A stretch of DNA of 64,000 bases from Argopecten irradians (taxonomy: Eukaryota; Mollusca; Bivalvia; Pectinida; Pectinidae), in NCBI RefSeq assembly GCF_041381155.1, contig NC_091141.1, positions 24,386,828 to 24,450,827 on the forward strand, in the 5' to 3' direction. How positions within the stretch are numbered: position 1 is the first letter of the stretch; every line of letters begins with the position of its first letter. The position numbers and the translations under genes were made by a program. The notes beneath the pieces are model-generated. The model did not search any database, was not told where the DNA came from, and saw only the letters and a list, made by a program, of their open reading frames with translations. Below are positions 1 to 64,000 of the stretch, piece by piece.

Positions 1-2500
1 ATTGAACAGCGAATGATGACGCTGCCACGTAAGGTAGAATTATTCATCCGCGACGACAAAAAAGTTCAATATTTTAGTGTAAAATAAACATGACAAACAA
101 AGTAAATTTAAGAGATAATTTTATTTAATCAGATCAGAACTTTAAGTAGGTATTAAATTTTGCAAAAAGTTCATATATAGCGTAATAACATAAAGTATTT
201 GTTCTCGGCCACATGTGTGAACTCGGTGACCGTTATTGTGCAGCGAGGCGAGGCTGACGCACGCTTACACAGTGGAGTTTTCCGAAGTTGTCAAAACACC
301 AGTGTTCAAGTAGAATTCGTTTGAGATTGTCGTCTGACTTGACGATATTACATCCTTCGGAGCCATGTGATTATATAATCTACGCTTATATCCATCGCCA
401 TCTAGGCTATAGATGGAACAACTTCACTTGTTTTCGATGGATACAATCTATTTGTGGTGACGCGTAACTGTCAACACGTGGATTACTAGCGGTGCATGTT
501 TTATAATACACATGATTAAATTCTCAAAGAACAAAGACAAGAGGATATGTTTATAACTGACCTCTATCAGGAGGTCTCCCGCCCGTCCACCCAAAAGACT
601 AGATCGTATGACGAACACAGACACAGAGGTAATGTTTACATTTGACACCCATCATTTTTAATAAAAAATGAAAGCACGTCGCCCCGGTCGGGATATTTTT
701 CCGTTTCTTTATACAATTGTTAATTTAAAAAATTTTGAATCATATATAAATATAAAACATGTATTTATTGTTTACATTTTTCCAAAATTCTATGAAAAAC
801 AACAATATACACGTAATGTTGCATCAAAATGTAAACAAAGCCATGTGTTTGTTTAAAAAAAGTAGTCCTTTTACGTTGCATAGAACATTTTCTTACGCAA
901 GTTCAAAGTTCAATGTTACCATGCAGTTATGGTAAACAAAATCGGCTAGTATTAGCGTATAGTGACCAAGCAAGCAAGTGTAAATATACGGCAATGGATA
1001 TATCTTTTATAATTTGCAACCGACTTGGGTTATGTTATATATGAAAATGAACAACGCAAAATGTACTTTTATATGCTTATAGAGCCAACAACACAAAACA
1101 AAGCGATTTTGGTATGAGTACGTCATAAACGTATTGTCGTTAATTAAGGTCGGGCATATTCGCGTTTGGGACATATGCTTTGGACACGGCAAAATCAATG
1201 TAATTAAGATACCGTTTTATTTCTGCATATGATATCTACCTCAGATAGTTTTATTGAACCTGTACTTTGTTATGATTGTTTATTGTCCACTTACATCGTC
1301 TTATTAATACATTTCAGCGTAGCTAAACAACGCGGTTCTACTTCTTGATACTAGATGGGACACTTTTGCTCTTTTTCTATTCTACTCTTTTTACTCACAT
1401 ATTCCAAAATGCCGTTATCTACAAAAAAATATATCGTACTTAAGATGGACGAATTTTAACAGTTTTGAATGAAAAATTACGAGAGTACCGTGACTTTCTT
1501 ACGTATTTGTGCAACCGCGATGTAACATGGGACAACGAGAAAATGACGTTATGTTGACAAATTTCTACGAATTTTTCCTAAATATTTTCCTCATATCTGT
1601 CAAATAGTTACATATTTGAAATCTGTGAATCCTTCCGGTTCGTTTGGTATATAATACTTCATATTTAGAAACTTGACTAAATGCATCACGTTTAATACTA
1701 AACCACGAAGTACGGATTACGCGAAGTATCACTAGTATCTTGCGACGCGTCAATATATAATTTTACATAGTATTTGATTCTGAACTGACTAAACACGTGC
1801 CTTATTTACATTTAACAGATATAATTACAAATGAAGGTTTTCTTGTTCACACTTCTTCAGAGTTCAAGATTTAACGGATAAGAGGGCAGGAAGAAAAAAA
1901 GTTATTAATTTTCATTACCTGTTTTTCATTCTACTGCTTTGCCAGGGCTTGTATATCAAGACCCATTTCATAAGGATTATTCATATTCTTTCAATTGTTT
2001 CAGTATGATCTATGTATGAAATTATTACGAAAAATGTTCAGCTTTCTGCTGAACGTTCTGTGACCACGTTTTTTTTTTTTTTTTTTTTTTTTTATAAAAG
2101 TTTTATGGTCTATGACTTTTTGTATTTTTGGCATAGAAAAAGTATTTGAAGTAATCTACATATTGTTCTCTTCCTCTCTAAGTTTTAAACTTTCCATATT
2201 TACAAAGTTATTGCCTATGTTGGCCACGTGTCACGAATCGGGAGGTTCCAATCTATACGTGTATCGCTGATGTCGGTCACGTGATGCTACTCGGTTTTCT
2301 GATATTACCCAAAAGTTTGAAACATGGCGTTAGCTGTGGTGGTTCTTTCAAAACGTGTGATATTTCATGAGGCATTTATCACTATGACAATGGTATAATG
2401 GTGCTTTTATGGACCTGAACCATCATATATAAGCATCCATACTCACACATTGTATGTTTTATGACAGTTTTTAATGGTGAAAATTACAAGAAATTCAACT
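1..2500. other. Gene-poor flank, nothing firm
   Basis: No coding exon could be supported on either strand. The stretch is AT-rich, with only short spurious reading frames. A relatively CpG-rich patch near 210-350 could be an untranslated exon, but no splice pair or reading frame confirms it. A run of about 26 T sits near 2070-2096. Confidence 0.4.
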
Positions 2501-2516
2501 TCAAATTAACAACCAA

Positions 2517-2850
2517 TTAACAGTCAGTATCATGTAAAGATGGTCTCCCACATATGCGATGTGTTGTTTGTATGAAGTGCCTGGTGCGTGTTATGAGAGA
2601 CTGCGGTATATCCGTGTTGTGTCTTCTATAGTGGAACTCTTTCCCATTGTATAGTGCTATATCGCTGAAGCATGTCAAGCAACAAATAGAGCTCATGTAG
2701 GAGTAGAAATTACCACTTCTATAGGCTATGGTGTGTCCCGGCCTGAGGACAGAACCTAGAGCCTCCCAGTGTCGAGCGCTCAACCGAAGGCCAAATGTGA
2801 AGTAGTGTCAATGGAGACGTTAGGAAGAGGAAAGTAAGCTGTGACCGCGT
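2517..2850 (+). repeat. Dispersed repeat, degenerate copy
   Basis: This diverged copy belongs to the roughly 500-bp family seen best at 13365-13905 and 32635-33165, in the opposite orientation. Shared landmarks are the GAGACTGCGGTAT block, the TATAGTGCTATAT block and the GGTGTGTC(C/T)CGGCC block. Its reading frames are repeat-derived, not genes. Confidence 0.6.
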
Positions 2851-3896
2851 ACTAATGCCGGTTAACGTTCTATGACTTCACACTAATGGTATTCGGCGTT
2901 CTATGATTACATAATAATGCTGTTTTACGTTCTATGACTACATAATACTGATGTCCAGCGTTCTATGACCACATAATAATGATGTCCAGCGTTCAATGAC
3001 TACATAATAATGCTGTTTTATGTTCTATGACTACATAATAATGATGTCCAGCGTTCAATGACTACATAATAATAATGTTTAACGTTCTATGACTACAAAA
3101 TAAATAATGATGTTCATCGTTCTACGACTACATAATAATGCCGTTTAACGTTCTATGACTACATAATAATGTTGTTTAAAGGCCTATGACTACATAATGA
3201 TAATGTCCAGCGTTCAATGACTACATAATAATGATGTTTAACGTTCTATGACTACATAATAATGATGTCCAGCGTTCAATGACTACATAATAATGATGTC
3301 CAGCGTTCAATGACTACATAATAATGATGTCCAGCGTTCAATGACTACATAATAATAATGTTTAACGTTCTATGACTACAAAATAAATAATGATGTTCAT
3401 CATTCTACGACTACATAATAATGTCGTTTAACGTTCTATGACTACATAATAATGATGTCCAGCGTTCAATGACTACATAATAATGATGTCCAGCGTTCAA
3501 TGACTACATAATAATGATGTTCAACGTTATATGACTACACAATGATGCCGTTTACTGTTCTATGACTTCATACTAATGCTGTCCAGCGTTCTGTGACTAC
3601 ATTATAATAATGTTTAACGTTCTATGACTACAAAATAAATAATGATGTTAATCATTCTACGACTACATAATAATGTCGTTTAACGTTCTATGACTACATA
3701 ATAATGCTGTTTTACGTTCTATGACTACATAATAATGATGTCCAGCGTTCTGTGACTACATTATAATAATGTTTAACGTTCTATGACTACAAAATAAATA
3801 ATGATGTTCATCATTCTACGACTACATAATAATGTCGTTTAACGTTCTATGACTACATAATAATGTTGTTTAAAGGCCTATGACTACATAATAATG
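2851..3896. repeat. 31-bp minisatellite, about 33 copies
   Basis: The unit reads roughly GATGTCCAGCGTTCAATGAC followed by TACATAATAAT. Spacing between successive GTCCAGCGTTC motifs is 31 bp (for example 3267, 3298 and 3329). Variant units (GTTTAACG, GTTCATCG, CTGTTTTACG) recur in blocks, which points to higher-order duplication. No coding frame persists across it. Confidence 0.9.
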
Positions 3897-4005
3897 GATG
3901 ACCACTAAGCTTTAAGTGGCTTTCAACTTCCGTCGCCTTCTTTACCGTATAGCTGGCTTCTTTCATTCTTTCGCGGGTCAAGCGTTTTAAAAATTTTATT
4001 GAATC
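3897..4005. repeat. Dispersed repeat fragment
   Basis: The stretch from CTTTCAACTTCCGTCGCC to TTTCGCGGGTCAA is repeated with changes at 7074-7290. The second copy ends in a GGAC tetranucleotide run. Both look like pieces of one interspersed family. Confidence 0.5.
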
Positions 4006-4579
4006 TTAATTGCAATTTGGCTTGAAGGATATAAATGATTCAACCAATTTTTAATTTTTCAGCGATCAGCATTTCGTGATTACGTCGATCAACCGCGGAA
4101 TCGCGACATTATCCCCGTGACAATAACAGGTTATACGATTTTAGGAAGCTGGTGTATTTTATATGTTATGAGTTTTGTCGAAAATATTTCTATTAACATG
4201 CAGTGCATTTAGTGGTAGTGTATATTGTGGAGTTTTTTTTATATAATTGAAATCTTATAATTTGATATGTAGATGGTAATAAAAAAGATATCATGTTAAT
4301 GTATTTTTTCTGGCAAATTGTTGACATTATTCAATGTTGAGGTATTTAGTTATACGGTATTCATCGAGTACGTATGTCTTCAATTTGAACCAAATAATAG
4401 CTTGATCCCCACTTTGTTCCGTAAATGATTTTCTGTTACCAAAACGGTTCAGCTTACAAGAGACAATTGCTCCAGCTATTAGGGAGGTTAAGAATTAAGT
4501 ATTATGAAACTTTCAACAAAATCCATACAATTTTTCGATGGGCGCGTGTAAGATGATCCCAAAATATAAAATCCTTCAT

Positions 4580-4705
4580 CTCTAGACTAGCTGGTCAGAG
4601 GTTTTCCTCTTGGTTCTACGGCTTTGTTCCATCATTCAAAACTGGCACATCCTTAATTGAACATAGCCGTTAATATGACGATATACTAATTAAACTAAAC
4701 CATTA
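4580..4705 (+). repeat. SINE-tail fragment (diverged)
   Basis: A degenerate match to the SINE tail at 48763-48900 runs from GGTTTTCCTC, through CTGGCACATCCTTAA, to GTTAATATGACG and an ATTAAAC-rich end. The 5' tRNA-like head is not recognisable. Confidence 0.45.
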
Positions 4706-5532
4706 TATGGGCAGTGAAGGTACGAAGCAAAACAATATAAACTTAACGACTAGCCAACAGTTCTAACATGGGTATATCATGCTATGAGTACAAGTGACCG
4801 TTAAGACCCCTGCTGATCAAAGTCTTACGCTAAGAGTAGAATTTATAAAGAAAGGATGTTATCGACAATATGTTCATCACAGAGACATGAGTCCCGCCAG
4901 CCTCCTTGAATTCTCGCCATTATTCCTCAGCCAAGCTTTAATCGCAAGTGATTAACCTGAATGTCATTAGGATATTTCCAACTGCTCACACCCACCATAC
5001 CGTCGCCATTGTCCTGTAGATCATTGGTTTGAACTTTCACTCCGAGTGGACGTGGAAGCGTCATCTAATTCAATGTCGTAAACCGCCAGCAATGATTACG
5101 GCCGTCCGGCATTAGAAAATGGCCGCCTGCCAAAACAATGAATCTGTCAGAAGCATGCTTACGATTTGCGACATCAACACCGAACGTCATGGGAAACAAA
5201 TATCGGGATACATTACACAACATCTGGGAGCGGACCTGTCTTAGCTAGCGGATATTGTTCAGACCGATCCCACAATACAGCCAATATAAAGAACATGTAT
5301 TATGTCGACAGCTTAACTAACGATGGTGTATATAGATTGCTAAGTGGCTCAAGGACTTATAAATATTCTGTGATATTCATATTCACAAATGATTAACTGA
5401 CACAAATAATAGGTACAACATACTGATACAATCATAGAATGATTCGGAAAAAAATACTCTCAGTGTAGCAAAAGCAGAAAACGTAAATCATACTAGCAAA
5501 CAAAATGTTCTGAATTGTTGACAGATCCTTAA

Positions 5533-5864
5533 AGATGCTCCACCGCCGAGAGAGCATAAACGATAACCATCATTTGGTATTTAACTGTGTAAATATGTGT
5601 TTAAACGACACAAAAATACATAAAATAATTTATTTTGATATTGGTACATGCGCAATCAGTAGTTCATTCCATATAAGTCGTAGTGCCGTGGGGTTTTTTT
5701 TCGGGACGCAATTCATTATTTATATTTTTTTTTATATTTTAGTAAAATTATCAGCTCTTATTTTTTAATGGAGAGTAAGAACTTTTGTAACGGAAGAAAA
5801 ATACTAATTCGCCTGCTCCTCTTTTTGACAGAAAAAAAAACCATTCGTCAGTGGTGGATCATCT
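5533..5864. mobile_element. MITE with TTAA target duplication (copy 1)
   Basis: TTAA at 5529-5532 and 5865-5868 flanks inverted ends that begin AGATGCTCCACCGC and close as GGTGGATCATCT. A second member at 58081-58520 lies in the opposite orientation and shares an internal stretch around CAATCAGTA(G/C)TTCATTCC. A TTAA duplication fits piggyBac- or Kolobok-type transposases. No transposase is encoded here. Confidence 0.7.
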
Positions 5865-5899
5865 TTAAAGAGTATCCATATCACACTTCAAGAGTATCG

Positions 5900-8820
5900 C
5901 TAATACATTAAACAGCGTCCCAAACGTATTAATATACATACTTCTTTAAAAACAACTGCAGACAACCAAACAAGCAATAAAATGATGGAATCTATCAAAT
6001 TTATTCAAAACTGCTTACTTCTAACATTATGGAAATAGTTTAGACAAAGCCGATCATTGATGGTTTCATAAAAAGCGCTGCGTCTTTTTTTGTTTTGATA
6101 GATAACTAACGCATACATCTAAGGTTATTGCATAATCCCAGATCTAGACACTGGATTTCTTTGGTCTCAGGCTTACAAAAGACTTTGAAAATAGACAAAT
6201 CATGAATGGAAACAAAATTTAGTTCATCTGTGTTGGTCAACATTTCCTTTTAAGCCAGGTGCTATCTCATCATGTATTATGTTTTTCCGAAATCCCGTAT
6301 AACGGCTGTTAATAGTATTTTCATTAATAAATCGAAATTAATATGCCCACAAATCAGCCAAGCTGTATGACAATATTATAAATAATAAATATCGCCGACC
6401 TTTTAGGGCCGATATTGCTTTGCCTGCCATGGCAATCAAACTACAATGCAATTAAGATTGAAGACAAAAAGGATTTGAATAGCAAATTAAACGCCGCTTT
6501 ACCCTTTGTCACGTGCCTGTCGCGTGCTGCGGATACGGGGGTGGGATTTTTACAAGATTTTGATTATAAAGCATTATACGTTATTCTTTGCTTGTCATGA
6601 TTTCTAACAATTTATCCGTGGCGTTTTGGATATGTATCTCGTTCGTCACAACATCTGATGAGCATGACTGACAAAAGTGAATACAGATAAACAGATCGGC
6701 CTCCTATGTACACAATATATTGGCTATTATGTGAAGTCTTCCATTACCTAATCACCGGGAGCTTCCATTACGGCCTCCATATCGGGTCAGGTTAACATAT
6801 TGATACATTGTAACAACATTACGGACTAATTTAAGGACGATAGCTGATAACAATGTTACGGAATGATATAGAGTCGCCATTTCCAGCCTGTCAAGCGGAA
6901 CATTTCCTCTCACTGATGGTTAGATAAACGCTGCGGTCTAGGAATCGCTCAACCCAAATCATCATCGATTTTCTTCCAATTGATAGCAGAAACTGATTGT
7001 TCTCTTTCGACATATGTCACTTATTTACATAAGATAAATTACGAAAGTCAACAAACAAATGGATTATCGCTAAGTGCCTTTCAACTTCAGCCGCCTTCTT
7101 TACAGCATAGTCGGTTTCTTTCGCGGGTCAAAATTTTCGCGATTTTGGCCAAAAACTAAGATTTTTTTTAGCGAATCAACATTCAGCCAACGCTTTGGCT
7201 TTACAGCCTGGAAAAGAATCTCGGACGGACGGACGGACGGAGCCCAAAACAATATCCCCGCAAACGCGTTTCGCGGTAGATTGTAAGGGGAAGAAATAAA
7301 TATTTTGTGTTTACTTAAAGAATATTTTATAGAAATCGTTATTGTTTTTCAGATGACAAAATATCTTAAACAATTTTTGATAATATATCAATTTAAAATG
7401 AACTAGGTAAATGAGCCCATGCTGTGCTAACGCTTGCATTGTAGCAAAATTGATCTGCCGAAATACTAGTCCAATACCACTTAGGCGTACAAAAGCGCAC
7501 ATAAAGTAGACAATTCTCTCTGTGTGTCACGTTATTAACTATGCGGAACTAAGGTAGTAAAATAGAAATGTTGACCTATATATTACAGCCAGCTCCCACA
7601 CACAAGGTTGCGAGGCCTAGATGGGGAAGTTTCCATGTATTTGTTGTAGGCCGGTGCATTTCCACTGCCACGAAAGCCTGACAAGTTATTAGACGACACA
7701 GATTGTTAATAGGACGTAAAACAAAATTAAACTAAATCAAACAGTCACATTAACGTGATGATCTGTGTACCATTGACCCTAATCAATTACATGTAGACCA
7801 CTAAGCGAGAGCAGAGGGGAAATGTTTCGTAAAGAACACCGGGGTAAAAGACTTCCCTGGTGTTCAAGTGAACACCATGCTGAAGGCGTGACCTCATTCA
7901 GTGAGACACAGAGACACTTCATTGGCCATATGTAAATAAAATGGGGACAATCTTCATACTGTTGTTTGTATCGGTCAGTCGATACCCATATATCGTTAGC
8001 CATGACATTACTTTATTATTTTAATTTTTTTTCTTGTTATATATGATCGAAACAACCATAGACAGTATCCCTCGTTCTCGAAGTTTTAGATAAGATAATG
8101 TCCTGATATCAAAATAGTTAGCTTTAGAAATATCATTTCAGTTTAATTTCGGGCATATTTTGCAAACATGCATGAAGACCATATGAAAATGTATAGTTTA
8201 AGTATAGACAATCAAAACAGACCAGGCAAAGTGATATGCATCCTCCCTAATTCCTGCAGTCTTGAAATTTCAACTGCATCTTTAAAAATAAAAAATAAAA
8301 GAATATGTGCCCTCGAGAGTGAAGGACGAAACATCCAAAACAATATTGCTGGATTTGATAATATGAAAATAAACGTTCATAACGTTTTCTTACCAAACTT
8401 CAATGCATGCACATGGATACTTTTTCATACAAATTGTAACATAATCCATGAACATTCTGAGTACTGCTGAAGCAATACATGTCCCCTGCCAATCACCACA
8501 AGCTATTACACTGATCTAAACCTTGGTTTGGTAACTATATGTAGCAGCAAGCTGTTCAGTGATAATCAATGAAGTAAGTACGCCACTTGTCTCCAGACAA
8601 TTAATCATAATGACAAAGGTAACCTTGACCTTCACTTGATAATCGCGTGACTCAAACGTATTCTAAATATTTTTTATAAAGATCTGTGTAATTCTGTGGC
8701 AGGCAATGAAGAAATGAAGCCGCCAGAGTTGCAAAAATAATTATCTTTAAACATCTATTTTACTGACAGTGACCTATATAGTTGATCTTTTGACCCCAAA
8801 CTCAATCCATGTCAATGTTT
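5900..8820. other. Intergenic stretch without supported genes
   Basis: Only short isolated reading frames are present, the longest about 100 codons at 8168-8470 on the plus strand, with low-complexity composition and no recognisable domain. A dispersed-repeat fragment with GGAC tandem repeats lies at 7074-7290. Confidence 0.45.
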
Positions 8821-8859
8821 CCTTACCTAACATTGCATGAAAGTAAACAATCAATTAAA

Positions 8860-9010
8860 GCAGCAGCGAGTTTTGGAAAGCTTCCACAAAATCCATCAAT
8901 CCGTTCTCGAGTGATCGTTTGGAAACAACGTCCAGACTGATGGTCGGATGGACGTTTGGACAGGCACACAGACAGACTGACAGACGGACGCAGACTATTA
9001 TATATATAGC
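8860..9010. repeat. Diverged dispersed repeat
   Basis: This GGACGGACAGACAG-type segment follows a block containing AAATCCATCAATCCGTTCTC. It sits just past the stop codon of the FAM187-like gene, where it may form part of the 3' untranslated region. The call rests on its low-complexity GGAC/CAGA composition. Confidence 0.3.
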
Positions 9011-9076
9011 CCACGTCAATTTCACCGACAGGGGAATAATTACTAGAAGCACAACGATAGTCTTATCATTATTATC

Positions 9077-9312
9077 TTAATATCCTTTATTAAGATAAAT
9101 TTCCTCGTCATCATTAAAACCATCGTTGAAACTTTCATCACGGTTGTCATTGAACTCTTCGCTTACGTCGCCGTCGTCGCTGTCGTCGCTCTGGGGCTGG
9201 CGTCGCTGGTGTACATGCCTGTGTTTATGTCTCACGGCAAGAAGGGCGATAAACACAAAAGTGTCAAAAATGAAGCTGAGACCGACAAACTGTAGGTGGT
9301 ACACCCAATCAT
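9077..9312 (-). CDS. FAM187-like last coding exon: transmembrane helix and acidic tail
   Basis: The acceptor is TTGTTTTAG at 9313-9314, and the phase fits the previous exon (ACA G|AT gives Asp). The exon encodes DDWVYHLQ, the hydrophobic helix FVGLSFIFDTFVFIALLAV, a basic stop-transfer RHKHRHVHQRR, and about 35 mostly acidic residues. It ends in TAA at 9079-9077. Confidence 0.85.
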
Positions 9313-12300
9313 CTAAAACAATTAAATACCACCATGTAAACAGTCATATACCATCATGTCAACAGTTCAGTTTCGATATGTCAACATCATAAGAGACCCG
9401 CAATAAAGATAGATCTTTAATTATTTCTCGAAAGAATAAATATTATTCAATGATTTCTCAATCTTTCGCATAACACATTTTCGCAAACATAGCAAAGTCC
9501 CGCGAATACATCCCCTAAAAATAATTAATTTTGTAATAGTAACCTCTTGTCTCTATTCTCGTAGGGTGACATGAAGTAAACCCGTTTAAAATATAAAATA
9601 GCAACACCGATAGCCATTTATCAAAAGGATACGCGAAGAGACATACCCGAACACATCAATCAAACCCAGGATATAGATATTGCTTGTAGGAATCTGTAGC
9701 GCTTTTCTATCTTCCAGTTTATCACTTCCATTAGAGTCTAATATATTCCATCATTGCTCGATAGTTATGAGTTATTAATCTCCGACATATTTTTCATGCC
9801 ATAACATTTCTTGTATTTGATTTATCATAGCTCTCCGTCAGGAATCAAAACCATGATTAAGAAAATGTCAGAAATAATGGCTTCGTAATTAATTTATGGT
9901 AGCGTATTTATTTTAATTGCTTGAATTAAGTAAAATCTCCTTCAAAATATTTTGAAGATAATAATACAGGAAATTGTGTAATTTTGTTTTAGTACATCAT
10001 TAATCATTGGAAAACGAGATTTATTCTGTCAATTAGCCAGATTTGTATATATAACTTACTATTCCTCTATCTGGGTTGTTTTTTTCAATAAAATTGGTTT
10101 GTTCATATTATACTTGAGACGTATTATTACATTTCTAGGAATAAAAGTAAGTTTGTTTACTTGTTTAAAGAGTTTTGTATTTCTGCCAGAGTCATTGTTT
10201 GGGAACAAAATAATGGACATGAAATAAAGGCAATATTTACTTCCAATCGGTATACAATGTATGTTACATGTATAACGAATACAATATCCAAGCCCATTGA
10301 GGTTTGTTGTAAACGAGTTGTACAAATTATGTTGACGTCATCAAAGAGTGAACGCTACTTTTTTAAAGGGCGAACTTAATGTAATCTGGAATAACTGGAT
10401 TCATTGAAGGACAAAGAACAAAAAATAATACAATAGTGCTCTCGTGAAGTAATGTAAACTTACGAAACTTATGATTCTTACATACTTAAATCAAAATGCA
10501 CCTTGGAACTGTATCATGACTATAAAATGGCGCGCCGTCGTGACGTCATCACTGAGAGTAAGTAACAATGGGGTTTATATGGTAACAATGAGGTTCATAC
10601 GGTAACAATAGGGTTCATACGATAACAATGGGGTTCATACGGTAACAATTGGATTTATACGGTAACAAAATATAAACATCATGTCGATATTCAAATGTTC
10701 GATATTCACGTTCCCATTTATTAACGAATGATAATAGTGATTTTCCACATTTTATCTGTTACTAAGATCGCATGTTGGCAATAATGGTATTTAACAATCT
10801 TTAACTGTTTAAAAGAATATTTATAGCGAAATTGTATTAATGCTTTCAGTGTTAAAATGGTGACAATAACGTTTCTATATTTCTATATTATGTAATTTTG
10901 ACATGTGATTCCAAAGATACAACACATAGTTATCACAATATGTTATCTCAATATCTTCATAAATGGGACGTGAACAGAAAGACATTGCTATTTTATTCGT
11001 TTGTGTTGGAATACCATTTCCATTGGTATTTAAATTAAGTAGATAATTAACTTATAATGCATGTTTTGTTACATTTTATTTGTTCTAGTAATAGCTTTAG
11101 CAAACAAGATATGAACATTATAGATAAAAGCCCATTGAAGGTGAAAATGTAATCATTTAAATCTTCCATGAAAAAAAATTATCTATTAAGGCTTTGTTAA
11201 AAATCGAACTTACCCCTGGTGTGAGGAATTACTGCAAAATAACATTGAAACACATTTTAAAAATCGTCAACAATAATTGAGAAAAAACATGAATAGTTTA
11301 CTATAGAAAGCAGCGAAGCGCCATAGCTTGAATTATTATAACACTGAAGGGCCGAGCTGATCTCTTATAATCACATTTATAAGGCTGTTGAGTGTTTTTT
11401 TATCTATAGCAACTTTACATAGCATGTGACATAGATGTTCGGGTGTCATATATTTATATATCAATCACATTCATCTTACTGATTGGGTGGGTGTAATGAG
11501 ATAAGATACCTGTCAATTCGTATATCATCTGCAGTTTCTTTGTGTGCCAGCAGGAATATAGTCCCGTATCGGCCATTATTGTACGATGAAACCTTAGCAG
11601 GCCGTAAACGTCAATCTCTGCCCTTCTGTTTGTTATATTACGTAGTTGCAATGACGTTATATACTTGGATCCGTTCACCCAGTACACCGCGGCGTCCGGC
11701 GACGCGCTGTAAGGAAATTTTAAGGTGTTAATATACGGGGTTCAAACAGCGCTCTCGACACAGAGACAGCTGTGTAATTAGTTAGGCAAACATAAATGTT
11801 AAGCAATAAAATCCATGTTTAAGAGAAGCAATGCTCATAGCTTTGCTGATGGGAATATAAATGTCACTATTGATCAATTCTAGAGCATGATACGCTATAT
11901 GTAGGCTTCCCTATCGCCTCAACTATATTTTAGTTATAGTCGAGAAAGTTTTCAAATAAATATCACATCATACCAAGTAAGTGGTACTATATCTAAGGTT
12001 TTCCCAATGGAATTGCAAGTTTAAAACAACTGCGATTTCTAAAATTAGTTGACTGGTTGATTTGATATATATCATTTTAACAGCAGGGTCATTTAAAGTT
12101 ATATGTGCCATGATTTTTATTACTACGAATAATGGAGAGCTTTTCATATGTTTTTTCACCGATGAATTTTGGCGGTACTGCAAAAACTGGTGACATTGCG
12201 TCTAAAGTACAGTAAAATATGTACGTGTACATCAAGTCAGACCATGGAGCCAAATTGTGGTCTACGATTTCAATTCTCATTTTCACAGTGCTATTCGTAA

Positions 12301-15300
12301 TTGTAAAGTAACTTATGGAGATAGGTTTTGATCTAAATATACATAAAGCATTCAAACAGGAACATCTACAATGAAAACTATTTTATTGTGCTATTGCTTA
12401 TAAGGCATCATACATTTTTGTCTCTCCTTTTGGTTTTTTTCACAGCTTTATTCATCAAACCTTATGATTTTCAATAGATTACTGAAGAAAAAATAGTATG
12501 TCAAAATGTTTGCCTAGCTACGGCACATATATCGTTAAGGACGACCTCCGACGTGTGCAGTGAGTTGCTTGTGTGAATGTCTGTATGTTCTGGGAGACTG
12601 CAGTCTGTTCTCGTGTTATGGTTCAGTGTAATAGAAGTGTGGAGGACTCCAACGTTCCCATTGTATCGCGTTATGGCACTACATCAGACATTGATCTGTC
12701 AAAATGTTTCAATCTGGTGTCATGGCCAGAGTACCTCGGACTTCCTACAAGTATGACACATGAAGTTGCCACCTCTTCATATCGTTACGTTCCAGACAAC
12801 TTACCGTGGACACTTAAGGGCGATGCTATCTCCCTCCATGACTTTGACATTCGTGTGTAGGCCTGAAAAGGCAATTAATGATAGAACGTGATATCGATAC
12901 AGAGATGACATACGTGCATGTGCCTAATCAAACAAATTAAGTAAATGTATAAACATTTCTAATTTTTTTATATCAATTTAATTAATTATCGACACTTAAA
13001 AAAGACAGTTCATTTGTAGTTTCCGGATGGTAATTGAACAATGAACAGCTAGCTTTGACAGTAGATAACAGTGGGACCTTAATCAAGCCAAATTTATTTT
13101 TTGGTGACCGTGACTGCTGGACAATGACGCGGATGAAATAGAAAGCATATGTTAGGACACCGGTTTAGAAAACAGGTTGCTTGATATCGAGGAAACGCTA
13201 TTAATGAAGACCGCATATATAAGGATATGTCATGGTGCTAGAGTTTAAAATTTAATTGAATAATTTTAGTTTCTTATGCCCAATACGCATGAAGGGACCG
13301 TAGAATCAAACCAAAGATAGATTTCTGGAAATTCCCTTGTGGGTACAAGATTTCATAGAGGGTTGAATGTAGAATTGTACCTGCTGCCCATATTGCATGG
13401 TCGTAAAAGGCGACTAAATTTAGGATCTTATCTTTTCTCTTCTTCCTAACTGACTTTATCTTTCCTATTGCCTCCCTTGGCACCGCCTCACTTTTGGCCT
13501 TGAGTTGAGCGTTCGCCCCTGTGAGGAAGGCTCTGGGTTCTGTCCACTGGCCGAGACACACCAAAGTCTATAAAAGTAGTAGTTTCTGCCCCTGTTTAGC
13601 GCTCAGCATTCAGGGAGTAGGACGACTGGTTCGCCCGTTGTCAGTATACATGTAATGTGACCGGGTGGGGTGTGTTGCTTGGTGTCTTCGGCGGCATGCT
13701 TCAGTAATATAGCACTATAAAAAAGGTAACAGTTCCACTATACAAGAAGACACAACATGAATATACTCATGAATAGTCTCCCTAAACACGCACCTCGCAC
13801 AACATACACGCAAGCACTGCATGCATGGGAGGCCGTCCTTACATGACCATAGCTAATTATAATAATAGCTAATAGGACGTTAATTATTCAAACAAACAAA
13901 CAAAATGTTTCGGAGGCTGGTGATTGGGTAATCAGGGCGGATCAGTTTCAAATGTTTAATTTGTATGTTGGGCAATACATGTACATGTAAGATAAAATAG
14001 GGTGAGGTAATCAAGATTAGAATTTTATGAAAAATTTGGCGAAAATTCAACACAAGATGGCACCTGAAAGTTTGGTAAGATGGTAGATCTTAAAAAGATT
14101 AGAATCACAGGCATGTGAAAAATGATCTTCAAAATTAGTGATGGGTGACCGTCCTTGAAAACTCCATATAACCTGGACAATGGGATACGTTAGCATTGTC
14201 GTCTATAGGAAATCATATGGTTCTGAGGTCTCTACTAATAAGGTTTGGTTTGTTGATTGATTACATTGACGCAATGTTAATTCCAGGGTCATTTAAGTGT
14301 TTGTGATGTGTTGCGTGTGTGACGTGCATGTGTATTTTGGGAAACAGCGGTTATTCGATGCGTGTGAATTTGAAATAGTGGAACATACATTGTATATTCT
14401 TTTTAAAGTGCTATCTCACTGTTGAATGTCGCCAAAGACATGCAACAAGCACATCCCAGTGGTCAATTTATAGTGACAACTACCTAATTACTAATTGTGT
14501 ACACGGGCTATTATTTGTGTAGACAAGGGGAGAAAACCCAGAGCCAGAGGCGAACACTCAACACATGGCCAATGGTGAGACAATGTCAAAAGAGACCTTA
14601 GGAAGGAAGTCAGTTAGAAAAATTAGAAAAGATAATATCCCAAATTTAGTCCTTTTTAATAGATGCAATAAGAATGGCAGGTTTAATCTCTTAAGGCCGT
14701 AATTTATATTATCAAAGAATAAACTCCATTTTTAATTGTTGATCAACGGATAGAAATATTATTACTCAGGAACATAACGTGTTACGAAATTGAATTTACT
14801 GACGAAAGGACGAAAAAGAAGCATATGAAATAAAAAGTAAAGATAAAACATATATAATATGAAAATCATTTACGGTCAATGAATAAGACATTTCAGTAAA
14901 ACACATTGCATACATACCATTAGCCAGCGAGTTGAACTTGAGTCTGTTAAGGTCGATGGTCATGTTCTTTAGATTGGTAGCTGTATATGTAATGAAGTTA
15001 ATGGATATCAAAACAGGCATAAAGACGTGTATTTGAACAACGTAAAAATACAATAACTTGGGTATTCATTATTTTTCTAAATAATACAAAACCTACTTTT
15101 TGTAAATCGTTTTACAATTTAAATAGGAATACGAAACTAAGAGGCTTTCGAAAATGATCAGGCAGTCGTTGTGAAGTTTACTTTTCTAAATCTTAATATT
15201 CATATTGCGATAAGTTATATATATTTATATACATTCGATGTATTGGCAAACCGTTGTGGAATACATTATATAAAAGACAACACAAAAATAAACCCTTATA

Positions 15301-18300
15301 AAACTGAAATGGTTTTTCCATGGATGATTGTAAAAAACCAGATTTTTTTTATTAATCTCAATGTTGTAAATCCGACAAAAAACAAAAAGGCACAGAAATT
15401 CGATTAACGTTTATGTTTCAAAGTCATACTGTATTTTAGTACATCATGTAATACAATACAGGATTCTGATTGGCTAGACACACGAGTACTAGTTGCAATA
15501 GTGCCCGGGGAAGCGGGCACTATTAAGGGGCGCGAAATTGAAAGTGAATATATTGTGACGTCACCATTATATGACGTTATTATAACGTTGCGGTTCGACC
15601 AAGACGTCAAGATGACTGAAAGGCTTTTGTGTGCAGGGATGGACGCAAATGTTGTTTTTATACAAAAGACAGTTCACTCATGTTCTATAATTCCGTTTTA
15701 TAGAAACAGATATCTGAGATAATTCATGTTGTACTTTTAACGTAACAACGAGGTGTGGAAATGAAGAAGCGTGGTGAGGTATTGCTGGATGTGCTTCTGT
15801 TATGATGACATACACAACGGGTCTCATGTGAGGGTGATGCGGGGAGGGCACTATTCCATACCTCGAAAATACTATAAGGCAATAGTGCCCTCTCAACCAG
15901 GTCATAATAGATTAATATATGATAACGTATGTCGACTTACCGTTTGCACATGGAACGTTACATATCTCGGTCATCATTTCGTCTGGTCTGTCTCTTGCCT
16001 TCATTTTGGGGTAAAATTTGAATAAGGAAGCTCGGCATGGCAAACCTACGCCACCGGCGCCTAATAGTGTAGCGTAGACAAAAGCTGGTCGTATATATAT
16101 CTTCCAATTTATCATCCTTGCGTGACATGGCCCTTAAACAAACGCAATACATTCAGCAGCATATAAAATAAAACAACTACGTCATAAATGTCTTGACCCG
16201 GATGTCATTCAGTCGTACTACTCACTAGTACGGTTTGCCCTAGGGTTCGTTTCGCGGAGGCCATGTTTTCGTGGAACATTTCTCTAATCGCAAAATATTG
16301 AAAAAAGGGAAATCTAAATCGCTAGAATATCAAAATTGGAAATCGAAGTCGCTAAAATATGAAAAGTGAAAATCGAAATCGCTAAAATATTTGCATATTT
16401 AGATGGTTACTATAACTACAACAGCAATGACGGATACTTATCATACCTAAAGTATTACAGATGTACTCGATATTTGATTTTCAACAGTTTAATCACTAAA
16501 CAACAGGTTTCATTGAAAAGTTGATGCATTTGGGGGCCAAAAAGCGGTCAAACCATACATAGTCCTTTCCGTTTTTACTTGAAATCGACAAAATATTGAC
16601 CCACGTAAATAATCCACTTTACAGTATTAAGGACACCCTGCAGCTGTTTGTTCTACTCGTGAATATCTATACCTAAATTTGTAAAGCAACAAATGGATGA
16701 TGACAATATACGAAGGGGAAAGTGTAAAAGTGTAATAACTTTGAGATTGACTTCAATAATTTAGGTATTTTTTCTATTTAATAAAACTATTATTTGTACC
16801 AACTTTTGTATACTGATATCATTTTGGAGGACAGTTCTTCAAAAAATCGTAAATAATCATTCTGGCAAGCATTACAAAAACCGAATTTTGTTCTGGTTAT
16901 TTAGAAAATCAAGCATATAGATTCCCCTCGTGCTCAAATTCTCATCAATAATCAGAGATTGGGAGACTCTTTTCCTTAAATTTTCCTAACATTATTTTAC
17001 CGTATCTCTTGCGTTCACCTTCCTGTCCACATACGGAACAGGTAGACCAGTCTTGCCATCTGGTAAAGTATTCCAGATTGGCAGGTGCTGAAAAAAATTA
17101 AAGGACATTCATGTATACATAAATCGTCTCCAGAAGAAAATATTTACCTATTGTTATTAGCATTTGTATTGTCTAACCATAACTTTCAAACGCGGATATC
17201 GAGCCATGAATTAAAACACATTAAATATTATGGAAAAATATCCATAGTTACACCCGGGCTCCTAAACATATATCTACATCACGCAATTGATGTTTACACA
17301 GATAAAATCGAAATTGTATCACTTGACTCATTTCGTCGGTGAGTTGTATCTCATTATAATGTTTCATTTCTACAGGTATGGGTAACTGGGTCTTTGAATT
17401 TTAAAACATTTCATGAAAAGAGAAGCGACACTTAGAGTAAAGTACGTAGTACTGACATACCATACCTGTATTGTGTTTATTCAAATTGTCATTGCCTTTA
17501 GATATCGTGTTTAGATTGTTTGAAGCTACTGTTGTACAAATGTCTATGCGTGTACTCCATTGATATCTTAGGATATACATGTATACTCACCGTCCTTTAC
17601 ATTTCCGGCAGGTTGCGGAAGTGAAGAATCAGTTGTAGACACTAAAGAATAAAACATTTTCCTCGCTATTATTTTGCAAGTGTTAGCTCCTGTTAGTAGA
17701 CCTTATTAATAATTTTGGTTGATTTTATTATATTGTTTTATTTGTTTTCTGTTATCGATTCTATAGTGTTACCCGATTGAAGCTCTCAACTGAACACATC
17801 AACTAGAAACATAATCTACGTTTATACAAAATATTCTACAGTAGATTATCATTTCTAAATACTCTAAAAACTGCTTCGTTAACTCGAAACATTATATATA
17901 AAAATCTTGAAATATTTGAGTTATTTGTAATTCTAATGAAGTATACAGGTACTTCAACATGTAGTTAAGTCGGAACCCAGAAAACACTAAATGAAAAAAC
18001 TTTTCTGGTTCAGTAAAAAGTTCTCAGTTTCAGGATAAAAGTGATGAAACCTCAAATCCCTCAATAATTACATCCTTTTGCTACTGTTTATTATTGATTC
18101 TTACGTGTGATATCTGTGCGTCAGCGCTACAATTTTTTACACCCGTGAAATCTTAACTAATAACCAAAGATGTAAAGAAACTTCCACTGTACTTTTGTTT
18201 GTAATGTTTGATTAACTAAATCATACAATAAATATTTACTTATTTGATTTAGCCTTACCTTGTTTTACTGGTATGTCAGTGGGCAGTATAACTGTGGATA

Positions 18301-21300
18301 GGATATACAGTACATCCTCAAATGCATGATAATGGTGATAAAGAAAAAAAACTAGAACAATTTAACACAATACTATACAGTAGTGGCAGAACGTTAAACA
18401 GATGATTTATGATTTGAACTACTTCTCTACCAAATACAACCATGATCATTATCGTTAACACTCTTTCCTTTGATAACTTACAGAAAATAGCGATGTAGCA
18501 ATTGGTCGTAGAAAGCAAATAATTTGATGTCGACACACATGTGATAGATAAAAGCAAAATAAACAATGTGTTGATAAAGCAACCCTAATGATTTGTCTGA
18601 ATATTTGATATTTAGATATTTTGAAAATACGCAAATATTTTTTATTGAATACTGTATTGTATCGTTGCTTTCATTTGCAGGTGATAAATTTCGCTTCTAT
18701 TATATTCGCAGGTGATAATTTTCGCTACTAATATATTCGCGTTCAGATTAATTTCGCAAAATAAAATATCCGCAAATAAAATGTAAATAATGATATTATG
18801 TAAGTTGACCTGTATAGACAAAGCTTATTTCTTCTTTACACATTACAAGATTATTGCCCTTACGGTTAGATATCCATTGTGACGTCAGTTTTTGTTCGTG
18901 CAATTCACGTCGTTTTCACCGAAACGTGTGACGTTAAGCTCGTAAACACATGACGTCACAATCAATGCCTATCCGAAAGGCCAGATAACTTTGGAATATC
19001 CAAACACAGAATGTGCAAACGCGCGAATATATCTTCCCGCAAATTATCATTATATGGCGATTTGTTTTTCGCAAAATGAAACAACTTTATGGTAACGAGT
19101 AAATGGTATAACGATTAGGTGGATGACGAGTCCTGTCGTTTGATCTCCCTCAATGTTAACATCTTTCTTCTTAAATATGTTTGGTGTCGATTTATTTATA
19201 ACGTTTATACGTAGCTTCTGATTCGTTCATATTTCTGGATCATAACAGCAGTCATGATTGTTTCTTTACTATATGCAGTCTGTATCAGTTATGTTTCGTT
19301 ACTATATGTTATGATCAACAGACCTATTAAAAATTGTTTCAAAATGAAATACATGTAGTAATAGCAAAAGGGATGTTCCGGATGATACCCTTATATCGGC
19401 TTAACCAATACTTTTATATTCCAATAGAGAATGGTTAGTATCTTACAATACAAGCTTTATTTTGGTGCGGGACTTAGGAAAGCCGAAATAGCGAGTTTTT
19501 GCCGAGTCATCTCGGTTTTCCGTTTCGCGCACAAAAATAAAGTTGCATTGTAAAATGCTAGCCGTGCATGTGTTTATCCTGTAATGATTTCCATTCAAAA
19601 CGAAGGCAAATTGACGGTTATTTACATGGTTTCGCTCGAAGACAGACGCTTCTGAGCTTCCATGCTCAAGAAAAGATTCCTTCACTAAACTGAATGAGAG
19701 TTTACTTCTTATTACTACCGTGGGATATATATAACAGGCTTCCCAAACAGTTCCAGTAATTCTGTTCAATTTTGTAATATCACTGAAACGAAATGGAGGA
19801 AACAATATGGAAATACTCAAACAAAACTACAATAATGACTCATCAAAGAATTGCTTTACAATACACTTACGATCTCTACAACCACTGGACTATATCATTG
19901 TAAAATTGGAGGCAGCTCAGCGGAAAACATCTGAACCAATCACAGGCCTGCAAAGATTTGGTTTGAGGCGACGCCCAACATCAAAGTCACAAATTTCAAC
20001 CACAATGTTCCGTTATATAGCTCTTTTGATGTACATCAAAGGACTAAAATACCTGTTCTGTTCTGTTGCCTTCAATTTTGCTATGAGACAGTCAAGGGCT
20101 GTAGAGATTGTAAGTGATCGGAACCCCTGGAGCATCGAGAATGAAGATATATATACTTACCATCTATATGGAAAAAAAGATGAAAATAGTATGGATTCAA
20201 ATTTGAAAAAATATGCCTTGCATCTCGGTCTGTATAATACCAGTACTCTTGTTTTTCTTTTTGCTCAGCGCAGTAGTACAATCCAGTGTCCTCTAAAACG
20301 ATGACGTCATAAGAAACGTGGAAAACAAATATATGCGGTCGTGTCCTACGTCACAGTAATATAAAATGAAAAAGGTCTTACAGTACGTTCTTTGACAACT
20401 TCCATGTAGTAATGAAAAAAGTCACAGTTGTCTAGAATTATTTTTATTGTTTCACACTTTCGATGAAAAATAATTTTAACGGGATGCCAAAAAAGGAAAA
20501 AAACTAAAGTTAAAATATCTTTGAAGAAGGAGAAGACAATATAGTAAAGAGATTTATTTTTTATCAGACAAATCATATCCCACTTATATAGATATCTTAA
20601 AGAAAAGGGGAATTTTTAACAATGATTTTATTTGTTTTCATACTAGATCAGACTTTCTGATTGGCAGATCTATTGGTAAATAAATGGAATAGTACGTGTA
20701 AACGTATTTAATGTTATCATGAAGTCTGAAAAATTAATCGAAAGAATTGATGTAGCTAGTTTTTACTTCAGCGGTGTATTAAAGAAATTTTGTTTACATT
20801 CATCGTTTACACAACTAAATCATCCATATCCATCAAAAAAAATTAAGAAAAAAATAATGTGAAAGTTGTGTAAGTGCATATTTAGAATAATCAATTAAAA
20901 TATGGAAATTGGCGTGAATGTCCTTATGTGAAAGGAAAACAAAAAAATTAAGTCATAAGTATGTTATTCAAAACTACTTTAAACTTCACAGGACACATGT
21001 TCACTTTTCGCTGTTGCAGACTGCGACTGAAATGGGATTCACACCTCAAGCGATTTTTTTATTGCTACGCTGCTTGAGGCGTAGCAGTTAGGATCGGATG
21101 CAAATCTTGCAGGATAGCCATGTAGCAAGAACGCTTGAATCAGAAGGATGTTCGGTGTGTTACAAGCACTACCTGTTGAAGTAATATTAAAACTAATTAC
21201 GGAAACAGACTTTAATCTGTCCGGATTCGGACGTCTTCTTCCTGATAAAGCATGGTCACATGTGCGCTTGCATCCGTTAATTAGATTTCGGGGTAGAACA

Positions 21301-24300
21301 AGCATTCGTGGTAAAAGTATTCTGGATATGGATTTTCTAGAAATTAATCGGGAATTTAATCAAATCTGGTTCCATTTACAGATGGAACAAATATATCTGT
21401 AGTAGTATACCATGTTTACATTACTTTTATATTTCTTATTTAATTTAGATCACCATCGTGTAACATTAATAATCAGACAACTGAACATACTAAAATGCGG
21501 GATGGCAGTACATACTAAAAGCGGAATGAAAACGGACCATAGAAAAACATAGAAACATATTAGATTAAGTTCAATATTTTCTTTGCCTTTTCTCTGAGCT
21601 TAGCAATCTCTCAAATCTTTTTAATTTGTTGGAAGCAAAAGTATTATCAAAACTGTTCGTCTGCACTAGACCTGGCTACCTTGCACTAACACAAGCTTAC
21701 AAATTATAAAATGGCTTTCAACAGAACAATTAAAATTGCTAAACAATATCATCATATCATTGTTTAATTTCCATATTCTGTCCAATCAAAGAGTTAAGCT
21801 TCCGTGTAGCCCACCTAGCTTTTTGGGAAGCTAATACTTGTACTGGTATTTATATTGATAATGTGTTGTCATTTCGCCTTAGATGTTCTCGAAATAGCAA
21901 ATATACATGTATAAAATTTCACTCGAGTAAAGCGTTTAATAGTATAAGAAATGTGGAGAAGACATAACTAAGTTGTGCTAGCTTGTTCCTGATTAATTTG
22001 TACATATATTACTAAAAATATGTTTGAATCGAATCGAAAAAAATGAATCTAAAGGACAAATGTGCATATTAAAATACTAATCTATAATAAATAACATACT
22101 TTCCTGTATATTTCGAAGTATTAACGTGTCATTCTTGGTGACTTCGACCCGACTCTGGAAGTCAGTGTCGTTGTCTTTGTAACCCCCAATTACTGGTCCT
22201 AAGGTCCAGCGCCCATCTGGTGCCTTGTTCCGTGAAGAGACCCGCCACCTATACATTTTTCTGGGAACAACAGGGGGCCTTTTTACGGCTGGGTCACCAC
22301 TAGAAAAAAAACAACAATACATTCTATCATCGTTTTCATAGTTGTGCTAGAACATGCTTTAGTGACCAACTCTCTATAAAGATTACCTATTTAAAAAGAC
22401 CATAGGCCCAAAGATTATGACACAGTCTTAAATCTCAAAACTACAATTGGTCTTACAAAACGGTACGGTATGTCTGACAATAGCTATCATTGTTTCCTTT
22501 GTCCCTTTGTTGGTCTTCATAGACAGGTTTGACTGTATTTAAGCATTGATGTCACTATTTTTCAGCTTCATCATCAGTGTATGAAAGAAAGTTTGTTTTC
22601 AAACTGTGTGAATCCACATAGTGGTTTCTCAGAAAAGTTTGCAAACAAACTTAAAACAAATAGTGACACCAAATGCTTATAATTGTTTTTTCATACTTCT
22701 AAATAAAATAAGATACGTTTTAACGTACGATCGATCCCATTTACAATGGATTATTTTCCAAATCAATACGCAACGTCGTTTTGTTTGCAAACTTATGTGA
22801 GAATCTGCTACGCGGATTCATACAGTTTGCAAACATTTTTTTTCATAACCCGATGAAATTAAAAACTAATGACATCAATGCTTATAATCAATTTTATACT
22901 TTATTTGATAATATCCCAGTTTGTTTAATTACGCTTGCAATTCTGCTAGAGTCGCTGTTCAAATTAAAAAATGTAAATGTATATTGGAATTAGTTAAATA
23001 TCGATTTTTTTTCGTGTACATTCGAATTCGTTATATTTCTGATTGAAAAATATTACGAGGATTTATCACAATGTTTTGTCGGAATCATCTATGCCATTGG
23101 ACACTTGTTGATATACCATTGTCTCCATGTTTGTTACTTGCATCATAGGAAACTTCACAGACAAATATCTCGACTTTGTTATCTTTAATAGGTGCTGAAA
23201 TAGGTTTATTGTGCATTTACATCTGTGGGTAAATAAGTTCATATCCCACTGCTACCACGAACATAAACTGTTTATTATACCCTAGATTACTTAAATTTGT
23301 GATGAGAAAAAAAAATGATGTTTGACGCTTCATCAGTCATTGCTGTACATCGGAAGGGGAGATAACTTGTCGTGAAAATGGGTGGTTGCATTGCATTTCC
23401 ACGCTCCACAAGGAAATACGATGTTTTCTCTCATACCTACACGTGTAATACTGGCTGGTCTCGGGCAATACACTCACGTCGCTTGAAGCTGTATTGCATG
23501 GCTACCCATGAAATAAAGCCTCCTGACGTCATAGTGTCAACAAGATTACTATTTTCTCGGTACAATTTAAAAAAAAATCAGAAGCTAGGCTTGGTATACT
23601 TTAAAAGATACAAACAATGGACTTTGCGTCAAAAATACCAACATTTTGTGACCCTCGGGTAGAATATTACTATCCTTCATATAACATATGAAAAAGTCTT
23701 ATAATATTTCTTTTAATGTGAAATACGATGTTATAGGTCCCTGGCAGGTGATTTTTTAACTTATCACATAAACTTTTAAATGTGAGGTATAATAATATGT
23801 TTTATAAGACTTTCGCACAATATTACCCTTTCTTTATTTCTAAAATGACCGAATTGTTAGCGAGTATCTGCTAACCCATCTGCAACATATTCAGCAGTTA
23901 TTTCTTTGTCCTTTTCAGATTTATCAACTTTGGTGGTAATGTGCTAAATGTTGTTTGTCTGCTCTTTGACCAAGACCTTAGATATATTGATAAGTCTAAA
24001 AGACTTCACTTTTTTAAACATGTTTTTATTGGATCCGATTAGTGTAAACGAACCTATTTTTGCAAGGAGATAGTTCGTCTTTGAATTCAATACATTATAA
24101 GTGATGATTTATGCACTCATTGAACACAGTTACATTTTAGTTGCTTTGAGAAAATACTTACCAGTAATAACAGGGAATGGCAATGGTATCGTTGATGTTG
24201 ACAACCAAAGATAGATGAATCGGTCTTTTTTGGTGACTCATATAGTCTAACATATCATCAATCTTTTTTCGACATTCTTCGAACGGGAATCTTTCTGAAA

Positions 24301-27300
24301 AAGTACAATATTTTAGAAATACCGCTTAATAACATGCCATATGTGTAGATGTTTTAGGCGTCGTCTTTTGTTTGTTTTTGTTTTTGTTAATTTTTTTTCT
24401 AGTTTTTCTTTCTTTATTTATTTATTTATTTATTTATTTTTGTATCTGAAACCATTTTTTTTAATATTATTTCAGAAGAAATTGTACAAGACATACATAT
24501 ATAAATGGTATACAAATACATAATTAAAATCTTAATTGTTCATTTATAGAAAGGTAAAAGCAATTACATAAGAGGAAACCATGGAAACTTCGGTTGCAGT
24601 TTGTTGTAATCCTAGACGTCCTAAAGGAGTAATTAAAATTAGGAGTAATAAAAGACGGTACCGAATTCTCTGATGTCGAAAGTGAAGTCACGTTTTTCTC
24701 TGATGAGCTCGTTCAGGTATCGGTGACGGTGGGTGACCTTTTCGTCCGTTGTCATCTCAGGTAGCTGGAACGGCGGAACGTAGGAGTCCACGCCTATATA
24801 AGTTAAAACACTGTTGTGATGTCATTCATTATTATTGTACAATATCAAACAAAAGCCACAGACCTCACCTATCGTTGTATAATATGTTACATTTGGCTTT
24901 CCAATATTACCACGGAGCTGTCCAATGAACGTATTGTGTCCAAAAAGTTAAACACTGTAATAGGTTTGTAATGGACTGCCAAATCTAACATATTAGTCAG
25001 CACCAGAAGAAGGTTTTAGTAGATAAGTGATTTAAATGAGCAATGAATAATAAATACAGAGATTCAAAATCCATGTTTTTTCTCAAATATATTGCTACAA
25101 TTATATATTAGCACCTTACTTTTGGGAAAACCCATTTCATTCTTGTCATGCCTCCCTATATCCCTCATATCTCATCTCGAGATCTGTTTAACCCTCATAT
25201 TTCGAGATCTGTTTAACCCCTCGTGCCTGTAGATTTGTTCAATCCTCATCTCTCGAGACTTATTTAACCCCTCATGTATCTAGAACTATCTAACTCCTGA
25301 TGTCTCTAGATCTGCTTAACCCCTCATATCTCGAGATTTATTTAACCCCTCATGTCTCGAGATCTGTTTAAACATCTCATATCGCGATATTTGTTTAAAC
25401 CCTTATATCTCGAGACCTGTTTAACCCTTCATATCTCTAGATCTGTTTATCCCTCATATCTCGGAGATCTCTTTCACCCCTCGTATCTCTAGATTTTTTA
25501 ACCCCTCATATCTCGAGGGAAGCTGGCTTTATCTTAACTTCATATAGCATGACCACCTAACCAGCAAACTTGTGTAAACAAAAATAAGGCTTATCGGGTA
25601 AGGCCACCAAAGGATCCCGATTAACATCCTTGGTTTATCAATAGTTTACATCATTTGTTTCGCGATTACAGCAATATCTTGCGAAGGCGAGAAAATATCA
25701 ATACCACAAAAAAAACGGCTATACGGTAATCATTCCATGAAAACAACCGACTATACTACAAACGTACCACGAAAATAATCAATTATACGGTAGTCGAAAG
25801 TCAGGATATATACGGATATATTAGATATGCTCTAATTCTTTTCCGATAGCCTCCGGCTTTCGGGGGTTGAGATAGCATTTCCGCTCCTGCGCACTAACCT
25901 TGCCTCGTTTTAAAGAGAAACTATTTATATGTAAATGAGCCAGTCTACCTGCATGCGGATCTCCTGAAAACCCCATCTTTTCGCTTTGAGCTGCACGACA
26001 GACAACACGTGTTCCCAGTTCGGGTTACTGGTAAGTGTTTGTGGTTTTTTATGCCTCGCGAGCCAGTTGTTATTCGTTCTTATTTGATACTGCGGTAGCA
26101 TGCTATTATTTTTCGTGGTGTTTACGTTGTGTTTGTTTGTTTCAGGTGTGTTTGTCGTCCTTTTTGCTTGTGGTCTTTTAGTCATGGACTCCGACCACGA
26201 CGACTCATTGTCAATTTCTGACAATAATATCCATGTCCTCGATGAGGATATTTCACCACAGGGCTCCGCGGGTGCCCATGTCTTTGCTAACGTCAATGTG
26301 GTGGACGATACCGAGCCGCCGGCTCAAAATACTCGAAATAAGACTGCAGGTGGCAAGACTCAAAAACGGAAGGGCTCTACCGGGAGACTTTCATCCGTTT
26401 ACAAAATCCCGAAGCTCGCTGAGCGTAAAACGGGTTCAAAAAAGGCTGAAAATGTGGAGAACAGCGATATGTCAGCTGTATTAACTGCTATTAATAGTCT
26501 TACGGCTGCGATTGGTCAGCGGGACTTTGCGCAGGCGCAGTCGTCCGGAAACGCATGTAATGCTACTTCCGCTTTCGTTTTGGAGAGTGATAATTCGGAG
26601 CATGAGATTGACGCTCCGGTACGTCAGAATGTTCGTTCAGCGAACTTTTCGTTTTTTGATTCTGAGTGTGGGTCAGTCGCTGAGGCAGCGGACTGTCCTG
26701 AGGAGAATTTTACCTTCCAATTGGCGGACATTTTTGATAAGAAAAAACTCGGGCCTGCGGTGTGTCAGTCAAAGCCAAAAATTGCTGAGGACATTACTAC
26801 GGCAGTTCGTACGAATGCTGATGTTTCAGAGCTGAAACAGCTGTACAAGATTCCTAAAAATCTCGAGTGCTTGCTTCCGCCTAGAACTAATAGTGAAGTT
26901 TGGGGTATGGTCTCACCCCAGTTCCACGGACGAGACAGATTAATGCAGGATCTGCAGGAATTACTGGCCCACTCTTTAACGCCAATTATGTTCATGATTG
27001 AGAAGTTAAGACTCAAGGATCTGGATATGAAGGAAATACAGGTTCTGCTGAACAATGCGGTGAGTCTCCTCTGCAATTTACATTATGAAATGTCAGTCAA
27101 GAGACGGTTCATGTTGCGTAGTGGCATTAAACACTCTCATTTACAGAGCTTGTGTAACTCTGAAACGCCGATAGGGGCAGAACTATTTGGTGACAATGTA
27201 GCCAAACGTATTAAAGACCTGGATGAGGTACACAAGGCCACGTACAGACGCAATTCGGCATCAAAAAACGGACAGTGGTCCGGTCGGGGTCAACAGTGGT

Positions 27301-30300
27301 CCGGCCGGGGATATTACAACAGAAGGGGCCAGAGAGGGCGATACAGGAGAGGTCGCCGACAATCATTCCCCAACCAGAGTCAGGACAAGGCCAAGGCTTC
27401 CACCCAGTAGAGGTGAGTAAAAATCTTCCTTCCGGCAAAATATCTCGTTGTCTGCCAGTTTGGCAGAAGTTAACATCTGACCAGTGGGTCCTTGATACAG
27501 TTCAGGGTTATCATATTGAATTTACAGAGATTCCAATTCAGTCTACTGTTCCTAAACCCATAGAGTTCTCTGATGAGGAGAAGCTTATCATTGACAATGA
27601 GGTGACTGCCATGCTTAGCAAAGGTGCTATTGAGCTTTGTGAACACGAGTGGGGCGAATTCATTTCAAATATTTTCATTGTGCAAAAGAAAAACGGTAAA
27701 TATCGCCCCGTCATTAACTTGCGTTATCTCAATGAGTCAGTCCTTTATCAACACTTTAAACAGGAAACACTGGAGACTATTTTAGAAGCTATCCAGCAGG
27801 GCGACTTTTTTTACCTCAGTTGATCTAAAAGATGCTTATTTCAGTCTTGCTATTTCTCCTGGAGATAGAAAATTTTTGAAATTTCTTTGGAGGGGCCAAC
27901 TTTATCGTTTTTGTTCCCTGCCATTTGGACTCGCCAGTGCCCCTCGAGTGTTCACAAAGGTTCTGAAGCCTGTATACAGCTCTTTGCGAAGCAGGGGAGT
28001 TAACACCTTTTATTATATAGATGACTCTCTTACTAGAGCACAAGAAAAAGAAAAGTGCTCTCGTGATACTCTAAGCTTAACATCTACGTTAGAGTCTGTA
28101 GGTTTTCAGGTGAATACTGAAAAATCTGTTCTGAATCCAGTCCAGGTGATCTGTCATTTGGGCTATATTTTAGACTCTGTACAATTTAAGGTCTTTCTGC
28201 CTGAAGATAAGGTGGTGAAAATTTTGAATAAATGCCAAAATATTGTATCTGCGGATAGCCCACTGGTTAGGCAATTGGCTTCACTTATTGGCAGTCTGAC
28301 TTCAGCATTCAGGGCAGTTTTATTGGGCCCATTTTACTACAGATCTCTTGAATCTGATAAGGTTTCAGCCCTCAATGATTCGGGGGATGATTATGATTCT
28401 CCCGTCACACTCTCAGAGGAGAGTATTTTAGAAGTTAGGTGGTGGCAGGAGAATTTGAAAACTATGAATGGTAAGCCCATACGCCCAGTTAAGCCTACTG
28501 TGTTCTTGACTACAGATGCATCTCTTGATGGTTGGGGTGCGGTTTGTGAATGTACCAATCAGCATGGTACGAAAACGATTTCAGGTGGCTGGAAGGCTGC
28601 TGAGGCCCGTAGACATATTAATTTTTTGGAGCTTAAGGCCATTCAATTAGCTCTTCAAACCTTCTGTCGAGATTTAAGACAGGTACATGTCGCTATTAAG
28701 AGTGACAACACATCTGCTATATCCTACATCAATAACTTGGGGGGCAGACAGAGTGCATTGTTTTACCTTTCTCGAGAGATCTGGTTGTGTGGTGCTGGAA
28801 CAGAGACATTTATTTATCTGCAGCACATATCCCTGGGGTGGCTAACGTTCAGGCTGATTACTTATCTCGAGAATCTCCAAGCCAAACAGAATGGAGTCTG
28901 AGTTCGGCCATTTTTGGTAGGGTCTGTCAACAATATTTTGTACCTGACATTGATCTTTTTGCATCACGGGTCAATTGTAAGCTTGGTCGTTATGTATCCT
29001 GGACTGTTGACCCAGGGTCAGAATATGTAGATGCTTTTTCAATATCATGGACTTCATTTAGGCCCTATATTTTCCCTCCATTCTGTTTGATTGGGAGAAT
29101 TCTTCAGAAATTATGGTCCGACAGGGTTGAACAGGCTATAATTATTGTCCCACATTGGACTGCTCAAACATGGTTCCCTAATCTGCTTGATATGTTAATT
29201 AGGTCGCCGGTCCGGCTACCAGTGCAGTCTGAGGTGGTTACATGTCCTCATGATGGTCGTCCTCATCCACTTTACAGAAAGCTTCATCTGACCGCCTGTC
29301 TCGTATCAGCCAATCCCTCAAGCATAAAGGCCTATCAAGGGCAGCTCAGGACCTGGTCGCAGGGTCGTGGAGGTCAGGAACTAACAAGGCTTACAGCTTG
29401 GCGTGATTATCTCATTTGGTGTAATCGACAACAAGTTAATTGTGAGCTGCCGACTGAGAAGGACATAGCTGATTATCTCATCAGCTTACACACAGAAGGG
29501 AAGTCTTATAGTGTTTTGAACACACATCGTTCAATGCTGTTTCAGACATTACAATTGATTTCTGGACGTGTTTTTGATAGTATTATTATTACCAGGATTA
29601 TGAAGGGCTTATATAACATCAATCCTCCGAAGCCTAAATATCAGGTTACCTGGGATGTAAGTGTTGTTTTAGCATATATTAGAACTCTTTACCCTTTAGA
29701 AGCACTTTCTCTGAAGGACTTAACCTTTCGGTTGGTTATGCTTCTGGCACTTACTACAGCCCAACGTGCTCAGACCTTGGTTTCATTAAGTCTGGATCAT
29801 ATGCAGGACATTACGGATGGTTGTATTTTTCATATTGTGACTCTGTTAAAAACATCGGGTCCAGGAAGGACTCAGCCCAGTGTTTGTGTTAAGAAATTTG
29901 TTGACGCAGAACTTTGTGTGTACCGTACGTTGGTGCATTATATATCTGTTACTAGTGGTCTCAGGAAGACGCGACAACTTTTGATGTCATATGTTACCTT
30001 TAGGGCGGTTAGTACCGCTACTCTAGCGCGGTGGATTCGTACAGTGTTATCCAGTGCAGGTGTTAGCTCCGCTTTCCGAGCTCACTCCACTAGGAGTGCA
30101 TCTACTTCGGCCGCTTTCCATGCTGGCGTGCCACTTCATGACATTTTTCAGGCAGCTAATTGGACAAATTCATGTACTTTCGCCACCTTCTATCGAAGGG
30201 ACGTGGTGGTTGCCGACAGTCAGTTTGCGGACGCAGTGCTCTCGCGCGGACAGGTTACTTGAGAAGGTCTTGCACTGATGGTATAATGTTGACCTAGTTA

Positions 30301-33300
30301 TTGACCATATCTTGGGAGTTTTCCCATTACCATTGTTTGTTGAAATATACATTATTATGGTTGACAGTATGGTGTTTGGTTTTTCTTTTAGACATATTCA
30401 CACTCTTTCAACTTGCTATCTCAACCCCCGAAAGCCGGAGGCTATCGGAAAAGAACCCCCCCCCCCTCATCCTAGCTTTAGTGACGGATGAGGAGGATTC
30501 TTTGAGATCAGCCGGAGGCTGAGGGGGTTGAGTTTGGTCCCTCCCTGTTACCCCACCCCAGTAGCGTTCATAGTCTAGCTTTCAAGTATGGGGTTTTCAG
30601 GAGATCCGCATGCAGGTAGACTGGCTCATTTACATATAAATAGTTTCTCTTTAAAACGAGGCAAGGTTAGTGCGCAGGAGCGGAAATGCTATCTCAACCC
30701 CCTCAGCCTCCGGCTGATCTCAAAGAATCCTCCTCATCCGTCACTAAAGCTAGGATGATGGGGGGATTTTCCACTATTCTCATTGGTTTATACTAGTGCA
30801 TGGTCACGTTACGTTCGAAGTATAGCATATCAATTCGCTGTTTCCATTTTTAGGACCTTCATTGGCTAATCGTTGAGTTCTTCAGGGTGGCGTGCTATAG
30901 CCAACGATTTTCTGGTAATTAACGTGCACATTAGAGAATGTTTTTGACATTTCCCAAAGAAACTACATATAAGATAAACCTAAAATATGGACCTTTGTTT
31001 CGGTTCATGTGGTGTTATATCATCCTGATAGAATTTAAAATAATGACTGCGGGTCAATTTTTTCAGATCTTGATGGTGCATTGCAAAACACAGCAACAAT
31101 GGAAATTGGGAACATGCATAGCCGATAAAACATATTTATTGATAATAATGTTGTCCTACATAGCGGTATCATTGAAATTAAACTTACTTAATTTAGAACA
31201 TCCAACAGAAAACATGTGATCATTACTTTATCCTCGCTGTACAAGTATTAGTGCGGATGGCATGAACAATAGAAGCACTGACAGTGATAGTACTAATCAA
31301 AATCTCGTTGAAATAGACACGAGAAAAATCAATATTCAAATGGCAGATTGAAACATATTCCCTTGAGACCAGAGGCACTATATTAAAATTATACAAAGAA
31401 ATTAGACAATCAATCAATTAAGTGATGAATCAAAACCGATCATGTATAACGGTAAAACGACACACCCTAGTGGTTTGTGTATTAGCCAATGTTGCAGATG
31501 AAGGGATTTTTAACGTCTTTTTAACCAATTTGCGCTTTGATAGCTAATAGCCGATTTAGTTTTGGTAGGGCGTAAGACTTTTTTAGTTTTGATATGTATG
31601 GGCCATGCTTTATCTACGATTGCAACCCAAGAATGTATACAACATCAAACGGGCTCATCGAATTTCTGGAGATACTTTACTTTTACATGTTGAATCCGTT
31701 GTTTTGGTATTTATGCATACGGAAATTGGTTTTGGTAGAAAACTGTACGAGCAGGGCGTAAGAATTAACTGAAGATTTTATCATAAATCTTGAATAGCAT
31801 CTGTTAAACGGGCAGGTGATCTTTTTATATGGCCTTAACAGTGCCTTTTTAGCAAATAAAGTAAACGTTTTGCTAAACGCCTCAGTTTTGGCAGTAGGTA
31901 CAATGAAGGTAACATCATTTTGCCTGTTGGACGTAATGAAATCCGCTTCTCTGAAGAAGGCTTTGGGTTATGCCTTCCCATCAGACCGAAAACCTAGTTC
32001 CTTTCTAGCATTATGGAGTACAGCTTTTTCGTTTTTGTTGTGAAAATATAAGATTGCCCATGTCTCGTGCTGGAGAAATACTGACATCCCAACTCCTGAA
32101 CCCAAAAACCTACATGTATGCTATGAATTGTTCTCTTTACATGTCGCTATGCATACCGAAAGGTATTCGAGCGGCAATGAAATATTAGCACGAGCACTGG
32201 GCACGGACCATTTAAGATGTCGGGCAGCTATAAAACGTCTGGTCACCAATCCTAGTCATCTCAAGGACAGCTTCCCACATTACAACAGTAAAAGTGATGT
32301 GTACAAAAAAAATGATCGATGAATATATATAAACATGGTAAGGCTATCTGAAACGAAGTACTGGAAAACACATAAAAGTGGTTTTGAGGCATATGAAACC
32401 AAACTGAATCCACAGACATTTAAAAAAAAATCCTGACCATGTATGACTTGTTGTAAATAAAAAAGAGACTTCATAGTTAAACCTGTTTTAAATCATTTGC
32501 TTAATCTCTAATATGTCCAAAGAAAAGCATATATGTATTCTCGGCTTGATTGGCAAATAAATGTCAAGTCTGGCCTTAAGGACTTGGCACGAATATGCAA
32601 TCAGGGTGTGATATCAAAATTGTCTGTCCTGCAGGTAGGGCGTTAGAATTGTACCTGCTGTCCCTATTGCATGATCGTAAAAGGCGACTAAATTTAGGAT
32701 CTTATCTTTTCTCTTCTTCCTAGCTGACTTTATCTTTCCTAATGTCTCCCTTGGCACCGCCTCACTTTTGGCCTTAAGTTGAGCGTTCGCCCTTGTGAGG
32801 AAGGCTCTTTGGGTTCTGTCCCCTGGCCGAGACACACCAAAGTCTATTAAAGTGGTAGTTTCTGCTCCTGCTTAGCGCTCAGCATACAGGGAGTGGGACG
32901 ACTGGTTCCGCCCGTTGTCAGTATAATGTGACCGGGTGGGGTGTGTTGCTTGGTGTCTTCAGCGGCATGTTTCAGTGATATAGCACTATAAAAAGGGCAA
33001 CAGTTCCACTATACAAGAAGACAAATCATGAATATACCACAGTCTCCCAAAACACGCACCTCGCAAAACATACACGCAACACACCACATACAAGGGAGAC
33101 CGTCCTTACATGACCATAGCTGTTCAATGTTCATAGGACGTTAATTGATCAAACAAACAAACAAAAATCAAAATTGTCATATTATAACCTCTAAATAGGG
33201 TACCCTAGCTTACTGCCGTAAGAACATTTTCGGCAGCAAGAAACCCGCAATAAATAAGTTTTACCCATATCAACTACAGGATTCAGTGTTTAAACACTCC

Positions 33301-34745
33301 ATTTCCTCAACAATATTTGTGCAGCATATGTCAACTCCGTTAAAAGTATGTTTATGCACTTTTAAAATTGATCTAATATTTGAAAATAAATATTTGTACT
33401 GCCTAAAAATCCGTAATGTATGTTTATAGAACATACAAACAAAAGAAATCGGAACAATCAGAGGTGAAAAGAACATACAAACAGACATGTACGAGATTCA
33501 AGGGAGATAATTCCCTTTTAACAGTGATACTCACTGTTGTAGAGGCGATAATCCTGGTCATACTCCTCATAATGGCTGTCATCGTCGGACACCCGTACGT
33601 GTACTCTAAGACACAAGGCACCTAAAAAATATTGACTCTCTAAAATAAGATTTTAACGTTCTATTCTGTATACTTAACTGGTCTACCCCACTTATGAACA
33701 ACATCCTCGATACATCAGGGTTACTATCACTGACGTTATATCCACCTCTGGACTATCTCTTAGTAAAAAATGGAGGAGTTCAGGGGGAAAAAACCAATAA
33801 CAGCCCTACAGAGACTTCCTTTTAAGATTATACAGGAGCAAATTACCCGTGTCTTCTGAACTGCCTTCAGTTAGCTGTAAGATAGTCCAGGGGTGATATG
33901 ACGTCAGACATAACCCATGGAGTATCCTTACCCTCACAGCACGTTTATAGACGTTTTATGGGTAATAATCAACAATAGGCACAGATCATACTATTATTAT
34001 ACCCTGTATGGTGCTAGTCCTGTTATGTATAGCCTTCGCTATTTAGATCATGATGATATTACCGATTTTGATCTAGACTCCTAAAACTTCTAACATTTTA
34101 TATGGACATTCATGTGTTAAACGTATTGATGCAAGAAAGATAACTCTTAAAATGCATATATATTTCGTAAGAAAATATAAGAAATCAGTGGGTGAAATTA
34201 GTGAAATAGTCTAAGTGAAATCAGTACGTTTTATTCGGATTTAAATGGACATGATTCAGTTACCGTGCTGTTAACTGACTGGAAAATTTTGGACAAAATT
34301 TCAACCATAGAAAGATTCGAACAAAGCTTCAAATATTTGTGTCTAACAAGTAACTTTTGCACCAACTTCGAAGTTGCTTTTGCACGTAGATATAGAGTTA
34401 ACCAAACGTAGATCTACAATAGATAACGTTTCAGTATACGTGTAAATCTCTTTTATACTGAAAGTACAGTATACAACAGTATGTATATATGTAAGGAAAC
34501 TAGAACGAATACCCAAATATTTTCAAAACTCCCTTCGTTGACTGTCGTCTGAATAGATGAAACGAACATGTGACACAAGTTCTTCGTTACTTACTCAAAC
34601 TGGTAGATTTATCTAGATTCTAGCTAGTAAACTAAAAAACAATTCAAAAGAAAAATAAAAGATATACAGTAACTACTATATTGAAAACATACTTACCTGA
34701 AAGGATAAACACATAATAAAAAATCTGTCTGCAAACTTTTGACAT
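9077..34745 (-). CDS. FAM187-like Ig/thrombospondin transmembrane protein (spliced locus)
   Basis: The locus is on the minus strand. CDS exons, in order: 34697-34745, 24662-24793, 24162-24294, 22100-22299, 20161-20292, 18259-18291, 17591-17641, 17001-17087, 15941-16060, 14918-14980, an unresolved segment, 11510-11706, 9077-9312. Every listed junction is GT-AG and keeps phase, except across the unresolved segment. The product begins with a signal peptide (MSKVCRQIFYYVFILSG). A V-type Ig domain follows (IAIPCYYC, YRWRV, DTGLYYC), then a thrombospondin-type module (WQDWSTCSVCGQEGERKRYG) with Cys-rich follow-on. A second Ig domain has VYWVNGS and ADTGLYSC, and the chain ends with a transmembrane helix (LSFIFDTFVFIALLAV) and an acidic tail. 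This order and the spacing around the WxxWSxC module match FAM187A/B, single-pass Ig proteins of unknown function. Protein length is about 480 residues. A DIRS element occupies intron 1. Confidence 0.8.
9313..11509 (-). other. Intron of FAM187-like gene
   Basis: No exon was recognised inside. It contains a short 20-bp tandem repeat near 10562-10668. The rest is AT-rich and unremarkable. Confidence 0.6.
10562..10668. repeat. 20-bp tandem repeat, about 5 copies
   Basis: The unit GTAACAATGGGGTTCATACG repeats about five times with single-base variants inside the intron between the last two exons of the FAM187-like gene. Confidence 0.85.
11510..11706 (-). CDS. FAM187-like exon: second Ig domain
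   Basis: The acceptor TTCCTTACAG precedes C GCG TCG. The reading frame gives ASPDAAVYWVNGSKY, then DVYGLLRFHRTIMADTGLYSC and WHTKKLQMIYELT, closing at ACA G|GTATCT. The tryptophan of strand C and the DxGxYxC signature are present. Human FAM187A carries a similar AVAWDK...RGIYYCWRQG stretch as recalled from the family. Confidence 0.85.
12127..12177 (-). CDS. Possible FAM187-like exon (N-terminal strand of Ig2), doubtful
   Basis: The acceptor TTTTTGCAG joins exon 14918-14980 in phase and gives VPPKFIGEKTYEKLSI, which resembles the family's VPxxF...LxIxC segment ahead of the second Ig domain. The available donors (GTAGTA or GTGAAA) all leave phase 1, while exon 11510-11706 needs phase 2. The expected strand-B cysteine is also absent. 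Either another small exon lies between, or this is not the true exon. Confidence 0.3.
12530..12870 (+). repeat. Dispersed-repeat and MITE mosaic fragment
   Basis: The first half (AAGGACGACCTCC to GAGACTGCAGTCTG) is a diverged 5' part of the family at 13365-13905. The second half contains CTGGTGTCATGGCCAGAGTA, also seen near 46060 in a foldback element. The 95-codon frame here is repeat-derived. Confidence 0.4.
13365..13905 (-). repeat. Dispersed repeat family, copy A
   Basis: This copy of about 540 bp is closely matched by copy B at 32635-33165. It contains GGCACCGCCTCACTTTTGGC and GGCCGAGACACACCAAAGTC, and ends in an ATAGGACGTTAATTATTCAA tail followed by CAAACAAACAAA. More decayed copies lie at 2517-2850, 12530-12640 and 14285-14640. 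The CAAA-rich tail suggests a SINE-like or other non-autonomous retroelement, read on the minus or plus strand depending on which end is taken as 3'. Confidence 0.7.
14285..14640 (+). repeat. Dispersed repeat family, decayed copy
   Basis: Landmarks GTGATGTGTTGCGTGTGTGA, AAAGTGCTATCTCACTG and AACACTCAACACATGGCCAA align in order with the complement of copy A, but with many differences and internal losses. Confidence 0.5.
14918..14980 (-). CDS. FAM187-like exon after the thrombospondin module
   Basis: The exon runs from TATACAG|CT to AAT G|GTATGT. With the preceding exon's G it encodes ATNLKNMTIDLNRLKFNSLAN. It contains one N-glycosylation sequon (NMT). The phase in from exon 15941-16060 is exact. 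Confidence 0.75.
15425..15920. repeat. Foldback-like repeat with GCAATAGTGCCC ends
   Basis: GCAATAGTGCCC occurs at both sides of the block, and GGGCACTATT occurs in inverted orientation. The interval carries TGACGTCA and ATGACGTTA motifs. Several overlapping reading frames cross it on both strands but none extends beyond the repeat. Confidence 0.4.
15941..16060 (-). CDS. FAM187-like exon: Cys-rich end of the thrombospondin-type module
   Basis: Acceptor CTATTAG and donor G|GTAAGT bound the exon. The encoded stretch includes AGGVGLPCRASLFKFYPKMK and EMMTEICNVPCAN, placing three cysteines after the WxxWSxC exon. The layout resembles the post-WxxW part of vertebrate FAM187. Confidence 0.85.
16288..16392. 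repeat. 30-bp tandem repeat, about 3 copies
   Basis: The unit is near GCTAAAATATGAAAAGTGAA plus AATCGAAATC and repeats three times with changes, inside an intron of the FAM187-like gene. Confidence 0.75.
17001..17087 (-). CDS. FAM187-like exon: WxxWSxC core
   Basis: Acceptor TTTTTTCAG and donor G|GTAAAA bound the exon. It encodes APANLEYFTRWQDWSTC followed by SVCGQEGERKRY. The WxxWSxCSxxCGxxGxRxR pattern is that of thrombospondin type-1 repeats, and it sits between the two Ig domains as in FAM187. Confidence 0.9.
17591..17641 (-). CDS. FAM187-like linker exon
   Basis: A 51-nt exon between ATTCTTTAG and GGACG|GTGAGT encodes VSTTDSSLPQPAGNVKD, a Ser/Thr/Pro-rich linker ahead of the thrombospondin-type module. 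The phase matches on both sides. Confidence 0.75.
18259..18291 (-). CDS. FAM187-like micro-exon
   Basis: A 33-nt exon between ATCCACAG and CAAG|GTAAGG encodes ILPTDIPVKQ. Only the frame set by the phase-1 end of exon 20161-20292 is open; the other two frames hit stops. This supports it being real. Confidence 0.7.
18600..19090. repeat. TTCGC-rich interspersed segment
   Basis: Short blocks recur with both orientations (GCAGGTGATAAATTTCGC, GCAGGTGATAATTTTCGC, AATTTCGCAAAATAAAATA, TTTCGCAAAATGAAAC). TGACGTCA occurs twice. It looks like a decayed interspersed element in an intron and has no coding frame. Confidence 0.4.
20161..20292 (-). CDS. FAM187-like exon: end of first Ig domain
   Basis: The acceptor is CGTTTTAG and the donor ATAGATG|GTAAGT. 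It encodes KDTGLYYCAEQKEKQEYWYY, then TDRDARHIF and a PYYFHLFFHID strand. The DTGLYYC signature completes the V-type Ig domain begun in the two upstream exons. Confidence 0.9.
22100..22299 (-). CDS. FAM187-like exon: core of first Ig domain
   Basis: Acceptor TTTTTTTCTAG and donor GGAAA|GTATGT bound the exon. It encodes GDPAVKRPPVVPRKMYRWRV, then WTLGPVIGGYKDNDTDFQSR and VEVTKNDTLILRNIQE. The strand-C tryptophan and the E-strand NDTLILRNIQ fit a V-type fold, as does the handover to KDTGLYYC in the next exon. Confidence 0.9.
22538..22886. mobile_element. Foldback element with arms of about 110 bp
   Basis: The left arm (from AAGCATTGATGTCA to AGTTTGCAAACAAAC, 22541-22650) is mirrored by a diverged right arm (22770-22886, ending TGACATCAATGCTTATAA). 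No coding capacity was seen. It lies in an intron of the FAM187-like gene. Confidence 0.7.
23660..23832. mobile_element. Short foldback element
   Basis: AGAATATTACTATCC with AAAGTCTTATAA on the left is mirrored by TTATAAGACTTTCGCACAAT plus ATTACCC on the right. It is about 170 bp, non-coding and intronic. Confidence 0.55.
24162..24294 (-). CDS. FAM187-like exon: start of first Ig domain
   Basis: Acceptor CTTTTTCAG and donor TACTG|GTAAGT bound the exon. It encodes RFPFEECRKKIDDMLDYMSH and ends with LSLVVNINDTIAIPCYY, carrying the strand-B cysteine. The split codon TG|T with the next exon gives another Cys. Confidence 0.85.
24662..24793 (-). CDS. FAM187-like N-terminal ectodomain exon
   Basis: Acceptor CTTATATAG and donor TTCG|GTACCG bound the exon. 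It encodes VDSYVPPFQLPEMTTDEKVT and a charged helix-like stretch HRHRYLNELIREKRDFTF. It joins the signal-peptide exon in phase across a 9.9-kb intron. Confidence 0.8.
25165..25520. repeat. 28-30 bp tandem repeat with TCTCGAGAT cores, about 12 copies
   Basis: The unit is close to CCCTCATATCTCGAGATCTG plus TTTAACC. The near-palindromic TCTCGAGA core is kept in many copies and altered to TCTCTAGA in others. It lies in intron 1 of the FAM187-like gene, just downstream (gene sense) of the DIRS element. Confidence 0.85.
25862..25976 (+). repeat. DIRS left inverted terminal repeat
   Basis: About 115 bp reads in near-perfect reverse complement at 30588-30701. The outermost 26 bases (25836-25861) are not shared with the right end and instead pair with the internal complementary region. 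Confidence 0.9.
26184..27410 (+). CDS. DIRS element gag-like ORF
   Basis: The likely start is at 26184 (MDSDHDDSLSISDN), preceded in frame by a hydrophobic stretch that is probably leader. The product is about 408 residues and ends in a Gly/Arg-rich tail (SGRGQQWSGRGYYNRRGQRG), a feature of nucleic-acid-binding gag-like proteins. The stop overlaps the next reading frame. Confidence 0.75.
   Translation: MDSDHDDSLSISDNNIHVLDEDISPQGSAGAHVFANVNVVDDTEPPAQNTRNKTAGGKTQKRKGSTGRLSSVYKIPKLAERKTGSKKAENVENSDMSAVLTAINSLTAAIGQRDFAQAQSSGNACNATSAFVLESDNSEHEIDAPVRQNVRSANFSFFDSECGSVAEAADCPEENFTFQLADIFDKKKLGPAVCQSKPKIAEDITTAVRTNADVSELKQLYKIPKNLECLLPPRTNSEVWGMVSPQFHGRDRLMQDLQELLAHSLTPIMFMIEKLRLKDLDMKEIQVLLNNAVSLLCNLHYEMSVKRRFMLRSGIKHSHLQSLCNSETPIGAELFGDNVAKRIKDLDEVHKATYRRNSASKNGQWSGRGQQWSGRGYYNRRGQRGRYRRGRRQSFPNQSQDKAKASTQ
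27275..28901 (+). CDS. DIRS element RT-RNase H region
   Basis: Reverse transcriptase signatures are visible, including IVQKKNGKYRPVINLRYLN and the catalytic box FYYIDDS. They are followed by an RNase H start (TTDASLDGWGAV) and SDNTSAISYINN. This arrangement is typical of DIRS/Ngaro RT. About one break is present. Confidence 0.9.
28787..30262 (+). CDS. DIRS element tyrosine recombinase ORF
   Basis: About 490 residues, overlapping the end of the RT-RNase H frame. The N-terminal part contains the tail of the RNase H region (HIPGVANVQADYLSRE). The C-terminal part has the recombinase HSTRS box (HxxR) and the later ANW...F.TFY motif. This integrates DIRS circles in place of a DDE integrase. Confidence 0.88.
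   Translation: MWCWNRDIYLSAAHIPGVANVQADYLSRESPSQTEWSLSSAIFGRVCQQYFVPDIDLFASRVNCKLGRYVSWTVDPGSEYVDAFSISWTSFRPYIFPPFCLIGRILQKLWSDRVEQAIIIVPHWTAQTWFPNLLDMLIRSPVRLPVQSEVVTCPHDGRPHPLYRKLHLTACLVSANPSSIKAYQGQLRTWSQGRGGQELTRLTAWRDYLIWCNRQQVNCELPTEKDIADYLISLHTEGKSYSVLNTHRSMLFQTLQLISGRVFDSIIITRIMKGLYNINPPKPKYQVTWDVSVVLAYIRTLYPLEALSLKDLTFRLVMLLALTTAQRAQTLVSLSLDHMQDITDGCIFHIVTLLKTSGPGRTQPSVCVKKFVDAELCVYRTLVHYISVTSGLRKTRQLLMSYVTFRAVSTATLARWIRTVLSSAGVSSAFRAHSTRSASTSAAFHAGVPLHDIFQAANWTNSCTFATFYRRDVVVADSQFADAVLSRGQVT
30418..30535 (+). repeat. DIRS internal complementary region
   Basis: The first part (CTCAACCCCCGAAAGCCGGA and on) is complementary to the element's left outer edge at 25836-25870. The second part (from CATCCTAGCTTTAGTGACGG) is complementary to the right outer edge at 30693-30760. 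A C-run joins the two halves, as expected if it templates circle closure. Confidence 0.9.
30588..30701 (-). repeat. DIRS right inverted terminal repeat
   Basis: This is the reverse complement of 25862-25976, from ATGGGGTTTTCAGGAGATCC to GCTATCTCAACCCCC. The element continues about 64 bp further in sequence matched only by the internal complementary region. Confidence 0.9.
30766..32630 (-). other. Intron 1 of FAM187-like gene, no features seen
   Basis: AT-rich sequence with only short random reading frames. No exon with matching phase, repeat array or foldback was recognised. Confidence 0.5.
32635..33165 (-). repeat. Dispersed repeat family, copy B
   Basis: Closely matches copy A at 13365-13905 through GGCACCGCCTCACTTTTGGC, GGCCGAGACACACCAAAGTC, the TATAGCACTATAAAAAGG block and the ATAGGACGTTAATTGATCAA tail with CAAACAAACAAA. 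It lies in intron 1 of the FAM187-like gene. Confidence 0.75.
33730..33925. mobile_element. Foldback MITE-like repeat
   Basis: GACGTTATATCCACCTCTGG with ACTATCTCTTA on the left is mirrored by TAAGATAGTCCAGGGGTGAT plus ATGACGTC on the right. A related left part lies at about 19880-19960, beside an exon of the FAM187-like gene. Confidence 0.5.
34697..34745 (-). CDS. FAM187-like first coding exon: signal peptide
   Basis: ATG at 34745-34743 opens MSKVCRQIFYYVFILS and the exon closes at TCA G|GTAAGT. A short basic N-region, a hydrophobic core and a small residue at the end fit a signal peptide. The phase-1 end joins exon 24662-24793 exactly. Confidence 0.8.
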
Positions 34746-34786
34746 TTCTGCAGCCTTCAGCAGACACAAACTCCCTCGGGGATCGA

Positions 34787-35033
34787 TGACGTAAAACCCA
34801 ACGAAATGACGTCATGGATGGCGCAGCTTGAAGTAATTTTTTATGCTCTTAGACTCACAAAGTTACGTTTGTCAGACACATTTAAATTATACGTGTGTAT
34901 GTTGTCTTTTATTTTCCAACGCTGTGTCATATTTGTGAAAATATCCTTTAAATACACTTTCAAAGGGAAGCGAAGGTTTCTATCACCTCGGTCTATAAAA
35001 TAATGACGTCAAAATATGCTATGTTTGACGTCA
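34787..35033 (-). promoter_or_regulatory. Cluster of CRE-type TGACGTCA motifs upstream of the FAM187-like gene
   Basis: Perfect palindromes TGACGTCA occur at 34807-34814, 35004-35011 and 35026-35033, with a related TGACGTAA at 34787-34794. All lie within 300 bp upstream of the start codon. CREB/ATF-family bZIP factors bind this motif. The same octamer also occurs inside repeats elsewhere in the window, so function is inferred. Confidence 0.4.
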
Positions 35034-35378
35034 TCAAACTTTCAAGGCGGTAAAATGAAAAGTTTGCTGGGAACAATAATCCGTCTGAAATTCAATGATT
35101 TTACCCGCGTAATATTTTTGCATCTTAAATTTGTGCTCATTTCTTAATGACTTATTTTCATATGTGACACTCATTTCTATTGGTTAGATCTTTGAGGTTA
35201 TTTTTCCATAGATAGAAAGGAAATTTTAAAAGCGGTACAGTCATTGGCCAAACTGAATAGATGGATAAGATATCAATGCGCCGCAACTCTATTTGTTTTA
35301 CTACAGGTACAAATCACGAAAAGGGATGCCTAATAAGTACCCGATTGTGCTATCTGAATTAAATCATAAGCATTACAT

Positions 35379-35502
35379 GTATTCCTCAATATCTTTTGGG
35401 TCTATGAAGTCATACGAAAAATGGACGGACATTCTTTTTCAAAGTTCCTTTTTTTCTATGACTTCATAAACCCAAAAGATGTCGAGAATAATGCTTAAAG
35501 AT
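35379..35502. mobile_element. Short foldback element
   Basis: ATCTTTTGGGTCTATGAAGT with CATA on the left is mirrored by TATGACTTCATAAACCCAAA plus AGAT on the right, with a roughly 50-bp loop. It lies between the FAM187-like gene and the next minus-strand gene. Confidence 0.65.
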
Positions 35503-36265
35503 TTTATAAAACTCATCATTAAGTTTTAAGTTTTGTCGCCAAGGCTTCCAAATTTAAAAACTTCTTTGACTAGTTTAAAAAAAAACTCATATGATATGAA
35601 CACTCATTTAAGATCCTATATGTATTATACAAACACGTATATTCGTATGTTACACTGTATATATAGAAAAGGCGAGTTATATTACCCACATTAGATGTGA
35701 ATACATACATAGAGCACTGAAAATCATTTTTATGTAAATCAGTATCAGAGGTGGAAATACATCACAAAAATAACAAACAAACAAACATGGAATGTAGATA
35801 TATTTATTAAACGTAAAAAACAAATAAATCAAACTCGTCTGAATTAATAAATAATTCAAAAAGGCAACTTCCCATACCCCTTAAGTAGCCTTACCCATTA
35901 TCAACCCAACATCTTCCCGTACCCCACACCCCAGTATCACACATCCCACCCATGGCACGGTCCCTAAGCCCCCCCCCCCCACTCCCCTTAAAATGAGAAA
36001 AAAAGTAGAATGGAATGTAATAATTAAAAAAACATATATTTGACAACTAATGATATATAATGTATATGTAGTAACTATATGCAAAAGGTTTTAAAAATAA
36101 GATGTCAGTAATGATATTGTATAAAAATTATATAAATTTAAATTAGTAAATAAAGTCTTTATCACAGTTTGAAACTATGTCCAAACATCTCTGAAGTCCG
36201 CTTTCAGTATAAAACATTTCTATCTTTAGATCGTCGACAAGTTCATGATGTTGAGGTATGACGAG

Positions 36266-36393
36266 TCAGTGCCCGGATGTCGGAGGATGAACAAACATGC
36301 CCCATGTTTTTTCTCTGTTTATCTCAGACTTCCGGCTCCAACCAAATCCGACTGTTCCGTTCAACAATCCCAATTTACACTTCACGCGCAGAT
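36266..36393 (-). CDS. Unknown gene, exon 8 (terminal)
   Basis: After TATTTATAG the frame reads LRVKCKLGLLNGTVGFGWSR and ends WGMFVHPPTSGH with TGA at 36268-36266. A phase-1 G from exon 7 completes the first Asp codon. Confidence 0.8.
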
Positions 36394-39300
36394 CTATAAA
36401 TAGAACAATATTCAGTGTAAATAAGTTAGTAAAAGACGAATTGAAAAAAATGGAATAATATATGGTCGGAACTCTTATTAAGAAATGAGTCAGATTAAAA
36501 CTACTAATTCTATAGATTACCTGTTTGTGTTTCAAAGAAACCAGGGAAAGGTTTGGCAGAGTCCTTTCTTCCGGATATCTTAAACCGGAATCCACTTTGG
36601 TTTTTGGACAAGCACAAACCACCTATAAAATAAGATTGATAAAACAATGTAGATCTATATACATGTTCATTGTTGTGAGTTGTCTGAACTGGATCACAAT
36701 TGGGTTTTTCCCGAATTATGCGGGGAAAAAACAAAACAACAAAAAAACGTCTGCATAGACATTATAAAGACATTTATTTTCATATCAATTCCTTGGAATA
36801 AAGCAACAGAAAGATTATAAACTTAGAATAATTGTTTTTAAAAAAAATTTCTTCATCATTTACATTGTAGCTTACCTGATGGAAAACATGTCTTTCTCTT
36901 GGACCTCGGTTTCAAGAACTTAACACCTTTCGTTAGATTGATGGCCCCGAGTACCTGAAAGTAATTAATGAAATGGTTAGACTATGATGTATAATGTACT
37001 AATTCAATTAACCAGTTCTATTTAAATAGTCTCTGCTTACTTCAAATATCTTACCTTAGATTTTGTTTTTGAAGCCCGCGTGATCACGTGCTCAGCTATG
37101 GCGGGAATGCTGATGTTGTTAACTGCTGTCCACACAAACCGCGTGTTTAACCTGCAGACAGAATAGAAAACTCCTCAATCAATCATGATTCATTAAAAGG
37201 TTTTTGACGCGACTAGCTATTTTAACATTTTCAAAGTCAGATTAATTATGTTTCGATCAAATTGCACCCTTGACATTCCAGGGTTACTAGCTAGAATATA
37301 ACAACTGCCTGATTTCTTGTAAAATCTTCATATATCAATACTGAATGCCTTATATAGAGTGTTGTCAAGGCATATTAAAGCATTGGGCTACATATGTAAC
37401 TGTATTTTAATCATGTTGTTCACCTAAGGTTTTGCGTTTAATTTTTTTAATCAGAACTTATATATATATTGAGTAAAAATTGTGATTGAGTCGAAGTTGA
37501 ATTTTTTTCAGAATAAAGTGTACATTGTATACAGCATAAAATGTCCCAGTTACTCGAAACCTCAGATAACTCGAGTGGTACCTCGTCCTGTTGCCTTCGA
37601 GTTAAGGAGATTTGGCTGTAAGTATTTAAACGTGAATAAGATCATAAAAGTTACCTACCCTTGTCGTTTGGTACAAGCCCTGAAGAACCCTTCATTAGCC
37701 TCAATTAAACTCTTCACAGAGCTTGCCACGTGACTTTCTATAGCGACCCGAATTAATGATGTACGTAGATCCTTGTTCGATTCACAGTCAGCTAAACCGG
37801 TCTTCAACTTGTCGTTCAGTCTAGAACAGAACATTGTGATATGAAGGTTAATGATCAGTTTTTGCACTTGTTTATGATGTGAATCTCTGACTTATAACAA
37901 AAAAGGGAGATTACCTCTAATTGTGCATCTTCATTGAGAAGTGATTTAATACAAATATCACAAAGAATTTTGTGATAAATTTTAAAGTGCTTTGAACTTG
38001 CGTTAATAGTTGCTAAATTTTAACATCAATTATCAGTTAATACTATTGTGTGTAATTTGACATTCCTAAGGGTTATATTCTTGATATATCTTTGATATAT
38101 TTACGTTTGTGACATTTGAGATAAAACCTCATATGTGTGATAACTGTGTATATCCTCTGGCAATTTACTTTGATACCTTTTCTGAAAGATTTTAAGTTCC
38201 ATTCTATTGCGTAACCGGATTAATGTCACGGCCATCCTAATTGCCTAAAGGACACTGACCACGGCTGATTAATCTGCCAATGAGCGATATCTGTCAATCA
38301 TAATTCTGTAATTTTATTGTATGTACATTATTTAAGCATGAAATATTTTATTTGTAAGCAGTTAGGTCTCCGACTTTGTACGGAACACATCGGGTACATT
38401 CTGGACATTCCAGAATAGCCCTCCGTCAAGTCAAACGTATCGTTATTAAATTCTAAAGTTAAAATTCAACATTCTCTTACGTCATCTTTACTTCTTGACA
38501 AAACGTACGGAAGTTTCCGTATGTTAATTGGTGGAGATAATCCTGGTAGTACCCACTTCTACGCTGGGTACGCTTTCCCGAAACCTCAACTGCCAAGCAA
38601 GTATTTCCCGCGAGTGACTCAAAGAAGGACCAACTCTATTCGGAATCACACGGACTGGATTTTAACCAAGACTGTGTTCGCCATACTTTGGAGTTAACCA
38701 GGGTAACGTTTTGACTGTAACCATTCAGGATGGCATTATGCTATAGATGTGGAGGCCACGTCGCCCCAAACCATCCGATGTGTTGTCCAGCAAACGGATG
38801 TTACTGTTTCCGATGTGGAAACATTGGCCACTTTTCGAGAATGTGTTTTAATCGAACCGGACATTGTACTACAAATGTTGGTACAACAGGATATTATCCC
38901 TGGACCAGTCAGCGACAACTGCCTATCCATCCTGTTCCTGTCCCTAAAAACTCTTCGGACAGTAAGTCCGTTATTCGCACTGCACCAAAGAAAAAGGCCA
39001 AGTCAACATCTAAACGGCGGCGAGATTCTGGACGTCTCAGGAAATTCCGAGAAACCAAAAAGGTATTGTGTATTTTTCCATTCAGTAACATTGAAAATAG
39101 TGAACTTCAAAACGATTTCCAGAAAGACTCTAACTACAGTAACCAGATAATTTCATTACAGTCAAAACTTGTTCGTACCAAAATTACCATCTCCAAAATA
39201 TCAGAAAAGTGTGCAAAATTACAAAGATCAAACGAAATTCTAGAAGAGGAATGTGCGCGCGTCAAAAATGTGAATATAACCAATTATGTGTCTCAAATTA

Positions 39301-41145
39301 AGGAACTAGAAAAAGCATTGGACAACAGAAAGAAAATTATGAAAAGCAAAGACGAAACAATCAGTACATTACAAACAACCGCGAAACAAAAAGAACAGAC
39401 ACAACGACAAATTGCGAATTTAAAGTTCAAAATTTCGGAGAAGGACGAGGAATTAAAACAGAAACAAAACATAATCACAAGCCTCCAAAAACAACTTAGT
39501 TACTACAGCGCTCCAAATACTACCAGACCGAATACTTTTCCCGGACCACGAAACCAACCACAAAATAATTCACGACGCCAGCGACCACACATTTCCTATG
39601 AAAACCGAGCGAATGGACTCCATCAAAACAGAGGACAGTTTAATTAAGACGCGGGACGCGTCTTTCCCGGAGCGGAAGGAAGTTATCACAAAGAATTTTG
39701 TGATAAATTTTAAAGTGCTTTGAACTTGCGTTAATAGTTGCTAAATTTTAACATCAATTATCAGTTAATACTATTGTGTGTAATTTGACATTCCTAAGGT
39801 TATATTCTTGATCATATTTACGTTTGTGACATTTGAGATAAAAAATCACATATGTGTGATAACTGTGTATATCCTCTGGCAATTTACTTTGATACCATTT
39901 CTGAAAGATTTTAAGTTCCATTCTATTACGTAACCGGATTAATGTCACGGCCATCCTAATTGCCTAAAGGACACTGACCACGGCTGATTAATCTGCCAAT
40001 GAGCGATATCTGTCAATCATAATTCTGTAATTTTATTGTATGTACATTATTTAAGCATGAAATATTTTATTTGTAAGCAGTTAGGTCTCCGACTTTGTAC
40101 GGAACACATCGGGTACATTCTGGACATTCCAGAATAGCCCTCCGTCAAGTCAAACGTATCGTTATTAAATTCTAAAGTTAAAATTCAATATTCTCTTACG
40201 TCATCTTTACTTCTTGACAAAACGTACGGAAGTTTCCGTATGTTACAAACTTGAAAGAGTCACAGGGATTTGTCACGGTTTTTTTGTATAATAAGTCAAG
40301 TAATAAAAAAATGTTTTCCTTTTTTTCTGGAATCATCAATTAAGTAAATAGCTACAGGAAATGTATAACTACGTGTAGAAACTGTAGATTCTTACATTGT
40401 GGTTGGTTTTGTCATGGACACTTCCCAGACTCCACCGGGAGGATACGGAAATGTCCCCAGGAGACAGGCAGTGTCGGCTATAGCTGAGACAAATTTGGTC
40501 ATTTCTGGGTTATCTGTCAAAAACAAATCAGATCGTTTAGAGTGTGAAATTTATTTTTAAAGCAGAACTTTTTCGAATTATCTTTTTTTTCTTTCTTCTC
40601 CACACTTTACGTATCTCTCTGCATGTATTTGTTTATTCTTTTGAACATTTTTGAATGTCTAGTCTTTTAAGTGTTGAAGCTTAACTGAATTGAAAAGATA
40701 TTTACATACCGATGCTGGCTAACTTTTCCTGGTCGTATGCAAATTGCTGAAGTATGTGGAAAGGGACACAACTTCCTTTGATGGAAGTACCGGGATTGGT
40801 TACGTACTCACGGAGTGAGTAGCAATAGCTCTGATACTTCTCCAAGCTAAATAAATTAATAAATACTTAATTGATAATGGATTGTTTTAGTTAATATTTA
40901 AATTTATTGGTAGATTAATGAAAATAAATATAGTCTAGATAAAAAAGATTCAAGTCATCTTTTAAAATTGTCCGTACATTGTACTTCACTTCATACCATG
41001 ATTACACTTTTGCATAATAGATAATCTAATGTTGATGCTGAGTTCAAGGCCTATAAGACGGGTTTATAAAACAATATTATAAAGCAGAAAAAAGTATCTT
41101 AAATATCTGTACATACTTTTCGCAAAGTTCTGATAACTTCTCCAT
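36266..41145 (-). CDS. Unrecognised eight-exon gene, 283-codon product (spliced locus)
   Basis: CDS exons on the minus strand: 41117-41145, 40710-40846, 40396-40513, 37659-37820, 37055-37151, 36876-36954, 36521-36622, 36266-36393. All seven introns are GT-AG and all phases agree. Total CDS is 852 nt including TGA. The product starts MEKLSELCENLEKYQSYCYS. It has a mainly helical middle (LIRVAIESHVASSVKSLIEA, then TAVNNISIPAIAEHVITRAS), a basic stretch (KFLKPRSKRK) and a beta-looking C-terminus (VKCKLGLLNGTVGFGWSRK). No signal peptide or transmembrane helix is seen. The helical middle faintly recalls RUN-type domains, but this is not strong enough to name the family. An LTR element sits in intron 3. 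Confidence 0.8.
36521..36622 (-). CDS. Unknown gene, exon 7
   Basis: The exon lies between TTTTATAG and AAACAG|GTAATC. In the frame fixed by both neighbours it encodes GLCLSKNQSGFRFKISGRKD and SAKPFPGFFETQT. A second frame is also open here but does not connect. Confidence 0.75.
36876..36954 (-). CDS. Unknown gene, exon 6
   Basis: The exon lies between TTACTTTCAG and CATCAG|GTAAGC. It encodes VLGAINLTKGVKFLKPRSKR and KTCFPS. The cluster of basic residues could bind acidic lipid or nucleic acid, but nothing specific is evident. Confidence 0.8.
37055..37151 (-). CDS. Unknown gene, exon 5
   Basis: The exon lies between CTGTCTGCAG and TCTAAG|GTAAGA. It encodes LNTRFVWTAVNNISIPAIAE and HVITRASKTKSK, a probable amphipathic helix. 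The other two frames contain stops. Confidence 0.8.
37659..37820 (-). CDS. Unknown gene, exon 4
   Basis: The exon lies between TTCTGTTCTAG and CAAGG|GTAGGT. It encodes LNDKLKTGLADCESNKDLRT, then SLIRVAIESHVASSVKSLIE and ANEGFFRACTKRQ. This is the longest exon and the most helix-like part. Confidence 0.85.
37956..38525 (+). repeat. Left LTR
   Basis: Starts TATCACAAAGAATTTTGTGA and ends TTTCCGTATGTT. It is matched along its whole length by 39684-40244 and immediately preceded by the ACAAA target copy. Confidence 0.85.
38730..39647 (+). CDS. LTR element gag-like protein (zinc knuckle plus coiled coil)
   Basis: A 305-residue ORF. Near the N-terminus there is a Cys-rich CYRCGGHVAPNHPMC stretch and then a CCHC knuckle CFRCGNIGHFSRMC. 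A basic region follows (KKKAKSTSKRRR), then a long coiled coil at about residues 135-260 rich in K, E and Q, and a Pro/Asn/Arg-rich tail. It would bind nucleic acid and self-assemble. No protease or RT motif is seen. Confidence 0.75.
   Translation: MALCYRCGGHVAPNHPMCCPANGCYCFRCGNIGHFSRMCFNRTGHCTTNVGTTGYYPWTSQRQLPIHPVPVPKNSSDSKSVIRTAPKKKAKSTSKRRRDSGRLRKFRETKKVLCIFPFSNIENSELQNDFQKDSNYSNQIISLQSKLVRTKITISKISEKCAKLQRSNEILEEECARVKNVNITNYVSQIKELEKALDNRKKIMKSKDETISTLQTTAKQKEQTQRQIANLKFKISEKDEELKQKQNIITSLQKQLSYYSAPNTTRPNTFPGPRNQPQNNSRRQRPHISYENRANGLHQNRGQFN
39684..40244 (+). repeat. Right LTR
   Basis: Second copy of the LTR, ending TTTCCGTATGTT and followed by the ACAAA target copy at 40245-40249. 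It is nearly identical to the left copy. Confidence 0.85.
40396..40513 (-). CDS. Unknown gene, exon 3
   Basis: The exon lies between TTTTGACAG and ACAAT|GTAAGA. It encodes NPEMTKFVSAIADTACLLGT and FPYPPGGVWEVSMTKPTT. The phases fit both neighbours. Confidence 0.8.
40710..40846 (-). CDS. Unknown gene, exon 2
   Basis: The exon lies between ATTTATTTAG and ATCG|GTATGT. It encodes LEKYQSYCYSLREYVTNPGT and SIKGSCVPFHILQQFAYDQE, ending KLASI. Confidence 0.8.
41117..41145 (-). CDS. Unknown gene, exon 1 (start)
   Basis: ATG at 41145-41143 in a good context (AACAACATGG) opens MEKLSELCE and closes at GAAAA|GTATGT in phase 2. No ATG-containing in-frame extension was found upstream. Confidence 0.7.
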
Positions 41146-41179
41146 GTTGTTAAGGTTGGTTCTCAATGGAAAGATCGTA

Positions 41180-41186
41180 TTTTATA
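41180..41186 (-). promoter_or_regulatory. TATA-like box ahead of the unknown gene
   Basis: TATAAAA on the minus strand lies about 35 bp upstream of the start codon. If used, it would leave a very short leader. It could equally be chance in AT-rich DNA. Confidence 0.25.
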
Positions 41187-41737
41187 AGAGAGAATTAAAA
41201 GCAGCTTTCAGTCAGAATCGTAAGTGATGCTGTAACTAGGCTTAATTGTTCGCGAGAGAGCGCGAGATTTTTGGCGTCATCAGTAATTGTTCTTCGAGAA
41301 TGAGGTGTGTGACGTATCATATTTCTTTTTTATTGATAATTTCAGACCTCAATACTTTTCGTTTTTTATTTCGCAAACACAAACAAAACACTGACTTCCG
41401 CCCTTATGTGAATGCGCATCCGGTTAGGCTAAAATATATGCCATTACAAGGGTTCGATATCAACATCAGTTTGAATGCAATGGGAAGCATTGTGTTAATA
41501 TTAAAAAATGAAAAAATGAAAACATATGGAATAAATGGATTAAAAACGATAAAATTTTTGTGGAACTATATTTTATTTACTCCCGGAACTTGACACATGT
41601 TTTCCCACCAAATTGGAGCCAGCTGTTCCGCGATTCCATCAATTACTCAGCTGTTCCATCAATCGTTTTAACGTTGAAAAAACGAAGGTTTATTTCACCG
41701 GAACACTAAATTGAAATGAAATGGTCGGTCGAAATGT

Positions 41738-41905
41738 AAATATAAGGAATGTTTTTAATTTTTTGTTGTTTACTGGTGTGTAAACTGCATTTTTTTGTAC
41801 AGATATTTCAACATGACGCGCTGACGCGCGTCATTTAAAATATATGTACAAAAAATGCAGTTTACACACCAGTAAACAACAAAAAATAAAAATCATTCCT
41901 TAATT
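41738..41905. mobile_element. Foldback element with near-perfect arms
   Basis: Arms of about 60 bp contain TTGTTGTTTACTGGTGTGTA and its complement TACACACCAGTAAACAACAA. They are separated by about 35 bp with a TGACGCGCTGACGCGCGTCA core. It lies just upstream of the unknown gene and would form a stable hairpin. Confidence 0.8.
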
Positions 41906-42099
41906 AAAGCGGAAAATTAAGTTTTCAGTGTGAGACTTACATGAAATGATCAATAGTTAAATTGATATCACCAACGGACTCTTAAACATTATGGAGAGTA
42001 AACCCATAATTAATAGTGTTCCGGATCTGATGGTTGACCGTTTTGGAAAACTAGAATAACCGGAAGTGCAACCCCGCTAAATATTCGAACTCATATTGT

Positions 42100-43375
42100 T
42101 TCTCTCTTTCTTTAGAATATGTGCTATTGGTAGTAGATTCTACGTACTGTATCAACATAAAGGATCTTTAAAAACTCGCTGAGACAATCATATCCTATCT
42201 TAGCATAGGTTCTTGAAGATAGACGAACGCGTGGGAGTAGCCAAAGTTTGTTGCGTTACTGAATATCGATTTGTATCTGAAGCCAAAGCTTGTTGCGTTA
42301 CTGATTTAAGCCTATCGATTTGTATCGGAAGATGTTACCTGCATACAGTACTTTCACCGCGAAAATTGGAAATTCATCGTTGTTTTTAGCTGCTACGACC
42401 CATACTGTAAACGTAAGTATGAGAATTTGTTAGCATTCCATTGTTCTGCATTGCGTACGTTTTATGAATCTGCTTTGTATCTGTAAATTACAAAAATATG
42501 TAAGGTCAAGAGTCTTTGATCCCATGTTCAAGAAGCACTGACGTATCGTCATGCGCGGAGAGAGGCATCCCAAAATTACATTTTTACATACCAACGAGGA
42601 AGAGTTATCTCGCTTTGTAGCTAGGAGTACTGAAATATTAATTTGTTCAAACTTCAAATTGTGCATTATATTTTTCAATACATATGGATAAACAAACTTC
42701 TTCTTTTTGTGAGATTCTATAAGAATATTATAAAATTAAAAATAAGAATGAGTACATGTATGTTTTATATCTAGACTATGGACAACGGTGAATATGATGA
42801 TAAACTTGAAGAAGAAGTTAAACAAGAAAGGGAAAAGAAGAGGACGACAAGTATCCACTACAACAAAGAGATAAAATTAATACCTTGAGAATTATCGCAA
42901 TAGACGTTCCTGCTGTCATAAAAGAGCGAATAGCATGTTGCTCGCTGTAAGTTAATTCATAAGAATAACTGAGAGATTTCATGTAACAATTCTATTTTTT
43001 TTTATTATTATTTTGTATAAGATGTTTTCCCTTGTTGTGACCTTTAAGCTTATCACAAGCTAAAAAGCATGTAAAAATATATCACAGAAATAAATCCATA
43101 ATTTAAATATACAAGTATCTTAAATTATACGAACAATGCATACTGTCAATAAATGGCACAACTTAAGTTAACTGGAGTGTACATCATGTAATATGTCATG
43201 AAAAATAGGATTATCCATTTAGGTACAGCAAAAAAAAAATTAGGGTCAGGGGTAAAAAAAAATAGGGTCGGTAGGATAACCCTAAACATACATTTTTTGG
43301 CCTAAGTCGACCCGCATAACCATGACTTTGAGTATGCCTTATTGATTCTCTACCAAAAATCTAAACTACATGTAA
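42100..43375. other. No supported gene
   Basis: A 37-codon frame starting MDNGEYDDKLEEEVKQEREK at 42777 on the plus strand follows an acceptor-like TTTATATCTAG. It could be an exon of the broken gene to its right, but no matching donor or phase was confirmed. A direct duplication of CCAAAG(T/C)TTGTTGCGTTACTG occurs at about 42241-42302. Confidence 0.3.
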
Positions 43376-43379
43376 TCGA

Positions 43380-43970
43380 TCATAAAATGTGTTTCAGGCT
43401 CATGAACTGGAAATCCAATGCCGCTGCATGGTAACCATTACCATTAAGCCTACCTACCAGCTCTTCAACTGTTTCAGTCTCTGCAATTGCTTCAGCCTCT
43501 GCAACTGTATCAGCCTCTGCAACTGCTTCAGCCTCTGCAACTTTATCAGTCTCTGCAACTGCTTCAGCCTCTGCAACTGTATCAGTCTCTGCAACTGCCT
43601 CAGCCTCTGCAGCTTCTTCATCTTTTATCCCTTCAACTTCTACGACTCCTTCAACAACATCCACTGGTTCTAAGAAACATGCTGTATTTAGGGTGCCACT
43701 TCTCCAAACAGAGGCAAATGCTATGCCTGAAGTAGTGTGCCGAGTTTGTGGTGATCGATAGTGCAGAAACCTTGTTTTGGCTAGGTTGTAGACACAAGAA
43801 TCTAAAGACCAAAAAAAAAAAAGACAGGACTGTAACTTTTGGCTGCACCAGAACTGCATTGGCCTATACTATGCCGATGAGAGGAATCTCAGTAAAATTC
43901 CATTCCTTTGCCCAAAACATAGTTCAAAAAATAAAAATTTTGTATGATGCAAGTTGAAATTAAATCTTGT
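43380..43970 (+). pseudogene. Disrupted Ser/Ala-rich and PHD-like zinc-finger fragment
   Basis: A plus-strand frame reads through a Ser/Ala repeat, then KKHAVFRVPLLQTEANAMPE and VVCRVCGD before a stop. Further on, in other frames, come FWLGCRHKN and then WLHQNCIGLYYADERNLSKI plus PFLCPKH. The order CxxC, WxGC, WxHxxCxG, CPxH resembles PHD-type fingers. The pieces fall in different frames around an A-run, so this looks like a decayed host or DNA-transposon-derived gene. Identity is uncertain. Confidence 0.4.
43479..43615. repeat. 18-bp minisatellite, about 7 copies
   Basis: The unit GCTTCAGCCTCTGCAACT alternates with GTATCAGTCTCTGCAACT-type variants, giving an 18/36-bp periodicity. All three plus-strand frames and a minus-strand frame are open, producing spurious Cys/Asn- or Glu/Ala-rich translations. 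Confidence 0.85.
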
Positions 43971-44934
43971 TATCACAATTTGAATTTATATCATCATTAT
44001 TATTATCCTCAACATCATTACCAATGTTTTATTTCTATCATAGTCTATACTTGATTACCAGAAGTTGATGTCAAAAACACATTGCCATGCAAATATGCTG
44101 TGACTAATTGATGATTCTTCGCTATCTGCATGCAACTGGCATCTTATTTATATAATGGATAATAAAATAAAAAATTAAAAAACACATTTGTGATTTTTTT
44201 TTTTTTTATGATTTATTTCAGTATAAGAATTCATTGATTCTCATCATCAATGATTTGGGCTATATGGTTATCAATCAATATATAATCATACAAATTGCAA
44301 TAAATTAATATATGATTAAATTTGCGTGTATAAAAATACCCACATGATCCACACCTTAACACATTTACTCAAAATTGTTGTATAATAAACACACATTCTA
44401 CTCTAAATTATGCCACATAAAGTATACCTAGAAACATTGAAATGTACAATATCAATCTGACATCCACATAATCCTCCAAGGTACCATTTATATCCATGCA
44501 ACATGATTATATACACTGGAAATTTGTCAATGGATATTGGAAATACATATGTACAATGACTTTTTTTTTTTTTGCCATCTTGAACATCTTTGCATTTTGA
44601 TTGGGATTAATAATTAAAATGATAATTAACCACACAAGCCTTAGTCATTTTCTTTTGTATTAATTTGTAAATTGCAGTAGAGATGTAAAAAAAAAAATTT
44701 TAAGTGAGAGTTGAATTCAATTGTATAATTTCATTCTTTAAGTTGTATTATTAATTGCAAGTATCAAGAAAGTAGGTATAGTCTAAACCATAGGATATTG
44801 GTATATACTGTGATCTTGGACGCAATATCTTATAGTATGAACTATATAATCCATCATCTTCAACACTTCATAAACCCTGTATATAGTATACCTGATACTC
44901 TAGTGCTACTACTCACTTTTAATAGAAATTAAGA

Positions 44935-45085
44935 CCTGGCCAAAAGATCATGAAACAATCTTAAGTCTAAAACAGTCTTATGTTTAGACTTAGCCAATTA
45001 CAGATGACGTTATAAAACGTTACGTCAGTTTTGATTGGCTAATCAAAAATTTAAGTCTAAACTGTTTCATGATCCTGAGGCCAGG
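44935..45085. mobile_element. Foldback element
   Basis: GACCTGGCCAAAAGATCATG with AAACAATCTTAAGTCTAAA on the left is mirrored by TTTAAGTCTAAACTGTTTCA plus TGATCCTGAGGCCAGG on the right. It is about 150 bp and non-coding. Confidence 0.7.
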
Positions 45086-45349
45086 AATATCAAGGATGAT
45101 ACAAGAAATACACATTTATATGTGGACTAAGGTTTGGAAAATGTTGCCAATTCCCTTTGAGCTAAATCCATAACATTACAATAAGAATCTCTACTTTTTT
45201 CAATGAAGTCGAATATTTCATTATGTCTGAAAAATCTACCACTATGTAACATTCCACATTTGAGTCACAATTTGAAGTGACAGTAATTATGATACTGAGT
45301 TACTCCAGCTTTCCTTCATCATCAGAGGACATGATGACCACATATCACC

Positions 45350-45495
45350 ATAAGTTCAAATCCCATGTGTGACAGTAGACAGGTACTGATCATTAGTTGG
45401 TAGTTTTTCTCAAGGCACTCTGGCTTTCCTCCACCATCTACACTTGTCATATTCTTATATGACCCTGTCGGTTAATAGAATGTTAAACCCATACA
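45350..45495 (+). mobile_element. tRNA-derived SINE, diverged copy
   Basis: A B-box-like GTTCAAATCCC at about 45355 is followed by AGGTACTGATCATTAGTTGG, TTTTTCTCAAGGCACTCTGG, CTTTCCTCCACCATC, and a GACCCTGTCGGTTAATAGAA tail. The layout matches the better-kept tail at 48763-48900. Confidence 0.65.
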
Positions 45496-45534
45496 ACCTA
45501 GCTTTCATGAACATAGTTGGTCAGCAGTAGCCCA

Positions 45535-46082
45535 AGATACTCTCTGGTCCTGATATTAGACTTAGACATTATGACAGATAGATGTCTAGTTTAGAGACAG
45601 AGCGCAGTGCTATACAAAAATATGGAATTCCCCAACACTGTTTGGTATCAGGCCAGGTCATCTCCAATTTAGACTGCTTACAAAATGTAACCACCAAGAA
45701 TCGCCACTTACCATGGTCTTTCATTTACTCATAGCCATCCATTTTATCACAGATGCAAGTTCTATTGTATCAATACAGTAGTTTCTTTTCCCCAATTTTA
45801 AATATCCCTCCACATCGTCGCCATTTTCTCATAGTATGCAAATCACCTCTTATTTTGACAGATTGCTTTATTTGGGTAGATAAATCACCTGGTATTCATT
45901 TGTTGAAAATACAAGATAAGTTGTGCTTCTTGGTGGTCAGTCTGAATAGTAGTTGACCTGGTCCAATACCGAACGGTGTCGACGAATTCTACCTTTTCAT
46001 GTAGTAATGCGCTCTGGCCTTAAACCAGACATCTATTTGTCATAATGTCTAAGTCTGGTGTCAGGGCCAGAGTATCTCAGCA
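45535..46082. mobile_element. MITE with long diverged inverted repeats
   Basis: Arms of about 150 bp are visible: GATACTCTCTGGTCCTGATA to TTAGACTTAGACATTATGAC on the left, and the mirrored GTCATAATGTCTAAGTCTGG to GGCCAGAGTATC on the right. TACCAAAC/GGTCC(A)ATACCG blocks form a further inner pair. No transposase is present. Confidence 0.65.
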
Positions 46083-46089
46083 GAGGCTT

Positions 46090-47820
46090 GCTGAGTGCTG
46101 ACCAGTCAGAATCTTTCACGAAAGTTTGGATAGCCCTGATTTCGTAACGTCTTCTGTTTGATTTCCTCTTGAAAAAAGGCAAATTTTCTGTTGTTTAGAA
46201 ATATTTTTTAACCTATATCACTGGTAATCTTATATGTAAAAGTTGCTTACATCATCTACAGTTTATACATGTATTATAGCTATGCTTCATGTATTGATGA
46301 CGTTATGATCCAGTACCCTACATGAGACCAAATTTTCTTTTCCCAAGTAAAGTGGGATATTTATAAACCTTTGAAACATAAGGGAGAAAGGTAGTTCTAA
46401 AAAGATTCTATCTAGAGATTGAAGGTCCAAGCTTTGATTTGTTTTTTTATGCACCCTTGACCTGTTCCAACATTTGGCATCCAGCTAAACACCAACAAAA
46501 GTCTTTATCATTTGGATTAGCAAGTTTGACTCCAAGGTCAGTGGCCAAAGAACAGAAAAATATACTTACGGTAGCAGATTTGAGTTTCGTTACAATGACT
46601 TCATCAAATTTCTCTTAATGTTGTGGGTTGTTTGTTTCTTTTCAGCCAACAGCTAACATGATATAATATCAGTTTTCAGAAAGGTAAATGTACTTTAAAT
46701 AGTTTGAGGTTTTCATTTTGGTCATAAAAGGGACGATTGTGATATTATGTTTGGTCCTTTACTAGTAAAAGTTTGCCCCCTGGTATTAATATAAATACAT
46801 ATACATGTGTATACATAAATATATCATTCAGTTGTGTTTACCATCCAACTAACAATCAGATTCATTAAAATATGCCAAGATTTATTGGTGCAGGAAAGTC
46901 AGAGTTTCATGTGAACAACCATACACTTATAATAGTTTGTAACTGTGTTATTGTTAATTATACAAGCTTGAATTCTTGGCTGAGCTGTGGACTGGGGTAA
47001 TAGTGGTAGAATGTTGTTCATTTAGTTGTTGCTGACTCAATATCAGAGCTATATTGTATTAATCTGTTTGAATTAGAAGTCATTAAGAATGAGAGACTGA
47101 CAGACAAAAGAAAGGTGGACAAATAAAAATAGTGGACTGTGGTACGAGATCAATTGACCTTAGAGCAGGTATAAGCAAACGATACAACATTAAATCTGTC
47201 TACAAAAAAACACAGTATTTAAGATATAGCAATGTCTCTGCATCGCTGGAGATTTACGGTTGATTGCACTATGCTATGCTTCACTTAGTTTTAAGTGTAG
47301 TGTAGAATAGTGCAATGAACCGTGGGTCTCTGTGACAACGTTGTGTCTCTGAAACATTCTGAGATCCATAGGACAAAAATAAAAACAAAATCTTTTTTCT
47401 TTTCATAATAAGCTTCAATAGGTTAAAATGACAATTAACACATGTATGATGATCACAAATCTCCATGATGAATTACAATCAGAATGATGCCACATTCTAT
47501 TTTATACATTTTGAAACATATAAGGTCAGGCATACATATCATTTGCATATCAATTCATTATCAGAAACATTTTATACAATATCTATTTCCATATACATAA
47601 TATTGAAACAGTTATTAAATTTTTCCACAATTCTATCTTAATTCTTTTCATATGTAACCACTAACTTTCACACACATACATCTATATATATATATATATA
47701 TATACACATAAACCTCAAACATTGTACACCATGTCCTCATTTCTTTTAATTTCAAATTGATTAATTAATTTATAGACAAGCATGTCAGCTATTTAAAGCT
47801 ACTGTAGCAGCAAAAACATT
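46090..47820. other. Intergenic, nothing supported
   Basis: AT-rich sequence with a short TA microsatellite near 47685-47702. No exon, array or foldback stood out on either strand. Confidence 0.45.
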
Positions 47821-47827
47821 TATTTCT

Positions 47828-49440
47828 CACTGTGGAGAAGGTTAACGGAATCAGGGTGCGCAGGAGGTGCGTACCTCTGACTTAAGGGGCGCTTACGACG
47901 GCATTGGGGGGAGCTCGAAGCGAGAGAATGGCCGACGGTAGTTGTTTACATTTTTTCGATGCGATCATAGACATAGATATTGAGAGGAAAATTAAAAACC
48001 AACAATTTTTGCATGTAGAGTGATTCCCATTCTACTGATGAGATGTGTTTATTGAAGCCAAGGATGCACGATTCATTCAAGCTAAGCCACATAAGTCATG
48101 CGAGTAGGGGCGTGGGTGATTTGTTTACTTCTTTCCCCTTCAAAATACGGAGCATGCAATGGTTTTACGAACTTAATACTGTGTGTAAAGATACATAATT
48201 GATGTTAGATGTTTGTAGATTAATTTGTAATGAAATTTTAGGTGTAATTCAGTAGTGATTTGATGAAATAGTAAAATCGAAAGCCAGTGACGGGGGCCTG
48301 GGTGAGCACCTCCATGAATTTCATAATGAGGAAACGAGTGTTATTTTGCCGCTATATTGTAATTTGTTAGCCTTATGAATTATAAACTAGTGTCATGTAA
48401 TCTCATTAAGAAGTTACAATTACTCGATATTACAACTACACATGGAATCCGGTGAGCAATACATGTATGTTTTATGTTAATATCTTTCTTTCATTCAGGT
48501 AATTAATTACAATACTATGTAAATATGTTGCAACTTTGGACAAGTACCTGTACACATCTGAGCCAGGATATTAGTTAGTTAGTTCAAGGGTATTGCCTTG
48601 ATTGAACACATACTACATGTACAGTAATACTTGAAAAAAATACAATAAAAATACTTGCATAAATTTTCAAATGAAATAAAGTAGATTTTCGCAAGATAAG
48701 TAGATAATCTAGGTTTAATTAAAATTATTATTTAATTTTTGTTTCGTTTGAAACACAACCACCATGTGGGGTAGTTGCCAGGTACTGGCCGCTGGTCGGT
48801 GGTTTTTCTCCGGGTACTCCGGCTTTCCTCCACCAACAAACCTGGCACGTCCTTAAGTGACCCTGGCTGTTAATAGGACGTTAAACTAATCAAACAAAAA
48901 TGGAACACAACCACATGGGGAAGTCTAGAACATAAACCTATTTTACTAGTTAAAATTATACAGGTACCTACTGATGTAGCTAGGCTTTCGTTATAAACGG
49001 ACCCCCTGGAGATAGATTAGTTAGGTAACAATGAGCTATACTTACATGCTGTGATGCTTGACTGATCATCATATCAGGTAAGGTGTTACATTTGGTATTT
49101 GGGTAGGGAATGGCCCCAGGGAATGAGTCGAATGGGGGTAACGTGGAAAGTTAAAGGCCCTACTCACATGACTTATGTGGCTTAGCTTGAACGAATCGTG
49201 CATCCTTGGCTTCAATCAACACATCTCATCCGTAGAATGGGAATCTCTCTACATGCAAAAATTGTTGGTTTTTAATTTTCTCCTCTCAATATCTATGTCT
49301 ATGATCGCATCGAAAAAATGTAAACAACTACCGTCGGCCATTCTCTCGCTTCGAGCTCCCCCTAATGCCGTCTAAGCGCCCCCTAAGTCAGAGGTACGCA
49401 ACTCCTGCGCACCCCGATTCCGCTAACCTTCTCCACGGTG
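47828..49440. mobile_element. 1.6-kb DNA element with 283-bp terminal inverted repeats
   Basis: The left repeat 47828-48109 (start CACTGTGGAGAAGGTTAACG) is mirrored by 49158-49440 (end CTAACCTTCTCCACGGTG), at roughly 90% identity by eye. A 5-bp direct repeat TTTCT flanks both ends (47823-47827 and 49441-49445). The interior has no transposase frame and carries a nested SINE. It looks like a non-autonomous foldback DNA transposon; the superfamily is not determined. Confidence 0.85.
48763..48900 (+). mobile_element. SINE (5'-truncated) nested in the long-TIR element
   Basis: The sequence runs from a GGTACTGGCCGCTGGTCGGT block through GGTTTTTCTCCGGGTACTCC to the tail GGCTGTTAATAGGACGTTAA and CAAACAAAAA. 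A target duplication of about AACACAACCAC lies on both sides (48752 and 48904). This tail is frequent in bivalve genomes from general knowledge. Confidence 0.7.
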
Positions 49441-49445
49441 TTTCT

Positions 49446-50640
49446 TCTATTACAAACCTTCTGTCAACAATTTACCTTAATAAGTAAGACGTCAAGACAT
49501 GCATCTATTTCCATAACCATTATGATATTGAATATCATCCACATGAAGATTTGATTGTATTATGTTGTTTTAAGTATTTCATTGAATATTGGTCAATATA
49601 TTATTGATGTGAAATTGCCTTTTACAATGTACATCTTAAACATCTTAAAACTTGTTGTCAGTCATCAGATTATAAGGTCAAAGGTTAACAATAAATGTGT
49701 TATCAAATCCTTGGATTCTGATTCACAGACATCACTTTACTACAATATCACAATGATTTTGGTAAATTTTGAAGAAACAGCAATGCAGATTTTCTTCATT
49801 AAATAGGCTTTACTTTTTGTAGAGTTTTTTTGGCAATTCCATTTAGCTTTGATTTCTAAGTTAAGAATGCTTAAAAATCAAACAATTTTGTATACAGGTG
49901 TAAGTTAAGGTTTTGCTTGATTTTTTCTGCTGCAGAAGAATGTCAGAGTTTAATGCCTCTTGGTCACCTTAGCTGTGGTACATTAACAATTACAAACCTG
50001 GGTAGCTTTGTCTCAGAGCTCAATAAAATAACACCAAATATGAACTTATATCAGGTCCAGATTTCTCGAAACAAAAGTGCAGTTTTTGACTTAAGTTAGT
50101 TTCAAGAAATTGGGGCCAGATTAACGTTCATGCGTTTCCCCTAAAATCGAGTGGGATTCTGCGAGAAACAACACATCTCGCATGTTATAGTCATTTATAA
50201 AAATTGCATATTGATAGAAACAAGGAAGCATAATACTTTTCAATGTATTGCACAAACCCAGTGACGGTATAATACACTGTAATACACCCTCAAGAACTTC
50301 AAATGTATTGGTAAAATACATGTATTACACTAGCTCCAGTATAAACAGGTAAAAAAGAGAAGAGGTCGTCTCCTATAAATATCTGTTATAGTACACAGCC
50401 ACTTCCGTTAGCCACTTCTCGCAGACATATCTGTATCATAATTTTCACAGAAATAAAACACAAAACATTTGGAACATATCATGACATACATCATCTCTTA
50501 CATACAAGTTAAATACTACACCCTCACATTAGGTTATATGCAATGATAAATACAATGAACATCACAATGAAGTCCTGGTTTTCTCTTGATCATTCTATTC
50601 CTACAAATACATCTAATGCATTATATATATATAATCTTAC
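49446..50640. other. Intergenic, nothing supported
   Basis: Short random frames only. A 60-80 codon frame at 49555-49806 has no recognisable features. Confidence 0.45.
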
Positions 50641-51560
50641 CTTCCCCACCACCCTTAATCAAACAACGAATATTACCCCTCCCCCCACACGCTGCACATA
50701 TATACCCCATCCGACACACCATGCAAGTTCAATTCCCCACTCTTTGTATGTGCCTTCCCCATCGTTCCTGTAGGTTTTTCTGTTAATAATTGTATATTAC
50801 CCTACCTTTTACATCAAACCCCCTTCAATCTTTAGATATTCCATCATCCCACACCAAATATGTGCTCCTCACATACTGTGTCTTACATACATTACATGTA
50901 TGTCTTTCCTTTCATATCCCCTCCCCACAAAAACACTATATTTGGCCTTTTACTCACACCTTATGTATGCCCCTCCCCTCACATCTACCACTTCTCCACA
51001 AACATTGCATGTGGCCCCTCATTTTTATCCAGTATTCTGTCTTTACATATTACAGAGTTAGCTCCCTTGTTGGTAGGTATTGGTTGTTACATCATTATTT
51101 TGTGAGCTCAATTCAAGTTGTTTTCTCCAAAAAGTATGATATTACCCTCGCAAAAACATGACAATAACTACCCACAAGGGCAGATAACTTTGTAATATGC
51201 AAATACATAATACCCCTTCCCCTAAAATATTGTATGTGCCCCCCCCCCCCTTACATCATTGAAGTACCCCTCACTTCACATTCAGTACACCCCTACCCCT
51301 AAATTATTGTATGTGTCCCTCCCTCCCATTCTGTAAGTACCCCTCACTTCACATTCAGTACACCCCTACCCCTAAATTATTGTATGTGTCCCTCCCCTCC
51401 CATTCTGTAAGTACCCCTCATTTCACATTCAGTATACCCCTACCTCCAATAACTGTATGTGCAAATTCCTCCAATCACTCTATTTGTTCCCTCCCCTCAA
51501 CTAATCACACAGTAACACTATCACTGACACATCAACTCTCAGATCTCCTTAACTCCTGTG
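50640..51560. repeat. Polypyrimidine-rich degenerate tandem region
   Basis: The plus strand is strongly C/T-rich, with runs such as CCCCTCCCC and a C-run near 51240. Between about 51225 and 51450 a unit of about 70 bp containing TTGTATGTGTCCCTCCC and CACTTCACATTCAGTACACC repeats three times. Apparent reading frames are composition artefacts. Confidence 0.7.
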
Positions 51561-51789
51561 CAGCATACAATAAATAAAATTTGTAACAAGTATCAAATGC
51601 ATACATAATAAATACGCTATTTTGAATCTGTCCACTGTAGCGTCATCACTGATCACAACTGTCAGTGAGAAACCATGGAAACTTGATGAGTCCTGAGAGC
51701 TGTGATTGGTCCTTTGAAGATGATCCTCTAAATGACATATAATGACCTTGAATATCAATTAATTACAATGTGTCTATGAGGACTCATAA

Positions 51790-51900
51790 GTGATAACAAG
51801 AGGCCTAGAGGGCCTGCATGACACTCACCTGGATGTTGCAATAATTCTGTCTTCATGCATATTATGTATGAAATCTTGATTAATGTACATGTATATCATA
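51790..51900 (-). repeat. Interspersed repeat with GAGGCCTAGAGGGCCT core
   Basis: AACAAGAGGCCTAGAGGGCC followed by ACTCACCTGGATG resembles a family (AAGAGGCCCAGAGGGCC...CTCACCTGG) common in bivalve genomes by general knowledge. Only this one copy is in the window, so its borders are uncertain. Confidence 0.4.
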
Positions 51901-52730
51901 GAAGAGAAATTGCCAGCAAAAGGATTAACATTCTTCATTAGAGGATTCTGTACATTTCACTTTCCCAAATTAAACCTGAAATCTTAGATTCTCTATCTAA
52001 AAGGCAAGGCCAACTTTTTCTTTTTACAAATAGATTCCCTGCTGAAAAAAAAATTCAATGAGTTCAATCCAAATTCCATATAAACAATATCCAAACATGA
52101 CCATTCCGTTCTCGCCATGTTCAGTTTTTCTTGGAATTATTGTTTCCATTTTCACAGCAAAATAGCAGCATGCAACAACCCCTGAAAGACGACATCAATG
52201 GCACCATGGCATACTTACAGTAAAACCTGTCTAAGTAACCACCCTTGTATAAAGACCACCTGCTTAATAAGACCACATTTCTAGGGCCACAAATGCCTTA
52301 TCTCAACACTAATTGACCTGTGTATAAAGACCACTTGGCTATTACATAGGCCAATTGTTCCTTGTCTCTTGGGTGGTCTATATAGACAGGTATAACTGTA
52401 TAATCTCACCATAGGACCAGGTGGGTTAGACCTTCACTTTATACAATCATTGGGACACACAGTTATCTAACCGGCACATACATCACTCCATGTATTGCCC
52501 ATACCCTCGGGTACTGTCTGAATACTTCAGTCACAACAAAACCTTATATCATTATTCCAAATGTTCTTTGATCATTGGTCAAGAAGGTTCCCCTTTTTTG
52601 ATTTCTAGAAGACGATTCATATCCACCTTTGAATCTTTCGAATGGCCTTGAACTTGGTAACAACTGTTTGGCTGACATTGATGATCTGTGTGAGTACAGA
52701 CATTTTGTTTCCTAACTAGTAAAGTCCTGG

Positions 52731-52847
52731 TCAGACTTTGTCTTTACGGACATTGTGGTCTACTAACACACGTTTACCATTGGTGATAACACGTGGGACT
52801 TCCCGTCGCGTCGGTGTTGGCGTTTTGGATATTCTTCTGTCAAAAAC
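52731..52847 (-). CDS. BRSK: BRSK last coding exon
   Basis: The acceptor is AACTCACAG, phase 0. It encodes [20 protein letters not shown] and [18 protein letters not shown], then TGA at 52733-52731. This tail is basic and Thr/Pro-containing and is not clearly conserved with vertebrate BRSK. Confidence 0.8.
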   Translation of the reverse strand, partial: VFDRRISKTPTPTRREVPRVITNGKRVLVDHNVRKDKV

Positions 52848-55800
52848 CTGTGAGTTAAAACAACATCAGCATGTTACACTTACGGTAGTTACAAGAGAGA
52901 GTAAAGTGTAGATGGATTACTGAAAGCTAGCTTTTGTTCGCCTGTGATATATTTATTTTTGCGAATTTTACATCAAGTTAAATTCATGAAAGTTTGCCTA
53001 TTCGAATTTTAAAATATCTTCAACAATTCTTGCAGTTTAATTCAGTGCTGTAGCTTCTGTTACCATTACTGTAAAAGATAGAGCAAGGGAATGAGCTAAA
53101 GACCCTAGTTTGATTTCTTTAGATCTACTCAGCAGGAATGTATGTTTCACTGTTCTATGTAATATACTGTACCTCCTGGTCGTCGCCATTTTCTTTGGCC
53201 GAGCAGCTATGCGTAGGAGACATGCCCGTCTCTGATGTGTATGAGGACGTACTATCTGTGCTCACTTTACGCTGATTGAGGGCGTCGCCTCGTGGACCCA
53301 ACATTAGATTCTGTAGGTGTTCACACACACGTCGGAATCTACGAGATGGCCCTATAAATACAAAATATATGTATCGTAAATCACAAATCAAAAGAAAACT
53401 CTGAAAAAAAAATATTTTGACATGAAAATGATTCGAAATGTAGTTTCTGTTTTAATGTGATAAAATTTATCTGGTGTAAATTATATATGAGATTTTATGA
53501 TATCTAATTTTAGCCCAGAATCAAGCTTTCTGTGAAACCTTCAGGAAACAATTTGAAATTTCAAAAATATATCATTGCGATCTTAGTTTTTCAGAAATAT
53601 TTTGAAAAAAAAATAGAACCAATGAAATGGATCATGCCGAATGAACATGCTCAATAATTGCTGTTTTGGTGGTTATTTTCAGAGGGTAAAATGTTCGCAA
53701 TTTTCACTTCAAATGGTCAAATGGTGAAACTTAATATTCTCCACTTATTTGCTATGTGTCTTCAAATATCTTTTTCAATCAGCCACAAAGTTGTTAAAAA
53801 AAACAAGAGTCAAGGGATATCTCCACATGGTGGAAAAAACATTAAAACGTCTTGAGTACTATCTAAGGAATTGTAGCAACAAGACTTCTTAAAGGACAAG
53901 AAAGAAGTCTTCCAATATCATTTGACCTTGACCTACTGACCTGATATTAGGGTGAAGGTCAGACAGAACATATTACACTCCGATGGACCACCCCCATGAG
54001 TGGCAGGTGTGATGTCCACCTGAAATCGGACATTTCTTGAAAACATGGAAGAGCTTCCCGACCGTCTGTATTCCGCCCGAAACGTTGTCGTGGATACCAC
54101 ATTGTGAGATAGATCTGCAGTCTGTTGATTGTAAAAAACAAACATTTTCACTTTTATGGACTTTTCAGTGATATTGTTAATAAGTTTATATAAGATAACT
54201 GAATCCAGAAATTTAAATACAGTAGATCAAAGGTAAAATGGACAACTTTCTTTTGTGTGTGTGTCGCTTTCACAATTATGATTAATTCGCAAATGTATAT
54301 TTTCACGAATTGCTATTTACTTTGATAATATTGAGAGATATTTCAAATCAAGTTTTGAATCTGAAAAAGTCAATTCTTAAGAACTTGATTTGATAATAAA
54401 ATCGCAAAATTTAGCAACCGTAAAAGAACGTTGGTTAACAGGCCAACAAGGAGACAGAACTCATCTTTTCTGGAGAGCAAGGATGCTTTCAGGCTAGAGT
54501 GTGGATTAAGTAAAAAAAAATAATCATAATCATTTGACCATGATTTATTTGACAATGACTTACAGAGAAGAATGCATATATGCATATATGAGGTCGGCCT
54601 TGACTTGACTTATTTGACAATGACTTACAGAGAAGAATGCATGAATAATGTCTGCCTTGACCTGACTTATTTGACCATGACTTACAGAGAAGAATGCATG
54701 TATGAGGTCGGCCTTGACTTGACTTATTTGACCATGACTTACAGAGAAGAATGCATGAATAATGTCTGCCTTGACCTGACTTATTTGACCATGACTTACA
54801 GGGAAGAATGCATGTGTGATGTCTGCCTTGACCTGATTTATTTGACAATGACTTACAGAGAAGAATGCATGTATGAGGTCGGCCTTGACTTGACTTATTT
54901 GACAATGACTTACAGAGAAGAATGCATGTATGAGGTCGGCCTTGACTTGACTTATTTGACCATGACTTACAGAGAAGAATGCATGTGTGATGTCTGCCTT
55001 GACCTGATTTATTTGACAATGACTTACAGAGAAGAATGCATGTATGAGGTCGGCCTTGACTTGACTTATTTGACAATGACTTACAGAGAAGAATGCATGA
55101 ATAATGTCTGCCTTGACCTGACTTATTTGACCATGACTTACAGAGAAGAATGCATGTGTGATGTCTGCCTTGACCTGATTTATTTGACAATGACTTACAG
55201 AGAAGAATGCATGTATGAGGTCGGCCTTTACTTGACTATTTGACAATGACTTACAGAGAAGAATGCATGTATGAGGTCGGCCTTGACTTGACTTATTTGA
55301 CCATGACTTACAGAGAAGAATGCATGTGTGATGTCTGCCTTGACCTGATTTATTTGACAATGACTTACAGAGAAGAATGCATGTATGAGGTCGGCCTTGA
55401 CCTGACTTATTTGACCATGACTTACAGAGAAGAATGCATGTGTGATGTCTGCCTTGACCTGATTTATTTGACAATGACTTACAGAGAAGAATGCATGTAT
55501 GAGGTCAGCCTTCACTTGACTTATTTGACAATGACTTACAGAGAAGAAGAATGATGTATGAGGTCGGCCTTGACCTGACTTATTTGACCATGACTTACAG
55601 AGAAGAATGCATGTGTGATGTCTGCCTTGACCTGATTTATTTGACAATGACTTACAGAGAAGAATGCATGTATGAGGTCAGCCTTCACTTGACTTATTTG
55701 ACAATGACTTACAGAGAAGAATGCATGTATGAGGTTGGCCTTGACTTGACTTATTTGACCATGACTTACAGAGAAGAATGCATGTGTGATGTCTGCCTTG

Positions 55801-58800
55801 ACCTGATTTATTTGACAATGACTTACAGAGAAGAATGCATGTATGAGGTCGGCCTTGACCTGACTTATTTGACCATGACTTACAGAGAAGAATGCATGTG
55901 TGATGTCTGCCTTGACCTGATTTATTTGACAATGACTTACAGAGAAGAATGCATGTATGAGGTCAGCCTTCACTTGACTTATTTGACAATGACTTACAGA
56001 GAAGAATGCATGTATGAGGTTGGCCTTGACTTGACTTATTTGACCATGACTTACAGAGAAGAATGCATGTGTGATGTCTGCCTTGACCTGATTTATTTGA
56101 CAATGACTTACAGAGAAGAATGCATGTATGAGGTCGGCCTTGACTTGACTTATTTGACAATGACTTACAGAGAAGAATGCATGTATGAGGTCGGCCTTGA
56201 CCTGACTTATTTGACCATGACTTACAGAGAAGAATGCATGTGTGATGTCTGCCTTGACCTGATTTATTTGACAATGACTTACAGAGAAGAATGCATGTAT
56301 GAGGTCGGCCTTTACTTGACTTATTTGACAATGACTTACAGAGAAGAATGCATGTATGAGGTCGGCCTTGACTTGACTTATTTGACCATGACTTACAGAG
56401 AAGAATGCATGTGTGATGTCTGCCTTGACCTGACTTATTTGACAATGACTTACAGAGAAGAATGCATGTATGAGGTCGGCCTTGACCTGACTTATTTGAC
56501 CATGACTTACAGAGAAGAATGCATGTGTGATGTCTGCCTTGACCTGATTTATTTGACAATGACTTACAGAGAAGAATGCATGTATGAGGTCAGCCTTCAC
56601 TTGACTTATTTGACAATGACTTACAGAGAAGAATGCATGTATGAGGTCGGCCTTGACTTGACTTATTTGACCATGACTTACAGAGAAGAATGCATGTGTG
56701 ATGTCTGCCTTGACCTGATTTATTTGACAATGACTTACAGAGAAGAATGCATGTATGAGGTCGGCCTTGACTTGACTTATTGGACTATGACTTACAGAGA
56801 AGAATGCATGTATGAGGTCGGCCTTGACCTGACTTATTTGACAATGACTTACAGAGAGAAATGCATGTATGAGGTCGACCTTGACCTGACTTATTTGACC
56901 ATGACTTATACAGAGAGGAATGCATGTATGAGGTCGACCTTGACCTGACTTATTTAACCATGACTTATACAGAGAGGAATGCATGTATGAGTTCGGCCTT
57001 GACCTGACTTATTTGACAATGACTTATACAGAGAGGAATGCATGTATGAGGTCGGCCTTGACCTGACTTATTTAACCATGACCTACAGAGAGGAATGTCT
57101 GTAAAAGGTAGGCCTTGACCTCACTTATTTGACTTTTACTTACAGAGAGGAATGCGTGTATGAGTTCGGCCTTGACCTGACTTATTTAACCATGACCTAC
57201 AGAGAAGAATGCATGTAAGAGGTAGGCCTTGACCTCACTAATTTGACCATGACTTACAAAGAGAAATGCGTGTAGGAGGTCGGCCTTGACCTCACTTATT
57301 TGACCATTACTTACAGAGAGGAATGCGTGTATGAGGTCGGCCTTGACCCCACTTATTTGATCATGACTTACAGAGAGAAATGAGTGTAGGAGGTCAGCCT
57401 TGACCTCACTTATTTGACCATGACTTACAGAGAGGAATGCATGTATGAGGTCGGCCTTGACCTGACTCAGCTGTTTGTCCTGGGCCATAATAAAGTGATG
57501 TTCCTCCCGATCTGCACCCATCAGGGCTCCAAACCACGATTTCTTTGTCATCCTAAAACAGGATTTCATATGTCATCAGGTAATTCCAAAGTTTTTCGTT
57601 TAAAAAGTTATTACAGAGTTATCAGCCCTTGTGGGTATAGGTATTGATTGTGATGTCATGTGTTTTACTTTTCAGAGACAATAGTGTGAGTTGAGCTCAC
57701 AAAATAATGATGTAACAATAGATACGCACCTAAAAGGGAGGTAACTCTGTAATATGCAAAAACGGAATAAGTAGACTGTACCATGCATTGATCTGGACAA
57801 GTCCATTATGGTTTACAGTAGTGCAAGGGTATTAATTAGTATGACAAGTATTTTAAAATGGTCTTCTAACTATATTTCTGATACAGCTTTTTTTTATACT
57901 ACTTCAATTAGCAATGCTAAAAGTACCTGTGACCAGCTAATGAACTTATTGTATACTGCTTCAACATAAGGGAAACACTCAACTTTGGGAGATTTCATTA
58001 CTTTACTTCTATTATGACTAGTATATAAGGACATTCAATCATTGAACATGTCACTATATCATACGTATTACGCCTTTTAAAGATGCTCCACCGCTGACAA
58101 ATGGTATTTTTTTCGCTATCAAAAACAGCTGCAGGCAATTTAGTATTTTTCTTCAGTTACAAAAGTTACTTACTTTACACCATTACCACCATCGAAAAGT
58201 TTGAGCTTCTAATTTTACTTCAAGACAAAAATTTTAAAAATAATTAATTGCATCCAGAAAAAATTCTGTGGTACTATGTCCTATATGGAATGAAGTACTG
58301 ATTGTGCATGCACCAAAAGTAAAATATATCATTTTATATAATGTTTTGTGTTAAATAAGACATACTTATATCATTTTATATAATTTTTTGTGTTAATAAG
58401 ACATATTTATATCATTTTATATAATTTTTTGTGTTAATAAGACATATTCATACACGATTTAACACCAGTTATTGTTTAAATGATGAGTATCGTTTATGCC
58501 CTGTCGGCGATGGAGCATCTTTAATGATCTTCAAAATTTAACACCACTTTTATCTTTAGACCCATCCATCTATGAAAATGATGAAATTCAAAAGTGTTGC
58601 TTTATTTTAACCATAAATATCAGCAAAATACATCAAATTATTTGATTGATAAGTGTCAAAGAAAGATGAAAAATAAATTGCTCTTGACCAACAAACAAAA
58701 TCCATCAAAGGACTTAAGTCTGAAATAACCTAAAAAAAAGTGGAGCAAAATAAAAAGCCTCATTAAGTCTCTCTCAATTCTACTGCATTAAACCATTGTA

Positions 58801-61800
58801 TTCATAAGTACAATTAATTAAGGGATAAGAATTATCTATTTGGCATTTCAAGATTTTATACAAAGCTATGAATTTATATCTGAAACAAATTTTTATTTCT
58901 GAAGGGTTTTAGTTGAAACTTATAGTAAACCAGAAAGCAACTGATAGTTTTTGGAACTTGGTCTATCAAGGTCATCCATGGAAATACCCAAGGTCAAACC
59001 TCAAGGTCAAGGACTTACTCTGGTGAAGAGTCAGGAGTCATAGACAATGTACTTTCTTCAGTAGGCACTGAAAGCATACAAAACAGGCATTAGTAAATAT
59101 AGCAATGAAAAAGGTCAAGAGGTCAAACCATACAAAATAGGCATTAGTAAATATAGCAATACAAATGTCAAAAGTTCAAACCATATGTACATAACAGGCA
59201 TAAGAAGCAATGAAAAGGTCAAAAAGTCAAATCACTTATACCAGGCATTAGTAACAATAACAATGAACAGGTCAAAGGTCAAACTACAATGAACAAGTAT
59301 TAGTAATTATAGAGGTGAAAGGTCAAACACTATAAAACAAGGATATGGACAATTCATAACAAAGGCCAAAACAATTACTGAACATATGTACTAATATATC
59401 ATATGGAGCAACAAAAATGAGTTAATGGAATTTTAAGCCACACTGAATAGTAATTTACTGATCTAAAAAAAAGGTCAAAAGTTCAAGATATCTAAATCAT
59501 TGCACTTATGAATACCAGATTGGTCAAAACATTGGATCAGAATTGAAGAAATATGATCAGAATTGAAGAAATTTCATAAAAACAATTTTCAAAAACAAAT
59601 CCTGTATTACTTAAGTACAATTAGTAAACAGAGAAAAGAAACATTACCGTACAAACAAAACAGAAACTAATAATAATGAACATTTAGCAAGAGAAGTCCA
59701 AATTAAAATAACCTAAAATTAGTCCATATCTCACAAGATCTTTGATGGATCTAGACACCCCCAGTTAACAACTGAAGAACCTTTTTAAGTCAAATGAAAC
59801 ATGAAACTTTTCTGTATTTTTCTCTTCTTGGAATTCGCACAACTTGCACCATAAAAACAAGAAACATGAGCAAAACCCCCAAGCATTTTCTTAATAATAG
59901 TGCATGCTAACAATCTCATTTATTTTTTCAAAATCCAAAGCCTGTAAGCAGAGTGGTTTGTAAAATCACCTTCAATAACTGAAATCACATGTATCTATAG
60001 AGACCAAAAGTGACCTTCATGTAAAGTCTGAGAAACATTGCATCATGATAACAAACTTCAATTTGTATAGCCATTGGACTACGGTTGGTCCATGTATCAC
60101 AACTGTAGCAACATTGTAACTCCTTCACCCCTCCAGACACATTTGGGTTCTTCTAAATCAAAGACTAGACCAGTCCATTATATAATTTTAGGGTTGAATG
60201 ATGGTGTGTCTAAAACAGAAAAGTCACACCCTTTATACCACAATTAATGATTTAAGAAACAACAAAACAAGAATAGGTCAAAACATAAAACTGTTTGTTA
60301 TTTCTGTGTTAGTCAACAATATCAGGAACCCTGCAAAATCTGATACAATTTTAGTAAAACTAATACCATATTCACCGTAATCAATGCTCTCATTTCACTT
60401 TTAATCTTCCCTTGAACCCTACCACTGTGAAGGAATAAATAACTTCTAATTATAAACTGTAGTTGTTCTGTATTATTGTATCAAAATTCCTACTTTTTTT
60501 GGATTGATAATATCAAATATAAAATTTGGTGGCAATTAAAGATATAAATAGTAGAACCTGCCTTAGCAACAACTCTGCACAACGACAGCTTACATTATAA
60601 TTGATACATGTACCAAGTTAACAATTTCATCACATTTTTGACCTGTGTATTTTCCTCTTTATTCCTTAGTTGACCTTTATTAAAGACAGACTTGGCAATC
60701 AAGTGTTTTCTTGATACATAAAAATACCTTTTTTCATCAAAAACTACTGTATAGTCTTATGATAAGTAGGTTATGTGCTTTTTGAGTCTTGAGCAGTAAT
60801 TATGGCTAATAGGTTAACAATCATTCTAATACCAATCAACTTTCAGCTTTGGGTAGATAAAGAATATGACTGATGAACCATTCCAACAGTTGACATGCCA
60901 GCCAGCCAACTAACCAATCAGCCAATGGATACAAAACCATGTGACAGGCCAGCTAACCAATCAGTCAATGGCTACAACACCATGTGACAGGCCAAGTAGA
61001 ATAAAGTCACCTGCTAAGTAATCCATCTCCAGTATAAAACCATTGGTGTAGGCAATACCTTGTAATTTTCGCCTGTGAAAGCGTGGTGAGCCGAGAAAAC
61101 TGTTTTTGATGGTATGTAGCCGAGACTTCCAGGCTGTCGACTGTATACTGGGGGACCCAGGGGGCGTGGCAGAGGGGCTGTGGGAGGGGGTACCTCTCAC
61201 AGGTAGGCGGGGGCTCACAATGGGGGAGGAGCTAGGACTGCCAGTCAAACTTGCCTTCCGTCTGAAATAAACAATATACAGAATACAGTTATAAGAAATG
61301 TTGGGTTTTTTTCAGAAAAATTGTATTTGGTTCACACAATCTTTAATTTTGTTTTGTAAACAAAACTCAACAAACATGACATTCTGGAGAAATTTCACAA
61401 TCATCCACTAGCTGTACTTTTTTAGACTTAGAGATGTTTTGTTCTTTTTTATTAACAAAAAAACAGTTTGAGCTAAGATATTGCCATGGCAACAAAATGA
61501 CATTTAGTTTGTAACGAAAATAATACAATTGAGAAGATATCTTTAAAATTATATATTGTTAACCTTTTTTCACAATTTTCATGACTCATTACAAATGATG
61601 TGTAAAAGAAAGTAATCCTTATAATGACAATTTGACCATTGAACTATATACAATACTTCATTATCATAGTAACTTTTTTGACACATGGTTAGTACATTGT
61701 CAACTAAACAACAACAAATTTATGGTTTAATAGTTGAAAGCAAAATTTCAAAATTAGAGATTTCAATCAAAATAATGTTTTTTTTTTCTAAAATAAAAAT

Positions 61801-63390
61801 GTAAAAATTTAAAACTTGTGTTTGACATCTTCAGCATCTTACTCCTCTGGTTGAGATTTCTCTGTCACACCATTTGAGGGAGTGGAAGTTCTATAAGTCT
61901 CATCCTCAAGGGGGTGGAAGATTCTATTAGTCTCACCCTCGAGGGAGTGGAAGATTCTAAGAAGTTTCACCCTGGAGGGGTTGGAGGATTCTATTAATCA
62001 ACTTACACTTGCTGAACGGCCAAAGCTCTACGAGATGCAACTGGTGAACCTTCACTTATACTTCCTAGGGACAACCTACTAAAGCAAGCAGGGTTAGTTA
62101 GGTTAGCAAGTTAGTCAACGGCAGGTTAGTCAACAGTACAGGTTAATACAGTAAGTCAACATCGAGTAATGGTTAAAAAGTATCTTCCAGGAATTCCTAA
62201 TACCATTAGTCAACATAGAGTTATGGTAAATTCAGTTAGTCAACATCGAGTAATGGATAATAAGTATCTTCTAGGAATTCCTAATACCGTTAGTCAACAT
62301 CGAGTAATGGTAAATCCAGTTAGTCAATATCGAGTAATGGTTAATTTAGTATCCTCCCGGAGTTCATAAATACTAGCTGTCAGTCAACATCGAGTAATGG
62401 TTAATTCAGTAAGTCAATATGAAGTATCGGTTAATACAGTATTTTCTAGAAATTTTTTATACATTAAGTCAACACTGAGTAATTATATGGTAAATTCAGT
62501 ATCAAAGAGGTTTTAATACTTTACTGTAAACCAACTTATCTCTGCATACAATTAAATTTTACATACATCACAGGTAATGAGAAATCGTGAAAATTCATTG
62601 TTGAGAAAATGTTTCAAATGCATGTTAAGTAAAACCAAAACCGTCTGATGATTGCGTAATTAAATCATTGTGAAAAAGTCATTATGTGTGAAAACACAAA
62701 ATTAAGTCGCCGCAGAAATAAATTTGTTTACAATCAGGGCCTTTGTGATACATATGAGACATCAATAATAGTCAGTGATTTTCTGTTTTATACTCCATTA
62801 ATAAATGCAGTTAAAATATCCATTCTCATCAGGTGTATGATTTCTTAGAATGAAGCAGAACTGCATGGGGCTGGACATACATTTTTCTGCTACTGCGTTT
62901 CGATAATATCATTTTCTGTTTTCAAGAATGATCATATAACACGAAAGTAGTATCAATAAAGTGTATATATTCTGTTCTACATAAACTTTCTACAAAGTCA
63001 AAATTTTGTCCCATGCACATGCAACAAACAGTTACTTCTGTTGTTAATACATATTTTAGTATGTTAATCATTAGTGTACATTTTATAGAGTTACAGCCCC
63101 TATGGCTTGGTTTTGATTGTGACGTCATCATTTTGTAAGCAAATGTTACGTCATTTTCTCTAAAAAAAAATGTGACATCTCCCAAAAACATGGCGCAACA
63201 AATCAAAATCTATAATCATACCCACAAGGGCAAATGCCTCTAATATGCAAATTCATTGCATCATCTCACCTGTAAATATTTATTCGGTTTTTTTTTGTTA
63301 AAGACAGTAAAATTAAAGTGTGTGAACAATGTACTTACCTCGGCTGACCATTTAACTGGACAGCGTCCACTCTTTTCCTCGGTGGATCAG
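52731..63390 (-). CDS. BRSK: BRSK/SAD-1 serine/threonine kinase, 3' part (spliced locus, continues past right edge)
   Basis: Minus-strand exons in order: 63339-63390, 62007-62078 (or 62075), 61059-61261, 59019-59067, 57429-57552, 53941-54121, 53173-53351, 52731-52847. All junctions are GT-AG and in phase. The protein matches the C-terminal half of BRSK1/2 by recall of the family: [95 protein letters not shown] kinases are LKB1-activated AMPK relatives acting in neuronal polarity and presynaptic vesicle organisation. This half carries the Ser/Pro-rich linker and the KA1-type autoregulatory, lipid-binding region. The kinase and UBA parts are outside the window. Confidence 0.93.
53173..53351 (-). 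CDS. BRSK: BRSK exon: end of KA1 region
   Basis: The exon lies between TATTTATAG and CAGGAG|GTACAG. It encodes [20 protein letters not shown], matching the vertebrate GPSRRFKRVVETIQAQL helix. A Ser/Thr-rich stretch follows ([20 protein letters not shown]). Confidence 0.9.
53941..54121 (-). CDS. BRSK: BRSK exon: KA1 beta-strands
   Basis: The exon lies between CAATCAACAG and TATCAG|GTCAGT. It encodes [20 protein letters not shown], then [20 protein letters not shown] and [10 protein letters not shown]. Vertebrate BRSK has the parallel PSLSHSVISQTSFRAEY and KFQVDITY...YSVTFTLLSG. It is the acceptor exon for the junction that the 57-bp array has duplicated. Confidence 0.92.
54545..57470 (-). repeat. 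57-bp minisatellite made of a BRSK exon-intron border, about 51 copies
   Basis: On the minus strand each unit is AGTCAGGTCAAGGCCGACCT, then CATACATGCATTCTTCTCT, then GTAAGTCATGGTCAAATA. The first 39 nt equal the end of BRSK exon 57429-57552 and the last 18 nt equal the start of its intron. The array begins at that exon and fills most of the intron. Nearly every unit keeps the GTAAGT donor. The few exceptions are near the exon end, where units are most diverged. Both strands stay open over long stretches because the period is 19 codons. Unit variants (GACATC or GACCTC types, CATTG or CATGG) recur in ordered groups of two or three. Confidence 0.95.
57429..57552 (-). CDS. BRSK: BRSK exon: start of KA1 region, donor of the duplicated border
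   Basis: The exon lies between CTGTTTTAG and CTCTCT|GTAAGT. It encodes [20 protein letters not shown] and [21 protein letters not shown], parallel to vertebrate KKSWFGNFI...KDKPLSSIKADIVHAFLS. The last 39 nt seed the 57-bp array. Reading on past the donor stays open for about six repeat-like units to a stop near 57186. Confidence 0.93.
57650..58070 (-). other. BRSK intron, nothing distinctive
   Basis: AT-rich intronic sequence between the KA1 exon and the TTAA-type MITE. No features were recognised. Confidence 0.5.
58081..58520. mobile_element. MITE with TTAA target duplication (copy 2)
   Basis: TTAA at 58077-58080 and 58521-58524 flanks inverted ends AGATGCTCCACCGCTGACA and CTGTCGGCGATGGAGCATCT. 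It contains three tandem copies of a segment with ATCATTTTATATAATTTTTT and GTGTTAATAAGACATA (58327-58447), absent from copy 1. It lies in a BRSK intron. Confidence 0.8.
59019..59067 (-). CDS. BRSK: BRSK short linker exon
   Basis: A 49-nt exon between TATGCTTTCAG and CCAGA|GTAAGT encodes [17 protein letters not shown] (first and last codons split), matching vertebrate VPTPEEMSNLTPESSPE. Phases 1 in and 2 out agree with its neighbours. Confidence 0.9.
59068..59345. repeat. Degenerate 50-55 bp tandem repeat beside BRSK exon
   Basis: About five units contain AGGCATTAGTAAATATAGCA and AAAGGTCAAAGGTCAAAC. The array begins almost at the acceptor of the 49-nt exon and decays away from it. Confidence 0.75.
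59346..60890 (-). other. BRSK intron, no exon seen
   Basis: AT-rich sequence with short AAGGTCAAA motifs that echo the neighbouring array. No coding exon is needed here, because the flanking exons join in phase. Confidence 0.55.
60893..60993. repeat. 48-52 bp duplication near BRSK exon
   Basis: CCAACTAACCAATCAGCCAA with TGGATACAAAACCATGTGAC is followed by a second copy, CTAACCAATCAGTCAATGGC with TACAACACCATGTGAC. It lies about 65 bp from the donor of exon 61059-61261. Confidence 0.7.
61059..61261 (-). CDS. BRSK: BRSK linker exon with [17 protein letters not shown]
   Basis: The exon lies between GTTTATTTCAG and TACAAG|GTATTG. It encodes [20 protein letters not shown], a Ser/Pro-rich run ([15 protein letters not shown]), then [20 protein letters not shown] and RKLQ. 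The last block is nearly identical to vertebrate BRSK and diagnostic of the family. Confidence 0.95.
61870..61992. repeat. 34-bp minisatellite, about 3.5 copies
   Basis: The unit GAGGGAGTGGAAGATTCTAT plus TAGTCTCACCCTC repeats with changes and stops about 15 bp short of the donor of exon 62007-62078. Confidence 0.8.
62007..62078 (-). CDS. BRSK: BRSK linker exon with NAGNAG acceptor
   Basis: The exon encodes [20 protein letters not shown] and VQQ, parallel to the vertebrate [20 protein letters not shown] stretch. The acceptor is TTGCTTTAGTAG: starting after the first AG (62078) adds one Ser, and after the second (62075) removes it. The donor is CAAGT|GTAAGT. Confidence 0.88.
62090..62480. repeat. 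30-60 bp tandem repeat beside BRSK exon
   Basis: Units contain GTCAACATCGAGTAATGGTT or GGTAAATTCAGT, some with an extra GTATCTTCCAGGAATTCCTA block. The array starts just upstream (gene sense) of the acceptor of exon 62007-62078. Confidence 0.8.
63339..63390 (-). CDS. BRSK: BRSK linker exon (most upstream in window)
   Basis: The exon lies between TTTGTTACAG and GCCGAG|GTAAGT. It encodes [16 protein letters not shown], a basic linker. Phase 2 out fits the next exon. The upstream partner is beyond 64000 or in the unresolved right margin. Confidence 0.8.
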
Positions 63391-63444
63391 CTGTAACAAA
63401 GAACAAAGGTGCAGCTAATTGTGAAGTTTACAAAAAGAAATAAC

Positions 63445-64000
63445 GATGGAATCGAGTGAAGATCAAGGTCCAGACAAGGGACCAAGGCTCCTCATCTGAG
63501 CATGTAACCCCTGCGACCTTCAATCATGATCAAGGTCATTAACATGAACCGAGTTCCTTCATCCACGCATACTACATGCCCAACTTGAGGTCTCTGTATA
63601 TCCAAGTTATTTACAGAAGTTATAGAAACATTTATTCCTATTTGACCACAAGTGACCTTAAATGAAAGTGGATCATTATTGACATTCACCTGAGAATGCT
63701 ATAGGCTCAATATCCGGTTTCTGAGCACATTAGATATTGAGAAGAAGCCTTCTAAAAGATTTTATCGGGGTTTTTTTTCTTGAATGAAGATCAAGGTCAC
63801 TCATTTCAACAAAACTTGATAACTTTTCATCTGAGCATGCAACACTTAATAACAATATGTTGTTGTTGTTGCATTTCTTACAAAGATTTTCTCTTATATG
63901 AACTCTTTGACATTGAATGAAAGTCAAGGTCATTTATTGGAAAAATGGAACATTATCATCTCAGCATGATCAAGGTAAAGTATCAGTTTCTGGACATCTT
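63445..64000. repeat. Degenerate repeat units with GATCAAGGTCA
   Basis: Three to four diverged units contain GAAGATCAAGGTC(A/C), a CATCTGAGCATG block and AATGAAAGTCAAGGTCAT. They continue to the window edge in the BRSK intron. Confidence 0.55.

What the first reader, a model, noticed from the sequence alone, without database searches (positions are those of the whole stretch)
54545..57470. A minisatellite built from a gene's own exon-intron border: about 50 tandem 5' splice sites in BRSK
The 57-bp unit is exactly the last 39 nt of BRSK exon 57429-57552 plus the first 18 nt of its intron. It is amplified about 51 times in place, in the sense direction. Nearly every unit keeps CTCT|GTAAGT. A conserved neuronal kinase transcript would thus carry dozens of equivalent donors competing for one acceptor at 54122. 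I know of no described system of this form. It could set splice choice, stall the spliceosome, or act as a U1 snRNP sink within the nascent RNA.
Basis: partly seen in the sequence, partly recalled or inferred. Interest (0 to 1): 0.93.

Follow-up and report, generated by a model that had tools for sequence, protein, structure and literature searches.

The report
Minisatellite of repeated BRSK splice donors
In this animal's BRSK kinase gene, the end of one exon and the start of the next intron have been copied about 50 times in a row, so the intron carries dozens of look-alike splice sites; this is a real and striking natural splicing experiment, but the human CBS gene has a similar smaller one and the sequence gives no good sign that the copies are kept for a purpose.

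Summary
On the minus strand the last 39 nt of BRSK exon 57552-57429 plus the first 18 nt of its intron make a 57-bp unit, repeated as 50 further full copies and a partial one (57428-54534). There are 51 sense donors including the real one; 46 of 51 read GTAAGT. BRSK identity is firm: PDB 4yom E 7.4e-36, Pfam KA1_BRSK, six exons joining into one open frame.

The claim that no such system is described fails: human CBS carries a 31-bp VNTR, c.1444_1467+7(16_21), i.e. 24 nt of exon plus 7 nt of intron, 16-21 copies.

Functional readings are unsupported. The donor is only mildly less variable than other parts of the unit, and exon-derived changes look neutral (12 nonsynonymous, 5 synonymous). The 57-nt unit is a multiple of 3, so donors 1-5 keep BRSK in frame, but a TAA in unit 5 gives a premature stop from donors 6-51.

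Best reading: a passive minisatellite, with the exon's own donor normally chosen. No RNA or cross-species data were available. Unexpected: 5 of 8 tandem arrays here lie within 30 nt of a BRSK splice junction.

The parts
57429..57552 (-). BRSK exon (124 nt), first part of the KA1 domain; its last 39 nt (57467-57429) are the exon-borne copy of the unit
54564..57428 (-). 50 full tandem units, each starting with a 5' splice-site copy
54534..54563 (-). partial last unit with the 51st donor; holds the distal intron breakpoint (AATCATGGTCAA)
57186..57188 (-). TAA in unit 5 that ends the BRSK frame for anything spliced from donors 6-51
56853..57029 (-). units 8-10 with a TA insertion in the donor (GTATAA)
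53941..54121 (-). next BRSK exon (middle of KA1), using the acceptor AG at 54123-54122
57531..57577 (-). about 25-bp imperfect direct duplication across this exon's own acceptor
   Evidence: TRF score 66; 0.019% of window 25-mers match the exon start as well, the copy itself and its shifts included
59019..59067 (-). preceding BRSK exon ([16 protein letters not shown])
59071..59312 (-). 54-bp array abutting the acceptor of exon 59067; holds 4 TACTAAT branch-site-like motifs and a pyrimidine stretch
62106..62483 (-). array 28 nt before the acceptor of BRSK exon 62078-62007; 5 TGACTAAC branch-site-like motifs
61876..61994 (-). 33-bp array starting 13 nt after the last base of exon 62078-62007

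Best explanation
It is a passive minisatellite seeded at the exon-intron border of BRSK. An exchange or slippage between two similar 12-13 nt stretches 57 nt apart (AGTCA-GGTCAA in the exon, AATCATGGTCAA in the intron; inferred) duplicated the last 39 nt of the exon with the first 18 nt of the intron, and unequal exchange then expanded and partly homogenised the copies. Because each copy starts at the donor, donors were copied as passengers. In the cell I expect the spliceosome to pick mostly the first donor, which defines a normal 124-nt exon with the acceptor at 57553, and to leave the array in a long intron. Leakage to donors 2-5 would add 19, 38, 57 or 76 residues, that is one to four extra copies of a KA1 helix; leakage to donors 6-51 would give a premature stop and probably NMD. 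Shown: anatomy, donor sequences, frame and stop arithmetic, edge-versus-core divergence. Inferred: duplication route, donor choice, NMD.
For: Unit is exactly 39 nt of exon plus 18 nt of intron, 51 boundary GTs. The exon breakpoint and the distal intron breakpoint share AGTCA-GGTCAA/AATCATGGTCAA; 0.6% of window 14-mers match the exon breakpoint as well. Edge-diverged, core-homogenised pattern: 13.5% mean divergence in units 1-7, 6.7% in full-length units from 13 on, with block lags of 3, 8, 11 and 19 units. Neutral change in the exon-derived part of units 1-12: 12 N to 5 S distinct changes, expected S fraction 0.24, P 0.40. Five of 51 donors lost GTAAGT. The array is open in other frames too (sense 490, 313, 208 codons; antisense 481, 111, 225), so the long BRSK-frame ORF is no sign of coding. 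The window is rich in such arrays: 11 arrays, 5,695 bp, of which 2,807 bp without this one.
Against: Donor columns are among the less variable (4 of 57 windows as low or lower over units 1-50), so weak selection is not excluded. Donors 3 and 6 pair better with U1 than the authentic one (-7.0 against -5.4 kcal/mol), so leakage may be sizeable. From recalled minigene work on duplicated donors, equivalent sites can favour the intron-proximal one, the opposite of what I predict. Arrays crowd BRSK splice junctions more than chance (5 of 8 within 30 nt, random mean 2.29, P 0.0235, post hoc), which plain random growth does not predict.
Confidence: 0.62

Rival explanations
1. Coding length polymorphism: donors 1-5 are used in a mixture, so BRSK isoforms carry 0-4 extra 19-residue copies of the KA1 helix ([19 protein letters not shown]-like), varying with allele.
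For: The unit is 3n; the frame stays open for donors 1-5; units 1-4 have no stop; donor 3 pairs better with U1 than donor 1.
Against: N:S in changes present in units 1-4 is 8:3, as expected without selection (P 0.52). Changes such as D to Y and S to F hit the helix. The other frames are open as well.
Confidence: 0.17
2. Regulatory decoy or U1 sink: U1 bound along the array delays or blocks excision of this intron or lowers BRSK output by NMD, as pseudo-5' splice sites do in the Drosophila P element.
For: 46 of 51 donors are intact; donors 6-51 all yield a premature stop, which for donors 7-51 lies 99-2622 nt before the junction. Pseudo-donors that hold U1 and block a real donor are established in the P element (PMC7776569, passages) and competition with a cryptic donor promotes intron retention in VWF (PMC8706089, passages). 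Longer CBS VNTR alleles are reported with lower CBS activity (PMC5188458, passage).
Against: No clear selection on the donor, donors not unusually unpaired, P-element repression needs auxiliary proteins whose sites were not sought here. Sites of equal U1 pairing occur about 4.4 per kb anyway; in the array they are roughly 3-4 times denser, not unique.
Confidence: 0.12
3. Assembly inflation: a shorter array expanded, or its copy order altered, by the assembler.
For: No reads or second assembly could be examined. Several unit types recur exactly (24 distinct among 50).
Against: No two adjacent core units are identical (0 of 37 pairs), and the edge units grade from exon-like to core type, as in a real array.
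Confidence: 0.07

Closest known systems
Human CBS 31-bp VNTR, c.1444_1467+7(16_21) (Lievers et al. 2001, original not held)
   Same: Unit is the end of an exon plus the start of its intron, tandemly repeated in place across the exon 13-intron 13 border (PMC2630376 and PMC1395315 and PMC5188458, passages).
   Different: 31 bp, not a multiple of 3; 16-21 copies against 51; polymorphism and an activity association are reported there. That some repeat donors are used in CBS mRNA is recalled, not seen in a call.
Drosophila P element IVS3 pseudo-5' splice sites
   Same: Extra U1-binding donor copies next to a real donor (PMC7776569, passages).
   Different: Two pseudo-sites in the exon with bound PSI/hrp48 regulators; here tens of copies in the intron and no known regulator.
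Tandem genomic duplication with splice signals (Rogers model; ATP2A1; Schizosaccharomyces genes with 24-bp AGGT repeats; potato RdRp)
   Same: Tandem copies carry splice signals (PMC4974935, passages).
   Different: Those create new introns; here an old border is copied and no new intron is evident.
CBS 844ins68
   Same: Duplication of an intron-exon junction that leaves two competing splice sites; one is strongly favoured (PMC2630376, passage).

Membership tests
Minisatellite | head-to-tail array of 10-100 bp units, many copies | tested here: met
   57 bp x 50.5; 50 full units
Minisatellite | copy number varies between individuals | not testable with these tools
   one sequence only; no genome held
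CBS-type exon-intron border VNTR | unit spans the exon end and intron start | tested here: met
   39 nt exon + 18 nt intron
CBS-type exon-intron border VNTR | each unit carries a donor copy in sense orientation | tested here: met
   51 of 51 boundaries keep GT, 46 of 51 GTAAGT
CBS-type exon-intron border VNTR | length polymorphism linked to gene output | not testable with these tools
   no population or RNA data
P-element-type regulatory pseudo-5' splice sites | extra donor copies close to a real donor | tested here: met
P-element-type regulatory pseudo-5' splice sites | bound regulators and regulated intron retention | not tested
   needs RNA and protein data
P-element-type regulatory pseudo-5' splice sites | sequence constraint on the pseudo-donors | tested here: inconclusive
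   4 of 57 windows as low or lower over units 1-50, 6 of 57 in the edge units, 17 of 57 in the core
[quoted passage not shown]
   206 AGs in the array, 4 of them with 60% or more pyrimidine upstream and a pyrimidine before AG; usage unknown
BRSK (SAD) kinase | BRSK KA1 domain | tested here: met
   4yom 7.4e-36, 5iri 2e-34; KA1_BRSK on exon 54121-53941 54.3 bits against a cutoff of 27, and on exon 57552 piece 26.9 bits, just under it
BRSK (SAD) kinase | kinase domain | not tested
   expected upstream, beyond the exons found; not searched for

The most novel reading that the evidence does not exclude
This BRSK gene has had its splice signals repeatedly turned into minisatellites: a 51-donor array after one exon, a 4-copy branch-site/pyrimidine array before the preceding exon, a 5-motif branch-site array before a third, and a duplication across the acceptor of the 51-donor exon. 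If arrays are preferentially born or kept at splice junctions in this genome, they would form a class of copy-number-tunable splicing elements that set BRSK isoform mix or output.
Probability: 0.1. Interest if true: 0.85.

Novelty: new member of a known kind. Interest (0 to 1): 0.5.

Why it matters
A transcript with 51 nearly identical donors facing one acceptor tests, in nature, how a spliceosome picks among equal 5' splice sites: exon definition predicts the first, intron-proximal models the last. Because the unit is a multiple of three and a stop lies in unit 5, each choice has a readable product. It also shows the CBS-type border VNTR is not a human oddity, and it sets a warning for gene predictors that may call dozens of false exon ends here.

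Tried and rejected
Coding reading of the whole array: rejected, because other sense and antisense frames are also long and open and N:S is neutral for units 1-12 (the 12 edge units of 50; core units were left out because block copying makes their changes non-independent).

Homology of unit and exon beyond 39 nt: not supported (1,329 of 5,000 shuffles score as high).

RNA-structure shielding or exposure of donors: no signal (donor phase rank 31 of 57 for 20 core units).

Mini-exon reading (each unit an exon with its own AG): weak, 4 of 206 AGs in the array pass a loose pyrimidine test.

Nuclear-receptor-type element reading: AGGTCA occurs 39 times in the array and 43 times outside it, but TCAAGGTCA occurs 0 times in the array and 7 times outside; dropped.

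Junction-hugging arrays: 5 of 8 within 30 nt (random mean 2.29, P 0.0235), 6 of 8 within 70 nt (P 0.0103), but direct overlap with a border is not enriched (2 of 8, random mean 1.92, P 0.64). Post hoc; arrays of period 15 or more and TRF score 50 or more in 53000-62600, two neighbouring rows merged, 15-bp rows inside the big array left out, 11 borders.

Relatives: unit pattern in viral contigs 0 matches; KA1 peptide, no confirmed relative in viral contigs or genome contigs, as expected for collections without animal genomes. Ten paper searches ran; beyond CBS they showed me no other border VNTR, but I read only listings and passages.

Full report
Gene. The minus strand of 53351-62078 holds six C-terminal BRSK exons: 62078-62007, 61261-61059, 59067-59019, 57552-57429, 54121-53941 and one starting at 53351 whose end I could not fix; joined, they read as one open frame. 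A 120-residue peptide from the KA1 exons matches human-type BRSK2 (4yom, 7.4e-36) and BRSK1 (5iri, 2e-34) KA1 domains. Pfam KA1_BRSK hits the 54121-53941 exon at 54.3 bits and the 57572-57429 piece at 26.9 bits, just under the cutoff of 27. The species is not known to me; a mollusc is a guess from recalled repeat motifs.

Array. TRF gives 57 bp x 50.5 copies. A wrap-around alignment gives the exon-borne 39-nt unit, 50 full units and a 30-nt partial unit. All 51 boundaries keep GT; 46 keep GTAAGT, 2 have GTAGGT, 3 have GTATAA. The authentic donor TCT|GTAAGTCA has a U1 duplex energy of -5.4 kcal/mol; donors 3 and 6 reach -7.0 because of GTAAGTAA. Outside the array 271 minus-strand GTs and 272 plus-strand GTs score -5.4 or better, about 4.4 per kb.

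History. Units 1-7, next to the exon, are the most diverged (mean pairwise 13.5%); full-length units from 13 on differ by 6.7% and show block copying with low distances at lags 3, 8, 11 and 19. 24 distinct sequences occur among 50 units, and no two adjacent core units are identical (0 of 37). The exon copy is identical over 39 nt to unit 7 and differs by 1 to 6 nt from the other 49 full units. The likely seed is a 12-13 nt imperfect match between the exon breakpoint and the distal intron breakpoint; 0.6% of 14-mers in the window match the exon side as well, so this is suggestive only.

Constraint. Over units 1-50 the nine donor columns carry 4 variant cells, and 4 of 57 nine-column windows carry as few or fewer; by alleles 8 of 57. 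In edge units 1-12: 6 and 9 of 57. In the core: 17 and 31 of 57. These counts leave out the TA insertion shared by units 8-10, which damages the donor. So a weak constraint is possible but not shown. In the exon-derived part of units 1-12, 12 distinct nonsynonymous and 5 synonymous changes are seen against an expected synonymous share of 0.24 (P 0.40).

Consequences. Donors 1-5 add 0, 57, 114, 171 or 228 nt and keep the frame open to the next exon. Donors 6-51 run into the TAA of unit 5 (57188-57186), 42 nt before the junction for donor 6 and 99-2622 nt for donors 7-51. By the usual 50-55 nt rule (recalled) donors 7-51 would feed NMD. Six of 50 units have a stop in their own frame (5, 7, 8, 9, 10, 39). 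The array frames are long in several registers, so openness is not evidence of coding.

Donor choice. I expect exon definition across a 124-nt exon to favour donor 1; this rests on general knowledge, and classic duplicated-donor work (recalled) can point the other way. No RNA evidence was available.

Precedent. PMC2630376 names the CBS repeat c.1444_1467+7(16_21), 31 bp (passages); from that notation 24 nt are exonic and 7 intronic. PMC1395315 (passages) places it at exon 13-intron 13, and PMC5188458 (passages) says more repeats go with lower CBS activity.

Neighbouring arrays. Around the same gene a 54-bp array with 4 TACTAAT motifs abuts the acceptor of exon 59067; an array with 5 TGACTAAC motifs ends 28 nt before the acceptor of exon 62078; a 33-bp array starts 13 nt after exon 62078-62007; and an imperfect 25-bp duplication spans the acceptor of the array's own exon. 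Five of 8 arrays lie within 30 nt of a junction (random mean 2.29, P 0.0235), but overlap itself is not enriched. The test was made after seeing the pattern, in one gene.

Verdict. Real, striking, most likely passive; a new member of the CBS kind of exon-intron border minisatellite, and a good natural test of 5' splice-site choice.

Noticed in passing
59071-59312 and 62106-62483 (minus strand): Two arrays just upstream of BRSK acceptors multiply branch-site-like motifs: TACTAAT x4 and TGACTAAC x5.
   Followed up: partly
57531-57577 (minus strand): The 25 nt before the acceptor of the 51-donor exon resemble the first 25 nt of the exon, as if both borders of this exon had been duplicated.
   Followed up: partly
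26088-30262 (+): Retroelement with reverse transcriptase, RNase H and a tyrosine-recombinase-like (Phage_integrase) domain, DIRS/Ngaro-like (the name is recalled).
   Followed up: partly
43435-43761 (+): Open frame with an 18-bp coding repeat (SASAT-like) ending in VCRVCGDR, which looks like the start of a nuclear-receptor DNA-binding domain (motif recalled).
   Followed up: no
22077-22346, 20081-20350, 11454-11741 (minus strand): Open frames that look like immunoglobulin-type exons, e.g. DTGLYYC and DTGLYSC motifs (motif recalled, not searched).
   Followed up: no
2862-3904 and 25174-25517: Other sizeable minisatellites (31/62/252 bp and 26/131 bp periods), so tandem arrays are common in this genome stretch.
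   Followed up: no
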